Assembly (NCBI RefSeq): GCF_000768705.1
Contig: NZ_AVPJ01000004.1
Location: 248,001 to 312,000, forward strand
DNA from: Knoellia sinensis KCTC 19936
GTDB lineage: Bacteria > Actinomycetota > Actinomycetes > Actinomycetales > Dermatophilaceae
Direction of reading: 5' to 3'
DNA: 64,000 bases
The notes beneath the pieces were generated by a model. That model was given only the letters and a program-made list of their open reading frames with translations. It did no database searches and was not told the DNA's origin. Below are positions 1 to 64,000 of this stretch, piece by piece. Within the stretch, counting starts at the first letter, position 1. The number at the start of each line of letters is the position of its first letter. The position numbers and the translations under genes are program-made.

Positions 1-1
1 C

Positions 2-403
2 CCACTGCTCCGTGAAGCGACCGGGCGACGCGGGCTGATCCCGCTGCTGTCCGACCGCGACCTCACCCGACAAGGTGTCGAGGTCGACTTCTGCGGGGAG
101 CCGGCACGCATGGCGGCTGGGCCTGCGGCTCTGGCCCTTGCGGAGAAGCGGCCGCTCTTCCCGGTCTCCATCCGACACGAGCCTCTGTCTGGTGGTCGCT
201 GGGGCATCGTGATCACCTTCCACGACCAGGTCGCCGTTCCCACGTCCGGAACCACGCGGGACAAGGTTGCGGCGATGACGCAGGCCTGCGCCGACGCGCT
301 GGGCGACGCGGTGCGACTCCACACCGCCGACTGGCACATGCTTCAGCCGGTCTTCACGAAGGACCTGGATCAGGACCGTCTGGTGAGGGCGGGTGCGTCA
401 TGA
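2..403 (+). CDS. patA: Phosphatidylinositol mannoside acyltransferase (PatA), 3' part
   Basis: The C-terminal part of a lysophospholipid-type acyltransferase; the 5' end lies outside the window. PatA moves a palmitoyl group onto the mannose of phosphatidylinositol mannosides at the inner membrane face. The visible frame reads GLIPLLSDRDLTRQGVEVDF, then ARMAAGPAALALAEKRPLFP, the core expected late in this family after the missing catalytic HxxxxD region. The end contains the DWHMLQPVF segment typical of PatA. The stop overlaps the pimA start by 4 bp (ATGA), so the two are probably translated together, as in the mycobacterial patA-pimA pair. Assignment rests on family resemblance and context. 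Confidence 0.88.
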   Translation, partial: PLLREATGRRGLIPLLSDRDLTRQGVEVDFCGEPARMAAGPAALALAEKRPLFPVSIRHEPLSGGRWGIVITFHDQVAVPTSGTTRDKVAAMTQACADALGDAVRLHTADWHMLQPVFTKDLDQDRLVRAGAS

Positions 404-1590
404 GGATCGGGCTCGTCTGCCCCTACGCCTTCGACGTCCCAGGGGGAGTGCAGTTCCACATCCGCGACCTGGCCGAGTACTTCATCGCGCGAGGGCACGA
501 GGTGGGCGTCCTCGCGCCGGTGGACGACCTCGATGCCGATCTGCCGGCATACGTCACGTCGTGCGGGCGCGCAGTTCCGGTGCGCTACAACGGATCCGTC
601 GCACGCCTGACCTTTGGGCCAGTGACTTCCTCACGCGTCAGTCGGTGGCTCGAAGAGGGTGGTTTCGACGTCCTACACCTCCACGAGCCCGTGACGCCGA
701 GCGCTTCGCTCATGGCGTTGTGGGCATCCACCGAACCGGTGGTCGCGACCTTCCACACGTCCAACATCCGCTCACGGGCCATGCACGCGGCCAACCCACT
801 GCTTCGCCCGTCAACCGAGAAGATCCGGGCGCGGATCGCCGTCTCGGAGGAGGCTCGGGGCACAGTGCGCCGGCACCTCGGCGGAGATGCCTACATCATC
901 CCCAACGGTGTCGACACCCGTCGGTTCGCGCCCGATGGTGCGGTGACCCGTTGGTCCGGCACGCCGGAGCGGCCCGTACTGGCCTTCCTGGGGCGGATCG
1001 ACGAACCTCGCAAGGGCCTCCAGGTTCTCCTCGCGGCGATGCCGACGATTCTCGACGCCATCCCGGCGACGCGCCTCGTCGTGGCCGGTCCAGGAGAGGT
1101 GGCCGAGATCGCGTCTCGGCTTGATCCGCGCGTGCGCTCGGCAACGGAGTTCCTGGGAGCGGTCTCCGAGGAGGACAAGGTGGCGTTGTTGCGTTCCGCC
1201 GACCTGTACGTCGCTCCGCACACGGGCGGCGAGAGTTTCGGGATCGTCCTCGTGGAGGCGATGGCTGCGGGGGCGCCGGTCCTGTCGAGTGACCTCGAAG
1301 CCTTCGTTGCGGTCCTGGGTGACAGCCCCTCGGGGCGGACGTTCCCCGTGGGGGACATCGGGAGCCTCGCGGGCACAGTGCTCGAACTGCTGCGTGACCC
1401 GGCGGAGCGGGAGCGCCTCAGTGCACTCGGTCTCCGGCGGGCCCGTTCGTTCGATTGGGACGTCGTCGCCGGGCGCGTGATGGCGGTCTACGAGACCGTG
1501 ATCGAGGGTGCCGACAACTCCCCGGTGGAGCCGATGCTCCGGGCGGGTCTGTTGAGCCGGCTCCGGTGGCCGATGAGGGGTGAGGTCTGA
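400..1590 (+). CDS. pimA: GDP-mannose-dependent phosphatidylinositol alpha-mannosyltransferase PimA
   Basis: A 396-residue GT-B fold glycosyltransferase that adds the first mannose to phosphatidylinositol, starting PIM, lipomannan and lipoarabinomannan synthesis at the cytoplasmic membrane. The N-terminus MRIGLVCPYAFDVPGGVQFH carries the glycine-rich loop of GT4 enzymes. HLHEP near residue 90 and NGVDTRRF in the middle are also typical. The C-terminal half has GRIDEPRKG and the GESFGIVLVEAMAAG nucleotide-sugar motif with the conserved glutamates. Length matches PimA (about 380 residues). It overlaps patA by 4 bp and the LemA-like gene by 1 bp, so the three look like one operon. Confidence 0.95.
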   Translation: MRIGLVCPYAFDVPGGVQFHIRDLAEYFIARGHEVGVLAPVDDLDADLPAYVTSCGRAVPVRYNGSVARLTFGPVTSSRVSRWLEEGGFDVLHLHEPVTPSASLMALWASTEPVVATFHTSNIRSRAMHAANPLLRPSTEKIRARIAVSEEARGTVRRHLGGDAYIIPNGVDTRRFAPDGAVTRWSGTPERPVLAFLGRIDEPRKGLQVLLAAMPTILDAIPATRLVVAGPGEVAEIASRLDPRVRSATEFLGAVSEEDKVALLRSADLYVAPHTGGESFGIVLVEAMAAGAPVLSSDLEAFVAVLGDSPSGRTFPVGDIGSLAGTVLELLRDPAERERLSALGLRRARSFDWDVVAGRVMAVYETVIEGADNSPVEPMLRAGLLSRLRWPMRGEV

Positions 1591-2174
1591 TGGACGTCCT
1601 GCAGGTCACGACGATGATTGCCCTGGTGCTCTTGGCCGTCGCTTGGTACCTCTCGTACTCCGCCTCCCGGCTCGACCGACTCCACGCCAAGGTCGAGGGT
1701 GCGGTCTCGGCGCTCGACGCCCAACTGGTGCGGCGTGCCGAGGCCACGCTCGAGCTCGCGACGAGCGGAAGCATGGACCCTGCCACCTCGCTGCTCCTCG
1801 GCGACGCGGCCAGCGAGGCCCTCGAACGCCACACACACCATCCGCTGAGCCATGACCTCCTCGACGGGCAGACGTTCGCGGGCCGGGAGGGCACCGAGAC
1901 GGACCTGACCGAAACCTTGCGTGCGGCCCTTCCCGAGGAGGCTGTGACGGCTCTGAGGCGTGATCCGGGCAGCCCGGGGGCGGTCGCCCTGGGCCGTGTC
2001 GAGGCCAGCGCTCTGAGGGTCCAGCTGGCGCGCCGCTTCCACAACGACGCAGTGCGCGAAGTGCGTCGTGTGCGGGCCAAGGGTGTGGTGCGTCTCTTCC
2101 GTCTTGCTGGCCACGCCGCACTTCCGCAGGTCGTGGACTTCGACGACGACCTTCCGCCCGCGGTGGTCGACTAG
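1590..2174 (+). CDS. LemA-like membrane-anchored protein following pimA
   Basis: A 194-residue protein with one N-terminal membrane segment (VTTMIALVLLAVAWYLSYSA, about residues 6-25). The next helix, RLDRLHAKVEGAVSALDAQL, resembles the first helix of the LemA fold. The C-terminal ARRFHNDAVREVRRVR resembles the LemA RRFYNDAV motif. A conserved membrane protein sits in the same place after pimA in mycobacteria (Rv2609c position). Its start overlaps the pimA stop (TGATG), so it is probably co-translated. No enzymatic function can be assigned. The body probably faces the outside or forms a coiled helix bundle at the membrane; that is inference. Confidence 0.75.
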   Translation: MDVLQVTTMIALVLLAVAWYLSYSASRLDRLHAKVEGAVSALDAQLVRRAEATLELATSGSMDPATSLLLGDAASEALERHTHHPLSHDLLDGQTFAGREGTETDLTETLRAALPEEAVTALRRDPGSPGAVALGRVEASALRVQLARRFHNDAVREVRRVRAKGVVRLFRLAGHAALPQVVDFDDDLPPAVVD

Positions 2175-2203
2175 GCGCGTCCGCGGACGCTTCCGGCCGG
2201 ATC

Positions 2204-2209
2204 TACACT
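2204..2209 (+). promoter_or_regulatory. -10 element (TACACT) of pdxS, leaderless spacing
   Basis: TACACT fits the actinobacterial TAnnnT -10 pattern and lies 7 nt before the pdxS ATG. Transcription would therefore start at or next to the A of the start codon. No clear -35 box and no Shine-Dalgarno sequence is visible. Confidence 0.55.
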
Positions 2210-2216
2210 TGCCCGC

Positions 2217-3137
2217 ATGAGTGAGTTCGACACCCCCGACGCTTCCACGACCACCTCCCATACCGGCACGACGCGCGTGAAGCGCGGCATGGCCGAAATG
2301 CTCAAGGGCGGCGTCATCATGGACGTCGTCAACGCCGAGCAGGCCAAGATCGCCGAGGACGCCGGCGCTGTCGCGGTCATGGCTCTCGAGCGTGTTCCGG
2401 CCGACATCCGCGCCCAGGGCGGCGTGTCACGCATGTCGGACCCCGACATGATCGACGGCATCGTCGAGGCGGTGTCCATCCCCGTCATGGCAAAGGCCCG
2501 CATCGGCCACTTCGTCGAGGCCCAGGTGTTGCAGTCCCTCGGCGTCGACTACATCGACGAGTCCGAGGTGCTCACCCCGGCCGACTACGCCAACCACATC
2601 GACAAGTGGAAGTTCACCGTTCCCTTCGTGTGTGGTGCCACGAACCTCGGCGAGGCGCTGCGCCGCATCACCGAGGGTGCGGCGATGATCCGTTCCAAGG
2701 GCGAGGCCGGCACGGGCGACGTCTCCAACGCGACGACCCACATGCGCAAGATCCGCGCCGAGATCAAGCGTCTCCAGAACCTTCCCGAGGACGAGCTCTA
2801 TGTCGCGGCGAAGGAGCTCCAGGCACCGTTCGACCTCGTCAAGGAGGTGGCCGAGGCCGGGAAGCTCCCCGTCGTGCTCTTCACGGCTGGCGGCATCGCC
2901 ACCCCCGCCGACGCCGCCATGATGATGCAGCTCGGTGCCGAGGGTGTGTTCGTCGGCTCCGGCATCTTCAAGTCGGGCAACCCGGCGCAGCGTGCCGAGG
3001 CGATCGTCAAGGCCACGACCTTCCACGACGACCCCGACGTCATCGCCAAGGTCTCGCGCGGACTTGGTGAGGCCATGGTCGGTATCAACGTCGACGAGAT
3101 CCCCGAGCCGCACCGGCTCGCCGAGCGCGGCTGGTGA
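2217..3137 (+). CDS. pdxS: Pyridoxal 5'-phosphate synthase lyase subunit PdxS
   Basis: A 306-residue PdxS (Snz/PDX1) that builds PLP from ribose 5-phosphate, glyceraldehyde 3-phosphate and ammonia, the ammonia coming from PdxT. The full family signature is present: [20 protein letters not shown], the AKARIGHF lysine that binds the sugar phosphate, [17 protein letters not shown] with the second lysine, and the phosphate-binding [10 protein letters not shown] and VGSGIFKS loops. Length is normal, with about 15 extra N-terminal residues ([16 protein letters not shown]). It is read from its own promoter. Its partner pdxT lies 8 kb downstream instead of next door, separated by an accessory block. 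Confidence 0.97.
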
Positions 3138-3154
3138 CTCCTCGCTGACTGCGT

Positions 3155-3190
3155 GACACGAGGGCGGCCCCATGGGGTCGCCCTCGTGTC
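3155..3190 (+). terminator. Near-perfect palindrome after pdxS
   Basis: Arms GACACGAGGGCG and CGCCCTCGTGTC (12 bp) enclose a CCCCATGGGG core, giving an almost continuous 36-bp dyad that begins 17 bp after the pdxS stop. There is no T run, which is usual for actinobacterial hairpin terminators. It lies between convergent pdxS and fdhD and may serve both strands. Confidence 0.7.
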
Positions 3191-3207
3191 GTGTGCGACG
3201 CGTTAGC

Positions 3208-3277
3208 GGGCCTGACGGACTGCGCGCTGGTTCGGACGCAGCACACCTTTCGAGGTGAGCGCGCAGTCCTTTGGCCC
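3208..3277. repeat. Inverted repeat between pdxS and fdhD
   Basis: Perfect 12-bp arms GGACTGCGCGCT (3217-3228) and AGCGCGCAGTCC (3258-3269), with 29 nt between them, are extended outward by GGGCC/GGCCC. The word GCCTGACGGA recurs at about 3211 and 3319. It could be a second terminator for fdhD on the other strand or a small intergenic palindromic element. I see no gene in 3138-3372. Confidence 0.55.
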
Positions 3278-3372
3278 GACGCACGTCGCGCACGACACCA
3301 CGGGCTCACCGCATGCTGGCCTGACGGATGTCGGGCGCTTCACCCGAGCTCGCCATCCGCCGGTCGAGTTGG

Positions 3373-4197
3373 TCAGTGGGGGATGCGGTGGGTGTGGGTG
3401 TAGACGCTCAACCGGCGATCGCGGGCGAAGGCCACCAAGGTGACTCCCAGGCGGTCGGCGGCCTCGATTGCGAGGGTCGACGGCGCCGAGACACACGCCA
3501 GCACGGCCACCTGGGACACTGCTGCCTTCTGGACGATCTCGAAACTCGCACGGCTGGACACCACGAGGAGAGCGCCCGCAGTGGTCACGTCACCGACAAG
3601 CGCCGCGCCGAGGACCTTGTCGACCGCGTTGTGGCGGCCGATGTCCTCGCGGACGATCGCGAGCGAACTCGGCGACGGCGCGCCGTTGGAGTCGGCCGGA
3701 GCGAGGCCAGCGCCGTGGACGCCTCCGGTCTTCGCGAACACCGTCTGGCGTGACCGAAGTTCGTCGAGGGCACCGGCGACGTTCTCGGCTGCCCACACCA
3801 TGTCCGGCGGGCGGGAGGCCACGACTTCCTCGACCGCTTCGACTGCCGTCGTGCCACACAGGCCACAGCCGCCGAGGGAAGCGAGGTTGCGCGTCCCTGT
3901 CGCTGCTCGGGCGACCGAGCCGCCGGGCACATCGAGGTTGAGGACGTTGAGCGTGTCGAGGTCCGAGCAGAACCGCGCCGAGACGACATCGTCCCTCGAT
4001 CGAATCACTCCTTCGGCGCGCAGCAGGCCGTGAGCCAGATCGACGTCTGCCCCCGGCGTGCGCATGGTCACCGTGAAGGTCTCGCCATTCACCCTGATCT
4101 CGAGCGGCTCCTCACCGGCGACGGTGTCGATCGCGCGGGACACGTCGCCATCGAGGTCGATCCGGACGACCTTGTGGCGGGCGGTGACGCGTCCCAT
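3373..4197 (-). CDS. fdhD: Formate dehydrogenase accessory sulfurtransferase FdhD
   Basis: A 274-residue FdhD, which passes sulfur from a cysteine desulfurase to the molybdenum cofactor so that formate dehydrogenase becomes active. The sulfur-carrying CxxC is present as GGCGLCG (about C111 and C114). The family motif EDIGRHNAVDKVLG follows, and later SRASFEIVQKA. The frame is open far upstream, but the start at 4197 gives the normal family N-terminus and overlaps the stop of the formate dehydrogenase gene by one base (TGATG). Tight coupling to its client enzyme supports the call. Confidence 0.95.
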   Translation of the reverse strand: MGRVTARHKVVRIDLDGDVSRAIDTVAGEEPLEIRVNGETFTVTMRTPGADVDLAHGLLRAEGVIRSRDDVVSARFCSDLDTLNVLNLDVPGGSVARAATGTRNLASLGGCGLCGTTAVEAVEEVVASRPPDMVWAAENVAGALDELRSRQTVFAKTGGVHGAGLAPADSNGAPSPSSLAIVREDIGRHNAVDKVLGAALVGDVTTAGALLVVSSRASFEIVQKAAVSQVAVLACVSAPSTLAIEAADRLGVTLVAFARDRRLSVYTHTHRIPH

Positions 4198-6479
4198 CAA
4201 CGGGCCTCGAGCCGGACCACGACAGACTTTGACGTCGGGGTGTTGCTGCCGCGTGCCGTGGAGTCGAGCGGGACGAGGACGTTGGTCTCGGGGAAGTACG
4301 CGGCCACGCATCCACGAGGCGTCGGGTAGCCGACCAACCGGAACTCCTCTGCACGACGCTCGGTGAGTGCGTCCGCTCCGTCCGGGCCCCGCCACTCCGA
4401 GATGATGTCGACGCTCTGGCCCTCCGAGAGGCCCAGAGTCGTCAGGTCATCGGGGTTGATGAACAGCACGCGACGACCGCTCTTGATGCCGCGATAGTGG
4501 TCGTCGAGACCATAGATCGTGGTGTTGTACTGGTCGTGGCTCCGGATCGTCTGGAGCAACAACCGACCGGGTGGGCACTCTGGGTACTCGAGTGGGTGCA
4601 CCATGAATCGGGCTCGACCCCCGTCGACCTCGAACCGCCGTTCGCGCGGCGGGATCGGCAGCTGGAACCCCCCGGGATCAGCGATCCGCTCCTCGAACCG
4701 CTCGAAGCCGGGCACGACGCGGGAGATCTGGCTCCGGATGACTCGGTAGTCGCCCCGCATCGCCGACCAGTCGATCGTCGACTCGGGCCTGACCCTCCGG
4801 GCCAGCTCGCAGACGATCGCCACCTCGCTGAGCAAGGTGTCACTGGCCGGTGCGAGCCGTCCGCGCGACGCGTGGACCATCGACATCGAGTCCTCGACCG
4901 TGACGACCTGCTCACCGGAGAACTGCACGTCTCGCTCGGTGCGGCCCAGTGTCGGGAGGATCAGGGCCTCGGTTCCGGTCACCGTGTGCGACCGGTTGAG
5001 CTTGGTCGAGACGTGACAGGTGAGATCGGTGGCTTCGAGTGCGGCCTCGGTGACGTCACTGTCCGACATCGCCCGAACGAAGTTGCCGCCCATGGCGAAG
5101 AACACGCGACCACGACCGTCACGCATCGCGCGGACGGCGTCGACCGCGTCGACTCCGTGTTCGCGGGGCACGGTGATCGAGAACTCGGCGTCGAGCGCGT
5201 CCAGGAAGGACTCGGGAGCCTTCTCATAGATGCCCATCGTCCGGTCCCCCTGGACGTTGGAGTGACCCCGCACTGGGCACACCCCGGCGCCCTCGCGTCC
5301 CATGTGCCCGCCGAGAAGGAGCACGTTCACCATTTCCTGGATCGTGGCGACCGCGTGGCGGTGCTGGGTGATTCCCATCGCCCAACACACGATGACCGAC
5401 TCGGCCGACGCGATGGCATCGGCCAGAGCGCGGATCTCCGCTTCGGCCAGTCCCGTGGCCTCAAGCACGCGCGACCAGTCCAGCGACGCCCGCGCTTCGG
5501 CAAACTTCGCGAACCCCGCTGTGTGCGCCTCGATGAAGTCCTTGTCGACCGCGCCCTGCTGGACCAGCAGATGTCCGACCGCTTGGAAGAGCGCCTGGTC
5601 CCCGCCGAGTCGGATCGGGAGGTGCGTGTCGGCGATCTTCGATCCCGCCCCCGCGACACCCTTCACCGTTTGCGGGTTCCGGAACGTCATGAGGCCCGCC
5701 TCGGCGAGCGGGTTGATCGAGACGACGCGAGCACCGTTCTCCTTGGCGGCTTCCAACGTCGACAGCATCCGCGGGTGGTTGGTTCCCGGGTTCTGGCCGA
5801 CCACGAGGATGAGGTCGGCCGCGACGAGGTCGTCGAGCGTGACGGTTCCCTTGCCGATGCCGATGCTCTCGCCCAACGCCGTGCCGCTCGACTCGTGGCA
5901 CATGTTGGAGCAGTCGGGAAGGTTGTTGGTGCCGAACTCCCGCACGAACAGCTGGTAGGCGAACGCCGCCTCATTGCTCGTCCGTCCCGAGGTGTAGAAG
6001 ATCGCCTGGTCGGGGTCGTCGAGTTCGCACAGGTGGTCGGCGACGATGTCGAGGGCACGCTCCCACGTCACCGGCTCGTAGTGCGTTGCCTCCGCCGGCT
6101 TGTGCATCGGAGTCGTCAGCCGTCCCTGTTGGCCCAGCCAGTAGTCGGACTTCTCGCGCAGCTCGGCGATCGAGTGCTCAGCGAAGAAGGCCGGCTCGAC
6201 CCGCCTCAGCGTGGCCTCCTCCGCAACGGCCTTGGCGCCGTTCTCGCAGAACTCCGCGCGATGCTTGTCCGCTGGGTCCGGCCATGCGCACCCCGGACAG
6301 TCGTAGCCGTTGTCCTGGTTGATCCGTAGGAGTGTCCGGCCGGTGCGCACCACGCCCATCTGCTCGATCGACATGCGCAGGGACCGCACGACCGCAGGTA
6401 CCCCGGCTGCCGACGACTTGGGCTCGGTGACCACGAGGTCGGCGTCGCCCCTGTCCTGCGTTCCTGCTTTGGATGCCAT
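4197..6479 (-). CDS. FdhF/YdeP-family molybdopterin oxidoreductase (formate dehydrogenase alpha subunit-like)
   Basis: A 760-residue single-chain molybdenum bis-MGD enzyme of the FdhF/YdeP group. Near the N-terminus are C61, C64 and C78 (CPGCAWPDP...FCENG), fewer cysteines than the four of FdhF, so the iron-sulfur site may be changed or absent. The molybdenum ligand region reads SNMCHESSG, with C194-H195 where E. coli FdhF has Sec-His. GQNPGTNHPR and the C-terminal molydopterin-dinucleotide domain (QTIRSHDQYNTTIYG) follow. Linkage with fdhD supports formate oxidation, but YdeP-type enzymes are poorly characterised and the substrate is not proven. Second gene of the kynU-fdh-fdhD operon, 18 bp after kynU. 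Confidence 0.88.
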   Translation of the reverse strand: MASKAGTQDRGDADLVVTEPKSSAAGVPAVVRSLRMSIEQMGVVRTGRTLLRINQDNGYDCPGCAWPDPADKHRAEFCENGAKAVAEEATLRRVEPAFFAEHSIAELREKSDYWLGQQGRLTTPMHKPAEATHYEPVTWERALDIVADHLCELDDPDQAIFYTSGRTSNEAAFAYQLFVREFGTNNLPDCSNMCHESSGTALGESIGIGKGTVTLDDLVAADLILVVGQNPGTNHPRMLSTLEAAKENGARVVSINPLAEAGLMTFRNPQTVKGVAGAGSKIADTHLPIRLGGDQALFQAVGHLLVQQGAVDKDFIEAHTAGFAKFAEARASLDWSRVLEATGLAEAEIRALADAIASAESVIVCWAMGITQHRHAVATIQEMVNVLLLGGHMGREGAGVCPVRGHSNVQGDRTMGIYEKAPESFLDALDAEFSITVPREHGVDAVDAVRAMRDGRGRVFFAMGGNFVRAMSDSDVTEAALEATDLTCHVSTKLNRSHTVTGTEALILPTLGRTERDVQFSGEQVVTVEDSMSMVHASRGRLAPASDTLLSEVAIVCELARRVRPESTIDWSAMRGDYRVIRSQISRVVPGFERFEERIADPGGFQLPIPPRERRFEVDGGRARFMVHPLEYPECPPGRLLLQTIRSHDQYNTTIYGLDDHYRGIKSGRRVLFINPDDLTTLGLSEGQSVDIISEWRGPDGADALTERRAEEFRLVGYPTPRGCVAAYFPETNVLVPLDSTARGSNTPTSKSVVVRLEAR

Positions 6480-6497
6480 GCGGGCATTCTCTCCCGC

Positions 6498-7742
6498 TCA
6501 GGTCACTGCGGCTCGGGCGGCATGCTCCGGCCGTGCGAACTCGGCCCCATCGATCACGTCTCGCAGGTGCCGGGCCGCGGTGAGCACGTCCTCGTGGGAG
6601 AGGTAGAGCGGTGCAAATCCCAACCGAACGATGTCCGGCTCACGGAAGTCTCCGATGACCCCGCGCGCGATGAGGGCCTGGACGACGGCATACGCAGCAG
6701 GGTGCCGCAGGCTCACCTGGGAGCCGCGCCGGTCATCGCGCGGCGTGACGATCGGGAGGTCGACGCCGAGGGCGTCGAGACACTCGACGAAGAAGCCGGT
6801 GAGCGAGAGCGATCGGCGCCTCACGTCCCCCATGTCCAAACCTTCGTATGCCGTGAGCGCACCTTCGAGTGCCGCGATCCCGAGCACCGGTGGAGTACCC
6901 ACACGGGCTCGGGTGATGCCGTCCGCGGGCACATGGTCGGGGGACATGGCGAAGGGAGCCGCGTGACCGTTCCACCCGAGGATGGGGTTGGTGAACTCGG
7001 CCAGATGCTGTGGTGCGACGAAGAGGAACGCCGGTGCGCCGGGTCCACCGCTGAGGTACTTGTAGCCGCACCCGACCGCGAAGTCAGCCGCACCCTCGGT
7101 CAGCCCCACGTCGACGACGCCCGCGGAGTGGCACAGGTCCCAACACGCCAGCGCGCCCACCTGGTGGGCCGCCTCGGTGATCGCCGCGAGATCCCACAGC
7201 TCACCTGTGCGGTAGTCCACGTGTGAGTAGGCCGCGAGGGCAACGTCGTTCGAGCCTTCGAGGCGTGCCACGGCGTCACGCGGTGACACGAGCTCCAGCG
7301 TCAGGCCGAGCTGGTCGCACACCCCCCGGGTGACGTGGACGTCCGTGGGGAACGAGTCAGGATCCGTCAGGACGACGCGACGGTCGGGCCGGAGCCGGGC
7401 GGCGGCGTGCACTGCCTTGAACAGGCTGATCGTCGTCGAATCACCGACGACGACCGAACCAGACGGTGCACCGACGAGCGAGGCGATGCGGTCGCCCACG
7501 CGTTCGGGCGCGGTCCACCACGCCGACTCGTTCCACGCGCGGATGAGCTGCTGACCCCACTGGCGCGTCACGGCATCGGCCGTCGCGTCGCGGGCCGCCA
7601 CCGACATCGCCCCGAGGGAGTTGCCGTCGAGATAGATGACGCCCTCTGGCAGGACGAACGCGTCTCGGCGGTCGGTCGCGAGGTGCTCGCTGTCGAGGTG
7701 GCGTGCGCGTTGGGCCAGGGCGGTCTGGGCGTTGTCGCTCAT
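6498..7742 (-). CDS. kynU: Kynureninase
   Basis: A 414-residue PLP enzyme of fold type I that splits kynurenine to anthranilate plus alanine (or 3-hydroxykynurenine to 3-hydroxyanthranilate). Visible features are YLDGNSLGA near residue 40, GDSTTISLFK for phosphate binding, YSHVDYRTG, the WDLCHSAG aspartate, and the PLP lysine at about K228 in GCGYKYLSGGPGAP. A longer open frame runs upstream, but the ATG at 7742 gives the normal family N-terminus, and a CATGCT hexamer lies 7 nt before it, so the mRNA may be leaderless. No other tryptophan-degradation gene is in the window. The formate dehydrogenase downstream could use the formate made earlier in that pathway. Confidence 0.93.
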   Translation of the reverse strand: MSDNAQTALAQRARHLDSEHLATDRRDAFVLPEGVIYLDGNSLGAMSVAARDATADAVTRQWGQQLIRAWNESAWWTAPERVGDRIASLVGAPSGSVVVGDSTTISLFKAVHAAARLRPDRRVVLTDPDSFPTDVHVTRGVCDQLGLTLELVSPRDAVARLEGSNDVALAAYSHVDYRTGELWDLAAITEAAHQVGALACWDLCHSAGVVDVGLTEGAADFAVGCGYKYLSGGPGAPAFLFVAPQHLAEFTNPILGWNGHAAPFAMSPDHVPADGITRARVGTPPVLGIAALEGALTAYEGLDMGDVRRRSLSLTGFFVECLDALGVDLPIVTPRDDRRGSQVSLRHPAAYAVVQALIARGVIGDFREPDIVRLGFAPLYLSHEDVLTAARHLRDVIDGAEFARPEHAARAAVT

Positions 7743-7814
7743 GGGCAGAAGCATGTCACCCGACGCCCGCGCACGAATACGCTGGAGTGTTGGACCCGGC
7801 CGCAGGAGGCGAGG

Positions 7815-9410
7815 ATGACAGAGCCGTTCGAGTCGGCGAGGGCGAGCGCCCGTGAACGTGGCTCTGCGCTGGGGTTGGTCGAGTTGAGGGGCCTTGCCGA
7901 CGCCGCGTGGTGGGAGGGCGACGGAACGACCTCCATGGCGCTGGGGGAGGAGGTCTATCGACGACTCCATGGCGAGGGCCGTCTCGAGGAGGCCGCACGG
8001 CAAGCCCTCGACCTCGCGCTCGAGTGGGTCACCCGTGGCGACGTGACCATTGGGGAGGCATGGCTGGCTCGAGCCAGCCGAGTCCTCGACGGAGTCGGAA
8101 CGGCGGATGCACCAGTGGCGCACGGCTTCCTCCGCTTCGTCGAGACGTCGTTCGACCCGGACGTCGACGCGGACCCCAGGGCCGCGGCGGAGGCGGCGAA
8201 CGAACTCGCCGCCCTGGGCAGAAGCCACCCTGAGTCGCCACTGCTCTGCTTCTCCGGGGTGCTCGAGGGCCTGGCCGCGGTGCGGGACGGTCGAACGGCC
8301 GACGGGTTCCGGGCACTCGACGACGCCATGCTCGAGGTCTTGGCCGGCCGGGTGCCCCCGAAATGGTCCGGCGACATCTATTGCACCGTCATCAACCTCG
8401 CCCATGTGCTGGCGGACTGGGGTCGGATGCGGGACTGGACGGACGCTCTCGATCGCTGGGCGTCTCCACTTTCCCGGACCTTCATGTACTCGCCAGTCAC
8501 CCGAGTCCACCGCCTGCAGCTCATCGCCGCAGAAGGTGGCTGGGATGAGGTGCTCGAGGAAATGGAGAACCCGAGTGCCGCGCTCGTGGGCTCCCACGGG
8601 TGGCTCGCGGGTGAGGGCTACCGGGAGCTCGGCGACGTCCTGCGCCTCCGGGGGCGGCGGGAGGAAGCCTCGGTCGCCTACCGCCGGGCACGCGAGCTCG
8701 GCGTCGACCCACAGCCGGGGGAGGCCCTGCTTGCGCACGCGGCGGGGTCGTCGTCCGAGGCCGCGAACATGATCCGCGCGGCCATGGAGGGGCAGGGTCG
8801 GCTTGACCGCGCCAGGGTGCTCCTCTCGGCTGTCGAGGTGGGTCTGGCGATCGGCGACGCCGACCTCGTCGTCGGCTCAGCGGCGGAGCTGCGGGCGACA
8901 GCGACGTTGTACGGCACCCCTGGCCTTGCAGCCTGGGCGGACCACGCCGACGGACTGCTGGCCCTGGCTGACGGACGTCTGTCCGACGCGATCGCCTCCC
9001 TCAAGTCCGCCTTGCGCACCTACCGCGGTCAACGACTCCGGTATGCCGTCGCGCGCGTCCACGAGGATCTCGCCTCGGCGCGGCGCGAGACGGGGGAGGA
9101 CGCGGCGGCCGACGCGGATGCGGCGACCGCGCTGTCGATCTATCGGGACCTGGGCGCGGAGCCGGACGTCGCCAGGCTCTCGCCCGCAACCCGTCCGGGC
9201 GGCCTGACGGCGCGCGAGGAGGAGGTGCTCCGCCTCGTCGTGCGCGGCTCCAGCAACCGTGAGATTGCGGCAGAGCTCGTCATCAGCGACAAGACCGTGA
9301 GCCGCCACCTCGCCAACGTGTTCGTCAAGATCGGCGTCGGGTCGCGGACCGCAGCGGTCGCGTGGGCGCACGCGAACGGCATACACGATTCGCTGCAGAG
9401 GCCCCACTGA
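7815..9410 (+). CDS. Large LuxR-family transcriptional regulator with helical-repeat sensor region
   Basis: A 531-residue protein. The last ~65 residues are a LuxR/GerE winged helix (GGLTAREEEVLRLVVRGSSN, then NREIAAELVISDKTVSRHL and NVFVKIGVGSRTAAV). The preceding ~450 residues are alanine- and leucine-rich helical repeats of TPR type (for example EEASVAYRRARELG), with no ATPase P-loop, so it is not a full LAL regulator. The start follows a clear GGAGGCGAGG ribosome site. It is divergent from kynU (72 bp gap) and 95 bp upstream of a methyltransferase gene, so it may control either. The inducer is unknown. Confidence 0.85.
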   Translation: MTEPFESARASARERGSALGLVELRGLADAAWWEGDGTTSMALGEEVYRRLHGEGRLEEAARQALDLALEWVTRGDVTIGEAWLARASRVLDGVGTADAPVAHGFLRFVETSFDPDVDADPRAAAEAANELAALGRSHPESPLLCFSGVLEGLAAVRDGRTADGFRALDDAMLEVLAGRVPPKWSGDIYCTVINLAHVLADWGRMRDWTDALDRWASPLSRTFMYSPVTRVHRLQLIAAEGGWDEVLEEMENPSAALVGSHGWLAGEGYRELGDVLRLRGRREEASVAYRRARELGVDPQPGEALLAHAAGSSSEAANMIRAAMEGQGRLDRARVLLSAVEVGLAIGDADLVVGSAAELRATATLYGTPGLAAWADHADGLLALADGRLSDAIASLKSALRTYRGQRLRYAVARVHEDLASARRETGEDAAADADAATALSIYRDLGAEPDVARLSPATRPGGLTAREEEVLRLVVRGSSNREIAAELVISDKTVSRHLANVFVKIGVGSRTAAVAWAHANGIHDSLQRPH

Positions 9411-9453
9411 AACCTGCACGATCTGGCCGATGCGGACGAGGTGACCGGGTTCC

Positions 9454-9459
9454 TAGCGT
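9454..9459 (+). promoter_or_regulatory. Putative -10 element (TAGCGT) of the methyltransferase gene
   Basis: TAGCGT lies 46 nt before the ATG at 9506, with GAAGGAGCAGGAAG as ribosome-binding stretch between. It suggests that the methyltransferase has its own promoter rather than only readthrough from the LuxR gene. Confidence 0.4.
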
Positions 9460-9505
9460 CGGTGGTGCGGGCCACACCGCCCGCCGCACGGAAGGAGCAG
9501 GAAGC

Positions 9506-10573
9506 ATGAGCGCCACCACGACACTGGAGCAGCAGGAGACGCCGGCCGCCCTCGAGCGGCTGGTGCAGGTCTTCAATGACGGCAGCATCGCGATCCTTTG
9601 CGGCATCGGCTATGACACGGGACTGTTCGACACCCTGGCCACCCTTCCTCCGGCGACGAGCCACCAAGTCGCCGACGCCGCCGGGCTCGACGAGCGCTAC
9701 GTGAGGGAATGGCTCGGCGGTATGGCGGCCGCTGGATTCGTCGACTACGACTCCGACAGCCGGACCTACGCACTCTGTCCGGAGCACGCGCCGTTCCTCA
9801 CCGGACCGACTGCTGACAATCTCGCGCGCTCGATGCGTCTTGTCTCGTTCATGGGCCAGGTCGCCCCGCTGGTCGTCGAGCACTTCCGAATCGGTGGCGG
9901 CCTGACCTACGAAGAGTCCCCAGGGTTCCACGTTGGCCAGGCCGAGGAGTCCGCGGCCGTGCACGACGGCTCGCTCATCGACCGAATCATCCCCCTCACG
10001 GGCTTGGTCGGTCGACTGCAGGAAGGCATCGAGGTCGCGGACATTGGCTGTGGACAGGGACACGCGATCAACCTCCTCGCCCGAGAGTTCCCGCGGAGCA
10101 CGTTCACCGGATACGACCTCAGTGGCGAGACCGTGGCGGTGGGTCGCGCCGAGGCGCATGAGTGGGGTCTGGGCAATGCCACGTTCGTCGAGTGCGATGT
10201 GGCCCGCCCGATCCACTCGGCGGCGTTCGATCTCGTCACAGCGTTCGACGCCATCCATGACCAAGCCCACCCCGCCACAGTGCTCGCCAACGTCCACACG
10301 GCCCTCCGGACCGGCGGCACCTTTCTCATGGTCGACATCAAGGCGTCCAGCCACCTCGAGCGGAACTTCGACCTGCCCTGGGCGAGCTTCCTCTATGCCA
10401 TCTCGATCAGCCACTGCATGTCGGTGTCCCTGGGTCAGGGCGGCGACGGGCTCGGCACGGTGTGGGGAGTCGAACTCGCGGAACGCATGCTCAAGGATGC
10501 TGGCTTCGCCACGGTCGACCTGCACGAACTGGAGGAGGACCCGTTCAACGCCTACTTCGTGGCCAGGACCTGA
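9506..10573 (+). CDS. Class I SAM-dependent methyltransferase with N-terminal winged helix (Rv2258c-like)
   Basis: A 355-residue protein. Residues ~1-100 look like a winged-helix dimerisation domain (TSHQVADAAGLDERYVREWL). The Rossmann SAM domain follows, with motif I VADIGCGQGHAINLLA near residue 180, acidic loop TGYDLSGE, and VTAFDAIHDQAHP. The length and two-domain plan match the mycobacterial Rv2258c group of small-molecule methyltransferases, whose substrate is not known. The end overlaps the convergent acetyltransferase gene by 22 bp. A LuxR gene directly upstream is the likely regulator, by position only. Confidence 0.85.
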   Translation: MSATTTLEQQETPAALERLVQVFNDGSIAILCGIGYDTGLFDTLATLPPATSHQVADAAGLDERYVREWLGGMAAAGFVDYDSDSRTYALCPEHAPFLTGPTADNLARSMRLVSFMGQVAPLVVEHFRIGGGLTYEESPGFHVGQAEESAAVHDGSLIDRIIPLTGLVGRLQEGIEVADIGCGQGHAINLLAREFPRSTFTGYDLSGETVAVGRAEAHEWGLGNATFVECDVARPIHSAAFDLVTAFDAIHDQAHPATVLANVHTALRTGGTFLMVDIKASSHLERNFDLPWASFLYAISISHCMSVSLGQGGDGLGTVWGVELAERMLKDAGFATVDLHELEEDPFNAYFVART

Positions 10574-11079
10574 TCGAGCACCATGAAGGCCACGTCTGGC
10601 GCGCCGTCGGGCAGCCACGCGGGCCTCCGGTGGCCGATGACCCTCCAGCCTCGTTTCCGGTAGTACAGACCTGCATGGGTCTCCTCACCGACGACTTCGA
10701 GGACGGGGTCACGGCCCAGCGCCCGGATCTCGTCGATGGCACGCCCAAGAAGCGCACCACCGATGCCTGCCGCGCCGTGTCCGGGACCGACGAAGAGGAT
10801 CGACACCTCGCCGAACCCCTCGCCGGGGCGGCCGAGGATCTCGGACCACAGCGGCGCTCCCCAGCCGACGGCGACATCCGTGACGGCGACGTGGCCAGCC
10901 AACTCCCCGTCCACCTCCGCCACCCAGGCCCCGAGCTCGCCCGGTCGGGCGATGAAGTCCTCGACCGGGAAGTCCAGGGGCCAGAAGTGCGGGTAGCCCG
11001 ATGTCGACTGCTGTGCGCCGAGGAGCTCCGCGAGCACAGGGAGGTCGTATGGTCGGCGGCTACGAATCGTCACGGACAC
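10552..11079 (-). CDS. GNAT-family N-acetyltransferase
   Basis: A small single-domain GNAT protein (175 residues from the GTG at 11079). It has the acetyl-CoA loop as [20 protein letters not shown], preceded by EVSILFVG (beta-4), and ends with [13 protein letters not shown], all normal for GNATs. The substrate cannot be told. Upstream in-frame GTG codons at 11088 and 11085 would add 2-3 residues. I prefer 11079 because TACCGT (11092-11087, minus strand) stands exactly 7 nt before it. Divergent from pdxT (55 bp) and convergent with the methyltransferase (22 bp overlap). Confidence 0.85.
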
Positions 11080-11121
11080 GGGCACCACGGTAGGCCCGGA
11101 CGACGCTGGGTCGCGCGGACG

Positions 11122-11127
11122 TACGAT
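11122..11127 (+). promoter_or_regulatory. -10 element (TACGAT) of pdxT, leaderless spacing
   Basis: TACGAT lies 7 nt before the GTG start of pdxT, so the transcript would begin at the start codon. No ribosome-binding site is visible, which agrees with leaderless translation. Confidence 0.5.
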
Positions 11128-11134
11128 TCGCGAC

Positions 11135-11737
11135 GTGACTGCTCAGCCCACCATCGGAGTCCTCGCCGTCCAAGGGGACGTGCGCGAGCACGTCCGCGCC
11201 CTCGAGTTGGCCGGGGCGCGAACCCTCGCAGTCCGGCGCCCCAGCGAGGTTGCGGCCATCGACGGACTCGTCATCCCCGGTGGCGAGTCGACGACCATGG
11301 ACAAGCTGTGTCGCATCTTCGACCTGCGAGACCCGCTGGTGGCTCGACTTCAGGCCGGGATGCCGGCCTACGGCTCCTGTGCCGGGATGATCATGCTCGC
11401 GGACCGGATCCTTGACGGGCACCGCGACCAGCAAACCCTGGGCGGCATCGACATGACGGTGCGGCGGAACGCCTTCGGGCGCCAGGTGGATTCTTTCGAG
11501 GATGACCTCCGAATCCGTGAGCTCGGCCCTGAGCCGGTGCGTGCCGTGTTCATCCGCGCTCCGTGGGTCGAGGAGATCGGGGACGACGTCCACGTGCTCG
11601 CCAGCGTCCACGTCGAAGGAACCGACCACCCCGTCGCGGTGCGCCAGGGCAATCTCCTCGCGACGAGCTTCCACCCCGAGGTCACCGGCGACCACCGCTT
11701 CCACCAGTTCTTCGTCGACATGGTTCGTCACGCCTGA
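11135..11737 (+). CDS. pdxT: Pyridoxal 5'-phosphate synthase glutaminase subunit PdxT
   Basis: A 200-residue class I glutamine amidotransferase that hydrolyses glutamine and channels ammonia to PdxS. It shows [13 protein letters not shown], the oxyanion motif PGGESTTM, the nucleophile in [11 protein letters not shown], the internal [12 protein letters not shown] signature, and the catalytic His-Glu in [10 protein letters not shown]. The GTG start has a leaderless -10 box. It is followed by yebC, the order seen across actinobacteria. It is far from pdxS here, with its own promoter, so the two PLP synthase subunits are not in one operon. Confidence 0.97.
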
Positions 11738-11832
11738 TCGACCGGGTCCGAGGCAACACCGAAACGGGCCCACACGGCATACGGCTTAGGATCGACGGCG
11801 AGTCCTGCACGTTCACAGCACGAGGAGACACC

Positions 11833-12591
11833 TTGTCCGGCCACTCCAAATGGGCGACCACGAAGCACAAGAAGGCCGCCATCGACGCCAAGCGCGGCAA
11901 GCTCTTCGCCAAGCTGATCAAGAACATCGAGGTCGCGGCCCGCACGGGTGGTGGCGACCCGACGGGCAACCCGACGCTCTACGACGCCATCCAGAAGGCC
12001 AAGAAGAGCTCGGTCCCCAACAACAACATCGACAACGCGGTCAAGCGCGGCTCCGGTGCGACGGCCGGCGGCGCCGACTGGGAAACCATCACCTACGAGG
12101 GCTACGCGCCCGGTGGTGTCGCCATCCTCATCGAGTGCCTCACCGACAACCGCAACCGCGCCGCGGCCGAGGTTCGCACCGCCCTGACCCGCAACGGCGG
12201 CCAGCTCGGTGACCCGGGCTCGGTGGCGTATGTGTTCGACCGCAAGGGTGTCGTCGTCGTTCCCAAGGGCGACAAGACCGAAGACGACATTCTCGAGGTC
12301 GTCCTCGAGGCCGGCGCCGACGAGGTCAACGACCTCGGTGAGTCCTTCGAGATCATCTCCGAGGCCACCGACTTCGTCGCCGTCCGCAAGGCGGTGCAGG
12401 ACGCCGGCATCGACTACGACTCGGCCGAGGCATCCTGGGTGCCCAACCTCCAGGTGCCCTTGGATCTCGACGGCGCCAAGAAGATGATCCGCGTCATCGA
12501 GGCGCTGGAGGACTCGGACGACGTCCAGGACGTCTTCGCCAACGGCGACATCCCCGACGACGTCCTCGCCGAGCTCGAGGCCGAAGGCTGA
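11833..12591 (+). CDS. YebC/PmpR-family protein (TACO1 family)
   Basis: A 252-residue protein of the YebC family. Members act as DNA-binding regulators or, as shown for some bacterial YebC and human TACO1, help ribosomes through difficult sequences such as proline runs. The N-terminus [20 protein letters not shown] and the [14 protein letters not shown] loop are diagnostic. The open frame runs upstream, but the TTG at 11833 gives exactly the family N-terminus and sits after the ribosome site GAGGAGA (11822-11828). TAGGAT at 11787-11792 is a plausible -10. In the usual place between pdxT and ruvC. Confidence 0.95.
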
Positions 12592-12613
12592 TCGCACGGC
12601 CCTGCGTGTTGCT

Positions 12614-12685
12614 GCGCGCCGCCTTCCACCACGCTGTGTAGCGTGGCACCGAACACCTGTTCGGTTCTCTTGGAAGGCGGCGCGC
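12614..12685 (+). promoter_or_regulatory. Folded ruvC leader with nested hairpins covering the ribosome site
   Basis: Perfect 15-bp arms GCGCGCCGCCTTCCA (12614-12628) and TGGAAGGCGGCGCGC (12671-12685) end right at the ruvC GTG. Between them lie a 7-bp hairpin CCACGCT/AGCGTGG (12629-12646) and the LexA palindrome (12649-12664), giving a three-way junction. GGAAGG, the only ribosome-binding stretch, is inside the 3' arm. If the mRNA starts upstream of 12614 the fold would hide it. If it starts near the TAGCGT box it would not. Confidence 0.5.
12649..12664 (+). promoter_or_regulatory. LexA-binding SOS box of ruvCAB
   Basis: CCGAACACCTGTTCGG contains GAAC-N4-GTTC, the core of the Gram-positive/actinobacterial LexA operator (Cheo box). 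It lies 22 bp before the ruvC start, just downstream of a possible -10 hexamer TAGCGT (12639-12644). This predicts DNA-damage induction of ruvCAB. Confidence 0.85.
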
Positions 12686-13198
12686 GTGCGCGTTCTCGGC
12701 ATGGATCCCGGCCTCACCCGGTGCGGCCTCGGAGTCGTGGACGGACGGGCGGGGCGCGCGACCATGGTCGCGGTCGGAGTCGTGCGCACGCCCTCGGACG
12801 CCGAGCCGTCCCACCGCCTGATGTTCCTCGAACGAGAACTCGAAGGATGGCTCGACAGGTTCGAGCCCGACGTCCTCGCGGTGGAGCGGGTCTTCGCCGA
12901 CACCAACGTCACCCAGGTCATGAATACCGCCCATGCGACCGCGATCGCTCTGCTCACCGCGGGCAAGCGCGACATTCCCGTGGTCTTCCACACTCCGACC
13001 GAGGTCAAGGCCGCGGTCACGGGCACTGGTCGCGCCGACAAGTCACAGGTCACCTCCATGGTCACGCGCATTCTCAAGCTCTCCTCACCACCGAAGCCGG
13101 CAGATGCCGCAGACGCCCTGGCGCTGGCGATCTGCCATCTGTGGCGGGGGGCGGCGACGGCCCGCCTCGACGCCCTCGCCAAGGCAGGTGCCCGGTGA
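12686..13198 (+). CDS. ruvC: Crossover junction endodeoxyribonuclease RuvC
   Basis: A 170-residue Holliday-junction resolvase that works with RuvAB in recombination repair. The catalytic acidic residues are visible: D in [15 protein letters not shown] in [11 protein letters not shown], and the pair in [14 protein letters not shown]. Length is normal, with a short C-terminal tail. The GTG start follows GGAAGG and a folded leader containing a LexA box. It overlaps ruvA by 4 bp (GTGA) as the first gene of ruvCAB. Confidence 0.97.
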
Positions 13199-13800
13199 TC
13201 GCCTCACTGTCGGGTCACGTGGGGCACGTCGGACTCGACCGAATCGTCCTCCAGGTCGGGGGAGTGGGGATGCTCGTCCACACGACGCCTCGGACGGCCG
13301 GTGAGCTGCGGACGGGTCAGGAGGCGACAGTTGCCACCACTCTGATCGTGCGCGAGGAGTCACTGACGCTCTTCGGCTTCGGATCGGTGGCGGAGCGCGA
13401 CATGTTCGAGACCGTGCAGACGGTCTCCGGCGTGGGGCCGCGTCTCGCGCTGGCGATGTTGTCGGTCCTCACCCCCGACGAGGTCCGCGCGGCGCTCACG
13501 ACCGGCGACGTCGCGACCCTGACCAAGATTCCCGGTGTCGGCAAGAAGAGTGCGGAGCGTCTCGTTCTCGAACTCAAGGACAAAGTGGGTATGCCGTCCG
13601 GCTCGGCGGGTGCCGACGTCACCTCCGCGTCGGCTCCCTCCGGAGATGCGCGCCGCGATCAGGTGGCCGAGGCCCTCGTGGGTCTCGGATGGTCGTCGAA
13701 GCAGGCGAGCGATGCCGTGGCAACGGTGTCCACGGCAGCGGACCCTGACGCCTCCGTCGCGGCCCTGTTGCGCATGGCCCTCCGGGAACTCGGCCGATGA
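13195..13800 (+). CDS. ruvA: Holliday junction branch migration protein RuvA
   Basis: A 201-residue RuvA that forms the tetrameric shell around the Holliday junction and loads RuvB. N-terminal OB domain [20 protein letters not shown]; the two helix-hairpin-helix motifs [12 protein letters not shown] and [19 protein letters not shown]; an acidic/serine linker; then the C-terminal RuvB-binding domain ([20 protein letters not shown]). The GTG start overlaps the ruvC stop and the stop overlaps ruvB ATG, both by 4 bp, so the three are translationally coupled. A longer open frame upstream is not used, since its extra part matches nothing in the family. Confidence 0.97.
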
Positions 13801-14984
13801 GCCCCTCACCCGCCAAGCGCACCGCGACGAGCGTGGACGACGCCGGCGGGAGCACGCGGGGGTTCCGGTCCGACATCGTCGAAGCGGAGTTGGGGGAGGA
13901 CCGAGGGCCCGACGGGTCGCTCGACGCGACGGCACGGATCGTCGATGCCGGTGCCGACAGCGACGACGAGCGCGTGGTCGAGGCGGCGCTGCGACCCAAG
14001 CGGCTGGCTGAGTTCCCCGGTCAGACGCGGGTTCGCGACCAACTCTCACTCGTGCTGGAGGCCGCCCGTCGTCGCGGGAGCGTCCCGGACCACATCCTGC
14101 TGTCCGGCCCTCCAGGCCTGGGCAAGACGACGCTCGCGCTGATCGTGGCCGCAGAACTGGAGCGCCCGATCAGGATCACGTCCGGTCCCGCCATCCAGCA
14201 CGCCGGTGATCTCGCCGCAGTGCTCTCGTCCCTCGACGAGGGGGAGGTGCTCTTTCTCGATGAGATTCACCGGATGTCGCGTTCGGCGGAGGAGATGCTC
14301 TACCTCGCGATGGAGGACTTCCGCGTCGACGTCATCGTCGGCAAGGGCCCGGGTGCGACAGCGATTCCGCTGGAGTTGCCGCCCTTCACCGTCGTCGGGG
14401 CGACGACGCGGTCGGGCCTGTTGCCGGCGCCGCTGCGCGACCGGTTCGGGTTCACGGGGCACCTCGACTACTACGACGCGAGCGACCTCACGACCATCCT
14501 CCACCGATCCTCCGGGCTGCTCGACGTGGACGCCGACGAGGCGGGCATCGCCGAGATCGCTGGTCGTTCGCGAGGCACTCCGCGGATCGCGAACCGGCTG
14601 CTGCGGCGGGTGCGCGACTGGGCGCAGGTGCACGGGACCGGCCGCGTCGACCTCGAAGCAGCCCACGAAGCGCTGAGCCTGTTCGACGTCGACGACGCGG
14701 GACTCGACCGTCTCGACCGCGCGGTCCTCGATGCCCTCTGCAAGCGATTCGGTGGTGGGCCGGTCGGGTTGTCGACCCTCGCTATCGCCGTCGGCGAAGA
14801 ATCCGACACGGTCGAGACCGTCGCCGAGCCCTATCTCGTGCGCGAGGGCTTCATGGTGCGCACACCGCGCGGCCGGGCTGCCTCGCCGCGAGCCTGGTCC
14901 CACCTCGGACTCACGCCGCCGCGAGACGCCATGGCGCAGGACGTCCTGCCCCTGGACGAGGGTGGCGGCCGGTTCGGTAGGTGA
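13797..14984 (+). CDS. ruvB: Holliday junction branch migration ATPase RuvB
   Basis: A 395-residue AAA+ motor that drives branch migration. Walker [13 protein letters not shown], Walker [10 protein letters not shown], sensor 1 [10 protein letters not shown], arginine finger in LRDRFGF, and the C-terminal winged helix with [12 protein letters not shown] are all present. It is longer than the usual ~340 residues because of an acidic, poorly conserved extension of about 50 residues before the canonical [13 protein letters not shown]. In-frame ATG at 13797 overlaps ruvA, so the extension is probably real. A nested stem begins directly after the stop. Confidence 0.97.
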
Positions 14985-15041
14985 CCGATGCGTGGTCGTG
15001 AGCACCCGGCATACGGGCTGATGGTCACGATCGGGCATCGG
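14985..15041 (+). terminator. Nested hairpin after ruvB
   Basis: CCGATGC (14985-14991) pairs with GCATCGG (15035-15041), TCGTGA with TCACGA, and CCCG with CGGG at the tip (around a GGCATAC word). It starts immediately after the ruvB stop and is the likely end of the ruv transcript. No T run. Confidence 0.5.
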
Positions 15042-15075
15042 AGTGGCGATGGGCACCCCAGAGGGGTGTCAGGCG

Positions 15076-15104
15076 TTGGTGATGGTGAACGCGTCACCTA
15101 TGCT
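15076..15104 (+). promoter_or_regulatory. Promoter of the yajC-secD-secF-apt run
   Basis: TTGGTG (15076-15081), a 17-nt spacer and TATGCT (15099-15104) form a good -35/-10 pair. The start would be near 15111, leaving a leader of about 77 nt that contains the hairpin GGCCCGG/CCGGGCC (15113-15132). Confidence 0.6.
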
Positions 15105-15187
15105 GGCTCGACGGCCCGGCGTCGACCGGGCCGCTGACGTGCCCAGCAGCGTGGCGGGCACTCTGATCCAGACTCGAAGGACACTCC

Positions 15188-15499
15188 ATGAATTCCGGTG
15201 CCGGCCTCGGCAACCTGCTCGTGCTTGCCCTGCCCCTTCTGCTGCTGGCGTTCCTCATGTTCAGCCAGCGCAAGCGTGGTCGGCAGATTCAGGACTTCCA
15301 GGCATCACTCAGTGTCGGTGACAAGGTCGTGCTGACCTCGGGTCTCTACGGCACCATCACCGCGCTCGACGACGTCGTCGCGACGCTCGAGGTCGCGCCC
15401 GGTGTCCAGGTCCGCGCCGACCGTCGGGCCGTGGGCCTCAGCCAGCCCGAGAGCGGTCCTTCCACGACGACGCCCGACACGACCCCCGAGGCCAGCTGA
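15188..15499 (+). CDS. yajC: Preprotein translocase subunit YajC
   Basis: A 103-residue single-span inner-membrane protein that joins SecDF in the holotranslocon. One hydrophobic helix (LLVLALPLLLLAFLMFSQRK, about residues 10-29) is followed by the family core KRGRQIQDFQASLSVGDKVV and LTSGLYGTI. The acidic Ser/Thr-rich tail is variable. It overlaps secD by one base (TGATG). Together with secD and secF it is the standard accessory Sec operon. Confidence 0.95.
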   Translation: MNSGAGLGNLLVLALPLLLLAFLMFSQRKRGRQIQDFQASLSVGDKVVLTSGLYGTITALDDVVATLEVAPGVQVRADRRAVGLSQPESGPSTTTPDTTPEAS

Positions 15500-17295
15500 T
15501 GGCACAGATGAGTCATGCGAAGTTCGCCCGTCGAGCACTGGCCGCGATGACCGTTCTCACGCTCGCCCTGATGGGTCTGCTCTTCGGCGCGAACCAGTTC
15601 AGCAACGGCAGCTACGCCCCCAAGCTCGGTCTCGACCTCGAGGGTGGCACCCAGCTGATCCTCGAGCCGCGTGTCGCTGGTGGGAGGACTGTGGCTCCCG
15701 AGCAGGTCACTGAGGCGCGCGACATCATCGTGCAGCGCGTCGACGCCGGTGGATTCAGCGGTGCTGAGGTGACGACGCAGGGCGGTCGCAACATCGTCGT
15801 GAGCATGCCCGGCGACCCGACCCAGCGCGACGAGGACGCCCTGCGCCGGTCCTCGCAGATGCAGTTCCGTCCCGTCCTCGCGATCGCCGCAGGTACGCCG
15901 GCACCCGCTCCGTCAGCATCGCCGAGTGGCTCGCCCGCCCCCAGCGGCTCCGCCACTCCCTCGCCTGCGCCGTCGGCATCGGCCCCGGCAGCCAGCCCCG
16001 TTCCCTCGACGACGAACAAGTCGGCGATCCCCGGTGCGTTCACCACGGAGCCGAGCCCGTCGGCTCCCTCCGGTTCGCCCAGCCCCAGCGCTTCGCCCAG
16101 CCCGAGCCCCAGCGCCTCGGGCTCCGGTGCCGCCGCGAGCGACCCCTACAGCCTCGACCAGATCACGCCTGAGCTCACCGAACAGTTCACACTGCTCGAC
16201 TGCTCGAAGGACGACGCGCTCGAAAACCTCGTCGACGACGAGAACAAGGCGATCGTCACCTGCGACCAGGACGGTGCGGCGAAATACATCCTCGGCCCGG
16301 TCGTCGTCTCCGGTGACAAGATCTCCGACGCCGTCGCCGGCTACCAGGTTGGTCCCCAGGGTCAGCAGACCGCGACCGTCGAGATCCAGCTCAGCCTCAA
16401 CGGCGAGGGCACCGAGCAGTACGCCGACGTCTCGCGCAAGATGGTCGCGCTCCAGGCACCTCAGAACCAGTTGGCAGCGACCCTCGACTCGCGGGTCATC
16501 GTCGCCCCGAGCTTCAACGAGGCCATCCCGAACGGCAAGGCGAGCATCACCGGTGGCTTCGGCATCACTGAGGCCCGTGACCTTGCCCAGCAGCTCAAGT
16601 TCGGTGCGTTGCCGATCTCGTTCGACCTGCAGACCCGTGAGCAGATCAGCCCGACCCTCGGCAGCGAGCAGCTCCGCTACGGCCTCTACGCCGGCATCGT
16701 CGGACTCCTGCTCGTCGTCCTGTATTCACTGGCTCAGTACCGCGTGCTCGGGTTCGTCACCATCGCGTCGATCGTCGCGGCCGGTCTCCTGACCTATCTG
16801 GCCATCACGATCCTCGGCTGGTCGCACAACTACCGCCTCGACATGGCGGGAGTCACCGGTCTCATCGTGGCCATCGGCTTCACCGCAGACTCGTTCATCG
16901 TGTACTTCGAACGCATCCGCGACGAACTGCGAGAAGGACGTTCCCTCGAGAGTGCTGTCGCCACCGGCTGGGACCGGGCCAAGCGCACGATCCTCATCGC
17001 CGACGGCGTGAACTTCCTCGCGGCGATCGTGCTCTTCTTCCTCGCCAGCTCGAGTGTCCGAGGCTTCGCCTTCACCCTGGGGCTGACGACGCTGCTCGAC
17101 ATCCTCATCGTCTTCGCCTTCACCCACCCGCTGGTGACGCTGCTGGCACGCCGCAAGTTCTTCCGCGACGGACACCCGATGTCGGGACTCGACCCGGACA
17201 AGCTCGGTGCCGTCAAGAAGACCTCGTATGCCGGCCGTGGCCGGTTCACGACGACCCCGCCCCGCGTTGCGGGCGGCGAAGGGAGTGCGTCGTGA
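15499..17295 (+). CDS. secD: Protein translocase subunit SecD with a Ser/Pro/Ala-rich insert
   Basis: A 598-residue RND-type membrane protein that uses the proton gradient to help late steps of protein export. Membrane helix 1 (about residues 14-32) is followed by the periplasmic GLDLEGGTQLILEP signature. The six-helix domain at the C-terminal half includes YRLDMAGVTGLIVAIGFTAD and the D-x-F-I-V-Y-F-E-R region needed for proton coupling. Residues ~132-214 are an insertion of almost only Ala, Pro, Ser and Gly in the exported P1 domain. Start overlaps yajC, end overlaps secF (GTGA). Confidence 0.96.
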   Translation: MAQMSHAKFARRALAAMTVLTLALMGLLFGANQFSNGSYAPKLGLDLEGGTQLILEPRVAGGRTVAPEQVTEARDIIVQRVDAGGFSGAEVTTQGGRNIVVSMPGDPTQRDEDALRRSSQMQFRPVLAIAAGTPAPAPSASPSGSPAPSGSATPSPAPSASAPAASPVPSTTNKSAIPGAFTTEPSPSAPSGSPSPSASPSPSPSASGSGAAASDPYSLDQITPELTEQFTLLDCSKDDALENLVDDENKAIVTCDQDGAAKYILGPVVVSGDKISDAVAGYQVGPQGQQTATVEIQLSLNGEGTEQYADVSRKMVALQAPQNQLAATLDSRVIVAPSFNEAIPNGKASITGGFGITEARDLAQQLKFGALPISFDLQTREQISPTLGSEQLRYGLYAGIVGLLLVVLYSLAQYRVLGFVTIASIVAAGLLTYLAITILGWSHNYRLDMAGVTGLIVAIGFTADSFIVYFERIRDELREGRSLESAVATGWDRAKRTILIADGVNFLAAIVLFFLASSSVRGFAFTLGLTTLLDILIVFAFTHPLVTLLARRKFFRDGHPMSGLDPDKLGAVKKTSYAGRGRFTTTPPRVAGGEGSAS

Positions 17296-18506
17296 GCTTC
17301 TCCGACTTCGGAAACGACCTCTACACGGGCAAGCGTTCGATTCCGGTCATCCCCAAGCGGCGGACGTTCTACCTCGTCTCGCTCGTGCTCATGGCCATTG
17401 CCATCGCAGGTCTGGGCATCAACAAGCTCAACCTCGGGCTCGAGTTCAGCGGTGGCTCGGAGTTCCGAGTGACGAGCACCTCGGTGCCCGACGACTACGA
17501 GTCCATGGCACGTGAAGCCCTTGGTGCGGCCGACGATTCGCAGGGCGTGCGCGTCTCGAAGCTCGGCACTGGGACGGTCCGGGTCCAGACGGAGCGACTC
17601 GGTGAGGCCGAGAGCGCCGAGGTGCGCGCGGAACTCGCCGAGACCTTCTCGGTCCCTCAGGATCGGGTGAGCGCCACGTTCATCGGCCCGTCATGGGGCG
17701 AGTCGGTCACCAACCAGGCGCTGCGCGCGCTGGTCCTCTTCCTCGTTCTCGTGGCCGCGGTGCTCGCGATCTACTTCCGCAACTGGAAGATGGCTGCAGC
17801 GGCCCTCATCGCCCTGGCTCACGACCTCGTCATCACCGTCGGCATCTACTCGTTCAGCAAGTTCGAGGTCTCGCCGGCCACGATGATCGGCTTCCTGACC
17901 GTCCTCGGGTACTCGATCTACGACACCGTCGTCGTCTTCGACAAGGTGCGGGAGAACACCACCGAAGCCTTCGGCAACGGCCGTATGAGCTTTGCGCAGG
18001 CCGCCAACCTCGCCGTGAACCAGACCCTCGTGCGCTCGATCAACACGACGGTCATCGGTGTGCTCCCGATCCTCGCGGTCCTGGTCGTGGGGGCCCTGTT
18101 CCTCGGCCCGGGAACGCTCCTCGACCTCGCACTCGTGCTCTTCATCGGTATCGCTGTGGGCGCGTACTCGTCGATCTTCCTCGCGACACCCCTCCTGGTG
18201 AGCATGCGCAGCAAGGACGAGTCAGTCCTGGAGCTCGACAAGCGTGCGGCCCGCTCGCAGGCCGCGAAGGCCAAGAAGCAGGCCGTGGCAGCGACGGCCT
18301 CCGGCGGGGTTCCTGCTGAGGGTCCTGGCGCGGGCGCCGACCGCGCTGTCGACAGCGACGAAGCAGCGACGGGCCGCCCGGCGGTCAGTGTGCCGATGGC
18401 CACCGAGGAGTCGTCCGCGACCATCACCGGGCGTCAGGTGCACAAGTACGCGCAGTCCGGTCCCCGCAACCAGCCCAAGCGGCCTCCGAAGTCGCGCCGC
18501 AAGTAG
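17292..18506 (+). CDS. secF: Protein translocase subunit SecF
   Basis: A 404-residue partner of SecD. Membrane helix near residues 25-45, then the hallmark LNLGLEFSGGSEFRV, and the C-terminal membrane domain with MIGFLTVLGYSIYDTVVVFD, which carries the conserved aspartate of the proton path. About 90 cytoplasmic C-terminal residues (from SMRSKDES) are charged and low complexity, ending in a basic PKRPPKSRRK. The GTG start overlaps the secD stop by 4 bp. apt follows after 5 bp. Confidence 0.96.
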   Translation: MSFSDFGNDLYTGKRSIPVIPKRRTFYLVSLVLMAIAIAGLGINKLNLGLEFSGGSEFRVTSTSVPDDYESMAREALGAADDSQGVRVSKLGTGTVRVQTERLGEAESAEVRAELAETFSVPQDRVSATFIGPSWGESVTNQALRALVLFLVLVAAVLAIYFRNWKMAAAALIALAHDLVITVGIYSFSKFEVSPATMIGFLTVLGYSIYDTVVVFDKVRENTTEAFGNGRMSFAQAANLAVNQTLVRSINTTVIGVLPILAVLVVGALFLGPGTLLDLALVLFIGIAVGAYSSIFLATPLLVSMRSKDESVLELDKRAARSQAAKAKKQAVAATASGGVPAEGPGAGADRAVDSDEAATGRPAVSVPMATEESSATITGRQVHKYAQSGPRNQPKRPPKSRRK

Positions 18507-18511
18507 GCCCC

Positions 18512-19072
18512 GTGGCGGTTCCGAATCCGCACAGCGAGCTCGTCGCGAGCCGACTGCGTGACGTCGCCGACTTCCCGAAGCAGGGTGTCGTCTTCAAGGA
18601 CATCACCCCGCTTCTGGGGGACGGCCACGCCTTCCGCGAGGTGATCCGCGGACTGGCGGCACGGCATACCGGATCGCCTTCCCGGATCGATGCCGTCGCG
18701 GGCGTCGAAGCACGCGGCTTCATCATCGGAGCCGCGTTGGCCCTCGAACTCGGCGTCGGCTTCGTGCCCGTCCGCAAGGCGGGAAAGTTGCCGGGCGACA
18801 CAGTCCAACGCAGCTACGACCTCGAGTACGGCACGGCCACGATCGAAGTCCACTCGGATGCTGTCGCCGACGGCGATCGGGTGTTGCTGGTCGACGACGT
18901 TCTCGCCACCGGTGGCACGGCGATCGCGGCGTGGGACCTGCTCACCTCGTGCGGGGCGGAGGTCGTCGGGTTCGAGACCATCGTCGAACTGGCCTTCCTC
19001 GGAGGGCGAGTAGCCCTGGGGGATCGCCCCGTGCACGCCCTCCATGTCGTGGGTGGCGTGGAGGGAGCCTAG
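18512..19072 (+). CDS. apt: Adenine phosphoribosyltransferase
   Basis: A 186-residue type I phosphoribosyltransferase that salvages adenine to AMP with PRPP. The opening DVADFPKQGVVFKDITPLL is the Apt signature. The PRPP loop is VLLVDDVLATGGTA and the adenine pocket includes AGVEARGFIIGAALA. The GTG start is 5 bp after secF, with rel 9 bp later, an order common in actinobacteria. The -10 box for rel overlaps the last codon of apt. Confidence 0.96.
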   Translation: MAVPNPHSELVASRLRDVADFPKQGVVFKDITPLLGDGHAFREVIRGLAARHTGSPSRIDAVAGVEARGFIIGAALALELGVGFVPVRKAGKLPGDTVQRSYDLEYGTATIEVHSDAVADGDRVLLVDDVLATGGTAIAAWDLLTSCGAEVVGFETIVELAFLGGRVALGDRPVHALHVVGGVEGA

Positions 19073-19075
19073 ACT
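19070..19075 (+). promoter_or_regulatory. -10 element (TAGACT) of rel, leaderless spacing
   Basis: TAGACT overlaps the stop codon of apt and lies 6 nt before the rel ATG. It allows rel to be transcribed from its own leaderless promoter besides readthrough from the sec-apt run. Confidence 0.5.
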
Positions 19076-19081
19076 CCGTTC

Positions 19082-21376
19082 ATGGCAGAGGAGACCACGC
19101 CGATCCCGGTGCGTAGTGGGGCATCCGGCTCCAACCGCGCCCGAGCCCGAGCGCGCCTCGCCCGATTCGGCTCCTCGCGCCCCTCGGCGCATCCGGTGCT
19201 CGAGCCGCTGCTCACGACCGTGCGGCTGACCCACCCCAAGGCCGATGTCTCCGTCATCGAGCGCGCCTACGAGGTTGCCGAGCGCGCTCACGAAGGGCAG
19301 ATGCGCAAGAGCGGTGACGCCTACATCACGCACCCACTCGCCGTGACCACGATTCTGGCCGAGCTCGGCATGACCCCTCCGACGCTGGCGGCGGCGCTGC
19401 TCCACGACACGGTCGAGGACACCGACTACGGCCTCGATGAGCTCGAGAAGGATTTCGGCGCCGAGATCGCCATGCTGGTGGACGGTGTCACCAAGCTCGA
19501 CAAGGTGACCTACGGCCAGGCCGCCGCGGCAGAGACCGTGCGCAAGATGGTCGTGGCCATGGCCCGCGACATCCGAGTTCTCGTCATCAAGCTCGCTGAT
19601 CGACTGCACAACGCGCGCACGTGGCGCTACGTCTCACGGGAGTCGGCACAGCGCAAGGCCCGTGAGACCCTCGAGATCTATGCGCCGCTCGCTCACCGCC
19701 TGGGCATGAACACCATCAAGTGGGAGCTCGAGGACCTCTCGTTCCAGACGCTCTACCCCAAGGTCTACGACGAGATCGTCAGGCTTGTCGCCGAGCGTGC
19801 CCCCGCACGCGAGGAGTACCTCGCGACCGTGCGCGAGAGCGTCGAGTCCGACCTGCGCGCCGCCAAACTCAAGGCCACCGTGACCGGACGGCCCAAGCAC
19901 TACTACTCCGTCTATCAGAAGATGATCGTCGGAGGCCGTGACTTCGAGCAGATCTACGATCTCGTCGCTGTGCGCGTGCTGGTCGACACCGTGCGTGACT
20001 GCTATGCCGCGCTCGGCGCGATGCACGCCCGCTGGACGCCGGTCCCCGGGCGCTTCAAGGACTACATCGCCACGCCGAAGTTCAACATGTACCAGTCCCT
20101 GCACACGACGGTCATCGGGCCCGAGGGCAAGCCGGTTGAGATCCAGATTCGGACCCACACGATGCACCGCCGCGCTGAGTACGGCGTCGCGGCCCACTGG
20201 AAGTACAAGGAGAAGAGTCCGGCCGGTGCCGGTTCACCGTCGACGAGCAACACCGGCGCCAACGACATGGCGTGGCTGCGGCAGCTGCTCGACTGGCAGC
20301 AGGAGACGGCTGACCCGGGGGAGTTCCTCGAGTCCCTGCGCTTCGAGATCAACGCCAGCGAGGTCTATGTCTTCACTCCCAAGGGACAACTCGTCGGACT
20401 GCCTGCCGGGTCCACCCCTGTCGACTTCGCGTATGCCGTGCACACCGAAGTCGGGCACCACACGATCGGTGCCAAGGTCAACGGGCGTCTGGTGCCGCTC
20501 GAGTCCCGGCTCGACAACGGCGACACGGTCGACGTCCTCACCTCGAAGGCCGATGGTGCCGGTCCCTCGCGTGACTGGCTGATGTTCGTCAAGTCCGCTC
20601 GGGCCCGCAACAAGATTCGCCACTGGTTCACGCGCGAGCGTCGTGAGGAGATGATCGAGAACGGCAAGGAGTCGCTGGCCAAGGCCATGCGCAAGCGCAG
20701 TCTGCCCGTGGCGCGGCTGTCCTCGGTGCAGTCGCTGACGGGCGTCGCCGAGGAGTTGCGGCTCGCCGGGATCGACGCACTCTATGCCGCGATCGGCGAG
20801 GGCCATGTCAGTGCGCAGCACGTTGTGGCCAGGCTGATCGCCGCGCAGGGCGGCGAGGAAGCCAGCGACGACCTCGCCGAAGTCACCATGCCGCGCCCGG
20901 TGTCGAACCGACGCCGCCGTGCGGGCGACCCCGGGGTCGTCGTCAAGGGAATGTCCGACGTCTGGGTCAAGTTGGCACGCTGCTGCACACCGGTGCCAGG
21001 CGACGACATCCTGGGCTTCGTCACCCGCGGCATGGGCGTCTCGGTCCACAGGCGGGACTGCACCAACGCCGAGGCGCTGCTGCGACAGGACGACAAGATC
21101 ATCGAGGTTGAGTGGGCGCCGACCTCCAACAGCGTCTTCCTGGTGCAGTTGCAGGTGGAGGCGCTCGACCGTTCGGCCCTCCTGTCCGACGTGACCCGCG
21201 TTCTCTCCGAGAGCGGCGTCAACATCCTCAGTGCGACCGTGCACACCTCACGCGATCGCGTGGCAGGTCTGAAGTTCACATTCGAGATGGGTGACCCGAG
21301 CCACCTCGACCACGTCATCAAGGCCGTGCGCAACGTGGCTGGCGTGTTCGACGCCTACCGCATCACGCAGAACTAG
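19082..21376 (+). CDS. relA: Bifunctional (p)ppGpp synthetase/hydrolase (Rel)
   Basis: A 764-residue long RSH protein that makes and degrades (p)ppGpp for the stringent response. In order: HD hydrolase domain with LLHDTVEDT (H107-D108) and IKLADRLHN, which keeps the residues for hydrolysis; synthetase domain with [23 protein letters not shown] domain ([20 protein letters not shown]); zinc-finger region [21 protein letters not shown]-terminal ACT domain ([20 protein letters not shown]). The basic N-terminal extension of ~35 residues is variable in the family. The single Rel enzyme of actinobacteria fits this. Confidence 0.97.
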
Positions 21377-21383
21377 ACGCGCT

Positions 21384-21401
21384 CAAGGGCGCCGACCCTT
21401 G
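21384..21401 (+). terminator. Short hairpin after rel
   Basis: CAAGGG and CCCTTG (6 bp, 6-nt loop), flanked by partly pairing GCGC, begin 7 bp after the rel stop. A plausible weak terminator without a T run. Confidence 0.4.
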
Positions 21402-21552
21402 CGCGATGTGGTGCGCGCTCAGTCGTCCGATGCCCTTCGCGCGCCAATTCCGTTGTCGCAGAGGCTTCTCGTGCAGGCGCGCTCCGGGTCATCGACCGAA
21501 CGCGCACCCCACACCGTGCCACACGTCGACTCGGCTGGCTGACGCGGCCGTG

Positions 21553-21665
21553 GTGTCGTCTGGGCCGTGCGTCGGACCTCCGGCCGGCGCGTGACCAGGA
21601 GAAGGTGAGACATCTCCCGAACTGGCGCGCCGGACGGAGGTTCGCTAGCGCGGAACGGACGACAC
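21553..21665. repeat. Long imperfect inverted repeat in the 319-bp gap between rel and the DUF349 gene
   Basis: Outer arms GTGTCGTC (21553-21560) and GACGACAC (21658-21665); inner arms ACCTCCG then CCGGCGCG (21576-21591) match CGCGCCGG then CGGAGGT (21626-21641). The tip can form GGAGA/TCTCC. The rest of 21377-21695 has no convincing gene. The structure lies at a convergent junction, so it may be a bidirectional terminator or a small structured element. Confidence 0.45.
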
Positions 21666-21695
21666 GAGGACGCCGTCCAACGCGGACGTGGCGCG

Positions 21696-23441
21696 TCAGG
21701 CGCCGAATTCGTTGCCTGCGGCCTCTGCTTGGGTCAACCAGGCTTGCTGGGACTCGAGCTTCGCCGTCAGGTCCTTGACCTTCTTGTCGTTGCCGGCCGC
21801 GGTGGCCTTGGCGAGGTCGGCCTCGAGGGACTCGATCGAATCACGGAGTTGAGTGACGAGGGAGTTGGCGCGGGCTGCGACCTCGGGGTTGGAGGACTTC
21901 CACTTCGCGTCCTCCTGCTCCCGCACGGCCGTCTCGATGCGGCGGATCGCCTTCTCGGTGCGGTCGATGTCGGCGCGGGGAACTTTGCCCGCCGCGTCCC
22001 ACTTGTCCTGGATCACGCGGAGTTGTCCCTTGGCCTGCTCAAGGTCGGTCACAGGGAGGATCTGCTCGGCCTCCTTGAGGAGCTCCTCCTTGACGGCGAG
22101 GTTGGCGCGGAACTCCTTGTCCTCGGCCGCTGAGACCTCGTCCTTGGCGTTGAAGAAAGCGTCCTGGGCGGTCTTGAAACGCTCCCACAAGGCGTCATCC
22201 TCGGCCCGCGAGGCGCGACCCGCGTGGCGCCACTGGTCCATGAGGTTCTTGAAGGCGCGAGCGGTCGGTCCCCAGTCCGTGCTCTTGGACAGAGCCTCAG
22301 CCTCCTTGACCAGGGACTCCTTCGTGGACTTGGCCTCGGCGCGCGTCGAGTCGAGCTGGGCGAAGTAGGTCCGCCGACCCTTGTCGAAGTGGTTGCGCGC
22401 GTGGCTGAACCGCTGCCACAGGGCGTTCTCCGTCGGCTTGTCGAGTTTGGTACCAGAGCGCTGGTGCTGCTTCCACTGGTCGAGGAGGGCACGCATCCGC
22501 TCGCCACTCTGCTTCCACTGGGTCTGCTCTGCGGGCTGCGCAGCGATCGACTCCGCCTCCGAGACGATGGCTTCGCGTTCGGTCGCCGCGACGGCTCGGG
22601 CCTCGGCACGCGCTGCCTGTTCGGTCTCGCGCTTCGCGGCCAGCCCCGCTTCGATGGCGGCGATGCGCGCATCGAGTGCGGCAAGGTCGCCGACGACATG
22701 GGCCTCGGCGACGTGGTCCTTCAGGGTGGCGAGGCCGTCGGACACCTCCTTTGCCGAGACGTCGGGGTTGGCCAAGCGCTGCTCGAGCAGATCTGCCGAC
22801 GAAGCGATCTCGTCGTACTTGCGCGCGAAGTACTGCAGGGCCTCATCGGGTGTGGCCCCGGGGTAGGAACCGACCTCGCGCTCCTCGTCGCCGACCTTGA
22901 CGAACACGTGGCCGTCGGCGTCAGCGCGGCCGAACCGAGCGGACTCGGAGTGCTCGTGGACGACGGGAACCTGGACCGGGGGTGTCGGGCGTGCCGCCAT
23001 CTTCGAGGCGAGCGCCGCCGGCGACGGCACGGCGGGCTTGGGAGCGGACGGAACTGCCGGAGCCGCCGGTGGGGCGGGACTCGGGGTGACCGGCTCCTCA
23101 GCAGGGGTCTCGGCAACCGGAGCCGGCACTTCAGCAGGCGTCTCCGGGGCGGCCTGGGAGGACGCCTCAGCGGGTGTGTCGCCTCCAGCCGTCCCGATGG
23201 GCTCGTCGACCGAGCCTTCGACCGAGCCTTCGACCGAACCTTCGGCCGGAGTCGCCACGGCCGCCGGAACGTCCTCTGTAGCCGGAACGTCTTCCGTTGC
23301 CGTGACTTCCGCGGGGGGTGGTGTCGAGTCGGCGGACTCCACGGCCGGTGCGTCCTCGACCGGTGCCACAGGGTCCGGCGTCGCCGCGGGGACCTCCACG
23401 GGCTCGTCCGCGGGGGTGGTGCTCGTCGTCTCGTCGCTCAC
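21696..23441 (-). CDS. DUF349 domain protein with long Pro/Ala/Glu-rich N-terminus
   Basis: A 581-residue protein of unknown function. Residues ~1-150 are low complexity, rich in Pro, Ala, Glu and Val, with the short repeat EGSVEGSVEGSVDE. The rest is highly helical and carries several DUF349 repeats, seen as recurring W-x6-G-x2-R segments (TQWKQSGERMRALLDQWKQH, DWGPTARAFKNLMDQWRHAG, QDKWDAAGKVPR). It ends in a coiled-coil region. DUF349 proteins are widespread in actinobacteria, and some are linked to stress and regulation. The GTG at 23441 is 2 bp after the cyclophilin stop, so the two genes form an operon. Confidence 0.85.
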   Translation of the reverse strand: MSDETTSTTPADEPVEVPAATPDPVAPVEDAPAVESADSTPPPAEVTATEDVPATEDVPAAVATPAEGSVEGSVEGSVDEPIGTAGGDTPAEASSQAAPETPAEVPAPVAETPAEEPVTPSPAPPAAPAVPSAPKPAVPSPAALASKMAARPTPPVQVPVVHEHSESARFGRADADGHVFVKVGDEEREVGSYPGATPDEALQYFARKYDEIASSADLLEQRLANPDVSAKEVSDGLATLKDHVAEAHVVGDLAALDARIAAIEAGLAAKRETEQAARAEARAVAATEREAIVSEAESIAAQPAEQTQWKQSGERMRALLDQWKQHQRSGTKLDKPTENALWQRFSHARNHFDKGRRTYFAQLDSTRAEAKSTKESLVKEAEALSKSTDWGPTARAFKNLMDQWRHAGRASRAEDDALWERFKTAQDAFFNAKDEVSAAEDKEFRANLAVKEELLKEAEQILPVTDLEQAKGQLRVIQDKWDAAGKVPRADIDRTEKAIRRIETAVREQEDAKWKSSNPEVAARANSLVTQLRDSIESLEADLAKATAAGNDKKVKDLTAKLESQQAWLTQAEAAGNEFGA

Positions 23442-23443
23442 GG

Positions 23444-24232
23444 CTATGCCTTCTTCTCTGTCACAGCAACCCGAAGGATGCTGATGGGTGCGTTGGGGGC
23501 ACCTACGGTCTCCGACTCGCCACCTGCCTGAACTCCGGCAGCGGCGACCTTGTCGACGATATCCAAACCCTTGGTCACCGTGCCGAAGATTGTGTAGCCA
23601 TTCGGGTCCGGGAGCTCCGTGGGGCCATTGATGATGAAGAACTGTCCACCGTTGCCGGCCTTGGGGTCCTGGGTGCGCGCCATGGCCAGCTGGCCTCGCG
23701 CGTACTTCCCGTCCTTGGGGGCGTTCTCGACGCCGAAGCCATAGCCGGGGCTGTCGTCGCCTGCACCCGACGGCGAGCCGCACTGGAGCAACTTGAAGCC
23801 TTCGCCGATGCCCAGTCGATGGCAGGGGGAGTTGAGCCAGTAGTCGGCGCGCGCCAGCTGGATGAATGACGCGACGGCCTGTGGAGCCTTGGCTCCGTCG
23901 AGGTCGATGACGATGTCACCGCAGTTCGTCGTCAGCGTGGTGGTCCACGTGGCGCCCTTGGCGGTGGCCTTGTCAGGCAGGTCGAGCTTCGCAGAGGTGC
24001 CCAGCGGCTGCGGTGGTTGTTCGCATCCCGCGGCCGTCTTCTGGGGCGTGGCTGGGGCCTCCGGTTTCAGGGCGAAGGCGAGCCCTCCGACGAGGGCGCC
24101 CACGATGGCGATGGTGGCGACGACCGCCACGATCCTCAAGGTGCGCGCACGCTTCTCCGCCCTGGTGGTCACCTTGGCCTGCTGCTTCTCCCAGCGTCGG
24201 CGCGCTCGGTCACGTTCCTGCTTCTTGGTCAC
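23444..24232 (-). CDS. Membrane-anchored cyclophilin-type peptidyl-prolyl cis-trans isomerase
   Basis: A 262-residue protein. A very basic cytoplasmic start (TKKQERDRARRRWEKQQAK) is followed by one membrane helix (about residues 34-54, IVAVVATIAIVGALVGGLAF) and an external cyclophilin domain: CGDIVIDLDGAKAPQAVASF, YWLNSPCHRL, RGQLAMARTQDPKAGNGGQF (core of the active site) and YTIFGTVTKGLDIVDK. It probably helps fold exported proteins. GTG start. First gene of an operon with the DUF349 gene. It is divergent from the MBL hydrolase gene. Confidence 0.92.
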   Translation of the reverse strand: MTKKQERDRARRRWEKQQAKVTTRAEKRARTLRIVAVVATIAIVGALVGGLAFALKPEAPATPQKTAAGCEQPPQPLGTSAKLDLPDKATAKGATWTTTLTTNCGDIVIDLDGAKAPQAVASFIQLARADYWLNSPCHRLGIGEGFKLLQCGSPSGAGDDSPGYGFGVENAPKDGKYARGQLAMARTQDPKAGNGGQFFIINGPTELPDPNGYTIFGTVTKGLDIVDKVAAAGVQAGGESETVGAPNAPISILRVAVTEKKA

Positions 24233-24275
24233 CCGGCTGAGTCTATTGACGGCGTATGCCGTGTGCTCACCCGAC

Positions 24276-24281
24276 TAGGGT
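24276..24281 (+). promoter_or_regulatory. -10 element (TAGGGT) of the MBL hydrolase gene
   Basis: TAGGGT lies 8 nt before the GTG at 24290, so the transcript is probably leaderless. TTGACG at 24246-24251 is upstream but 24 nt away, too far for a normal -35 partner. Confidence 0.45.
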
Positions 24282-24289
24282 TGGGCGCC

Positions 24290-24991
24290 GTGCTGACCAT
24301 CGCCTTTCCTGCCGCGGCCTTCGGAACCAACTGCTATGTCCTCGCCCCCGACGAGGGGGAGGAGTGCGTCATCGTCGATCCGGGGATCGGGGTCGTGGAG
24401 ACCCTCCGCGAAGTGTTGGCCCAGCACCGGCTCAAGCCCACAGCGGTGCTCCTCACGCACGGTCACGTCGACCACGTGTACTCGGTGACACCGGTCTGCG
24501 GAGGCGACACCGCGGCATACATCCATTCGGATGACCGCTACCGGCTCGTCGACCCGCTGGGTTCGGCGAGCGCGGGGCTCGTCGGAATGCTCGAGCAGGA
24601 GTTCGGGAGCAAGGCGACCTGGACCGAGCCGAGCAACGTCATCGAGGTCACCGATCGTGAGTCCCTCACCCTCGCGGGCCTGGACCTCGAGGTGCTCCAC
24701 GCACCCGGGCACACCGAGGGCTCGGTGATGTTCGGCTTCGACCGTCTCCCCGAGGGCGTGCGTGCCCCTGAAGAACTCGATCGCACGATGATCAGCGGAG
24801 ACGTCCTCTTCGCCGGGTCGATCGGGCGCACCGACCTCCCCGGCGGTGACGGGGCAGCCATGCAGCGATCCCTGCGCGACGTGGTCCTGCCGCTCGCCGA
24901 CTCCACCCTCGTGCTCCCCGGCCATGGACCGGCGACGACCATGCGCCGTGAACGGAGCACCAATCCGTACCTGCAAGGATTGACCGCGTGA
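24290..24991 (+). CDS. MBL-fold metallo-hydrolase (glyoxalase II-like)
   Basis: A 233-residue metallo-beta-lactamase-fold enzyme. The metal-binding motif is THGHVDHVYS (HxHxDH), with further ligands in HAPGHTEGS, SGDVLFAGSIGRTD and the final LPGHGPATTM. This pattern is that of the glyoxalase II/hydroxyacylglutathione hydrolase-like branch. In actinobacteria, which lack glutathione, the natural substrate is not clear. The GTG start gives the usual LTIAFPAAAFGTNCYVL N-terminus. It overlaps hisS by 4 bp, a pairing common in actinobacteria. Confidence 0.9.
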   Translation: MLTIAFPAAAFGTNCYVLAPDEGEECVIVDPGIGVVETLREVLAQHRLKPTAVLLTHGHVDHVYSVTPVCGGDTAAYIHSDDRYRLVDPLGSASAGLVGMLEQEFGSKATWTEPSNVIEVTDRESLTLAGLDLEVLHAPGHTEGSVMFGFDRLPEGVRAPEELDRTMISGDVLFAGSIGRTDLPGGDGAAMQRSLRDVVLPLADSTLVLPGHGPATTMRRERSTNPYLQGLTA

Positions 24992-26349
24992 AGGTCACCA
25001 AGCTCAGCGGATTCCCCGAGTACCTGCCTGCGGAACGCATCGTCGAACAGCACTTCCTCGACATCATTCGCGAGACGTTCGAACTGCACGGGTTCACGTC
25101 CCTGGAGACCCGCGCCGTCGAGCCCGTCGAGCGGTTGCTCGGCAAGGGTGGCGACGCCGACAAGGAGATCTACGGCGTCACCCGGCTCGCGCAGCGGCCC
25201 GAGGACCGGAAGGACTCGGAGGCCGAACTCGGGTTGCACTTCGACCTCACCGTGCCCTTCGCGCGCTTTGTCCTCGAGAACGCTGGCAAGCTCGCGTTTC
25301 CCTACCGTCGCTACCAGATCCAGAAGGTGTGGCGTGGGGAGCGGCCTCAGGAAGGCCGCTACCGCGAGTTCACGCAGGCTGACATCGACGTCGTCGACAT
25401 CGGGGAGCTCAGCCCGCACTTCGAGGCCGAGATGCCGCTCGTCATCGCCGAGGTCTTCAGCAAGCTTCCGATCGGACGGATGACCATCCAGGTCAACAAT
25501 CGCAAGATCCCGGAGGGCTTCTACCGAGGCATCGGGATCGGCACGGACGACGTCACCGAGGTCCAGAGCACGCTCCGGATCGTCGACAAGCTCGACAAGA
25601 TCGGGCCGGACAAGGTCAAGACGCTGCTCGTCGAGGCGGGTCGCACCGCTGAGCAGGCAGACCAGTGCCTCGCCCTCGCGGCCATCCGCACCGAGGACCT
25701 GTCCTTCGTCGAGCAGGTGCGGGCACTCGGCGTGGAGCACCCGACCCTCGACGAGGGCCTTGAGGCGTTGAGCGCCGTCATCCGGAGCGGGCTCGTCAAT
25801 GCCCCCGGCGCCATGGTCGCCGACCTCAAGATCGCGCGCGGTCTCGACTACTACACGGGGACGGTCTACGAGACCCAACTCGAGGGCTACGAGTCGTGGG
25901 GTTCGTTCTGCTCGGGTGGTCGCTATGACGCGCTGGCGAGTGACGGCAAGACCACCTACCCAGGTGTCGGCATTTCGATCGGGATCTCGCGACTCCTCGG
26001 CCTCCTCCTGTCCAAGGGCCTGGTCACAGCGTCCCGTGCCACCCCCGCCGTCGTCCTCGTGGCGGTCGCGGACGAGGAGTCGCGGCGGGCTTCCGACGCG
26101 GTGGCGCGCTCGCTGAGGGCGCGTGGCGTCGCCTGCGAGGTCGCACCGTCGGCCGCAAAGTTCGGCAAGCAGATCCGCTACGCCGACCGTCGCGGCATCC
26201 CGTTTGTCTGGTTCCCGGGCGAAGGCGACGTCGCCCACCAGGTGAAGGACATCCGTTCGGGTGACCAGGTCGACGCCGACGCCGACACGTGGACCCCGCC
26301 GGCCGACGACCTCACGCCGACCGTGGTGGCTTCAACCCCGAGTCCTTGA
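24988..26349 (+). CDS. hisS: Histidine--tRNA ligase
   Basis: A 453-residue class II aminoacyl-tRNA synthetase. Motif 2 is YQIQKVWRGERPQEGRYREF, the histidine-binding signature is LDYYTGTVYE, and motif 3 is PGVGISIGISRL. The C-terminal anticodon-binding domain follows (VVLVAVADEESRRASDAVAR) and ends with a short acidic tail. The N-terminus KLSGFPEYLPAERIVEQHFL marks the actinobacterial type. GTG start overlapping the MBL gene. The 3' end overlaps the convergent membrane protein gene by 38 bp. Confidence 0.96.
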   Translation: MKVTKLSGFPEYLPAERIVEQHFLDIIRETFELHGFTSLETRAVEPVERLLGKGGDADKEIYGVTRLAQRPEDRKDSEAELGLHFDLTVPFARFVLENAGKLAFPYRRYQIQKVWRGERPQEGRYREFTQADIDVVDIGELSPHFEAEMPLVIAEVFSKLPIGRMTIQVNNRKIPEGFYRGIGIGTDDVTEVQSTLRIVDKLDKIGPDKVKTLLVEAGRTAEQADQCLALAAIRTEDLSFVEQVRALGVEHPTLDEGLEALSAVIRSGLVNAPGAMVADLKIARGLDYYTGTVYETQLEGYESWGSFCSGGRYDALASDGKTTYPGVGISIGISRLLGLLLSKGLVTASRATPAVVLVAVADEESRRASDAVARSLRARGVACEVAPSAAKFGKQIRYADRRGIPFVWFPGEGDVAHQVKDIRSGDQVDADADTWTPPADDLTPTVVASTPSP

Positions 26350-26923
26350 GTTCGAGCAGGGCCAGAGCCCTGATCATGTCGCGCTCCCCGCGCCGCCAGG
26401 CCCCGCTGGGGTCGTGACTCACCTTGGCGAGCGATGCCATGGGCTGGTTGGCGATCGCGCGCAGAGCGAAGAGGTCGAGGTCGTGGTCGGCGTCGATGAA
26501 TCGCTGCGCGGCTGAGGCCCGGCGAGCAAAGCGCCCGCGCTGAACGGCCCACCAGATCGTGACGATCAGGATGGGGACGAGAGCCGTCGTCCAGCCGATG
26601 ACGAGGGCGAATCGCTCGACGGCGCGAACCAGGTCGGTTCCGGCCTGCTCGATGTCAGTCCCGGCTCCCGCGGCGGACCGGAAGGGCCCGGCAACGCGAT
26701 CGTCGAGCACGGGGAGGTCGTCGACGGAGTCACCAGCACCGGACATCTTCTCGCGGAAGCCGGAACCTGCCCCCTGGAGCTGACGCCCCGGCTCGGCCAA
26801 CGCCATCGTGACGTCATGAACGCGTCGGCCGACCCAGGCCCAGAGGGCGATCCAGGCGACGAAGCCGAGGTCGGCGAGGATCTGGACGAGGCGGCGACCG
26901 GGCAGGTCTGCATAGAGCTTCAC
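26312..26923 (-). CDS. Small membrane protein of unknown function
   Basis: A 203-residue protein with two predicted membrane helices: about residues 14-32 (ILADLGFVAWIALWAWVGRR) and about 107-127 (IGWTTALVPILIVTIWWAVQ). A long hydrophilic loop lies between them, with helical content (VHDVTMALAEPGRQLQGAGS). The C-terminal ~75 residues are cytoplasmic and charged (ASAAQRFIDADHDLDLFALR). No family is recognised with certainty, though similar two-span proteins occur across actinobacteria. The start is the GTG at 26923; the longer frame upstream is a shadow of ald. Divergent from ald. Confidence 0.75.
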   Translation of the reverse strand: MKLYADLPGRRLVQILADLGFVAWIALWAWVGRRVHDVTMALAEPGRQLQGAGSGFREKMSGAGDSVDDLPVLDDRVAGPFRSAAGAGTDIEQAGTDLVRAVERFALVIGWTTALVPILIVTIWWAVQRGRFARRASAAQRFIDADHDLDLFALRAIANQPMASLAKVSHDPSGAWRRGERDMIRALALLELKDSGLKPPRSA

Positions 26924-26929
26924 GGGTCC

Positions 26930-26935
26930 TAGACT
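26930..26935 (+). promoter_or_regulatory. -10 element (TAGACT) of ald
   Basis: TAGACT predicts a start near 26942, about 39 nt before the GTG of ald. The leader contains AGGAG (26971-26975) as a normal ribosome-binding site. Confidence 0.5.
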
Positions 26936-26980
26936 CGCACTGCGGCACACCCACCGCAGCCCCACGACAAAGGAGTCCAG

Positions 26981-28096
26981 GTGCGGATCGGCATCCCCAG
27001 CGAGGTCAAGAACAACGAATTCCGGGTCGGCATCACGCCGGTCGGCGTGCATGAGCTCGTCACCCACGGTCACGAGGTGCTCGTCCAGAAGGGTGCCGGG
27101 ATAGGCTCCTCGATCACGGACGACGAGTTCGCTGCGCAGGGCGCCCGGATCATCGACTCCGCCGACGACGTGTGGGGCGAGTCCGAGATGGTCATGAAGG
27201 TCAAGGAACCAATCGCCGAGGAGTACCACCGGCTGCGTGAGGACCTGACCCTGTTCACCTATCTCCACCTCGCCGCCGATGAACCGCTGACCAAGGAGCT
27301 CGTCGCCAAGCGCACCACCTCCATCGCGTACGAGACGGTCCAACTGCCGTCCGGGCTGCTGCCCCTCCTCTATCCCATGTCGGAAGTCGCCGGATGTCTC
27401 GCGCCGCAGGTGGGTGCCTACTCGCTGACCAAGCCCCAGGGCGGCCGAGGCGTCCTCATGGGTGGCGTCGGGGGAGTCGCCAACGCCAAGGTCGTCATCA
27501 TCGGTGCCGGGGTCTCTGGCCAGAACGCCGCCAACATCGCGCTCGGCATGGGCGCCGACGTGACCCTCCTCGACACGGATCTCGACAAGCTGCGCATGAG
27601 CTTCTGGCGCTACAACAACCGCGTCCACGGCCTCGCGTCATCGACCCTCGCGATCCGTCAGCAGGTGATGGAGGCCGACATGGTCATCGGGGCCGTGCTC
27701 ATTCCGGGCGCGAAGGCGCCGACCCTGGTGTCCAACGAGCTCGTCTCGCAGATGAAGCCCGGCTCGGTGCTCGTCGACATCGCAGTCGACCAGGGCGGTT
27801 GCTTCGAGGACACGCGCCCCACGACGCACGCCGACCCGACCTACGAGGTCCACAACTCGGTCTTCTACTGCGTCGCCAACATGCCCGGGGCCGTGCCCAA
27901 CACCTCGACGTGGGCCCTGACCAACGCCACCCTTCCGTATGCCGTGCGTCTCGCCAACCGTGGCTGGCTCCAGGCATCACGCGACGACGCCGCACTGGCG
28001 CTGGGGCTCAACACCCACGCCGGGGACGTCACCTGCGCGCCGGTCGCGGAGGCGCACGGCCTCGCGAGCCGCGAACTCGCCGAGGTCCTCGCCTGA
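26981..28096 (+). CDS. ald: Alanine dehydrogenase
   Basis: A 371-residue NAD-dependent enzyme converting alanine to pyruvate and ammonia, and the reverse. The N-terminus [20 protein letters not shown] holds the substrate arginine. Then KVKEP with the catalytic lysine, FTYLHLAAD with the catalytic histidine, the nucleotide fold [20 protein letters not shown], and the C-terminal [19 protein letters not shown]. Length is typical. Some related enzymes also take glyoxylate to glycine, which would link to the glycine cleavage genes further along. GTG start with AGGAG. Confidence 0.96.
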
Positions 28097-28118
28097 TCAC
28101 GGTGAAGCTCGCGTCCCC

Positions 28119-28185
28119 CCGACTTTGTGCCCCGTTGGGACTCTCGTCGCTGGGCTCCTCGCGTCCCAACGGGGCACAAAGTCGG
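28119..28185. repeat. Perfect 23-bp inverted repeat between ald and xerD
   Basis: Arms 28119-28141 (begins CCGACTTTGTGCCCCG) and 28163-28185 (ends GGGGCACAAAGTCGG) are exact reverse complements with a 21-nt loop. It starts 22 bp after the ald stop and ends 5 bp before the first possible xerD start. It is far stronger than the other hairpins here. It may terminate ald, affect xerD translation, or be a dispersed palindromic element. Confidence 0.75.
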
Positions 28186-28190
28186 CGGTG

Positions 28191-29126
28191 GTGACGGCGA
28201 TGACCGGCTCCGCGGTCGAACGCGCTGCCCGCGCGTGGCTCACGCACCTCGACGTCGAGCGTGGGGTCTCCGCCAACACCCTCAAGGCCTACCGTCGCGA
28301 CATCGCGCGCTGGACGGCATACCTTGATTCGATCGGAGTGGACGACCCCGCGGCGGTGACCGAGCGGCACGTCACCGAGTTCCTCATCCGGCTCCGCGAG
28401 GGAGATGCGGATCATCCGCCGCTCAAGGCGAACTCGGCGGGGCGGACGCTCGTGGCGGTGCGTGGGCTGCACAGGTTCCTCGCCCTCGAGGGTGACGTCG
28501 CCACCGACCCAGCGGCTGCGGTGAGTCCTCCTCCGCCGCCATCCAGGCTCCCCAAGGCGATCACAGTGAGCGAGGTCGAGCGGCTCCTGGACGCAGCGGC
28601 CGTGGGGGACACGGCCGGCTCCCTTCGCGACCGTGCCCTGCTGGAGTTGCTCTATGGCACGGGGGCGCGGATCTCCGAGGCTGTGGGCCTCGACATCGAC
28701 GACGTCGATGTCGAGGCCGGAGTCGTGCGGCTCGAAGGCAAGGGTGGCAAGCAGCGACTCGTTCCTTTGGGCTCCTACGCCAAGAAGACGCTCACCGCCT
28801 ACCTCGTGCGGGGGAGGGGAACGTTCTCGGCCAAGGGAAAAGGCACGCCGGCGATCTTCCTCAACCAGCGCGGATCACGCCTCTCGCGTCAGAGCGCATG
28901 GTCGATCCTGCGCTCTGCGGCCGAGCGGGCGAACCTCACGGGTCATCTGTCGCCGCACACGCTGCGGCACTCGTTCGCCACGCACCTCCTCGAGGGTGGC
29001 GCGGACGTGCGCGTCGTCCAGGAGCTCCTCGGGCACGCGTCGGTCACGACGACACAGGTCTACACACTCGTGACCGTGCAGCAACTGCGCGAGGTCTATG
29101 CCCAGAGCCATCCGCGTGCGCGCTGA
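28191..29126 (+). CDS. xerD: Tyrosine recombinase XerD
   Basis: A 308-311-residue site-specific recombinase that, with XerC, resolves chromosome dimers at dif. N-terminal SAM-like core-binding domain ([20 protein letters not shown]); catalytic domain with arginine in [13 protein letters not shown], lysine in [25 protein letters not shown] (H-x-x-R), [14 protein letters not shown] (histidine and nucleophilic tyrosine). All active-site residues are present. Start is GTG 28191 or ATG 28200; neither has a clear ribosome site, since the inverted repeat sits directly upstream. The likely target dif is in the same window at 62.5 kb. Confidence 0.94.
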
Positions 29127-29132
29127 TAGTGT
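29127..29132 (+). promoter_or_regulatory. Putative -10 element (TAGTGT) of the parA-scpAB run
   Basis: TAGTGT overlaps the stop codon of xerD and predicts a start near 29139. This leaves about 45 nt of leader with GGGAGAGAG before the parA ATG at 29184. Confidence 0.4.
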
Positions 29133-29183
29133 CGTGGCGATCAGCGGGACGCTGACCGTTTGCACGCCAGTTCCGGGAGAGAG

Positions 29184-30146
29184 ATGGATTCGTCAGACAT
29201 CGAGGCCATGGTGACCGAAGTGGATGAGACCACCGAGGTGGGGAGCGCCAAGAGGACCCCGAGCCGGGATGGCCATTTGCCCGGAACCGAGCAGGCCGCC
29301 AACGGCCAGGTCGGCCCCACGGGGCGCCCGATGCCGGTCTTCCCGGAGCCGCAACCCCTCACCAGCCATGGTCCGGCCCGAGTCATTGCCATGTGCAACC
29401 AGAAGGGCGGCGTCGGCAAGACGACGACGACGATCAACCTGGGGGCAGCGCTCGCGGAGTACGGCCGGCGCGTGCTTCTCGTCGACTTCGACCCTCAGGG
29501 TGCGTTGTCGGTCGGTCTGGGCATCCAGGCCCACAACCTCGACGTCACCGTCTACAACCTCCTCACCGAGCGCGGGCATGACGTGCGTGACGTGATCCAG
29601 GAGACCAAGGTCCCCGATCTCCACGTCCTCCCCGCCAACATCGAACTGTCCGCGGCCGAGGTCCAGCTCGTCGGTGAGGTCGCCCGCGAGCAGATCCTCG
29701 CGCGCGTGTTGCGGCCCGTCCTCGACGACTACGACGTCATCCTCATCGACTGCCAGCCGTCCCTCGGTCTGCTCACGGTCAACGCCCTCACGGCGGCCCA
29801 CGGCGTGCTCATCCCGCTCGAATGCGAGTTCTTCGCGCTGCGCGGCGTGGCCCTGCTCGTCGAGACGATCGAGAAGATCACCGACCGGCTCAACCCGCGC
29901 CTTGAGATCGACGGGCTCCTTGCGACGATGTACGACGGCCGCACGCTCCACAACAAGGACATTGTCGCGAGCATCGTCGGGCACTTCGGCGACAAGGTCT
30001 TCCACACGGTCATCAGCCGCACTGTGAAGTTCCCCGACGCAACCCTCGCTGCCGAGCCGATCACCACCTATGACTCGACCCACAAGGGGGCTGGCGCCTA
30101 CCGCCAGTTGGCCAGGGAGCTCGTGGCTCGTGGCGGAGCGGCCTGA
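29184..30146 (+). CDS. ParA/Soj-family ATPase next to scpAB
   Basis: A 320-residue deviant Walker ATPase. Residues ~1-70 are a variable hydrophilic leader. Then MCNQKGGVGKTTTTINLGAA (Walker A with signature lysine), LLVDFDPQGALSVGLG and VILIDCQPSLGLLTVNALTA. No parB is next to it, so it is an orphan like mycobacterial Rv1708, which occupies the same place before scpA. It probably acts in chromosome organisation near SMC-ScpAB; this is inference. The ATG at 29184 has a good ribosome site; a TTG at 29160 would add 8 residues. Confidence 0.9.
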   Translation: MDSSDIEAMVTEVDETTEVGSAKRTPSRDGHLPGTEQAANGQVGPTGRPMPVFPEPQPLTSHGPARVIAMCNQKGGVGKTTTTINLGAALAEYGRRVLLVDFDPQGALSVGLGIQAHNLDVTVYNLLTERGHDVRDVIQETKVPDLHVLPANIELSAAEVQLVGEVAREQILARVLRPVLDDYDVILIDCQPSLGLLTVNALTAAHGVLIPLECEFFALRGVALLVETIEKITDRLNPRLEIDGLLATMYDGRTLHNKDIVASIVGHFGDKVFHTVISRTVKFPDATLAAEPITTYDSTHKGAGAYRQLARELVARGGAA

Positions 30147-30150
30147 CGCC

Positions 30151-31032
30151 ATGACCGAGGCCCCCGGCGGTGTGATCACGCGGCGGGCGGCGACCACGGC
30201 CTTCGAGGTCCACCTCGAGAACTTCTCCGGCCCGTTCGACCTCCTCCTCGGTCTCATCTCCAAGCACAAGCTCGACATCACCGAAATCGCTCTCGCGAAG
30301 GTCACTGACGAGTTCATCGCGCACATCAAGGCCGAGCAGGCCAAGGGAGGCGACGGCTGGGACCTCTCGCAGGCCTCCGAGTTCCTTCTCGTGGCCGCAA
30401 CCCTGCTCGACATCAAGGCCGCACGGCTGCTGCCCCAGATCGGGCCCGAGGACGAAGAGGATCTGGCCCTCATCGAGGCGCGGGACCTGCTCTTCGCACG
30501 GCTCCTCCAATACCGCGCCTTCAAGGACATTGCGAGGACGTTCGAGGAGCGGATGGCGACGGCAGGTCGCATGACCGCGCGACAGGCGGGACTCGAGCCG
30601 CAGTTCGCGGCACTCCTGCCCGAGCTCATCTTCACGATCACGCCCGACCAACTCGCGATGATCGCCGCCGGAGCCCTGACCCCGAAGACTCCCGACGTCG
30701 TCGGACTCGGCCACCTCCACGCTCCTGCCGTGAGCGTCCGGGAGCAGGCGACGATCATCGGTGAGCGGCTGCGTCGGGACGGTGTGTCTTCCTTCCGCAC
30801 CCTCGTCCGGGACGCCGACAACACACTTGTCATCGTCGCCCGATTCCTGGCGCTCCTCGAACTGTTCCGCGAGTCGTCGATCACCTTCGAGCAGGCCGAG
30901 GCACTCGGCGAACTCACCGTTCGGTGGACCGGGTCCATGGACGGCGACATCGAGGTGACCGACGAGTTCGACGACAACGCGTCCGAGGACGGGACGCTCC
31001 CCATCGATCAGCGAGAGGCTGACCATGACTGA
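30151..31032 (+). CDS. scpA: Segregation and condensation protein A
   Basis: A 293-residue kleisin that bridges the SMC dimer together with ScpB. The diagnostic start FEVHLENFSGPFDLLLGLIS and the helix KLDITEIALAKVTDEFI bind the SMC neck. QASEFLLVAATLLDIKAARL and RFLALLELFRESSITFEQAE complete the family pattern. The middle is variable. It follows parA by 4 bp and overlaps scpB by 8 bp. The ATG at 30151 fits; the frame upstream is not used. Confidence 0.95.
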   Translation: MTEAPGGVITRRAATTAFEVHLENFSGPFDLLLGLISKHKLDITEIALAKVTDEFIAHIKAEQAKGGDGWDLSQASEFLLVAATLLDIKAARLLPQIGPEDEEDLALIEARDLLFARLLQYRAFKDIARTFEERMATAGRMTARQAGLEPQFAALLPELIFTITPDQLAMIAAGALTPKTPDVVGLGHLHAPAVSVREQATIIGERLRRDGVSSFRTLVRDADNTLVIVARFLALLELFRESSITFEQAEALGELTVRWTGSMDGDIEVTDEFDDNASEDGTLPIDQREADHD

Positions 31033-31729
31033 GACACCGGCGGCGAGCGCCCAGGACCCGACACCTGACGATGTCGTCGTGGACGCGGCCGTGGACGACG
31101 CCACTGTCGAGGGCCCAGACGACGCCGGCGTGGCAGAGGCCGCGGCCGATCAGATGGTCTTCGACGTCAATGACTTCCCGGGCGGACTCCCTGGGGCGAT
31201 CGAGGCCGTCCTCATGGTCGTGGACGAGCCTGTCAGTGAGATGGCCCTCGCCTCTGCCCTCGAGGTGCCCGTGCCGGAGATCGAGTCCGCACTGGTCGAG
31301 CTCGAAGACGGGTATGCCGCCCAGCACCGAGGCTTCACGCTCCGTCACGTGGGGGGCGGGTGGCGCATCTACAGCCGCTCCGATTACGCACCCGCCGTCA
31401 GCCGGTTTATCCTCGACGGGCAGCAGGCCAAACTCACCCAGGCATCGCTCGAGACGCTTGCGGTCATCGCCTACCGGCAGCCGGTGTCGCGCTCTCGGGT
31501 CTCGGCGGTCCGAGGTGTCAACGTCGACGGGGTCATCCGCACCCTCGTGACGCGAGGCCTCATCGAAGAAATGGGCTCTGACGAGGACACGTCCGCCACC
31601 CTCTACGGGACGACGTCCACCTTCCTCGAGCGGCTTGGCCTGCAGTCCCTCGATGACCTACCCGCCCTAGCCCCCTACCTTCCGGAGGTCGACGTGCTCG
31701 ACGAGATCGCAGAGAGCGGTCGGGCATGA
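31025..31729 (+). CDS. scpB: Segregation and condensation protein B
   Basis: A 234-residue dimeric partner of ScpA with two winged helices (GAIEAVLMVVDEPVSEMALA, then LTQASLETLAVIAYRQPVSR with the strongly conserved AYRQP, and VDGVIRTLVTRGLIEEMG). The first ~45 residues are an acidic, Ala/Asp-rich extension. It overlaps scpA by 8 bp and rluB by 4 bp (ATGA). Confidence 0.95.
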   Translation: MTETPAASAQDPTPDDVVVDAAVDDATVEGPDDAGVAEAAADQMVFDVNDFPGGLPGAIEAVLMVVDEPVSEMALASALEVPVPEIESALVELEDGYAAQHRGFTLRHVGGGWRIYSRSDYAPAVSRFILDGQQAKLTQASLETLAVIAYRQPVSRSRVSAVRGVNVDGVIRTLVTRGLIEEMGSDEDTSATLYGTTSTFLERLGLQSLDDLPALAPYLPEVDVLDEIAESGRA

Positions 31730-32643
31730 CCCCGCCGCAGAGCAGGCGCGGCGGGTCCGCCAAGAAGCCGTCAGGCGGTCGCGGGACTCCGCAGGGAGGC
31801 CGTGGTGGGGCAGGTGCCGGGACTGGAGGTGGACGACCGCGCGGAGTCGGCACGACCAAGAAGAGCCAGCCGACATCCATGCCGGAGCGACGCAAGGCCA
31901 AGCCTGTCGACGTTCACGACCCTGACGGCATACGACTTCAGAAGCTGCTCGCGTCCGCGGGAGTCGGATCGCGGCGCGTCTGCGAACAGATGATCACCGA
32001 GGGTCGCGTGGAGGTGGACGGCCAGATCGTCACCGAACTGGGGGTCCGGATCAACGCCGACCAGGTGGTTCATGTCGATGGCGTGCGCGTCACCTTGGAT
32101 GAGTCTCGGGTCTACCTCGCCTTCAACAAGCCGCTCAACGTCGTGACGTCGATGAACGACGAGCTGGGTCGGATCGACATCGGCGACTACTTCGGTGACC
32201 GCAAGGAGCGACTGTTCCACGTCGGTCGCCTCGACGCGGACACCGAGGGACTCCTGCTCCTGACCAACGACGGTGATCTGGCGCACCGGCTCCAGCACCC
32301 CAAGTACGGCGTGCTGAAGACCTACCTCGCGCAGATCCGGGGCCCCGTCCCGCGCGACCTCGGCAAGCGACTGCGTGAAGGCATCGAGCTCGACGACGGG
32401 CCCGTGCAGGTCGACTCGTTCCGGGTCGTCGACAGCCAGCCCGGCAAGGCGATCGTCGAGGTGATCCTCCACGAGGGCCGCAAGCACATCGTGCGGCGCA
32501 TGCTCGCCGAGGCCGGTCATCCGGTGCTCTCGCTCGTGCGAACGCAGGTGGGCCCCATCCGGCTCGGCGACACCAAGCCCGGCAAGTTCCGCCGCCTCAG
32601 CAAGGGCGAGATCGGCGAGCTGTACTCCGCGGCGGGGATGTGA
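31726..32643 (+). CDS. RluB-family 23S rRNA pseudouridine synthase
   Basis: A 305-residue RsuA/RluB-type pseudouridine synthase. A basic Gly/Arg/Ser-rich tail of ~60 residues leads to the S4 RNA-binding domain (RLQKLLASAGVGSRRVCEQM). The catalytic domain has VGRLDADTEGLLLLTNDGDL, with the catalytic Asp, and HEGRKHIVRRMLAEAGHPV. Position after scpAB is typical. It overlaps scpB and tyrA, each by 4 bp. The exact uridine target is not told by sequence. Confidence 0.93.
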   Translation: MTPPQSRRGGSAKKPSGGRGTPQGGRGGAGAGTGGGRPRGVGTTKKSQPTSMPERRKAKPVDVHDPDGIRLQKLLASAGVGSRRVCEQMITEGRVEVDGQIVTELGVRINADQVVHVDGVRVTLDESRVYLAFNKPLNVVTSMNDELGRIDIGDYFGDRKERLFHVGRLDADTEGLLLLTNDGDLAHRLQHPKYGVLKTYLAQIRGPVPRDLGKRLREGIELDDGPVQVDSFRVVDSQPGKAIVEVILHEGRKHIVRRMLAEAGHPVLSLVRTQVGPIRLGDTKPGKFRRLSKGEIGELYSAAGM

Positions 32644-33734
32644 CCGAGGCCGCCGCCCCCGAGCGCGTCCACATCATCGGAACCGGGCTCATCGGGACCA
32701 GCCTCGGACTGGCCCTGACCCGCGCCGGCGAGTCGGTGACGCTCGAGGACCTGTCGACCACCAACGCCGCCCTCGCGCGGGACCTCGGGGCCGGAAAGAC
32801 ATCCGTCGACGTCGACCCGGACCTCGTGGTCGTCGCGACACCACCTGACGTCACGGCTGCGTGCGTTGCTCGGGCATTGGATCGCTGGCCCCACGCCGTG
32901 GTCACTGATGTCGCGTCGGTCAAGGTCGCGATCATCGACGCACTACGCTTGGAGGGCGCGGACCTCGCACGCTTCTGCGGGTCACATCCGATGGCTGGCC
33001 GCGAGCGCAGTGGAGCCGTCGCCGGTCGTCACGATCTCTTCCACGGCCGGGCGTGGGTGCTCACGCCAACGGTGGAGACATCGGAGACCGCAGTGGCACT
33101 GGTTCGCTCCGTGGCGGCCACCGTGGGGTCGGCCGTCGTCACCCTGGAGCCCGAGGAGCATGACGCTGCGGTGGCCTCGGTCTCCCACGTGCCCCAACTC
33201 GTCGCGAGCCTCGTCGCAGCCCGCCTCGAGCATCTGGCCGACTCGTCAGTCGCACTGGCCGGGCAGGGACTGCGCGACGTCACGCGCATCGCGGCGAGTG
33301 ACCCCCACTTGTGGACCCAGATCCTCTCCGGCAACGCTCACGCTGTGCGCGACATCCTCGCTGCGCTGGCGACCGACCTCCACGCCGTGATCGGCGCGCT
33401 CGATGCCTTGGGCTCAGATCAGGACGCACTTGGCGCGCGGGGCACCTTGGCGCGCGCGATCGCGGCCGGCAACGCGGGCCACGCACGCATTCCGGGCAAG
33501 CATGGAGCCGCACCCACGGCATATGCCACGGTTCGAGTTCTCATCCCGGACGAGCCGGGACAACTCGGCCGGCTGTTTGCCGACGTCGGCGCGATCGGCA
33601 CCAACATCGAGGAGTTCCACCTCGATCACGGCTTGGGGCAAGCCTTCGGGCTCGCCGAGATCGACGTTGTCCCAGGTGCGGCCGCTGCGTTGGCGGAGGG
33701 TCTTGAGGAGCGCGGCTGGCGGCTGCACGGATGA
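32640..33734 (+). CDS. tyrA: Prephenate dehydrogenase
   Basis: A 364-residue TyrA that oxidises prephenate to 4-hydroxyphenylpyruvate for tyrosine. N-terminal NAD fold VHIIGTGLIGTSLGLALTRA; the active-site histidine region SHPMAGRERSGAVAGRHDLF; the helical dimer domain with SHVPQLVASLVAARL. A C-terminal ACT domain (VRVLIPDEPGQLGRLFADVG) suggests feedback control by an amino acid. GTG start overlaps rluB by 4 bp. It is inserted between rluB and cmk, which are often direct neighbours. Confidence 0.93.
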   Translation: MTEAAAPERVHIIGTGLIGTSLGLALTRAGESVTLEDLSTTNAALARDLGAGKTSVDVDPDLVVVATPPDVTAACVARALDRWPHAVVTDVASVKVAIIDALRLEGADLARFCGSHPMAGRERSGAVAGRHDLFHGRAWVLTPTVETSETAVALVRSVAATVGSAVVTLEPEEHDAAVASVSHVPQLVASLVAARLEHLADSSVALAGQGLRDVTRIAASDPHLWTQILSGNAHAVRDILAALATDLHAVIGALDALGSDQDALGARGTLARAIAAGNAGHARIPGKHGAAPTAYATVRVLIPDEPGQLGRLFADVGAIGTNIEEFHLDHGLGQAFGLAEIDVVPGAAAALAEGLEERGWRLHG

Positions 33735-33748
33735 GGCTCCCGACCCTT

Positions 33749-33754
33749 TAGGCT
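33749..33754 (+). promoter_or_regulatory. -10 element (TAGGCT) of cmk, leaderless spacing
   Basis: TAGGCT lies 7 nt before the cmk ATG in the 27-bp gap after tyrA. It allows transcription of cmk-acyltransferase-der separately from the upstream run. Confidence 0.5.
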
Positions 33755-33761
33755 GACCGCC

Positions 33762-34478
33762 ATGTCCACCGCCGAGAGCCCCCTGATCATCGCCATCGAT
33801 GGGCCCTCCGGCTCGGGCAAGTCGAGCGTTTCCAAGGCGGTTGCATCGCGGCTGGGCGTGGGCTACCTCGACACAGGAGCGATGTATCGGGCCCTGACGT
33901 GGTGGTGTCTCGACCAGGGCGTCGACCTCGCTGACGAGGCCGCTGTGGTCGCGGCCGCGCAGACGTTGCCACTTGAGCTGTCGACCGACCCGGACGACCA
34001 GCGTGTCGGAGTCGGCGGCTCCGATGTCACGGTGGACATTCGCACGACAGAGATCAGTTCGCAGGTCTCCAGGGTGGCCACCAACACGGGAGTCAGGCCG
34101 ATCCTGCAGCAGGCCCAGCGTGACCGCATGGCCGCCATCGCGACCGCCACCGGGGGCGTCGTCGCCGAGGGACGAGACATCACCACGGTCGTCGCTCCCG
34201 ACGCACTCGTGCGCATCCTCCTCACCGCGAGCGAGGAGGCCCGACTACGGCGCCGCTCGGCCGAGGTGCACGGCACCGCGGACGAAGAGGCCATGGCTGC
34301 GACCCGGGACCAAGTGCTGCGGCGTGATCGCGACGACTCGTCGGTCTCCCAGTTCACCGTCGCAGCCGACGGTGTCGTCACGGTCGACACGTCCGACCTC
34401 GGCTTCGACGAGAGCGTCGAGGCCGTGCTCGCGGTGGTGGCTTCCCGCGTCGGGATGGCCGCGCGGGACGAGACGTGA
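33762..34478 (+). CDS. cmk: Cytidylate kinase
   Basis: A 238-residue nucleoside monophosphate kinase that phosphorylates CMP and dCMP. P-loop IDGPSGSGKSSVSKAVASRL, the GYLDTGAMYRALTW CMP-binding motif, VVAEGRDITTVVAPDA, and the lid region with ARLRRRSAEVHG. The length is usual. The end overlaps the acyltransferase GTG by 4 bp. Leaderless start. Confidence 0.96.
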   Translation: MSTAESPLIIAIDGPSGSGKSSVSKAVASRLGVGYLDTGAMYRALTWWCLDQGVDLADEAAVVAAAQTLPLELSTDPDDQRVGVGGSDVTVDIRTTEISSQVSRVATNTGVRPILQQAQRDRMAAIATATGGVVAEGRDITTVVAPDALVRILLTASEEARLRRRSAEVHGTADEEAMAATRDQVLRRDRDDSSVSQFTVAADGVVTVDTSDLGFDESVEAVLAVVASRVGMAARDET

Positions 34479-35158
34479 CCGTGACCCCTCCTGCGGCGTG
34501 GCGGGCGGGGTTCGGTCGCTACGTGGGTCGGACCCTCGTCTCGACGCTGTATGCCGCGGAGGCACACGGCCGTGACCGCGTGCCGACCACGGGGCCCGTG
34601 ATCCTTGCTGCCAACCACACCGGCTACCTCGACGGAGCCGTCGTGTTCGGTTTGGCCCCCCGACCGGCTCACTTCCTCGTCCTTGCGTCCACCTTCGAGC
34701 TGGGTGTCGGCCCACTGCTCCACCTCACCGGCCAGATCCCCTTGGAGCAAGGGCACGGGGACCGCGCCGCGCTCACATCGGCTCTCGCGGTCCTGCAGCG
34801 TGGGGGAGCGATCGGCATCTTTCCCGAGGGTGGTCGTGGCCGGGGCGATCTCGCCCAGGCCGAGAAGGGCGTGGCGTGGCTGGCGCTCCAGGGTCACGCG
34901 CCAGTGGTGCCCGTGGCATGCCTCGGCACCCGAGCGACCGGCGAACTCGCCGCATCGTGGCCCACCTTGCGCAGCCGACTCGTCGCCGACTTCGGTGAGC
35001 CGATCTCGGTGACGCGGCAGGACGGCATACCGGGGCGGGTGCGACTGGAGCGGGCCGCGGAAGAGATCCGCTCGGCCCTCGCACAGCACGTCGCGGCGGC
35101 CAGTGATCGGCACGGCATCGAGCTACCCACGGACCTGCCGCCGGACGTCTGGGACTGA
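34475..35158 (+). CDS. 1-acyl-sn-glycerol-3-phosphate acyltransferase (PlsC family)
   Basis: A 227-residue lysophospholipid acyltransferase. The catalytic HxxxxD is in [12 protein letters not shown]. The acceptor/phosphate motif is [12 protein letters not shown] and the late proline motif is [12 protein letters not shown]. It transfers acyl chains to lysophosphatidic acid or a related lipid at the membrane; the exact acceptor is not shown by sequence. It sits between cmk and der, as in many actinobacteria. GTG start overlapping cmk. Confidence 0.9.
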
Positions 35159-35189
35159 GCACGGTGTGATCTGGGGGAGAATGGTCCCC

Positions 35190-36671
35190 ATGAACACCCC
35201 CGAGACCGACGAGACCGTGACCGACACCGGGTCGCTGGACGAGTCCGTCACGCATGCCCTGCGTGCTGGCCTGGAAGACTTCGAGCTGAGTGACGAGGAC
35301 CTCGCACTCGTCGACCGAGGCGAGATTCCGGAAGGTGTCGACGGATTCGAGGGCGGAGTGCCGGTCGTGGCCGTGGTCGGTCGCCCCAACGTGGGCAAGT
35401 CGACGCTGGTCAACCGGATCATCGGTCGTCGTGAGGCCGTCGTCGAAGACGTTCCAGGCGTGACTCGTGACCGTGTCGCCTACGACGCCGAGTGGTCCGG
35501 CACCCGGTTCACGCTTGTCGACACGGGTGGCTGGGCCATCGACGCCAAGGGCATCCACCTGCGCGTCGCGGAGCAGGCCGAGATCGCCGTCGAGCTCGCG
35601 GACGCAGTGCTCTTCGTCGTGGACGCCGTCGTCGGAGCGACCGACGACGACGAGGCCGTCGTCAAGCTCCTGAGGCGATCGGGGAAGCCCGTCGTCCTGG
35701 TCGCCAACAAGGTCGACGACCAGCGCACTGAGGCCGATGCCGCCACGCTCTGGAATCTCGGGCTCGGCCAGCCGTGGCCCGTTTCCGCACTGCACGGGCG
35801 GGGGAGCGGTGATGTGCTCGACGCCATCCTCGACGTGCTCCCGGAGAAGTCGGCGGTCGATGCCTACCAGCGCGGTGGGCCCCGCCGCGTCGCGCTTCTC
35901 GGTCGGCCCAACGTCGGCAAGTCGTCGATGCTCAACAAGCTCGCCGGATCCGACCGAGTTGTCGTCGATGACGTCGCGGGGACGACCCGCGACCCGGTCG
36001 ACGAGTTCATCGAGCTCGGTGGCAAGACGTGGCGCTTCGTCGACACCGCCGGCATCCGCCGTCGGGTACACCAGACCCGCGGCGCCGACTTCTACGCCTC
36101 GCTGCGCACCCAGACGGCGCTCGAGAAGGCCGAGGTCGCCGTCGTCCTGATCGACGCCTCCGTGCCGATCACCGAGCAGGACATCCGCGTCGTCCAGCAG
36201 GTGGTCGACTCCGGTCGTGCGCTCGTCATCGCCTACAACAAGTGGGACCTCACCGACGAGGAGCGCCGCCACTTCCTCGAGCGAGAGATCGAGCGCGAAC
36301 TCGTGCAGATCCCTTGGGCACCCCGTGTCAACGCGTCCGCATCCACCGGGCGTCACATGGACCGCCTCGTGCCTGCCATCGAGAAGTCCCTTGAATCCTG
36401 GGACACGCGTATCCCGACCGGTCGGCTCAACGCGTTCCTGGGTGAGGTCGTGGCCGGGCACCCGCACCCGGTGCGTGGCGGCAAGCAGCCACGCATCCTC
36501 TTCGCGACCCAGGCGTCGACGCGTCCGCCGCGCTTCGTGCTGTTCGCGTCGGGCTTCATCGAGGCCGGCTACCGCCGGTTCATCGAACGTCGCCTGCGCG
36601 AGGAGTTCGGCTTCGAGGGGACGCCGATCGAGGTCTCGGTGCGGGTTCGAGAGAAGCGCTCGCGCCGCTGA
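35190..36671 (+). CDS. der: Ribosome-assembly GTPase Der (EngA)
   Basis: A 493-residue tandem GTPase needed for 50S subunit assembly. G domain 1 has [16 protein letters not shown] (about residue 63) and ANKVD; G domain 2 has [16 protein letters not shown] (about residue 237), VDTAGIRR and AYNKWDL. The C-terminal KH-like domain ends with [14 protein letters not shown]. An acidic N-terminal extension of ~55 residues is typical for actinobacteria. Two ATGs lie 9 bp apart; the one at 35190 has the right distance from the GGGGGAGA ribosome site, while 35181 is too close. Confidence 0.96.
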
Positions 36672-36710
36672 GCAGAGCCGCGACCGGTAGTCCCGCCGGT
36701 CGTCGCACGA

Positions 36711-36744
36711 AGGGCGGGGGTGCCGTTGTCGGCACCCCCGCCCT
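36711..36744. terminator. Strong bidirectional terminator between der and the M28 peptidase gene
   Basis: Perfect 15-bp stem AGGGCGGGGGTGCCG / CGGCACCCCCGCCCT with a TTGT loop, centred in the 84-bp gap of two convergent genes. On the plus strand it is followed by CGTTC. Confidence 0.85.
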
Positions 36745-36755
36745 CGTTCAGCGGG

Positions 36756-38330
36756 TCAGTTGCTGGACCCGTGCGAGTGGCCGCCGCCGCTTCCGACGGT
36801 GCCTTCCGGTCCTGCCGGAGCCGGGAGTTTGAGGCCGCCCGGCACCTTCTTGCCGGCCACGCCGTTCACCGTCTCGGTGGAGTAGGAGTAGGCGAGCACG
36901 GCGAGCGCGATTGCGTCGCTGTTGACGTCGAGCGCGTGCAGGTTCACGTTGTCGATGTCATCGCAGACAGCGTGGTAGCACTGGTCGTAAGCCTCACCGG
37001 CGATGCCGCCCCAGATGTCCTCCTGCTCCTGGGTCTTGACGACCTCGGCGCCGGTGAACAGACCGCCCGCGGGGATCCCGTTCAGGATGAATGCCTCGTA
37101 GTCGCTGCGACCACTGAACTCGGCGTCGTCGTAGGGCTCGCCCACGCTCGTGAAGTAGCTCTCGAACAGGTCCTCGATCTGGACCGAACCCTCCGGGACC
37201 GTGACGGGCGCCGTGAAGCCGGACTCGTCGCCGTCATACACCATGAAGATGTAGTTCGGCGAGGCGACCATGTCGAAGTTCAGGTAGAGCGCGATGCGAT
37301 CCTTCTCCGCCTGGCTCAGCCCTGCGACATACTCCTCCGAGCCGATCAGGCCGCTCTCCTCGGCACCCCACCACGCGAAGCGCAGGGTGTTCTCGGGCTT
37401 GAGCTTGGACACCTGCTGTGCGACCTCGAGCAGCGCGGCCGAGCCGCTGCCGTTGTCGTTGATGCCAGGGCCGGCCTGCACGCCATCCAGGTGTGCGCCG
37501 GCCATGACGACATTGTTGGCGTTCTTGCCGGGAAGCTCCGCGATGATGTTCTTCTGCGGACGCTGCTCGGGGGCCGGCACGAAGACGCGGGCCGTGGAAC
37601 CCTGCTGGGAGAGGGCTACGCCTTGCTCGTAGCTCGCGCCCACGACCGGGATTCCGACGACGTTCGGTCCACCGAGGGTGCCCACGATGAGGTCCGTGCG
37701 GTCTGCGGTGTTGCCCTGGTTGAAGATGACCACGCCGTCCGCGCCTGCGGCCTCGGCGTTGAGCGCCTTCTGCGCGAAGGAGCAAGTGCCGCGCTGGATG
37801 AGGGCGATGTTGCCCGCCGGGAAACCGACGAAGTCCGCTGCTTCGCAACCACTGGTCGACGTGTTTCCGAGGCCGAGCTGGATGTCAACCGCCGTTACGG
37901 AGGCCGTGACGTTGCCGGCGCCACTTCCGGTGTAGGGGCCAGTCTCGTAGGTCGCGGCGACTGGGGTGAGCTGTTCGAGTTCCGACGGGCCCACGAAGGT
38001 GAACGGGAACGTGTCGATGGAGACGTTCCACCCAGCGGCCTCGAGCGCATCGACGACGTAGTCGACGCTCGCCTCATAGCCGGGTAGGCCGGCAGCGCGG
38101 TTGCCGCCGTTGGCGTCAGCGATGGCCTGGAAGGCCTCGAGGTGCTCCATGGCTCCATCGGCGTCGACGCACGCAAGCAACTTCTTGACGGTGTTGTTGT
38201 TGCGACTCTCGCATCCTTGGGCGGGTGCCGCACTGGCTCCGGCAGCGGGCACGAGCGCCACTGCCGACAGCGTTGCGACGGCCACGCCCAGGGTTCTGAT
38301 GCGTTGGGACAGCGTTATAGATGACTTCAT
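36756..38330 (-). CDS. Secreted M28-family aminopeptidase with PA domain
   Basis: A 524-residue exported zinc peptidase. Signal peptide at residues ~1-35 (basic start, hydrophobic TLGVAVATLSAVALVPAAGA, cut near ASA). A PA domain lies at about residues 145-250 (GNIALIQRGTCSFAQKALNA). The M28 domain has zinc ligands H280 in MAGAHLDG, D in INDNGSGSAALLE, the E-E pair in WWGAEESGLIGSE, D in LYLNFDMVASPN and H in CYHAVCDDIDN. The end is a His/Gly/Ser tail. It is related to Streptomyces aminopeptidase S and probably releases amino acids from peptides outside the cell. Ribosome site AGGGAAGA before the ATG at 38330. Confidence 0.93.
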   Translation of the reverse strand: MKSSITLSQRIRTLGVAVATLSAVALVPAAGASAAPAQGCESRNNNTVKKLLACVDADGAMEHLEAFQAIADANGGNRAAGLPGYEASVDYVVDALEAAGWNVSIDTFPFTFVGPSELEQLTPVAATYETGPYTGSGAGNVTASVTAVDIQLGLGNTSTSGCEAADFVGFPAGNIALIQRGTCSFAQKALNAEAAGADGVVIFNQGNTADRTDLIVGTLGGPNVVGIPVVGASYEQGVALSQQGSTARVFVPAPEQRPQKNIIAELPGKNANNVVMAGAHLDGVQAGPGINDNGSGSAALLEVAQQVSKLKPENTLRFAWWGAEESGLIGSEEYVAGLSQAEKDRIALYLNFDMVASPNYIFMVYDGDESGFTAPVTVPEGSVQIEDLFESYFTSVGEPYDDAEFSGRSDYEAFILNGIPAGGLFTGAEVVKTQEQEDIWGGIAGEAYDQCYHAVCDDIDNVNLHALDVNSDAIALAVLAYSYSTETVNGVAGKKVPGGLKLPAPAGPEGTVGSGGGHSHGSSN

Positions 38331-38379
38331 TGTCTTCCCTTCACTCGGCGACCTCGCTGATGAGGCGGCCACCCGCCCG

Positions 38380-38385
38380 AGGTTA
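38380..38385 (-). promoter_or_regulatory. Putative -10 element (TAACCT) of the M28 peptidase gene
   Basis: On the minus strand TAACCT would start transcription near 38373, about 43 nt before the ATG, leaving room for the AGGGAAGA ribosome site. Confidence 0.4.
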
Positions 38386-38531
38386 GGGGTGCGGCTCACC
38401 CATGGGAATAGTCCTTCGAGTAGACACGCGACCCGTGGCGTTCGCCCCCGGGCGGCCTGGCTGGTTGGCCACTGCGGGCGAGGCGAAGCCCCTGCAGACC
38501 TGATCGAGCGTGAATCACAGGGCATGAAAGA

Positions 38532-38561
38532 GGCCCTGACCTGCGTGAACAGGTCAGGGCC
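38532..38561 (-). terminator. Terminator of the tRNA-Pro gene
   Basis: Perfect 12-bp stem GGCCCTGACCTG / CAGGTCAGGGCC with a 6-nt loop, 6 bp beyond the tRNA 3' end. On the minus strand it is followed by TCTTTC. Confidence 0.85.
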
Positions 38562-38567
38562 GATGCG

Positions 38568-38641
<74 letters not shown>

Positions 38642-38731
38642 TGGCTTGCTCTCACGTTGCCGCGCGAGCGAACGAAACCATATCCCATGCGTGCCACGAC
38701 AACCGAATCGACCCGGCGGCGGCGTGGGTCT

Positions 38732-40351
38732 TCAGAACACACCGCCTCGACGGAGCCGACGCGGGCGTCCGTCGGGGTCACCGAAAAGGCGTTGCGGAAG
38801 CTCCAGCAACCGGCGCTGACCTGCCCTGAGCCTGGGTGCGGTGAGGGGACGGAGCCGCCCAGCCGGCCGAGATCCCAGCCCACCGCCGTCATGCCACGAC
38901 TGCAGCGCCTCGGCCGACGCGGCATACGCATCGAACAACCCACGACCGGAGACGCAGTCGCTCATCGCCTCGACATGTCCCGGACCGGACAGTGGTCGGT
39001 CGAGGTGCTCGGCCGCCAGCCGAAGCCGTAGCGACCGTGCGTAGGGCGAATGGTCGAGCCCGGCGTCGTCGACCACGAGAGCGGTCAGTTCCGAGTCATG
39101 GGTCCAGGACCGGCGGTTGATGTTGTCCGAACCGACTGTGGCGTACCAGTCGTCGATGACGACGACCTTTGCGTGGACGTAGACCGGCCACCCCGCGTGA
39201 TTCTCGATCCCGTATGCCGCGAACCTCCCCGGACCCGCAGCGCCCAATTGCTCGATGGCTTCCAGGCGACCCTCGAGTTGCATGAGTTCGCCGACGCCTT
39301 CAAGGTCGGGCCGGTGGGGGAGGACGGCCACGACGTGAAGATTGGGATTGGCGGACAGTGCCTCGGCCAATGCCGCGGTGATGGTGGACGACCAGAGGTA
39401 TTGGTCCTCGAGGTAGACGAACTCCCGCGCCTGACCAGCGGCCTTGAGGTGCGCCAGCGCGATGGATCGTTCGCCATGCGGCGCGAAGGGATAGGAGCGC
39501 CCGCGCCGAAGTGGCGGGTAGGTGCGCAGGATCTGGACGACGTGGGTGCCCCGACCGACAGCGGGCGGTGGTGGGAATGGCGGGGGCAGGGGAGTCGGCT
39601 CGTGCGGCACCCGGCCCAGTCGGTCGCGGATCCGTGAGTGCAGGGCTGGCGCGAGGGGAGAGGGGTCATCCCATCTCTCGCGGAAGACGGTCTCGACATC
39701 CGCGACGGCGGGACCCGAGATCGCGCATTGCACGTCGTGCCACCCGGGGCTCGGCCCGAAGGGTGCCGCCAGAGCCTGCTGCTGCGGGTCGCCGTGGTGC
39801 TCCGAGTCATCCCGACGAGAGTGGGCGACGTCGATGCCGCCCACGAACGCGACGTCGCGCTCCGGCTCGTCACGGTGCCGGACGACGACGAACTTCTGGT
39901 GGTGCGCACCCCCACGGCGAACCCGCATGTCGAGCAGGACCTCGGCGTGGTCGACGTCCTCGTCCGCGAACTCTTCCGCGACCTGGCGGTTCTTCTCGGC
40001 GGAGAAGTCGACGGCTTCGGTGTGGGAGCGCCAGATCAGGCCGCGCACCTGTACGCGCCGGGCCTGGGCCCGGTCGAGCACCTTGAGAAGGGTGCTCGAC
40101 GGGTCATCCGTGAGCTGCTGATCGCCGTCCACGCGCCAGCCCACGAACATCACCATGTCGCCCTCGGTGGTGGCCTCGATGACCCGATGGAGCTCGGCGA
40201 AGTATTCGGCACCGTCGACGAGCGGCCGCACGACGTTGCCGGTGGACCACGCGGCCTCCCCATGGTGTCCGTCGTCGAGTCGCGTGTGCGGATTGGCCCG
40301 CTCTGACTGGGTGAGCAGCCATCGAGTGACCTCGGGCCCAGGTGTGCTCAC
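38732..40351 (-). CDS. Phospholipase D-family protein
   Basis: A 539-residue protein with two HKD motifs. The first is GGAHHQKFVVVRHRDEPERD followed by FVGGIDVAHSRRDD; the second is YVHAKVVVIDDWYATVGSDN, the exact HxKxxxxD form. This is a phosphatidylserine/cardiolipin synthase or phospholipase D-like fold. There is no obvious signal peptide, so it is probably cytoplasmic or loosely membrane-bound. A proline run (PPPFPPPP) lies in the middle, and the end is basic. GTG start overlaps the PatB-type gene by 4 bp. The frame extends upstream, but only as a shadow. Confidence 0.88.
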   Translation of the reverse strand: MSTPGPEVTRWLLTQSERANPHTRLDDGHHGEAAWSTGNVVRPLVDGAEYFAELHRVIEATTEGDMVMFVGWRVDGDQQLTDDPSSTLLKVLDRAQARRVQVRGLIWRSHTEAVDFSAEKNRQVAEEFADEDVDHAEVLLDMRVRRGGAHHQKFVVVRHRDEPERDVAFVGGIDVAHSRRDDSEHHGDPQQQALAAPFGPSPGWHDVQCAISGPAVADVETVFRERWDDPSPLAPALHSRIRDRLGRVPHEPTPLPPPFPPPPAVGRGTHVVQILRTYPPLRRGRSYPFAPHGERSIALAHLKAAGQAREFVYLEDQYLWSSTITAALAEALSANPNLHVVAVLPHRPDLEGVGELMQLEGRLEAIEQLGAAGPGRFAAYGIENHAGWPVYVHAKVVVIDDWYATVGSDNINRRSWTHDSELTALVVDDAGLDHSPYARSLRLRLAAEHLDRPLSGPGHVEAMSDCVSGRGLFDAYAASAEALQSWHDGGGLGSRPAGRLRPLTAPRLRAGQRRLLELPQRLFGDPDGRPRRLRRGGVF

Positions 40352-41490
40352 GCGAGGGCTCCGACCATCCGCTCCACGGCCTCCTCGAGGATCTCGGGCG
40401 ACGTCGCGAGGTTGACTCGGACGAACCCGTTGCCGGTCTGCCCGAAGGTGGGACCGGAAGAGAAGGCCACCCGCCCGCGCTCTCGCAGCAGCGCCGCCGG
40501 GTCGTCGCCCAGTTCCAGCGTGCGGCAGTCCAGCCACGCAAGGTAGGTCGACGCGGGCGGGGCGTACCCGATCTGGGGCGCACCCTGAGCGAGCAGTCGC
40601 CCGAGGAGGGCCGCGTTGTCCGAGATCTCTCGGGTGACCTGCGCGAGCCAGTCGTGCCCGGACGTCCACGCCGCCACGGCGGCGATCTGGCCGAGGTGGC
40701 TGGAACCATGGGTGTGCACCTCGTGGAGCAGCAACTCCTGCGGTGCGTCCGGACCGACGGTGACCAGGGCGGCCTTGAGCCCGGCGAGGTTCCACGCCTT
40801 GGAGGCCGAGATCAGGCTGACGCCTCGTTCACCGCCGGGCACGGTGAGATACGGAGTGAACGTGCCCTGATGCACGATCGGGGCATGAATCTCGTCGGCG
40901 ATGACGATGACGCCATGTCGATGGGCGAGTTCGGCCAGGGCGGACAGTTCCGCCTCGGTGTGAACGGTGCCGGTCGGATTCTGCGGGTTGCACAGCAGGT
41001 ATGCCGCCCGCTCCCCTCCCGTCGTGGCCGCCGCGAACGCCTGATCGAGGGCCCCTGGATCGAGGCGTCCGGCCGCTGTCAGGGGGGCGTCGACAACCCT
41101 TCGGCCCAGCATGTCCGCGAAGTCGAAGAACGCGTTGTAGACCGGGGACGAAAGCACCACCGGACCGCCGGGGGACGTGACCCCTCGGAGAAGTTCGCTC
41201 AGCCCGATCATCACGTCGGCGACGGGGAAGGACCGCGAAGGATCGATGGTCCACGACCAGGTGCGGGCGGCATACAGGGTTCCGGCCTCGACGAAGTCAC
41301 GGCCATGGGGATAGCCCGTGTCTCCTCGTCGCATGGCCGCATCGACAGCCTCGACGACCGGGGGGCAGGGGGCGGCGTCCATCTCGGCCACCCACAGTGG
41401 GAGGACGTCCGGTGAGTACAGCCCCCACTTCACTCCAGTCCGCCGCGTACGCCAACTCATGGCATCGCCATCAAGGATGCGAGACGTCAT
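40348..41490 (-). CDS. PatB/MalY-type PLP-dependent aminotransferase or cystathionine beta-lyase
   Basis: A 380-residue fold type I PLP enzyme. The start RTGVKWGLYSPDVLPLWVAE and MDAAPCPPVVEAV are typical of the PatB/MalY C-S lyase group. Also seen: LLCNPQNPTGTVHT, VIADEIHAPIVHQG with the PLP aspartate, and the PLP lysine in SASKAWNLAGLKAA. It probably splits cystathionine or cysteine conjugates; a true aminotransferase cannot be excluded. TAGAGT on the minus strand lies 6 nt before the ATG (leaderless). It overlaps the phospholipase gene by 4 bp. Confidence 0.88.
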   Translation of the reverse strand: MTSRILDGDAMSWRTRRTGVKWGLYSPDVLPLWVAEMDAAPCPPVVEAVDAAMRRGDTGYPHGRDFVEAGTLYAARTWSWTIDPSRSFPVADVMIGLSELLRGVTSPGGPVVLSSPVYNAFFDFADMLGRRVVDAPLTAAGRLDPGALDQAFAAATTGGERAAYLLCNPQNPTGTVHTEAELSALAELAHRHGVIVIADEIHAPIVHQGTFTPYLTVPGGERGVSLISASKAWNLAGLKAALVTVGPDAPQELLLHEVHTHGSSHLGQIAAVAAWTSGHDWLAQVTREISDNAALLGRLLAQGAPQIGYAPPASTYLAWLDCRTLELGDDPAALLRERGRVAFSSGPTFGQTGNGFVRVNLATSPEILEEAVERMVGALA

Positions 41491-41496
41491 GACTCG

Positions 41497-41520
41497 ACTC
41501 TAGGGGCGACCGCATAGGCT
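41497..41520. promoter_or_regulatory. Divergent leaderless -10 elements for patB-type gene and pgsA-like gene
   Basis: Minus-strand TAGAGT (41502-41497) stands 6 nt before the ATG at 41490. Plus-strand TAGGCT (41515-41520) stands 6 nt before the ATG at 41527. Both promoters fit in the 36-bp gap and must share upstream DNA. Confidence 0.5.
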
Positions 41521-41526
41521 GACGCC

Positions 41527-42129
41527 ATGACTGCCGGAGAGAGCGTGAGGGGGACAGACAGCGCCCCCGTCGATCGTGTTCTCACGATCCCCAACGCGCT
41601 CTCTGCGCTGCGCCTCCTCGGCGTGCCGGCGTTCATCTGGGCCATCGCCACCGAGCACGACGCGATTGCTCTGGTCATCCTGATGGCGTCAGGGATCACC
41701 GACTACCTCGATGGCAAGATCGCTCGCCACTACGGCCTCGTGTCGCGCGTGGGTCAGCTTCTCGACCCGATCGCCGACCGCCTCTACATCGTCACCACCC
41801 TCGTCGGCCTCGCGTGGCGGGACATCATCCCGTGGTGGCTCGTGGGCATCCTGTTCGCTCGCGAAGCGTTCATGCTCGTGGTCGTCCTGATCGCCAAGCA
41901 CCATGGATGGACAGGGCTGCCCGTGCACTTCATCGGCAAGGCGGCGACATTCAACCTTCTCTACGCGTTCCCCGCACTCCTCATGGCCGAAGGTGACGGC
42001 TGGCTCGCGTCGTTGGCTCGCCCCGTCGGGTGGGGCTTCGCCTGGTGGGGGACCGTGCTGTACTGGGTCGCTGGCATTCTGTATGCCGTGCAGCTCCGTC
42101 AGCTTCTCGCTCGCCGGGGTGCCCGATGA
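41527..42129 (+). CDS. CDP-alcohol phosphatidyltransferase (PgsA-like)
   Basis: A 200-residue integral membrane enzyme. The catalytic CDP-OH-P motif is complete across DYLDGKIARHYGLVSRVGQL and LDPIADR (D-x2-D-G-x2-A-R-x8-G-x3-D-x3-D). Several membrane helices follow (IIPWWLVGILFAREAFMLVV, WGTVLYWVAGILYAVQL). It probably makes phosphatidylglycerol phosphate or a related lipid; it matches the pgsA2 position of mycobacteria (Rv1822). Leaderless ATG; the stop overlaps the DUF881 gene by 4 bp. Confidence 0.92.
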   Translation: MTAGESVRGTDSAPVDRVLTIPNALSALRLLGVPAFIWAIATEHDAIALVILMASGITDYLDGKIARHYGLVSRVGQLLDPIADRLYIVTTLVGLAWRDIIPWWLVGILFAREAFMLVVVLIAKHHGWTGLPVHFIGKAATFNLLYAFPALLMAEGDGWLASLARPVGWGFAWWGTVLYWVAGILYAVQLRQLLARRGAR

Positions 42130-43037
42130 GTCACGAAGCCCCCCGACCGTCGCGGCGCCCCGACGCGTCGATGACGCTCATCACGTCGATGCTCGAGCGG
42201 CCCCTCGACCCGGGCTATGCGGCTGCCGCTGAGCGGCGCGAGTCGGCGGGCCTGCCACGAGCCACGAGCCTGCGCTCCTGGAGGCTGATCGTCTTCGCCG
42301 TGATCATCGGCGTTCTCGTCGGGATCGCAGCCATGCAACTCCGGGGGAGCGAGACGAACAGGCAGAAGACCAAGGCGAGCCTCATCGAGCGGATCGAGAA
42401 GGAACAGGCCGTCGTCGACTCGAGGGTGGGGGAGGCGGGCGCCCTGCGCTCCGAGATCGCCGCCCTCGACGCAGAGACTCTTCGACAGGTCAGCGGCGAT
42501 CTTGCCGCCGACGTCGAGCGACTCTCCCTGGTTGCCGGCGCGGTCCCAGTCCAGGGTCCCGGCTTCGTCGTGACGGTCGACGACGCCCCGTCGGCCGGTG
42601 GTGACGGGTCGAACGCCCTGCCACGTGAGGAAACCGAGGACACCGACGGAGAGGTCCTCGATCGCGACCTCCAGATCCTCACCAACAGTCTCTGGGAAGC
42701 CGGGGCGGAAGCCATCTCCGTCAATGGGCAGAGACTCACCACGACTGCCTCCATCCGGTTCGCTGGCGAGGCGATCCTCGTCGACTTCCGCCCCCTCAAG
42801 AGGCCCTACGTCATCACCGCGATCGGCAACCCGGGCACCTTGCCTGCTCGATTCGCCAATGGCAGCGGCGGGACCTACCTGTCGACCCTCAAGAGTTCGT
42901 TCGGCATCCGCGCGGAGACCGTGGTCCGCGCCCGGGTGACGATTCCGGCCGCGGCCACATTGGGGACCCGCGAGGCGGTTCCCGCCGATAGGGTCAACGA
43001 CTCAGCCACACCCACCTCCGAAGGAGACTCGTCGTGA
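42126..43037 (+). CDS. DUF881 membrane protein (first copy)
   Basis: A 303-residue protein with one membrane helix (about residues 58-76, IVFAVIIGVLVGIAAMQLRG), a coiled-coil-like stretch (TKASLIERIEKEQAVVDSRV), and the external DUF881 domain: VPVQGPGFVVTVDDAP, LQILTNSLWEAGAEAISVNG, FRPLKRPYVITAIGNPGTL. The function is not known. The pair of DUF881 proteins around sbp is conserved across actinobacteria (Rv1823/Rv1825 positions), which suggests a membrane complex. It overlaps both neighbours by 4 bp. Confidence 0.9.
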   Translation: MSHEAPRPSRRPDASMTLITSMLERPLDPGYAAAAERRESAGLPRATSLRSWRLIVFAVIIGVLVGIAAMQLRGSETNRQKTKASLIERIEKEQAVVDSRVGEAGALRSEIAALDAETLRQVSGDLAADVERLSLVAGAVPVQGPGFVVTVDDAPSAGGDGSNALPREETEDTDGEVLDRDLQILTNSLWEAGAEAISVNGQRLTTTASIRFAGEAILVDFRPLKRPYVITAIGNPGTLPARFANGSGGTYLSTLKSSFGIRAETVVRARVTIPAAATLGTREAVPADRVNDSATPTSEGDSS

Positions 43038-43366
43038 TCCCCGCCCTGGGACTGGTCATCGGCATCGTTGTCGGTGTCCTCCTACAGCCCGAGGTCCCGT
43101 TGTGGCTGCAGCCCTATCTGCCCATTGCGGTGATCGCGGCGCTCGACGCCGTGTTCGGCGCCGTGCGCGCCGTCCTCGACGGCATCTTCAACGACAAGGT
43201 GTTCGTGGTGTCGTTCCTGTCGAACGTCGTCGTCGCCGCGTTCATCGTCTTCCTCGGCGATCAGTTGGGGGTGGGCAGTCAGTTGTCCACCGGTGTCGTC
43301 GTCGTGCTCGGCGTGCGCATCTTCTCCAACGTGGCTTCGATCCGCCGCCACCTCTTCAACGCGTGA
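43034..43366 (+). CDS. sbp: Small basic protein (DUF1290), membrane
   Basis: A 110-residue, very hydrophobic protein with three membrane helices (MIPALGLVIGIVVGVLLQPE; LPIAVIAALDAVFGAVRAVL; VSFLSNVVVAAFIVFLGDQL). DUF1290 is also found near division genes in Gram-positive bacteria (sbp near ftsAZ of Bacillus). Its exact role is unknown. GTG start overlaps the first DUF881 gene; the second DUF881 gene follows after 10 bp. Confidence 0.92.
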   Translation: MIPALGLVIGIVVGVLLQPEVPLWLQPYLPIAVIAALDAVFGAVRAVLDGIFNDKVFVVSFLSNVVVAAFIVFLGDQLGVGSQLSTGVVVVLGVRIFSNVASIRRHLFNA

Positions 43367-43376
43367 GCTGCGCCCG

Positions 43377-44900
43377 ATGAGCAACAAGAAGTCGAAGCGG
43401 GCCAAGGCCGCGCGCCGCGCGCGTCGAGCGGCGCAGTCGACCGCACCCGTGACCTCAGCCGAGGTCACCCCGGGCGACGAGGTGCTGGAACCGGAGACAC
43501 GGGTGCTCCCGGCAGTGCCGAAGCCCGCGGCCGAGCCCAGAGATGTGGGGCGTGCCGAGCCGGAGGACCTGGCCGACGAGACTGTGCCCGAGGACGCCGA
43601 TTCCGACGCTGAGCCAGAGCAGGTCGACGAGACCGTCCCTGATGGCGAGCAGGAGCTGGGCGAAGAGACCGTCGCCGAGCAGTCCGAGCCCGAGGACCTG
43701 GCCGACGAGCTCGAGGCCGAGCAGGAAGACCTGGCCGACGAGCTCGAGGCCGAGCCCGAGGAGACTGTCCCCGAGCAGACCGAGACCGAGGACCTGCCCG
43801 ACGAGGCCGAGGAGACTGTCGCCGAGCAGACCGAGACCGAGGTCTTGGCCGACGAGACCGAGGCCGAGCCCGAGGAGACTGTCGCCGAGCAGACCGAGAC
43901 CGAGGACCTGGCCGACGAGCCCGCCCCCGACGCGTCGCGAGACGTCGCCCGCGAGGAACCGGACGCCTTGTCAGAGGCTGGGACAGAGGACCTCGAAGCG
44001 GACCAGACGGTCGACGAGTCCGAACCGTCCGAGGCGGAGCTGCAGTCGCACGAGGCCCTGCACTCCGCGAGTGGATCACTCGAGACCACGGACGACGGAG
44101 CCGGGCGCGCCGTCGATGAGGAGCAGGATCGTCCGGAAGAGGTCGTCGCAGCAGCCCCGCCAGTGGACAGCTCGCGCCGGGCGTGGCGCCGCCTCAGTCG
44201 AGTCGGGCGCCCTCGGCCCACCAAAGCCAATGTCCTTGTCACGATCCTGGCGATCGGGCTGGGCTTCGCCATCGCAGCGCAGGTACGCCAGACGTCGATC
44301 GAAGGACTCGAGGACCTGCGCGAGGACGAACTCATTCGCATCCTCGACACCGTGGACCAGGACGGCAACCGACTTGCCGAGGAACTCCAGACCCTGCGTC
44401 TTTCTCGTGATCGGCTGCAGAACGACACCACGAGCCTGACCGAGTCTCGCAACGCGGCCCAACAGCGACTCGACTCCTTGGGGATCATGGCCGGGACCGT
44501 TCCGGCCAAGGGTCCGGGCATCGTCCTGACGATCCAGGATCCGCAGAACAGGGTCACGGCGCCTCTCCTCCTGGACACTCTCCAGGAACTGCGTGACGCC
44601 GGCGCCGAAGCCGTCGAGATGAACGACGTCAGGATCGTCGCGAACTCCTACTTCACCGACGGCGAAGGCGGGATCAGCATTTCCGGCACACCCGTGTCGT
44701 CCCCCTACGTCATCACCGTCATCGGCGACAGTGCGACGCTGGCTCCGGCCATGGACATTCCTGGCGGCGTCAGCGAGTCGGTCCGCACCCTCGGCGGACA
44801 GGCCACGATCGAGTCCAAGGACGAGGTCAACGTGACCGCGTTGCAGAGCGTTTCGGAGCCTCAGTACGCTCGCCCCGTACCCAGTCCCACGAAGTCCTGA
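43377..44900 (+). CDS. DUF881 membrane protein (second copy) with long acidic repeat region
   Basis: A 507-residue protein. A basic start (SNKKSKRAKAARRARRAA) leads to an acidic region at about residues 50-260 with a repeated unit like EETVAEQTETEDLADE. Then comes a membrane helix (NVLVTILAIGLGFAIAAQV, about residues 283-301), a coiled coil (EELQTLRLSRDRLQNDTTSL) and the DUF881 domain (VPAKGPGIVLTIQDP, LQELRDAGAEAVEMNDVRIV, SPYVITVIGDSATLAPAMDI). Orthologues usually have only ~290 residues, so the acidic part is the unusual element. It would lie on the cytoplasmic side. ATG at 43377. Confidence 0.9.
   Translation: MSNKKSKRAKAARRARRAAQSTAPVTSAEVTPGDEVLEPETRVLPAVPKPAAEPRDVGRAEPEDLADETVPEDADSDAEPEQVDETVPDGEQELGEETVAEQSEPEDLADELEAEQEDLADELEAEPEETVPEQTETEDLPDEAEETVAEQTETEVLADETEAEPEETVAEQTETEDLADEPAPDASRDVAREEPDALSEAGTEDLEADQTVDESEPSEAELQSHEALHSASGSLETTDDGAGRAVDEEQDRPEEVVAAAPPVDSSRRAWRRLSRVGRPRPTKANVLVTILAIGLGFAIAAQVRQTSIEGLEDLREDELIRILDTVDQDGNRLAEELQTLRLSRDRLQNDTTSLTESRNAAQQRLDSLGIMAGTVPAKGPGIVLTIQDPQNRVTAPLLLDTLQELRDAGAEAVEMNDVRIVANSYFTDGEGGISISGTPVSSPYVITVIGDSATLAPAMDIPGGVSESVRTLGGQATIESKDEVNVTALQSVSEPQYARPVPSPTKS
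43540..43925 (+). repeat. Degenerate tandem repeats coding the acidic region of the second DUF881 protein
   Basis: A unit close to GAGGAGACTGTCGCCGAGCA followed by a GACCGAGACCGAGGAC part recurs at about 43758, 43808 and 43869, with shorter partial copies before. Copies keep the reading frame (multiples of 3), so expansion or loss would change only repeat number. Confidence 0.75.
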
Positions 44901-44922
44901 CCGGACCAGAAGGAGCCCAAAG

Positions 44923-45312
44923 ATGAGCGACCTCGAGTACCCGAGCGACCTGCGCTACACCGCCGAGCACGAGTGGGTGCGTTCCGGAGACGGGGGCACC
45001 GTGCGGATCGGTATCACGTCCTTCGCTCAGGACGCCTTGGGTGACGTCGTCTACGTCAGCCTCCCCGGTGTCGGCGACACTGTGGCAGTGGGCGACGCCT
45101 GCGGCGAGGTCGAGTCGACGAAGTCCGTGAGCGACCTCTACGCACCTCTGGCCGGTGAAGTCACCGCAGTGAACGAGGCGCTGGACGCCTCGCCCGAGCT
45201 GGTGAACTCGGACCCATACGGCGAGGGCTGGATGTATGAACTGCGTCCAAGTGACGCCGCCGCAGTGGACGCCCTCCTGGATGTCGAGGCATACCAGCAG
45301 CAGCTCGGCTGA
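44923..45312 (+). CDS. gcvH: Glycine cleavage system H protein
   Basis: A 129-residue lipoyl carrier that shuttles the aminomethyl group from GcvP to GcvT. The lipoyl-lysine is K67 in CGEVESTKSVSDLYAP. The start LRYTAEHEWVRSGDGGTVRI and the end VNSDPYGEGWMYELRPSD are typical. AAGGAGCCC is a good ribosome site. It sits 22 bp after the DUF881 gene. gcvP is 3 kb downstream and gcvT is not in the window. Confidence 0.97.
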   Translation: MSDLEYPSDLRYTAEHEWVRSGDGGTVRIGITSFAQDALGDVVYVSLPGVGDTVAVGDACGEVESTKSVSDLYAPLAGEVTAVNEALDASPELVNSDPYGEGWMYELRPSDAAAVDALLDVEAYQQQLG

Positions 45313-45319
45313 TTCAGCG

Positions 45320-45369
45320 TCATCCCTCGACGCATTCACCTGTTCATCCCTCGAGTGGTCATCTAGGGT
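45320..45369 (+). promoter_or_regulatory. garA promoter region with direct repeat
   Basis: TAGGGT (45364-45369) is a good -10, with TGTTCA (45341-45346) 17 nt upstream as a possible -35. TCATCCCTCGA occurs twice (45320-45330 and 45344-45354), 24 bp apart, the second inside the spacer. This looks like a binding site for a regulator. Confidence 0.45.
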
Positions 45370-45409
45370 GAGTTCTCCAGAGGACGAGCCCAGACAAGGA
45401 GCCGCACAG

Positions 45410-45910
45410 ATGAGTGACCAGAGTCGCGAGAACCCGGACCGCGACCCGGAGACTCCCCGTCCCGAGGAGCAGATCCCGGCGCGAGAGCCGGAGTCCTCCA
45501 CGACGATGCGGTTCCAGCCGGTCAACGGCCTGGAGCAGTCCGACATCGTCCACGAGAGCGAGCATGTCCTCACCCGAGCGGACCAGGCCACGGTGGAGGC
45601 GCTGCGGCCCGGTACGGCCCTGCTGGTGGTGCTCCGAGGACCCAACACGGGCGCGCGGTTCCTGCTCGATGATGACGTCGTGACCTCGGGGCGGCACCCC
45701 GAGAGCGACATCTTCCTGGACGACGTGACGGTCTCCCGCCAGCACGCCACCTTCGAACGCACGGGGGGACAGTTCGTGGTCAAGGACGTGGGCTCACTCA
45801 ACGGCACCTACGTGAACCGTGAGCGCATCGACGACTCCGTGCTGCAGACCGGTGACGAGGTGCAGATCGGCAAGTACCGCCTCGTCTTCTATGCCGCCAA
45901 GCAGGCCTGA
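45410..45910 (+). CDS. garA: FHA-domain regulator GarA/OdhI
   Basis: A 166-residue forkhead-associated protein. Unphosphorylated, GarA/OdhI binds and controls 2-oxoglutarate dehydrogenase and glutamate dehydrogenase; Pkn kinases switch it off by phosphorylating an N-terminal threonine pair. That pair is seen as ESSTTMRFQPV (T31-T32). The FHA domain follows: VTSGRHPESDIFLDDVTVSR, RQHATFERTGGQF and VGSLNGTYVNRERID. Position after gcvH matches Rv1827. Its last 20 bp overlap the MerR gene. Confidence 0.94.
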   Translation: MSDQSRENPDRDPETPRPEEQIPAREPESSTTMRFQPVNGLEQSDIVHESEHVLTRADQATVEALRPGTALLVVLRGPNTGARFLLDDDVVTSGRHPESDIFLDDVTVSRQHATFERTGGQFVVKDVGSLNGTYVNRERIDDSVLQTGDEVQIGKYRLVFYAAKQA

Positions 45911-46598
45911 GCGGCCCCTGACCATCGGGAAGGTCCTCGACGCCCTGCGTGAGGAGTTCCCGGAGGTCAGCATCTCGAAGATCCGGTTCCTTGAGGCCGA
46001 GGGTCTCGTGGCACCGGCGCGCACGCCAGCCGGGTACCGAACGTATGCAGTGGGCGACGTCGAGCGACTGCGCTACATCCTGCGTGCCCAGCGAGATCGC
46101 TTCTGGCCCCTCAAAGTCATCCGTGAGTCGTTGGATGCCCTCGACCGGGGGCTGACACCTGGGTCCGACGTGGACGGACGGCCACGCCCGCCCGAGCCGA
46201 CAGGCGATCCGGATGTTCCGGATGCGTCGGCGCTGCGGCCTGAGCGGCCGGAGCGGGCCGTGCGCCTCACCCGCGCGGAACTGGCCGCCGCCACGGGACT
46301 GGACCCCGACGTCATCTCGGCTCTTCAGGGTTTCGGTCTGCTGCGTCCTGACGACTCTGGTCACTTCTCGACCGCCGACCTGCAGGCAGCGGACGCGGCT
46401 GCCGGTCTCACGGCATACGGAATCGAGGCACGCCACCTACGTCCGTTCCGCACCGCGGCCGATCGTGAAGTGGGACTCGTGGAACAGGCCGTGAGCACCC
46501 GTCGCGCAGTGAGTCGCACTCAGGAGCAGGCCGAGGTGGCCCGACTGTGCCTTCAGCTCCACGCCGCGCTGGTGAAGGGTGGTCTCGCCCGACCCTGA
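45891..46598 (+). CDS. MerR-family regulator, FtsR type (Rv1828-like)
   Basis: A 235-residue regulator with an N-terminal MerR winged helix (LTIGKVLDALREEFPEVSIS, then KIRFLEAEGLVAPARTPAGY), a Pro-rich linker and a second helical domain (VRLTRAELAAATGLDPDVIS). This two-part form matches Rv1828 and C. glutamicum FtsR, which activates ftsZ. No metal or drug-binding cysteines are seen. ATG at 45891 is inside the end of garA (20 bp overlap), so translation is probably coupled. Confidence 0.88.
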   Translation: MPPSRPERPLTIGKVLDALREEFPEVSISKIRFLEAEGLVAPARTPAGYRTYAVGDVERLRYILRAQRDRFWPLKVIRESLDALDRGLTPGSDVDGRPRPPEPTGDPDVPDASALRPERPERAVRLTRAELAAATGLDPDVISALQGFGLLRPDDSGHFSTADLQAADAAAGLTAYGIEARHLRPFRTAADREVGLVEQAVSTRRAVSRTQEQAEVARLCLQLHAALVKGGLARP

Positions 46599-46603
46599 CG
46601 ACG

Positions 46604-46609
46604 TACGGT
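46604..46609 (+). promoter_or_regulatory. -10 element (TACGGT) of the DUF151 gene, leaderless spacing
   Basis: TACGGT lies 6 nt before the GTG at 46616 in the 17-bp gap after the MerR gene. Confidence 0.45.
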
Positions 46610-46615
46610 GGAACG

Positions 46616-47116
46616 GTGAAGCCACTGGACGTCCTCGGGGTCCGCGTCGAGATGCCGACCAACCAACCGATCGTGCTGCTCAGGGAGCGGGACGGCAGCC
46701 GCTACCTGCCAATCTGGGTGGGTGCCGCGGAGGCCGCGGCCATCGCCTACGCCCAGCAGGGCGTCGTGCCGCCACGCCCGCTGACCCACGACTTGCTCAA
46801 GAACGTCCTGGACGAGCTTGGGCACACGTTGGATCGGGTCCGGATCACGTCCTTGCAGGACGGTGTCTTCCACGCGGTCCTGGACATCGACGGGGGAGCG
46901 GACGGGGGCGGACAGAGCATCGACTCCCGGTCCTCGGACGCCATTGCACTTGCACTCCGCGTCGGAGTCGAGATCACGGCCACCGAGGAACTGCTCGAAG
47001 AGGCCGGCGTCGCAATGGCCGGCGAGCAGGAGGACGACGAGGTCGAGAAGTTCAAGGAGTTTCTCGACCACGTGTCCGCTGACGACTTCAACACCGGAGA
47101 CCAACCGTCAAGTTGA
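46616..47116 (+). CDS. DUF151 bifunctional nuclease-family protein (Rv1829-like)
   Basis: A 166-residue protein of the bifunctional nuclease (BFN/DUF151) family; the plant homologue has RNase and DNase activity, but the bacterial role is unclear. Conserved parts: VLLRERDGSRYLPIWVGAAE, RPLTHDLLKNVLDELGHTLD, and SRSSDAIALALRVGVEI. The acidic C-terminal tail is variable. It stands between the two MerR genes exactly as in mycobacteria. Confidence 0.92.
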   Translation: MKPLDVLGVRVEMPTNQPIVLLRERDGSRYLPIWVGAAEAAAIAYAQQGVVPPRPLTHDLLKNVLDELGHTLDRVRITSLQDGVFHAVLDIDGGADGGGQSIDSRSSDAIALALRVGVEITATEELLEEAGVAMAGEQEDDEVEKFKEFLDHVSADDFNTGDQPSS

Positions 47117-47118
47117 CG

Positions 47119-47142
47119 GTGAGTGTTATGCATGTTACTCAC
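47119..47142. promoter_or_regulatory. 24-bp dyad upstream of the second MerR gene
   Basis: Arms GTGAGT and ACTCAC flank a central ATGCAT, with GTT between on both sides. It starts 3 bp after the DUF151 stop. A second dyad ATGTA-GT-TACAT lies at 47223-47234, downstream of the start of transcription. Their size and symmetry suit a MerR-type or other dimeric regulator. Confidence 0.5.
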
Positions 47143-47172
47143 GACACGCATGAGGTTACGGTCGAGTGGTAG

Positions 47173-47201
47173 TTGACCCCGGGTTCTCAGCGCCCTACCG
47201 T
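47173..47201 (+). promoter_or_regulatory. Promoter of the second MerR gene
   Basis: TTGACC (47173-47178), a 17-nt spacer and TACCGT (47196-47201) form one of the best -35/-10 pairs in the window. Start near 47208; leader of ~67 nt with AGCAGGAGG before the GTG. Confidence 0.65.
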
Positions 47202-47274
47202 CACTTTCAGAGAACGACGTCCATGTAGTTACATCAGCGCGCGACACCGCGCCGCCGGGCAGCAGGAGGTTGGC

Positions 47275-47850
47275 GTGAACGCCATCGAAGAGAACCCGAA
47301 GGGGCACGTGCCAGTCGCGGCGCAGGGCCTGCTGTTCACGGACGACTTGCCGGAGTTCGACGAGGAGACCGGCTACAGGGGCCCGACCGCGTGCAAGGCG
47401 GCTGGGATCACCTACCGGCAACTCGACTACTGGGCGCGTACGTCGCTCGTTGAGCCCTCCGTGCGTGGTGCTGCGGGCTCGGGCTCGCAGCGGTTGTACG
47501 GATTCCGCGACATCCTCGCGCTCAAGATCGTGAAGCGGCTGCTCGACACGGGGGTGTCCCTCCAGCAGATCCGCGGGGCAGTCCAGGTCCTGCGCGACCG
47601 TGGAGTTGATGACCTCGCGCAGATCACGCTCATGAGCGATGGCGCATCCGTCTACGAATGCACCTCCGACGAGGAGGTCATTGATCTGCTCCAGGGCGGA
47701 CAGGGGGTGTTCGGGATCGCCGTGGGCAAGGTGTGGCGTGAGGTCGAGGGCGACCTCTCGCACCTGCCCAGCGAGCGACTCTCCGATGAGACGCCGGCGG
47801 CGCACCCCGGCGACGAGCTCAGTGCGCGTCGGGCAGCTCGACTCGCCTGA
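47275..47850 (+). CDS. MerR-family regulator (Rv1830-like)
   Basis: A 191-residue regulator. The DNA-binding part is YRGPTACKAAGITYRQLDYW, followed by SQRLYGFRDILALKIVKRLL and TGVSLQQIRGAVQVLRDRG. It has only one effector-like C-terminal segment with LMSDGASVYECTSDEEVIDL. Rv1830-type proteins are linked to growth and division control in mycobacteria. The GTG start follows AGCAGGAGG. It has its own promoter with two nearby palindromes, consistent with autoregulation. A strong terminator follows, separating it from gcvP. Confidence 0.9.
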   Translation: MNAIEENPKGHVPVAAQGLLFTDDLPEFDEETGYRGPTACKAAGITYRQLDYWARTSLVEPSVRGAAGSGSQRLYGFRDILALKIVKRLLDTGVSLQQIRGAVQVLRDRGVDDLAQITLMSDGASVYECTSDEEVIDLLQGGQGVFGIAVGKVWREVEGDLSHLPSERLSDETPAAHPGDELSARRAARLA

Positions 47851-47868
47851 CCGCTTCGACCACATGAC

Positions 47869-47895
47869 GGCGCGCACCCAAGACGGGTGCGCGCC
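47869..47895 (+). terminator. Terminator after the second MerR gene
   Basis: Perfect 11-bp stem GGCGCGCACCC / GGGTGCGCGCC, 5-nt loop, followed by GTTTGTT. The T-rich tail makes it a classic intrinsic terminator. Confidence 0.85.
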
Positions 47896-47923
47896 GTTTG
47901 TTACCCTGTCCGTGCCGCAAACA

Positions 47924-48013
47924 CCGTGCGGGAGAGTCCCTGGTCCTTCACCGGAGCCGGGGCGCCGAAGGGGCAAACTCCCCGGAACCTCTCAGGCGCA
48001 AAGGACTGCACGG
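47924..48013 (+). ncRNA. Glycine riboswitch (single aptamer) before gcvP
   Basis: P1 pairs CCGTGC (47924-47929) with GCACGG (48008-48013). The conserved glycine-aptamer core is present: GGGAGAG, GGCGCCGAAGGGGCAA, CCTCTCAGGCGCAAAGGAC. Only one aptamer is visible, not the common tandem. Downstream, GGCAC (48018-48022) can pair with GTGCC (48061-48065) over a GC-rich segment and may be the expression platform. TACCCT at 47902-47907 is a possible -10. High glycine should turn on gcvP. Confidence 0.92.
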
Positions 48014-48091
48014 ATCAGGCACCTCTGAGACGGCCCCGGCCGCGACAGAAGGGGAGGCCCGTGCCCACCCGTGCGCCAGGAGCCTCACCAC

Positions 48092-50980
48092 ATGACTGAC
48101 ACCACGTTGAACTCGCCCCAGCTGCCCGCCTTTGCCGGTCGCCACATTGGTCCGAGCGATGACGACATCGTCGAGATGCTCGCGACCATCGGTCGATCGA
48201 GCATCGACGACCTGACGCACACAGCGATCCCCGCTGCAATTCGTGCCACGTCGACCATGTCCATCACGGCTGCGGATTCCGAGTCCGCCGTCGTTGCGGA
48301 ACTGCGCACCCTGGCGGCGCGCAATCAGGTGCTCACATCGATGATTGGTCTGGGCTACTACGGGACGATCACCCCCGCGGTGATCCAGCGCAACGTCCTC
48401 GAGAACCCTGCTTGGTACACCGCCTACACCCCCTACCAGCCGGAGATCTCCCAAGGTCGCCTCGAGGCTCTCCTGAACTTCCAGACGGTGGTCAGCGACC
48501 TCACGGGGCTGACCACCGCGGGTGCATCCCTGCTCGACGAGGCCACCGCCGCAGCCGAGGCAATGACCCTCATGCGCCGCTCGAGCAAGGCGGCCGCAGA
48601 CGCGGTGCTTCTCGTCGATGAGGCGGTCTTCCCCCAGACCTTGGCGGTGATGCGGACCCGCGCGCTGCCCCTGGGCATCGAGATCGTGGTGACGGACCTG
48701 TCCGACGTCACGTCGGGTGAGGAACTCGAGGTGGCAGCTGGGGGGCGCGCCGTCTTTGGCGTCCTCGTGCAGTACCCCGACCTGCATGGTCGTCTTCGCG
48801 ACCACCGCGCCCTCGCGGACGCGGCACACGGGTCCGGCGCGCTCGTCACCGCGGCTGCCGACCTGATGGCCCTGACTCTGGCGACGGCACCGGGGGAGTG
48901 GGGCGCAGACATCGCCATCGGCACCACCCAGCGTTTTGGGGTGCCCATGGCCTTCGGCGGGCCGCATGCCGGGTACATGTCAGTCCGGCAAGGCCTTGAG
49001 CGCACGCTTCCGGGACGTCTGGTCGGGGTCTCCGTCGACGCGACCGGTGCGCCGGCCTACCGGCTTGCCCTCCAGACGCGGGAGCAGCACATCCGTCGCG
49101 AGAAGGCGACGTCCAACATCTGTACCGCTCAGGTCCTCTTGGCAGTCATGGCGAGCATGTATGCCGTGTACCACGGCCCACGCGGGCTGCGCGCGATCGC
49201 CCTGAACATTCACGCGCATGCGACGAGCCTCGCGAACGCGCTGCGCGCAGGTGGTGTGGACGTCGAGGAACACGACCGCTTCGACACGCTCTCCGTGAAG
49301 GTGCCTGGGCGCGCGGCTGAGGTCACTGAGGCGGCCCTGGCTGAAGGCGTCAACGTCTGGCCTGCCGGCGACGACACAGTGCTCGTCTCTGTCGACGAGA
49401 CGACCACTCTTGCCGACCTGGAGAAGGTCGCGCGTGCCTTTGGCGCAGACGCGCCGTCGAAGGTGCAGGTTGCCGAGCCGGCGTGGGGCGAGGCACTGCG
49501 CCGGACCTCCGAGTACCTCACGCACCCGGTGTTTTCGAGCCACCACAGCGAGACCGCGATGCTTCGCTACCTCCGCCGCCTCTCGGACCGAGACTTTGCT
49601 CTGGACCGGGGCATGATCCCGCTGGGGTCATGCACCATGAAGCTCAACGCGACGACCGAGATGCTCGCGATCACGTGGCCGGAGTTCGCGCACCTGCACC
49701 CGTTCGCACCACTGGACCAGACCGTCGGGATCCGCACTCTCGTGGACCAACTCGAACAGTGGCTGTGCGACATCACTGGCTATGACGCAGTGTCCCTCCA
49801 GCCGAACGCCGGGTCGCAGGGTGAGTTCGCCGGGCTCCTCGCGATCGCGGCGTACCACCGCTCGCGCGGCGATGCCGAGCGCAACGTCTGCCTCATTCCG
49901 GCAAGCGCGCACGGCACCAACGCCGCCAGTGCGGTGATGGCCGGCATGAAGGTCGTCGTCGTCAAGACCGACGTCATCACCGGCAACGTGGACATGGACG
50001 ACCTCAAGGCAAAGGTCGAGGAACACCGTGACGATCTGGCCGCGATCATGGTCACGTACCCGTCGACCCATGGTGTCTTCGAGGACACCATCAGTGACCT
50101 CTGCGCGATGGTTCACGATGCCGGTGGGCAGGTCTACGTCGACGGTGCCAACCTCAACGCCATGGTCGGGCTCGCTCAGCCGGGGCGCTTCGGTGCTGAT
50201 GTCTCCCACCTGAACCTGCACAAGACGTTCTGCATCCCGCACGGTGGGGGTGGCCCCGGCGTGGGTCCGGTGGCGTGTCGCGAGCACCTCGCACCGTTCC
50301 TCCCGAATCACCCCCTCGATGTGGAGGCCGGCCCGGAGACGGGCGTCGGCCCGATCTCGGCAGCGCCCTACGGTTCCGCAGGCATCCTCCCGATCTCCTG
50401 GGCCTACGTCCGACTCATGGGAGCCGCTGGCCTGCGACGCGCCACGGAGGTCGCGGTCCTCAACGCCAACTACGTCGCCGCTCGGCTGCGCGATCACTAC
50501 CCGGTGCTCTACTCGGGTGAGGGAGGACTCGTCGCCCACGAGTGCATCCTCGATGTGCGTCCCCTCACGAAGGACACCGGCGTCACGGTCGACGACATCG
50601 CCAAGCGCCTCATCGACTACGGGTTCCACGCCCCGACCATGTCCTTCCCCGTCGCTGGCACCCTCATGGTGGAGCCGACCGAAAGTGAGGACAAGGTCGA
50701 ACTGGACCGCTTCTGCGACGCCATGATTGCGATCCGCGGCGAGATCACGGAAGCAGGGGCGTCGGGCAACGCTGCGACGAGTGTCCTCCGTGGGGCGCCT
50801 CACACGGCCGTCTCGTTGGCAGGGGAGTGGGACGTCGCCTACAGCCGCCAAGAGGCTGCCTTCCCCAAGGGTGTCGATCCGCTCGCGAAGTACTGGCCAC
50901 CCGTGCGCCGCATCGATGGTGCCTACGGGGATCGCCACCTCGTGTGTTCGTGCCCGCCTCCAGAGGCGTTCGAGGACTGA
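48092..50980 (+). CDS. gcvP: Glycine dehydrogenase (decarboxylating), P protein
   Basis: A 962-residue PLP enzyme that decarboxylates glycine and hands the aminomethyl group to the H protein. The N-terminal half starts with [20 protein letters not shown] and contains [14 protein letters not shown]. The C-terminal half has the PLP lysine K711 in [18 protein letters not shown], and [14 protein letters not shown]. It is one fused chain, as in most actinobacteria. The ATG at 48092 has CAGGAGCC at the right distance; a GTG at 48071 would add 7 residues. Controlled by the glycine riboswitch. Confidence 0.97.
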
Positions 50981-51007
50981 TTCGAGCGCGGCCGTATGCC
51001 GTGGGGT

Positions 51008-51037
51008 CGCCGCGTGAGCCTCTCGGCTCACGCGGCG
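51008..51037. terminator. Bidirectional terminator between gcvP and sbcC
   Basis: Perfect 13-bp stem CGCCGCGTGAGCC / GGCTCACGCGGCG with a TCTC loop. The sbcC stop codon lies inside the hairpin. Confidence 0.75.
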
Positions 51038-54000
51038 CTCTCGACTCCCGGTCCCGAGATCGAGACGGTGCTGCCGCTGGCGGTCTTGCGCACGAGCAAC
51101 TGGCTGGTGATCCGGCTCCGGAGCTCGCCGACGTGGGAGACGACGCCGACCGCACGCCCGCCTTCGCGGAGCGAGTCGAGCACGGAAATGACCTGCTCGA
51201 GGCTCTCGTCGTCCAGGGTGCCGAACCCTTCGTCGACGAAGAGTGTGCCGAGGTCGAACCCGCCGGACTCTTCCCGGACGGCGTCGGCCAGTCCGAGGGC
51301 GAGGGCCAACGACGCCATGAACGCCTCGCCTCCGGACAAGGTCGAGGTCTCCCGGCTCACGCCGGTCCACTGGTCCAGGACCCGAAGACCCAGGCCGCTA
51401 CGGGCTCCGCGGGCCGCCAACCGGTCCGAGTGTTCCAGCGTGTAGCGCCCATCGCCCATGATCCGCAGCCGTTCATTGGCCAGCCGGGCCACCTTGTCGA
51501 GGCGAGATGCCAGCACATAGGACGTGAGGCGCATCCGCAGGGTGTTGTTGACCCCACCTCCGGTGAACGCGTCAGCGAGATCCTTGATGCGGTGGTGGCG
51601 CACCAGCGCAGGTCCGGCTGCGTCGAGCCCTTTGAGGAGGCTCGTCCGGACGGTCACGAAGGACTTGCGCGCCGTAGCAGCCTCAGTCTGGGCCGCCTGA
51701 GCAGTGAGTACCGCCGCACGTGCTCGAGCCGCGTCCGCCGTCGCTTCGTGCACATCTGGCTCCTCCGCCGCCTCGGCAGCGAGCACTTCGGGGTCATCGA
51801 GGACGGATTGGGCGGCAGCACGAGCCCGGTCGTGTCCCTGAATGCGGTCGCGCAGCCTGTCGAGCTCGTTCGGCATCATCAGGGCGTGCGTGACACCGTC
51901 GATGGAGTCGAAACCTGCCTCGTGTGCGGCCGACTGGGCATCCGCGCGCACATCGTGGAGCCGCGTCTCGGCGACCTCATGGTCGTGCGAAGCGTTCCGC
52001 CATGCCTCCACCAGGCGGATCACCTGACTGTGAGTCGCGGTGATCTCTCGAACCATCGCCACGTCGTCGGCGCTCAGCGTCAGGGTGCGGCCGGTGGATG
52101 GAGGACTGCCAGGGGCGCACGGGCACGACTCATGGGACTTCAGGAGGTCGGCCAGCGCGGTTGCCTCATGGCAGTCGGCTGACCGCTCCTGGCCAGAGAT
52201 GGTTCTCGCTTGTGCGAGGTCGCGTTCCGCGGCAACGACCGACTCATCCACCCGCGCGAGCCGTGCACGCGCGGAATCGAGTGACTGCTGGCTCGCCTGA
52301 AGGCGGGCTGCGCGGTCGGAGATCAGCGCGAGATCGCGCTGGGCCGTCTCGGCGGCTTCGGCCAGGGACGTGAGGGCGATCTCCTGGACGGAGGCCACGT
52401 CAAGCACCTGCAGTGCGTGCTCGAGTCGGGCCTGCGCAGCGGTGGCGCGCGCATCAGCGTCCTGATGAGCCTGCACGAGGGCAGCGTGCACGCGCCGGGC
52501 TTCGTCGAGTTCCGCACCCGACACACGATCACGGGATGTCGTGGGCTCGGGGTGATCGTCCGAGCCACACACTGGACATGGCTCGTCATCGAGGAGGCCC
52601 TCGGCGAGCTCGGCTGCCATCTGGGACAGACGCCGTGCGAGCAGATCCTGTTCGTGATCACGAGCATCCTGCGCGGCCGTTCGTGTCTCGGCGGCAGCCC
52701 GCCTCAGAGCATCGAGCTTGATGGCGTCGTCCACGGTGCGCCGGGCCAGCTCATGCCTATCCCGAGCAGCCGCGGCCAGAACAGTTGCTCCTTCCCGCGA
52801 GGCCACGGCGTCCGCCGAATCACCGACCATGGCCTCCGCCGACGTCACCGCGAGGGCCGCGGAGGCTCGGTCGGCGTCCGCGCGCCCGAGGACCCTCGTG
52901 GCCTTCTCGATCAGGGCGATGAGTTCCTCGGTCCTGCGCTCCCGATGGAGCCGGGACTCTGACAGCCGACCCGCCTCGCGCAGCGCGTCATCGTGACCGT
53001 GCATCGCCGCGAGTGCGTCTTGGGGCCGGCCGAAGAGCGTGCCCGCTTCCTCCGGGTGACTTGGGGAGCCGATGGCCCCGTCAGTCGCGGCGGAGAAGAT
53101 GTCGACGAGGCGACTCACCGAGTCCATGGCGACGTCGAGTGCCTGGCGCGCGCCCTGGAGAGTGACCTCCTCGCGCTGAATGGTGGCAAGGTGCCCGCGC
53201 AAGGAGACCGCGCGTTGCCCCGCGTCCAGGCGGGCGCGATCCGCGATCAGCTCCTCGGCGGACGCATCGAGATCGGCGAGGGTGCGCCGAGCCGTAGTGG
53301 CACGCTGACGCAGAGCTGTGACGGCTCGTGCCTGCTCGGCGCGCTCGGCAGTGGCGCCTTCCACCGCAATGGCGGCATCGAGGGCAACCATCATCTGGGA
53401 GAGGTGCTGGTCAAGATCGGCACCGACGGACTCAAGGTGAGCCCGGATACCCTCCGGTGACGCTGGGTCGACCGCGAGCTCATCCGCAGCAGGACGGTCC
53501 GGCGCTGGAGCGTTGGTGCTCGTCCCGGCGTGTGGGCCTCCGGCGGTATCCACCGGAGGCGAACCGGAACTCACCCCACTGGCGGCAAGCACGTCCCCGA
53601 GCCGGGCCAGGTCGGTGTCGATTCCGGCGCGCAGGGCACCGACCGCGGCCTCGCTCTCGCGCCGTTGCTCGACGAGCCAGGCCTCGATGTCGGCGAATCT
53701 GCTGATGTCGAAGAGCTTCTCGAGCAGGGCTCGCCGATCCTCGTCCTTGGCGGTGAGGAAGGCTGCAAACTCGCCTTGGGGCAGCATGGCAACCTTGGCG
53801 AACTGCTCCTTGCCCATGCCGATGACGTCGTGGAGAACCTCCGCAGTCTCATCGTTGCGGGTCGACACCACTGCCCACTCAACGCCCCGGAGCTCCGACA
53901 GGGTCACTGTGGCAGGGGCATCGACCGTCCCCACGCCGCGCTTCTTGGGCCGCGCGTGCTGGGGGGAGCGATGCAGTCTGAATCGCCTTGTGCCAGAAGT

Positions 54001-54246
54001 GAACTCGAGCTCGATAGAGGGCGTCGCTGTGGGCGCCGCGTGGTCACTGACGATGCCACGCCGGTCCCGAAGGCCCGGGACGTCGGCAAAGAGGGCGAAG
54101 CAGATCGCGTCGAGCAGGCTGGTCTTGCCCGCCCCGGTGGGCCCGTGGATGAGGAAGAGCCCCTGAGCCGTGAGTGCATCGAAGTCGACCACCACTTCGT
54201 CGGGGAAGGGACCGAACGCAGTGGCGACCAAGCGGTGAATCCTCAT
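51028..54246 (-). CDS. sbcC: Exonuclease SbcC (Rad50-type ATPase)
   Basis: A 1072-residue SMC-like ATPase that with SbcD cuts hairpins and DNA ends. Walker A HGPTGAGKTSLLDAI near residue 35; two long coiled coils; the zinc hook CPVCGSDDHPEP near residue 557; the ABC signature TSTLSGGEAFMASLALALGL; Walker B LGTLFVDEGFGTLDDESLEQ. Length is usual. Its ATG overlaps the sbcD stop (ATGA). The two proteins act as a complex on the nucleoid. Confidence 0.95.
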   Translation of the reverse strand: MRIHRLVATAFGPFPDEVVVDFDALTAQGLFLIHGPTGAGKTSLLDAICFALFADVPGLRDRRGIVSDHAAPTATPSIELEFTSGTRRFRLHRSPQHARPKKRGVGTVDAPATVTLSELRGVEWAVVSTRNDETAEVLHDVIGMGKEQFAKVAMLPQGEFAAFLTAKDEDRRALLEKLFDISRFADIEAWLVEQRRESEAAVGALRAGIDTDLARLGDVLAASGVSSGSPPVDTAGGPHAGTSTNAPAPDRPAADELAVDPASPEGIRAHLESVGADLDQHLSQMMVALDAAIAVEGATAERAEQARAVTALRQRATTARRTLADLDASAEELIADRARLDAGQRAVSLRGHLATIQREEVTLQGARQALDVAMDSVSRLVDIFSAATDGAIGSPSHPEEAGTLFGRPQDALAAMHGHDDALREAGRLSESRLHRERRTEELIALIEKATRVLGRADADRASAALAVTSAEAMVGDSADAVASREGATVLAAAARDRHELARRTVDDAIKLDALRRAAAETRTAAQDARDHEQDLLARRLSQMAAELAEGLLDDEPCPVCGSDDHPEPTTSRDRVSGAELDEARRVHAALVQAHQDADARATAAQARLEHALQVLDVASVQEIALTSLAEAAETAQRDLALISDRAARLQASQQSLDSARARLARVDESVVAAERDLAQARTISGQERSADCHEATALADLLKSHESCPCAPGSPPSTGRTLTLSADDVAMVREITATHSQVIRLVEAWRNASHDHEVAETRLHDVRADAQSAAHEAGFDSIDGVTHALMMPNELDRLRDRIQGHDRARAAAQSVLDDPEVLAAEAAEEPDVHEATADAARARAAVLTAQAAQTEAATARKSFVTVRTSLLKGLDAAGPALVRHHRIKDLADAFTGGGVNNTLRMRLTSYVLASRLDKVARLANERLRIMGDGRYTLEHSDRLAARGARSGLGLRVLDQWTGVSRETSTLSGGEAFMASLALALGLADAVREESGGFDLGTLFVDEGFGTLDDESLEQVISVLDSLREGGRAVGVVSHVGELRSRITSQLLVRKTASGSTVSISGPGVESAA

Positions 54247-55421
54247 GCTGCCCCGGAGGTGTGACGAGACGAGGCCTCGCCCTCGCCCGCTGTGGCGTTG
54301 CGCCGCAGGCGTGCACCCTCGACTGCCTCACCGAGGAGACCACGCTCGCCGGCGTCGGGACCGTGGCCACCGCGCACATGCGTGAGGAAGTCGCAGCACA
54401 CGTCAAGGTCGGATCGCTCCGTGAGCGACGCGGCATACGCACTCATCGTCGTGACCGAGCCACTCGGCGCGAAGCGGAGATCGAGTGTGTAGGGGAAGCG
54501 GGCACGCAAGCGCTCCATGGCGCCCAGCGGCCTGATCGGGTCGGTCAGCGTCACTTGGCACCACGCTGACTCGGCGTCTGAGTGCCGGCGGTCCGTGAGC
54601 AGCTCGTCGAGGGTCCCTCGCAACAGTGCGAGCGGCCTCTCGACGGGGGCTGCCACGAAGTCCACGTTCGGGGAGGCGTCAGAGAGATCGACGATCCAGG
54701 AGCCCTTGACGTGGGACGCCTCACTGAAGGACATGGCTACAGGAGACCCGGAGTAGCGCACGCCCTCTGCCACTTGCTGACGACCGTGGAGATGCCCCAG
54801 CGCCACGTAGTCGACGCCGTCGAAGACGTCGGGAGGAACGGCTGCCACGCCTCCCACGGCGATGTCACGCTCGGAGTCGCTGGTGGCACCACCGGTGACG
54901 AAGGCGTGCGCCATGACCACGGACTTGGCGGCTGAGCCGGCGCCGAGGGCGTCACGAACTCGACCCATGGCTGCCCGCAGCACCCCCGCATGGGTGCGCT
55001 CGGACGAGCCGAGCGACCCGGCCGACAGCGACGGCTCGAGGTACGGAAGGGGGTGGATCGCGACACCCGACACCCAGACCGGGCGGCCGATGTCGTCCAG
55101 GTTGGTCCGAATGTGGAGCCCAGACTTCTCGAGCAGCCGGGCAGCGAACCCCAATCGGATGGCGGAGTCGTGGTTGCCGCTGGACAGCACCACGGCTGCT
55201 CCCGCGTCGATGAGCCGTTCGACTGCGTCGGACAGCATGGCCACGGTGTCTGGCGCGGGGAGGGCCCGGTCGTAGACATCGCCGGCCACGAGCACGGCAT
55301 CGATCGACTCGGACCGCACGACCTCGACGAGATGGTCGAGGTAGGCCGATTGCGCACTCTGGAGACCCACCTGGTGGAAGGCCCGGCCCAGATGCCAGTC
55401 GGACGTGTGGATCATGCGCAC
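54243..55421 (-). CDS. sbcD: Exonuclease SbcD (Mre11-type nuclease)
   Basis: A 392-residue metallophosphoesterase. The metal-binding motifs are IHTSDWHLGRAFHQ, VLVAGDVYDRALP, VLSSGNHDSAIRLG, VVMAHAFVTGG and YVALGHLHGRQQV, all in the right order. The C-terminal part is the SbcC-binding/capping domain. I chose the GTG at 55421 because TAGCCT (55434-55429, minus strand) lies 7 nt before it; an ATG at 55415 is the alternative. First gene of sbcD-sbcC. No LexA box is seen here. Confidence 0.95.
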   Translation of the reverse strand: MRMIHTSDWHLGRAFHQVGLQSAQSAYLDHLVEVVRSESIDAVLVAGDVYDRALPAPDTVAMLSDAVERLIDAGAAVVLSSGNHDSAIRLGFAARLLEKSGLHIRTNLDDIGRPVWVSGVAIHPLPYLEPSLSAGSLGSSERTHAGVLRAAMGRVRDALGAGSAAKSVVMAHAFVTGGATSDSERDIAVGGVAAVPPDVFDGVDYVALGHLHGRQQVAEGVRYSGSPVAMSFSEASHVKGSWIVDLSDASPNVDFVAAPVERPLALLRGTLDELLTDRRHSDAESAWCQVTLTDPIRPLGAMERLRARFPYTLDLRFAPSGSVTTMSAYAASLTERSDLDVCCDFLTHVRGGHGPDAGERGLLGEAVEGARLRRNATAGEGEASSRHTSGAA

Positions 55422-55428
55422 GTCACCG

Positions 55429-55434
55429 AGGCTA
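55429..55434 (-). promoter_or_regulatory. -10 element (TAGCCT) of sbcDC, leaderless spacing
   Basis: On the minus strand TAGCCT lies 7 nt before the GTG at 55421. No ribosome site is visible, so a leaderless transcript is likely. Confidence 0.5.
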
Positions 55435-55579
55435 GGCGCGGCCACCGACAGGGGCGGTGACCGAAACGCGAAATGTCGCACGTTCCCATCGCGTGCTGCA
55501 CGCAGGGGTGATTGAGTTGGCCACGAGCACGTAGGACGAACCGAGCCGACTGAACCGACGAGAGCCGGAGGTGATGGGC

Positions 55580-57061
55580 GTGGGTACCGAGGTCAGCGCA
55601 CAGAGCTACACGCGCGAGGAGCGCCAGCGGTATCGAGAGAAGGTGCGACAGAACCTCGACGTCTTCGAACGGATGCTCAACAAGGATTCGTTCGAGTTCG
55701 AACGGCCGTTGACCGGCCTCGAGATCGAGCTCAACCTCGTCAACGGCGACTATGACCCGCATTTCGCCAACGCGGAGGTGCTGCACGCGATCGCCGACCC
55801 CGGCTACCAGACCGAGCTCGCGCAATACAACATCGAGCTCAATGTCCCGCCCAGGCCGCTCCCGGGAGACTCGGCACTCGAGCTCGAGGTGGACCTGCGG
55901 CAGTCCCTCAACGACGCCGATGCCAAGGCTCGCGAGGTGGGCTCCCGCCTGGTGGCCATCGGCATCCTGCCGACGATCATGCCGGAGCACTACGAGGGAG
56001 AGTGGATCAGCGACAACAACCGCTACACCGCCCTCAACGACTCCATCTTCGTCGCGCGCGGCGAGGACATCTACCTCGATATCAGTGGCCCCCACGGGGA
56101 ACGGGTCGCGACGTACTGCGACTCGATCGCGCCGGAGTCCGCCTGTACGAGCGTCCAGTTGCACCTCCAGGTCACGCCTGGCGACTTCGCCGACTACTGG
56201 AATGCAGCCCAGGCCCTCTCACCCATCCAGGTCGCCGTCGCCGCCAACTCTCCGTTCTTCTTCGGCCAGCGCCTCCACGCCGAGACCCGGATCGAGCTGT
56301 TCAAGCAGGCGACCGACACTCGACCGATCGAACTCAAGAATCAAGGCGTCCGGCCTCGTGTCTTCTTTGGAGAGCGCTGGATCACGAGCATCTTCGACCT
56401 GTTCGAGGAGAATTCGCTCTACTTCCCGGCACTGCTTGCCGAGACCACGGACGAGGACCCAATGGCGAGGCTGGACGCGGGCCAAGCCCCGGACCTTGCC
56501 GAGTTGCGTCTGCACAACGGCACGGTCTATCGCTGGAACCGCCCGATCTACGACATCGTCAAGGGACGTCCCCACCTCCGGGTCGAGAACCGCGTCCTCC
56601 CGGCTGGGCCGACGATCGCCGACACCCTGGCCAACGCTGCGTTCTACTACGGCGCGGTCCGTCGGCTCGCCGAAACCGATCGACCCGTATGGACCAAGAT
56701 GAGCTTCGCGGCCTGCGAGGAGAACTTTCACCGCGGCGCCCGCGACGGGATCGAGGCACGGCTCTATTGGCCGGGCTTCGGAGAACTTGGCGTTGACGAG
56801 CTCGTCCTCCGGCATCTGCTGCCCCTGGCCCACCAGGGACTGGAGTCCTGGGGGGTTTCCCAGGCGGTCCGCGACCGATTCCTGGGGATCATCGAGGCGC
56901 GCTGCCAAGCCGGCGTCAACGGCGCCACCTGGCAGACCGAGGCGGTGCGACGATTCGAGGCCAAGGGAGCCGACCGTCGGCTGGCGCTGCACCAGATGCT
57001 CGAGATGTATGCCGAACACATGGGCAGCAACGAGCCGGTGCACACCTGGCCGCTGCCCTGA
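55580..57061 (+). CDS. GCS2-family glutamate--cysteine ligase-like protein
   Basis: A 493-residue ATP-grasp-like carboxylate-amine ligase of the GCS2 type. Conserved parts: RPLTGLEIELNLVNGDYDP (acidic metal site), QYNIELNVPPRPLPGDS, SACTSVQLHLQVTPGDFADY, and the basic NGTVYRWNRPIYDIVKGRPH. It may make gamma-glutamyl amides, but actinobacteria use mycothiol, so glutathione synthesis is doubtful. Of three in-frame starts (55571, 55574, 55580) the GTG at 55580 has the right distance from GGAGG. The C-terminus is a helical domain that differs from EgtA. Confidence 0.8.
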   Translation: MGTEVSAQSYTREERQRYREKVRQNLDVFERMLNKDSFEFERPLTGLEIELNLVNGDYDPHFANAEVLHAIADPGYQTELAQYNIELNVPPRPLPGDSALELEVDLRQSLNDADAKAREVGSRLVAIGILPTIMPEHYEGEWISDNNRYTALNDSIFVARGEDIYLDISGPHGERVATYCDSIAPESACTSVQLHLQVTPGDFADYWNAAQALSPIQVAVAANSPFFFGQRLHAETRIELFKQATDTRPIELKNQGVRPRVFFGERWITSIFDLFEENSLYFPALLAETTDEDPMARLDAGQAPDLAELRLHNGTVYRWNRPIYDIVKGRPHLRVENRVLPAGPTIADTLANAAFYYGAVRRLAETDRPVWTKMSFAACEENFHRGARDGIEARLYWPGFGELGVDELVLRHLLPLAHQGLESWGVSQAVRDRFLGIIEARCQAGVNGATWQTEAVRRFEAKGADRRLALHQMLEMYAEHMGSNEPVHTWPLP

Positions 57062-57080
57062 GCCGGCACTGAGGCGGGCC

Positions 57081-57698
57081 TCAGCCGAGGCTGTTCCAGA
57101 GCTTGATGGCAGGTTGTTCGCGTTCGTACTCCAACACGCTCACGGAACCGGCGTCGAGAAGCACCTTGGCTGCGAACCGTGATTGCTCCCGCAGGAACAC
57201 GGTGGCGAGGATGCGCAGGGCGTGCCCATGCCCGAAGAGCAACACATCCCGCGTGGCCAGCACCGGCCAGGCCCGGAGCAGGATGCGTGAGGCTCGCGCG
57301 GCGACCTCCTCGACCGTCTCGCCCGGAGTCGCGCCCGGGACGACACCGTGCTCGAACGCGGCCCAGTCGTAGCCCAGTTCGGCACGGATCTCCTTCGTCG
57401 TCCGCCCCTCGTAGCCACCGTAGTCCCACTCGACGAGGTTGGGATCGACCTCGGCAGAACCGAATCCGGCGATTTCAGCAGTTCGGCGCGCCCGCCGCAT
57501 CGGCGACGTGAGAACGAGACCGAAGTCGAATTCTGCGAGGCGGGTGGGGAGCGTGGCTGCGTCGGCCTCGCCCTGCGGCGTCAGTGGGATGTCCGTCGTT
57601 CCGGTGTGCTGACCTGATTCGCTCCACTCGGTCTTGCCGTGACGGACAAGGACGATGCGGCCTTCGGGGACAGCGGGTGCGCCAGTCATGAACGTCAC
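57081..57698 (-). CDS. Histidine phosphatase superfamily protein
   Basis: A 205-residue phosphoglycerate-mutase-like phosphatase. The catalytic histidine is in IVLVRHGKTEWSESGQHTG, the general acid region is LVEWDYGGYEGRTT, and the second histidine is in LLFGHGHALRILA. The substrate is unknown; EWDYGGYEG is the form seen in broad-specificity acid phosphatases and GpmB-like proteins. GTG at 57698 or ATG at 57689 may be the start. Divergent from the DUF1697 gene, only 17 bp apart. Confidence 0.9.
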   Translation of the reverse strand: MTFMTGAPAVPEGRIVLVRHGKTEWSESGQHTGTTDIPLTPQGEADAATLPTRLAEFDFGLVLTSPMRRARRTAEIAGFGSAEVDPNLVEWDYGGYEGRTTKEIRAELGYDWAAFEHGVVPGATPGETVEEVAARASRILLRAWPVLATRDVLLFGHGHALRILATVFLREQSRFAAKVLLDAGSVSVLEYEREQPAIKLWNSLG

Positions 57699-57703
57699 TC
57701 TGG

Positions 57704-57710
57704 CAGGATC
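57704..57710. promoter_or_regulatory. Overlapping divergent -10-like hexamers around GGATCC
   Basis: CAGGAT (57704-57709, plus) is 6 nt before the ATG at 57716. GATCCT (57710-57705, minus) is 6 nt before the GTG at 57698. Neither is a perfect TAnnnT, but the spacing equals that of the other leaderless genes here. Confidence 0.3.
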
Positions 57711-57715
57711 CCTGT

Positions 57716-58258
57716 ATGCCGCGCTACCTCGCCTTCCTGCGCGCCATCAACCTCGGAGCCGTCCGCAAGGTGCCCATGGCGGAACTGCGCGACCAGTTGG
57801 CGGGTGCTGGTTTCACGGATGTCGAAACCCACATTCAGACGGGCAACATCGCCCTGACGTCGCGCATGCGCTCCGCTGCGAAGGTGGAATCGGCCATCGA
57901 GGCTCTGCTGGGGGAGTGGCGCGGGTTCGACGTCCCGACCATGGTGCGCTCGCCCGCGGAACTGCACGACCTCGCAGCACGGATCGAGATGGCACCCACC
58001 ATGGTCGGCAGCCAGCCACGCCGGTACGTCGCCTTCGCCAAGGGCGAGGTGAGCCCGGCAGCGGCGGCTGCCCTCACGGCATACAAGGACACTCCGGAGC
58101 GTTGCTGCATCGTGGGCAGAGACCTCCTTCTCGAGTACGACACCTCCTTCCCCAATGCACGGCTGGCCGGGGCCAAACTCGAAAAGCTGGCCGGCACCGC
58201 ACTCACGACGCGCGACATCAAGGTCGTCCGCGCCCTCGACGCGAAGTGGGCGTCATGA
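57716..58258 (+). CDS. DUF1697 protein
   Basis: A 180-residue protein of the DUF1697 family, recognised by its start PRYLAFLRAINLGAVRKVPM and the QTGNIALTS motif. Later parts: YVAFAKGEVSPAAAAAL and the C-terminal ALTTRDIKVVRALDA. The function is unknown; the family is common in soil bacteria. Start codon ATG without a ribosome site. Confidence 0.9.
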   Translation: MPRYLAFLRAINLGAVRKVPMAELRDQLAGAGFTDVETHIQTGNIALTSRMRSAAKVESAIEALLGEWRGFDVPTMVRSPAELHDLAARIEMAPTMVGSQPRRYVAFAKGEVSPAAAAALTAYKDTPERCCIVGRDLLLEYDTSFPNARLAGAKLEKLAGTALTTRDIKVVRALDAKWAS

Positions 58259-58384
58259 GGGTGCCTGGCCCATGCCCCGACACTGGAGGATCGCCGCTCC
58301 GTCGCCAGCCGAGCCTGAGCAGCATCGGTCTTGCGGCCACCTGGTCATGACATCTCACCCACGCAACACGAAACGGAGCACCCG

Positions 58385-58852
58385 ATGACCGACACCACGC
58401 ACGATCGGGCCCAGCAGGAAACCGGTGGGACCGGACCAGGGCACCGATCGGTCACGCTGACCCGCACGTCCCATGGCGAGCTCGACGTGACGAACGTCCG
58501 CGGCGGAACCATCCACATCGGCACGGGGGAATCGGACGACTTCACGCCGGTCGAGCTGCTCCTGGCGGCGATCGCGGGCTGCAGCGCCGTCGACGTCGAC
58601 TTCATCACGGCGAAGCGGGCCGAACCCACCGAGTTCACGGTCACGAGCGAGGGTGACAAGGTCAAGAGCGCTGACAAGGGCAACCACATGGACAACCTCG
58701 AAGTGACCTTCCGCGTCCGCTTCCCGGAGGGGCCCGAGGGTGACAAGGCGCGCGAGATGCTGCCGCGGGCCATCGCTCAGTCTCACGACAGGCTGTGCAG
58801 CGTGTCGCGCACGGTCCAGCTCGGCACGCCGGTCACCATGCGCGAGGTCTGA
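58385..58852 (+). CDS. OsmC-family protein
   Basis: A 155-residue OsmC/Ohr-fold protein, a thiol peroxidase family acting on organic hydroperoxides. The two redox cysteines are present: LLLAAIAGCSAVDVDFIT and SHDRLCSVSRTVQLG. TPVELLLAAI is the family signature. ACGGAGCACC is the ribosome site. It is 3 bp before the YrdC-like gene, so the two are co-transcribed. No OhrR regulator is adjacent. Confidence 0.9.
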   Translation: MTDTTHDRAQQETGGTGPGHRSVTLTRTSHGELDVTNVRGGTIHIGTGESDDFTPVELLLAAIAGCSAVDVDFITAKRAEPTEFTVTSEGDKVKSADKGNHMDNLEVTFRVRFPEGPEGDKAREMLPRAIAQSHDRLCSVSRTVQLGTPVTMREV

Positions 58853-58855
58853 GCA

Positions 58856-59479
58856 GTGGCGCGATACCTCGACGTTCACCCTGTCGATCCGCAGCCGCGC
58901 CTTATCGGCCAGGCGGTTTCCGCGTTGCGTGAGGGTGGCCTCATCGCCTATCCGACCGACTCGGGCTACGCCCTCGGCGCTGCGCTGGGCAACCAGGAAG
59001 CCAAGGATCGCATCCGCGACATTCGCCGCCTCGACGACAAGCACCACTACACCCTGGTGTGCGCTGACTTCGCCCAGCTCGGGCACTTCGTCCACGTGGA
59101 CAACGCCGTCTTCAGGGCCGTGAAGGCCTCGACCCCCGGCCCCTACACGTTCATTCTCCCGGCCACGGGGGAGGTCCCGCGCAAACTCCTCCATCCCAAG
59201 AAGAAGACCGTGGGCGTCCGCATCCCCGACTACCCCGTGGTGCGCGCTCTCCTCGCCGAATTGGGGGAGCCGATCCTGACCTCGACCCTCATCCTCCCCG
59301 GCGAGACCGAACCGATGACCGATGGCTGGCAGGTCAAGGAGGAGCTCGACCACGCCGTCGATGTCGTCATCGACGCGGGGGAGGCCGGGCGCGAGCCCAC
59401 GACCGTCGTCGACCTGTCTGGCGACGTCCCGGAGGTGCTGCGCGTCGGGGCCGGGGACCCCAGTCGCTTCGAGGCGTGA
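58856..59479 (+). CDS. Sua5/YciO/YrdC-family protein (threonylcarbamoyl-AMP synthase-like)
   Basis: A 207-residue YrdC-domain protein. Visible parts: GGLIAYPTDSGYALGAALGN, IRRLDDKHHYTLVCADFAQL, TPGPYTFILPATGEVPR and VGVRIPDYPVVRALL. The family makes threonylcarbamoyl-AMP for tRNA t6A or has a related activity. The sequence resembles the YciO branch more than the essential TsaC, so tRNA modification is not certain. GTG start; overlaps the acetyltransferase gene by 4 bp. Confidence 0.88.
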   Translation: MARYLDVHPVDPQPRLIGQAVSALREGGLIAYPTDSGYALGAALGNQEAKDRIRDIRRLDDKHHYTLVCADFAQLGHFVHVDNAVFRAVKASTPGPYTFILPATGEVPRKLLHPKKKTVGVRIPDYPVVRALLAELGEPILTSTLILPGETEPMTDGWQVKEELDHAVDVVIDAGEAGREPTTVVDLSGDVPEVLRVGAGDPSRFEA

Positions 59480-60279
59480 GCATCGGACACATTGCCGAAC
59501 CGGGGTTCCCGAGCCTGGCGCTGCAGTCGTTCGGTCGCCACGGAGTCGCGCCCAGCCGCGGCTACGTCACCCTCGGTCACGAGGACGCGCTGATCAGCCA
59601 CTACCCACCCGAACCGGATCGCCCTTTCGTCGTGCACTGGACGCGGTCCGAACGAGACGCCGACGAGCTTTTCGACGAGCTCACGGCCTACCTGCGTGAT
59701 GCCGGTGCGCGGAGCGCGGAATGGTGGTTCCGCGACGACTCGACACCGGAGGGGCTCGAGGACGTGGTCCTCGCGGCAGGAGCCACGACCGTCGAGGACC
59801 AGGTGTGTGCGGCGCGTGCAGTGGGCGGCAGCCTGCCCGAGATCGCGCCGGGAGTCAGGGTCACCCTCGTCCAGGACGGCGAGGCTCTCGAGGCCGCAGT
59901 CGGCATTGGTGTGACGGTGTTCGGGGAGCCCGATGCCGTCGATCGGAGCAGCCTTCTGGCCGAGGTGCTTGACGATCTTGACCGCGGAACAGGGGCTTGG
60001 GTTCTGGGATGGCTCGGGGATGAACCAGTGGGCAGGGCGCGCGTCGGTTTCGAGTGGGGTATCGCGCCCCTCGTGGGAGCCGCCGTCCTGCCGCACGCCC
60101 GCCGCCGGGGCGTGTATGCCGCGATGCTCGCGGCCCGTCTCGACCTCGCCGCGACGGCTCGATGCCACACGGCCGTGGTCAAGGCACGTCGATCGCAGTC
60201 GCTGCCCGTGCTTCTGCGCGAGGGTTTCGTCCAGGTCGGCCTGGAACGCGCTCACCTCTTGGGACTGCCCGCGGCCTGA
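59476..60279 (+). CDS. GNAT-family acetyltransferase
   Basis: A 267-residue protein with a C-terminal GNAT domain: GWLGDEPVGRARVGFEWGIA, then PLVGAAVLPHARRRGVYAAM with the acetyl-CoA loop R-R-x-G-V-Y, and SQSLPVLLREGFVQVG. The N-terminal ~130 residues look like a second, degenerate GNAT-like half (PPEPDRPFVVHWTRSERDAD). The substrate is unknown. GTG start overlaps the YrdC-like gene. Confidence 0.82.
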   Translation: MSIGHIAEPGFPSLALQSFGRHGVAPSRGYVTLGHEDALISHYPPEPDRPFVVHWTRSERDADELFDELTAYLRDAGARSAEWWFRDDSTPEGLEDVVLAAGATTVEDQVCAARAVGGSLPEIAPGVRVTLVQDGEALEAAVGIGVTVFGEPDAVDRSSLLAEVLDDLDRGTGAWVLGWLGDEPVGRARVGFEWGIAPLVGAAVLPHARRRGVYAAMLAARLDLAATARCHTAVVKARRSQSLPVLLREGFVQVGLERAHLLGLPAA

Positions 60280-60295
60280 GCGGTGGGCCCGCATG

Positions 60296-60342
60296 CGTCA
60301 CCCCCATCGGTGCATGAGCCGTGTGGACCGATGGGGGTGACG
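60296..60342 (+). terminator. Hairpin terminator after the acetyltransferase gene
   Basis: Perfect 16-bp arms CGTCACCCCCATCGGT (60296-60311) and ACCGATGGGGGTGACG (60327-60342) with a 15-nt loop. It ends the run OsmC-YrdC-GNAT. Confidence 0.8.
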
Positions 60343-60441
60343 ACGGCCCTGCTCGGGAGGAGGCGAGCCGGGCGTGGCGGCGGTCAGGACGGAACTCCCT
60401 GGTCCGTGCCGAACGCCGCACCATCCACCGTAGGAAGCGTC

Positions 60442-60506
60442 GGTCAACGCCGGGTTCGGGCCAGGTCAAGAGTTGGTATGCCGGGTCAAGACTTCGTTCC
60501 CCGGTC
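60442..60506. repeat. Repeated GGTCAA words in a convergent gap
   Basis: GGTCAA occurs at 60442, 60464 and 60484, and GGTCA at 60502, spaced 18-22 bp (about two helical turns). The region lies between the 3' ends of two genes, where no promoter is expected. The rest of 60343-60517 shows nothing else. Confidence 0.35.
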
Positions 60507-60517
60507 AGCTGGCAGCG

Positions 60518-61024
60518 TCACCGGCTGAGGAGGGCGGCAAGGGTTCCTCCCAGCTCCGTCGCCCGCGCACGAGCGCCCTCGTCGACGTCGCCCATGACCT
60601 CCAGGACGTCCGATGCCTGACGCCAGCCCAGTGCCTGAACGATGGACGTCACGGAGCGAACCGCACCGGTGACGTCGTAGCGCCCATGGACCCAGAGGCC
60701 GAACGGCCGCTTCGCCGTCGGACCGGCGGTGGGGGAGTTGTCGGCCCCGCCGGAGTCATCCAGCGCGCCGCCGATCTCCAGGAACGTGGAGTCGAAGAAG
60801 TGCTTGAGCGCGCCGGACATGTAGCCGAAATTGGCGGGCGTCCCGAGGAGATACCCGTCCGCTCCGAGGACGTCGTCCGACGTGGCGTCCAGAGCAGAGA
60901 CCACCTCAACGTCCACACCCTCGATGTCCGGGTGCTGCGTTCCCTCGAGCGCCGCGTCGAGCAGGGCGCGGGTTCCGCGCGTCGGGCTGTGGTGGACGAC
61001 AAGGAGACGGGCCATGGTTCTCAT
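60518..61024 (-). CDS. Flavodoxin/NADPH-dependent FMN reductase-family protein
   Basis: A 168-residue flavodoxin-like protein. The start MARLLVVHHSPTRGTRALLD matches the phosphate-binding loop of FMN reductases. ADGYLLGTPANFGYMSGALK is the second FMN-contact region. Also FGLWVHGRYDVTGAVRSV. It is probably a cytoplasmic NAD(P)H-dependent oxidoreductase; the electron acceptor is unknown. ATG at 61024 or 61015. It is divergent from the zinc-ribbon microprotein (32 bp). Confidence 0.85.
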   Translation of the reverse strand: MRTMARLLVVHHSPTRGTRALLDAALEGTQHPDIEGVDVEVVSALDATSDDVLGADGYLLGTPANFGYMSGALKHFFDSTFLEIGGALDDSGGADNSPTAGPTAKRPFGLWVHGRYDVTGAVRSVTSIVQALGWRQASDVLEVMGDVDEGARARATELGGTLAALLSR

Positions 61025-61043
61025 CGTGCCTGCTGCGACGTCC

Positions 61044-61049
61044 TAGGGT
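61044..61049 (+). promoter_or_regulatory. -10 element (TAGGGT) of the zinc-ribbon microprotein operon
   Basis: TAGGGT lies 7 nt before the ATG at 61057, again with leaderless spacing. The same CCTAGG core gives TAGGAC on the minus strand, a possible -10 for the flavodoxin gene. Confidence 0.5.
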
Positions 61050-61056
61050 GACTCCC

Positions 61057-61185
61057 ATGGCCGACCTGACCGAACCCTGCCCGAACTGTGGCCAGCTCAT
61101 GCGCTGGGAAACCTCGCACGAACGGTGTGACGGGTGCGGGTACATCCGCCCGTGCTGTGAGGGTGCGCCTTGCCCGATTCCGTGA
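61057..61185 (+). CDS. 42-residue zinc-ribbon microprotein
   Basis: A very short open frame with seven cysteines: PCPNCGQ (C8, C11), ERCDGCGY (C24, C27), then PCCEGAPC (C34, C35, C40). CxxC-x12-CxxC is a classic zinc-ribbon arrangement. The reality of the gene is supported by a leaderless -10 box 7 nt before the ATG and by a 4-bp overlap (GTGA) with the kinase-like gene. Function unknown; it could bind RNA, DNA or a protein partner. Confidence 0.75.
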   Translation: MADLTEPCPNCGQLMRWETSHERCDGCGYIRPCCEGAPCPIP

Positions 61186-62072
61186 GGCACGACGAGGATC
61201 TGATCGCTCGACTGACGGCGGAGCAGCGAGCTGTTGTGGGGGAGTGGCTCCCCGAAGTCGTTGCCCTCAAGGACCACAGTTGGGGTTTGACGGGAACGAT
61301 CGTCCTTGAGGCGCTGTCCGGAGGTGGGCGCGTCATCATCAAGGCCTGCGACGCCACGGACGGGCACTTCGCACGTGAGCTGCGAGCCCACCGGGAGTGG
61401 CTGGGCCCGTGGGTCGCGGCCGATCGGGCTCCACGGCTTCGTCACGTGGACGAGGAGGTGCGTTTGCTCGTGACCGACTTCGTGCCAGGCGATCTCGTGC
61501 AGGGGAGTGGTGCCGAGTTCGAACCGGACACCTATCGGCAGGCAGGCGCCCTGCTGGCCGCTCTCCACGAACAGCACGTCGTCACGGACGAGGACTACTG
61601 GGAGCAGGAGCAGGAGGCGGCTCTGGCATGGCTGGACAAGGAGCACCGGATCCAACCCGATGTGGAGGCTCGGTTGCGCGCGATCGTCGAAGCGTGGCCG
61701 ACGCCTGCCAGCGAGCTGGTCCCGACGCATGGCGACTGGCAGCCGCGCAACTGGGTCATCAGCGATGGGACAGTGTCGGCGATCGACTTCGGGCGGGCCG
61801 CGCTGCGACCGGCGTTCACCGACTTCGCCAGGCTTGCCGCACAACAGTTTCGGGGGAACCGTGACCTTGAGGCCGGCTTCATCGAGGGCTACGGCTCAGA
61901 CCCGCGACTCGATGACGGCTGGCAGCGCCAGCGACTCCGAGAGGCCATCGGCACAGCGGTGTGGGCCCACCTCAAGGGCGACGTCACCTTCGAGCAACAG
62001 GGACATCGCATGATCGAGGAGGCACTGGCGGACGAGGAGGCACTGGCGGACGTGGAGGCAGCGCATGGGTGA
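61182..62072 (+). CDS. Aminoglycoside phosphotransferase-family kinase-like protein
   Basis: A 296-residue protein with the APH/choline-kinase fold. The N-lobe has GGGRVIIKACDA with the ATP-binding lysine. The catalytic loop is THGDWQPRNWVI (HGDxxxxN) and the metal motif is AIDFGRAAL. It could phosphorylate a small alcohol or sugar; antibiotic resistance is not implied. GTG at 61182 overlaps the microprotein stop; a TTG at 61170 would add 4 residues. The next gene overlaps by 8 bp. Confidence 0.85.
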   Translation: MRHDEDLIARLTAEQRAVVGEWLPEVVALKDHSWGLTGTIVLEALSGGGRVIIKACDATDGHFARELRAHREWLGPWVAADRAPRLRHVDEEVRLLVTDFVPGDLVQGSGAEFEPDTYRQAGALLAALHEQHVVTDEDYWEQEQEAALAWLDKEHRIQPDVEARLRAIVEAWPTPASELVPTHGDWQPRNWVISDGTVSAIDFGRAALRPAFTDFARLAAQQFRGNRDLEAGFIEGYGSDPRLDDGWQRQRLREAIGTAVWAHLKGDVTFEQQGHRMIEEALADEEALADVEAAHG

Positions 62073-62412
62073 CCGGGACGACTTCGAGGCCAACCAATTG
62101 CGCGTGAGCGCCCTGGCCATCAACGTCGACGTGCCAGATGCGTTGCAGTGGAAGGACTCGCGTCGAGGCGAGGAGTACGTCCTGACGACCCTGAACATCC
62201 GGCTCCTTCCCAGTGGGCACGTGGCTGCCAAGGCCTATGGGCGTCCGGTTGCTGGCGGGCGCGGTGGTTACACGTCATTCCGGGTTCCGGACCGGTCCGA
62301 GCTGGCAGGCCTCATTGATGCGGCTGCGACGCGGGCTGGTGAACTCTGGACCCACCACAAGGGTCTCGATGCCGCGCCTCGGAACCTCCCGGACTCGGCC
62401 GAAGACCAGTGA
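62065..62412 (+). CDS. Conserved hypothetical protein
   Basis: A 115-residue protein I do not recognise. It has no membrane helix or signal peptide. The composition is balanced, with strand-like stretches (ANQLRVSALAINVDVPDALQ, LTTLNIRLLPSGHVAAKAYG) and a Gly-rich turn (AGGRGGYTSFRVPD). It overlaps the kinase-like gene by 8 bp and is the last gene of that small operon. Its end is 93 bp from dif. Confidence 0.7.
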   Translation: MGDRDDFEANQLRVSALAINVDVPDALQWKDSRRGEEYVLTTLNIRLLPSGHVAAKAYGRPVAGGRGGYTSFRVPDRSELAGLIDAAATRAGELWTHHKGLDAAPRNLPDSAEDQ

Positions 62413-62505
62413 TGTCAGTCGGCGCAATGCCGGGCGGTCGTAGCCACCCCGAGGTTCCGGCGGGGGACCAGGGGTGGCGGGCCGGACGTCATGGCGACTG
62501 CACTT

Positions 62506-62533
62506 ACTTGACATAATGTTGATTATCGGCGTT
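62506..62533 (-). other. dif: Chromosomal dif site (XerC/XerD recombination site)
   Basis: On the minus strand this 28-bp site reads CGCCGATAA, a 6-bp centre, then TTATGTCAAGT, matching the known actinobacterial dif consensus at about 26 of 28 positions (only the first two bases differ). It is the recombination site where chromosome dimers are resolved and marks the replication terminus. The local AT-rich stretch stands out in a GC-rich region. xerD is in the same window. Confidence 0.9.
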
Positions 62534-62538
62534 CCAAT

Positions 62539-63051
62539 TCAAGCAAAGACGGACCAGCAGATGTCGTTGCGCCGCCGCTGATCGTCGAGGACGAGCGCAC
62601 GGATCTCGTCGGGCAGCTGCTCACGTTGCCAGTCCCGCTCGAGTCGCCCGAGGCGCCCACTGTCGTCACCGCGAGCCGTCGCCATCACGGCTTTGATCGC
62701 GTATGCCGCACCGCCCAGATCGTGTTCTGCAACGTGCGGCACGCATGCCGCCTGACCTGCCGCGTATGCCGCAAACCTGGCTGCGCCCGTCAGGTTCCGT
62801 GCCGCTCCCATGGCGTGCCCGCCCGCAGCTCGGGCCGTCATCATGGCGACGTGGCCGCCGGTCCACGCGCGCACGTGCTCGATCGCCGCGCGGGGTCGTC
62901 CATCCTCCGGACAGGTCGATTCGAACAGGTGTAGGACGTGCTCGGCGCACATGGCGGCCCACAGGGCAATGAGTCTGTGATCGACGTCCGTGAGCGTGCC
63001 GCCGCGACGAATCGTCACGAGGCGTGGATCACGAACCTCCGGCAGAATCAC
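62539..63051 (-). CDS. Putative immunity protein (Imm-5-like family)
   Basis: A 170-residue protein. The part DHRLIALWAAMCAEHVLHLF, followed by PEDGRPRAAIEHVRAWTGGH, matches the Imm-5-like proteins annotated as putative immunity proteins. The rest is Ala-rich helices (AARFAAYAAGQAACVPHVAE). No toxin gene is beside it. GTG start, 6 bp after the VOC gene. Its stop codon is 6 bp from dif, so any insertion at dif would touch only the 3' flank. Confidence 0.78.
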   Translation of the reverse strand: MILPEVRDPRLVTIRRGGTLTDVDHRLIALWAAMCAEHVLHLFESTCPEDGRPRAAIEHVRAWTGGHVAMMTARAAGGHAMGAARNLTGAARFAAYAAGQAACVPHVAEHDLGGAAYAIKAVMATARGDDSGRLGRLERDWQREQLPDEIRALVLDDQRRRNDICWSVFA

Positions 63052-63057
63052 GCGGTA

Positions 63058-63468
63058 TCACGACGCCTGATTGATCCTCACGTGATTACCGGCCGGATCG
63101 CGGAAGGCGCAGTCCCGCACACCCCAGGGCTGGTCGGTCGGCTCCTGAGTCACCTCGGCCCCCGTGGCCTGCGCTTTGTCGAACGTCTCCTCAAGCCGCG
63201 GTGTGGTCAGCACGATCGTGGCGAACGTTCCCTTGGCCATCATCTGGGCGATCGTGTTGCGCTCGTCCTCGGTGATGCCCGGGTCGGCGGCAGGCGGATG
63301 GAGGACGATCGACGGTGAGGAGGTCCCCGCTGGCGCGATCGTGACCCACCGCATCGTGCCCTCGCCGACGACGTTGAGCACTTCGAAACCAAGCGCCTCG
63401 CAGTAGAACGCCATCGAGGCGTCAGGGTCCGTGTGCGGAAGGAACGTGTGCTGAATGGCGATGTCCAT
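63058..63468 (-). CDS. VOC-family (glyoxalase/dioxygenase fold) protein
   Basis: A 136-residue vicinal-oxygen-chelate protein. IQHTFLPHTDPDASMAFYCE and ALGFEVLNVVGEGTMRWVTI open the first half. WGVRDCAFRDPAGNHVRINQ closes the second. The metal ligands H and E are partly seen. The likely role is a lyase, isomerase or drug-binding protein; the substrate is unknown. Start ATG at 63468, 10 bp after the AraC-type gene. Pairs of AraC and VOC genes are common in actinobacteria, where the regulator probably controls the VOC gene. Confidence 0.85.
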   Translation of the reverse strand: MDIAIQHTFLPHTDPDASMAFYCEALGFEVLNVVGEGTMRWVTIAPAGTSSPSIVLHPPAADPGITEDERNTIAQMMAKGTFATIVLTTPRLEETFDKAQATGAEVTQEPTDQPWGVRDCAFRDPAGNHVRINQAS

Positions 63469-63478
63469 GAGGCTGACG

Positions 63479-63946
63479 TTAGTTCTGCGCCGGCGGTCGT
63501 GCTTCTCGATTCCTGATCGGTCTGGTGACCGCCTTGGTGACACACGAGGGAAGTTCGCCGTCCGACTCCCCCGCGCGCCGTCGATACGTGCTTGGTGGCA
63601 TTCCCACGAGTTCGGCGAAGCGTGTGCTGAACGTGCCCAGGGATGAGAAGCCCACGGCGAAACACACGTCCGTCACGCTCATGTCCCCCCGTCGGAACAA
63701 CGCCATCGCCCGCTCGATGCGTCGCGTCATGAGATAGCTGTAGGGCGACTCTCCGTACGCCGCCTTGAACGACCGGCTCAAATGTCCGGAAGACATGTGC
63801 ACGTCACGGGCCAGGGCTTCAACGTCCAGTGGCTGCGCGAACTCACGGTCCATCCGATCCCGAACGCGCCGTAGCAGGGCGAGGTCCCGCAAGCGGTCCG
63901 CGGAGACGGACGATGTGGTCGGTTCGGTCACGCCCCGATTCTGCAC
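63479..63946 (-). CDS. AraC-family transcriptional regulator
   Basis: A 155-residue protein that is almost only the AraC DNA-binding domain. Two helix-turn-helix units are visible: PLDVEALARDVHMSSGHLSR, then SVTDVCFAVGFSSLGTFSTR with FAELVGMPPSTYRRR. There is no clear sensor domain, so it is a short AraC member. GTG starts at 63946 or 63931. It leads the set AraC-VOC-immunity-like. 63947-64000 holds no feature I can support. Confidence 0.88.
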   Translation of the reverse strand: MQNRGVTEPTTSSVSADRLRDLALLRRVRDRMDREFAQPLDVEALARDVHMSSGHLSRSFKAAYGESPYSYLMTRRIERAMALFRRGDMSVTDVCFAVGFSSLGTFSTRFAELVGMPPSTYRRRAGESDGELPSCVTKAVTRPIRNREARPPAQN

Positions 63947-64000
63947 TGCGGGATGAGTCCGCGCGAGAGCGGTTTGTTGCCCCTGCCCGTGTGTGACACC

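What the first reader, a model, noticed from the sequence alone, without database searches (positions are those of the whole stretch)
62506..62533. Chromosome terminus: a near-consensus actinobacterial dif site
The sequence shows a CGCCGATAA half and a TTATGTCAAGT half around a 6-bp centre on the minus strand. Established work gives a 28-bp actinobacterial dif consensus; by my reading about 26 positions agree. Gene direction changes here: conserved genes to the left mostly run plus, genes to the right run minus.
Basis: partly seen in the sequence, partly recalled or inferred. Interest (0 to 1): 0.8.

Follow-up and report, generated by a model that had tools for sequence, protein, structure and literature searches.

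The report
Chromosome dimer-resolution site with guide motifs
This is the dif site, where the cell separates chromosomes that have become joined, of a soil actinobacterium; the site itself is ordinary, but it sits where a short DNA signpost (GGGGGAG) reverses direction, which gives a testable guess at how actinobacteria steer their DNA pump to it.

Summary
The 28 bp at 62506-62533 (minus strand) are a dif site: XerC arm AACGCCGATAA, centre TCAACA, XerD arm TTATGTCAAGT. It is the only match in the 3.99 Mb draft genome at up to 3 mismatches. The core is in 92 of 99 family genomes, 84 of 85 of good quality. In 9 of 9 measurable relatives it lies about 0.49-0.54 of the chromosome from dnaA. By kinship the genome is a Knoellia. 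The proposed GC-skew test is inconclusive: skew is flat. A sharper marker works: GGGGGAG points toward dif 267 times and away 6 times over about 770 kb in two Knoellia genomes, flipping across dif. Toward exceeds away at 40 of 40 chosen dif loci outside the order. GGGNAGGG, the E. coli FtsK guide, is not polarised in the Knoellia relative and only partly in this contig. A GGGGA[G/C] element lies within 100 bp on the XerD side at 90 of 177 sites, against 6 of 177 on the XerC side; this site has a weak version. I read GGGGGAG as an actinobacterial KOPS. dif is a known kind; the guide and XerD-side element look like a new variant.

The parts
62506..62533 (-). dif site, 28 bp: AACGCCGATAA-TCAACA-TTATGTCAAGT
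   Evidence: conserved in relatives
62523..62533 (-). XerC-binding arm AACGCCGATAA (by position; binding not shown)
   Evidence: arm assignment follows the established dif layout
62517..62522 (-). 6-bp central region TCAACA
   Evidence: centre base 13 is the most variable of the 28, 0.28 bits; base 12 has 0.51; base 26 in the XerD arm has 0.35
62506..62516 (-). XerD-binding arm TTATGTCAAGT (by position; binding not shown)
62462..62468 (+). GGGGGAC, a weak version of the XerD-side guide element, pointing at dif, 37 bp from the XerD edge
   Evidence: of 9 Knoellia genomes (this one included) 7 have the stronger GGGGAG form on this side within 100 bp, one (G007) has none, and this genome has only the C variant
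62413..62538 (.). Gap between two convergent ORFs that holds the dif site
   Evidence: ORFs 62065-62412 + and 62539-63051 -; Pfam: none for the first, Imm5_like for the second
442..61244 (+). 27 copies of GGGGGAG, all on the plus strand and all left of dif, pointing toward it; no minus-strand copy left of dif in the window
63566..63572 (-). First GGGGGAG right of dif, on the minus strand, pointing back toward dif
28233..29120 (+). xerD, recombinase gene 33 kb from dif
   Evidence: 337.8 bits against TIGR02225, cut-off 329.6; Phage_integrase

Best explanation
The site is the single chromosomal dif. XerC and XerD bind its two arms. When homologous recombination has joined sister chromosomes into a dimer, the septal DNA pump FtsK moves the DNA until it meets XerCD-dif, switches on XerD through its gamma domain, and a crossover at dif separates the chromosomes. 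In this bacterium and widely across its class I infer that FtsK is steered by GGGGGAG, a KOPS-like motif that points toward dif on both arms, and that a further KOPS-like element on the XerD side of many dif sites loads FtsK next to the arm it must activate. Shown here: the site, its uniqueness and conservation, its position opposite dnaA in relatives, the polarity switch, the XerD-side enrichment, and the presence of XerD, a second Xer recombinase and the FtsK gamma domain. Inferred: binding, steering, loading and recombination.
For: Unique match in the genome. The core is found in 36 of 39, 92 of 99 and 130 of 149 genomes, this one counted in each, with no control-pattern hit in those searches. 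dnaA-to-dif distance is about 0.49-0.54 of the chromosome in 9 of 9 genomes where both lie on one near-complete contig (12 genomes were chosen, this draft and 11 well-assembled ones, and 3 could not be measured; six of the nine lengths are rounded). GGGGGAG toward:away is 110:3 left and 14:0 right in this contig, and 66:2 and 77:1 in G003; the nearest copies that flank the switch are at -1268/+1060 and -852/+404. Rearranged or substituted 7-mers are far less polarised (GGGAGGG 67:54, GGGGGTG 95:86, GGGGAGG 117:45). At 40 chosen dif loci of the class, flanks up to 8 kb each side, the ratio is 136:7 and 176:3, with 40 of 40 loci favouring toward. Copies pointing to dif increase with distance from the origin in G003 (20 stretches, rho 0.56, p 0.01). 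XerD-side element in 90 of 177 sites against 6 of 177 on the XerC side, and 33 on average (at most 45) in 100 dinucleotide shuffles. FtsK gamma, XerD and a second Xer are present. The FtsK gamma recognition helix has nearly the same form at the 31 loci looked at, different from E. coli and Pseudomonas.
Against: No recombination, binding or translocation was tested. GC skew gives no switch. This site's own XerD-side element is the weaker GGGGGAC form, the relative G007 has none and G003 also has GGGGA twice on its XerC side, so the near element is neither obligatory nor strictly one-sided. The XerD-side flank is C-rich, so part of the enrichment is composition (shuffle mean 33 of 177). In the motif search the far control flank reached a log-likelihood of 104 against 128, so that search alone is not decisive. 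Related genomes are not independent samples. In one family of large genomes (f21) only 1 of 15 has the core, and the motif was not tested there. Position opposite dnaA could not be measured in this draft genome (61 contigs).
Confidence: 0.93

Rival explanations
1. The 28-mer is an Xer site left by, or belonging to, an integrated mobile element that exploits XerCD (an att site), not the chromosomal dif.
For: Extra dif-like sites, probably on plasmids or mobile DNA, exist in some relatives, for example three in G011.
Against: There is one site in this genome. It is the switch point of motif polarity over more than 300 kb, and the same core is in 92 of 99 family genomes, once in 88 of these 92. 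Seven ORFs within about 4 kb left and 1.5 kb right were scanned and none matches a phage family.
Confidence: 0.02
2. GGGGGAG is polarised for a reason other than FtsK steering, for example as a Chi-like recombination hotspot or through replication-strand mutation bias.
For: Chi-type motifs are also polarised from origin to terminus (recalled). No binding data exist for this motif that I know of.
Against: A mutational bias should also polarise rearranged motifs and GC skew, and it does so weakly or not at all. Related motifs crowd within 10-60 bp of the XerD arm, which fits FtsK, whose gamma domain acts on XerD. The motif contains GGGNAG, the start of the E. coli KOPS.
Confidence: 0.2
3. The XerD-side G-rich element is only a by-product of base composition or of gene ends near dif.
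For: The flank is C-rich, and shuffles give a mean of 33 of 177. In the motif search the far control flank also gave a motif with log-likelihood 104 against 128.
Against: 90 of 177 were observed against a shuffle maximum of 45, and the three other side-and-strand classes (6, 7, 6) are below their shuffle means (14.6, 12.9, 16.2). The motif search, started from random words, found C-R-G-G-G-G-A-G-n-G on that side.
Confidence: 0.2

Closest known systems
Actinobacterial dif (Frankia alni type, CACGCCGATAATGCACATTATGTCAAGT, quoted in PMC3025954, passage seen)
   Same: Same 28-bp layout; 25 of 28 letters identical
   Different: The first base and two centre bases differ; within the range of the 124 sites compared
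E. coli KOPS (GGGNAGGG) and FtsK
   Same: Short G-rich motif containing GGGNAG, pointing from origin to dif with a switch at dif; FtsK gamma domain present. In the 5 kb of E. coli K-12 read, of which 1.2 kb are on the XerC side, the nearest KOPS is on the XerD side; PMC2680272 (passage) gives 124 bp, and three KOPS on the XerD and two on the XerC side within 10 kb
   Different: The motif here is GGGGGAG; GGGNAGGG is not polarised in G003 (39:41). The gamma recognition helix reads GFAKAGRLMD where E. coli has GYNRAARIIE
Asymmetric activation of XerCD-dif by FtsK (Massey 2004, Bonne 2009; seen only as titles in a reference list)
   Same: The two sides of dif are not equivalent; that the XerD side is the one that matters is recalled
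   Different: Those are experiments in E. coli (recalled); here it is a sequence pattern across actinobacteria
AIMS, architecture-imparting octamers (PMC5993296, passages seen)
   Same: Strand-biased motif that increases toward the terminus
   Different: The passages found name no actinobacterial motif; supplementary lists were not available to me

Membership tests
dif (XerCD chromosome dimer resolution site) | 28 bp: two 11-bp arms around a 6-bp centre, matching the group consensus | tested here: met
dif (XerCD chromosome dimer resolution site) | Single copy per chromosome | tested here: met
   one match at up to 3 mismatches in 3,987,063 bases (draft of 61 contigs)
dif (XerCD chromosome dimer resolution site) | Located opposite the origin | tested here: met
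   In relatives: 9 of 9 measurable. In this genome itself dnaA is on another contig (C5), so not measurable
dif (XerCD chromosome dimer resolution site) | At the GC-skew switch | tested here: inconclusive
   Skew flat and noisy
dif (XerCD chromosome dimer resolution site) | At the convergence point of FtsK-guiding motifs | tested here: met
   GGGGGAG switch; that GGGGGAG is the guide is inferred
dif (XerCD chromosome dimer resolution site) | XerC, XerD and FtsK gamma encoded in the genome | tested here: met
   the second Xer (283.7 bits) was scored only against the XerD model, so its name XerC is inferred
dif (XerCD chromosome dimer resolution site) | Recombined by XerCD under FtsK control | not testable with these tools
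   Needs an experiment
KOPS (FtsK-orienting polar sequence) | Points from origin to dif on both arms and switches at dif | tested here: met
   GGGGGAG
KOPS (FtsK-orienting polar sequence) | Denser toward the terminus | tested here: met
   20 stretches of one genome
KOPS (FtsK-orienting polar sequence) | E. coli sequence GGGNAGGG | tested here: not met
   39:41 in G003, 49:22 in contig C44; toward exceeds away at 28 of 40 class loci
KOPS (FtsK-orienting polar sequence) | Bound by FtsK gamma and orients translocation | not testable with these tools
   Needs an experiment

The most novel reading that the evidence does not exclude
GGGGGAG is the FtsK-orienting sequence of most of the class Actinomycetes, read by a class-specific FtsK gamma helix, and the working dif of this class is a composite: the 28-bp XerCD site plus a KOPS-like loading element placed 10-60 bp from the XerD arm.
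Probability: 0.5. Interest if true: 0.65.

Novelty: new variant of a known kind. Interest (0 to 1): 0.5.

Why it matters
GC skew fails in this high-GC genus, and GGGGGAG gives a marker that shows replichore polarity and dif within a few kilobases. If GGGGGAG is what actinobacterial FtsK reads, it makes chromosome steering testable in a large class for which I found no guide sequence in the papers searched. The XerD-side element gives a simple test of whether FtsK is loaded next to the recombinase it activates.

Tried and rejected
GC skew as the terminus marker: tried on contig C44, on 20 sampled stretches of G003 and on 220 kb each side of dif in G003; no switch. GGGNAGGG as the guide motif: polarised in C44 (left arm 48:19, right arm 1:3) but not in G003 (39:41), so rejected as the general motif.

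A fixed accessory motif beside dif: in Arthrobacter-like sites and a few others a downstream TATTGCATCAGATGA-like and an upstream CTACTTCTACTCC-like motif recur, but this site lacks both and in the set of 124 they are a minority; left as a lead.

Mobile-element reading of the extra dif-like sites in relatives: an exact pattern with the ACC centre hit 0 viral contigs and the standard core hit 1; a plasmid search gave 10 records with short partial matches, none covering 80% of the query. Not pursued.

Gene-strand switch at the site: not supported to the right (7 plus, 7 minus in 21 kb). A first version of the polarity script timed out with no output and was rerun.

A count mended: one search gave 92 of 180 for the XerD-side element, but its four groups were made non-redundant only within themselves and three named records are also same-genus genomes. 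One search recounted over all groups together: 186 loci given, 2 without enough flank, 7 dropped as more than 70% alike, 177 kept, 90 and 6.

Papers searched for the motif or for guides near dif; most listings were capped. In one search, which asks for both GGGGGAG and FtsK anywhere in a text, 2 papers of the held library have both: PMC12453122, where the letters stand inside a synthetic gene and a protein sequence (passages), and PMC2804712, a cancer paper seen only in the listing. No paper was read whole; I saw search listings and found passages only (the terms found nothing).

Full report
WHAT IS THERE. The minus strand of 62506-62533 reads AACGCCGATAA-TCAACA-TTATGTCAAGT. It differs from the recalled actinobacterial dif consensus at the first two bases only. 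No other place in the window matches within 3 mismatches and none of 100 shuffles does. The 26-base version with up to 3 mismatches occurs once in the 3,987,063-base draft genome. The site lies in a 126-bp gap between convergent ORFs: 62065-62412 (+), without a Pfam match, and 62539-63051 (-), Imm5_like. The first of these ORFs is unsupported, and the crude gene caller picked neither.

WHOSE GENOME. The window is contig C44, bases 248001-312000, of a 61-contig draft. Three same-genus genomes have contigs carrying the site whose lengths equal those of named records from the exact-match scan: 4,221,782 (Janibacter sp. HTCC2649), 466,655 (Knoellia locipacati) and 458,510 (Knoellia sp. Soil729); their flanks are the same too. 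I therefore place it in Knoellia as the tool's taxonomy draws that genus; the species is not identified.

CONSERVATION. The core is found in 36 of 39 mixed relatives (up to 3 mismatches), 92 of 99 genomes of the family (84 of 85 good ones; up to 2 mismatches), 130 of 149 of the order, 164 of 197 of the class (up to 3 mismatches) and 41 of 198 of the phylum; this genome is counted in each. The reversed control pattern hit no genome and three genomes. One site alone is found in 88 of the 92 and 126 of the 130. Aligning 124 non-redundant sites shows the conserved block is bases 0 to 27, with a weak extension of two bases (A, G) past the XerD arm and lesser signals at -3, -1, 33 and 40; the usual first two bases are A, A. 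This site's two mismatches to the recalled consensus are therefore the norm here.

POSITION. Of 12 genomes searched for dnaA (11 chosen for few contigs, plus this one), 9 have dnaA and dif on one near-complete contig; the dif-dnaA distance is about 0.49 to 0.54 of the chromosome in all 9 (G003, G007, G018, G022, G023, G025, G026, G027, G035; six of the lengths are rounded in the output). In the other three (G000, G009, G011) the two are on different contigs.

THE SKEW TEST. In C44 the 310 kb to the left average +0.008 and the 21 kb to the right -0.025; in G003 the sampled stretches average -0.002 before (12) and -0.010 after dif (8), and the 220 kb on each side average -0.008 and -0.005. This is noise, so the test neither supports nor refutes.

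A BETTER MARKER. I counted every 6-, 7- and 8-mer pointing toward or away from dif in three arms. One family stands out: GGGGGAG. Toward:away is 66:2 and 77:1 on the two 220-kb arms of G003, 110:3 on the left arm of C44, and 14:0 on its right arm, 267:6 in all. In the window 27 copies lie on the plus strand, all left of dif, and one on the minus strand, right of it. The nearest flanking copies are at -1268 and +1060 in this genome and at -852 and +404 in G003. Motifs of the same composition are much less polarised (GGGAGGG 67:54, GAGGGGG 60:32, GGGGAGG 117:45). Gene strand bias (141 plus, 75 minus on the left) is far too weak to explain 110:3. In 20 samples of G003 copies pointing to dif rise with distance from the origin (rho 0.56, p 0.01) and copies pointing away fall (rho -0.58, p 0.008); over these samples the total is 95:9.

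HOW WIDE. I chose 40 dif loci of the class outside the order, from the 164 genomes with a match, with up to 8 kb on each side (some cut short by contig ends). The ratio is 136:7 and 176:3; toward exceeds away at 40 of 40. GGGNAGGG does so at 28 of 40. One family of large genomes (f21; perhaps Streptomyces, by size only) has the core in 1 of 15 and was not examined further.

THE XERD SIDE. After a k-mer count had shown CTCCCC past the XerD arm, an expectation-maximisation motif search started from random words found C-R-G-G-G-G-A-G-n-G, pointing at dif, on the XerD side (log-likelihood 128, against 62 and 68 on the XerC side and 104 for a different, coding-like motif in the far XerD-side control). 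Over 177 non-redundant sites, GGGGA[G/C] within 100 bp pointing at dif occurs at 90 on the XerD side and 6 on the XerC side; 79 of the 90 start 10-50 bp from the arm and 83 lie within 60 bp. Dinucleotide shuffles of the same flanks give a mean of 33 and a maximum of 45 of 177, so base composition explains part of it but not all. Among 9 Knoellia genomes 7 have GGGGAG there, this genome has only GGGGGAC (62462-62468) and G007 has none; G003 also has GGGGA twice on its XerC side. E. coli K-12 has its nearest KOPS on the XerD side in the 5 kb read; PMC2680272 gives 124 bp, and within 10 kb three KOPS on the XerD and two on the XerC side.

MACHINERY. The genome encodes XerD (window 28233-29120, 33 kb from dif), a second Xer recombinase on C61 and an FtsK with a gamma domain. 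The gamma recognition helix reads QRKLRVGFAKAGRLMDLL. It aligns without gaps to the solved E. coli and Pseudomonas domains in that stretch. The three residues changed in the KOPS-blind E. coli mutant (R1300, E1303, E1306; PMC2680272) correspond, by my count from the recalled C-terminus, to R, D and E here. The helix has nearly the same form at 31 of 31 loci: this genome and the 30 best-scoring of the 59 genomes with the domain, of 60 searched in the class. A slightly different helix together with a slightly different motif is what a shifted KOPS specificity would look like; that is inference.

VERDICT. dif is certain in all but experiment (0.93). The guide role of GGGGGAG is likely but unproven, and the loading role of the XerD-side element is a hypothesis. 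I found neither in the papers I could search, which leave out most subscription journals and all supplementary files.

Noticed in passing
L096, L097, L098 (G011), L100 (G019), L181 (G143): Extra dif-like sites with a changed centre (ending CC or GC instead of CA) besides the chromosomal dif. L097 and L098 share similar flanks and a GGGGGAG pointing at the site about 61 bp from the XerD arm, as if dif plus guide travelled as a module.
   Followed up: partly
L182 (first 20 kb of G101 contig 3, 66.9 kb): A probable plasmid with a dif-like site near base 5,540. Right of it seven GGGGGAG copies point at it up to 11,468 and the direction reverses from 11,955, which may mark an origin; left of it there is one copy each way.
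   Followed up: partly
L042, L048, L061, L107, L044, L031 and others, about 10-30 bp past the XerD arm and about 9 bp before the XerC arm: Recurring flanking motifs (TATTGCATCAGATGA-like downstream, CTACTTCTACTCC-like upstream; not both in every site) beside dif in some actinobacteria of different families; absent here.
   Followed up: partly
G003, G007, G018, G022, G023, G026 against G025, G027, G035: dif and dnaA lie on the same strand in 6 of 9 measurable genomes and on opposite strands in 3.
   Followed up: no
L043 (CALQPL010000156.1, 3,753 bases): A MAG contig titled Bifidobacterium breve carries a dif identical to this one in all 28 bases; possibly a binning error.
   Followed up: no
L311 (IMGVR_UViG_3300032282_006300): The only hit of the actinobacterial dif core (exact pattern) in the viral collection, on a 123,830-base contig; may be an Xer-using element or mislabelled host DNA.
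   Followed up: no
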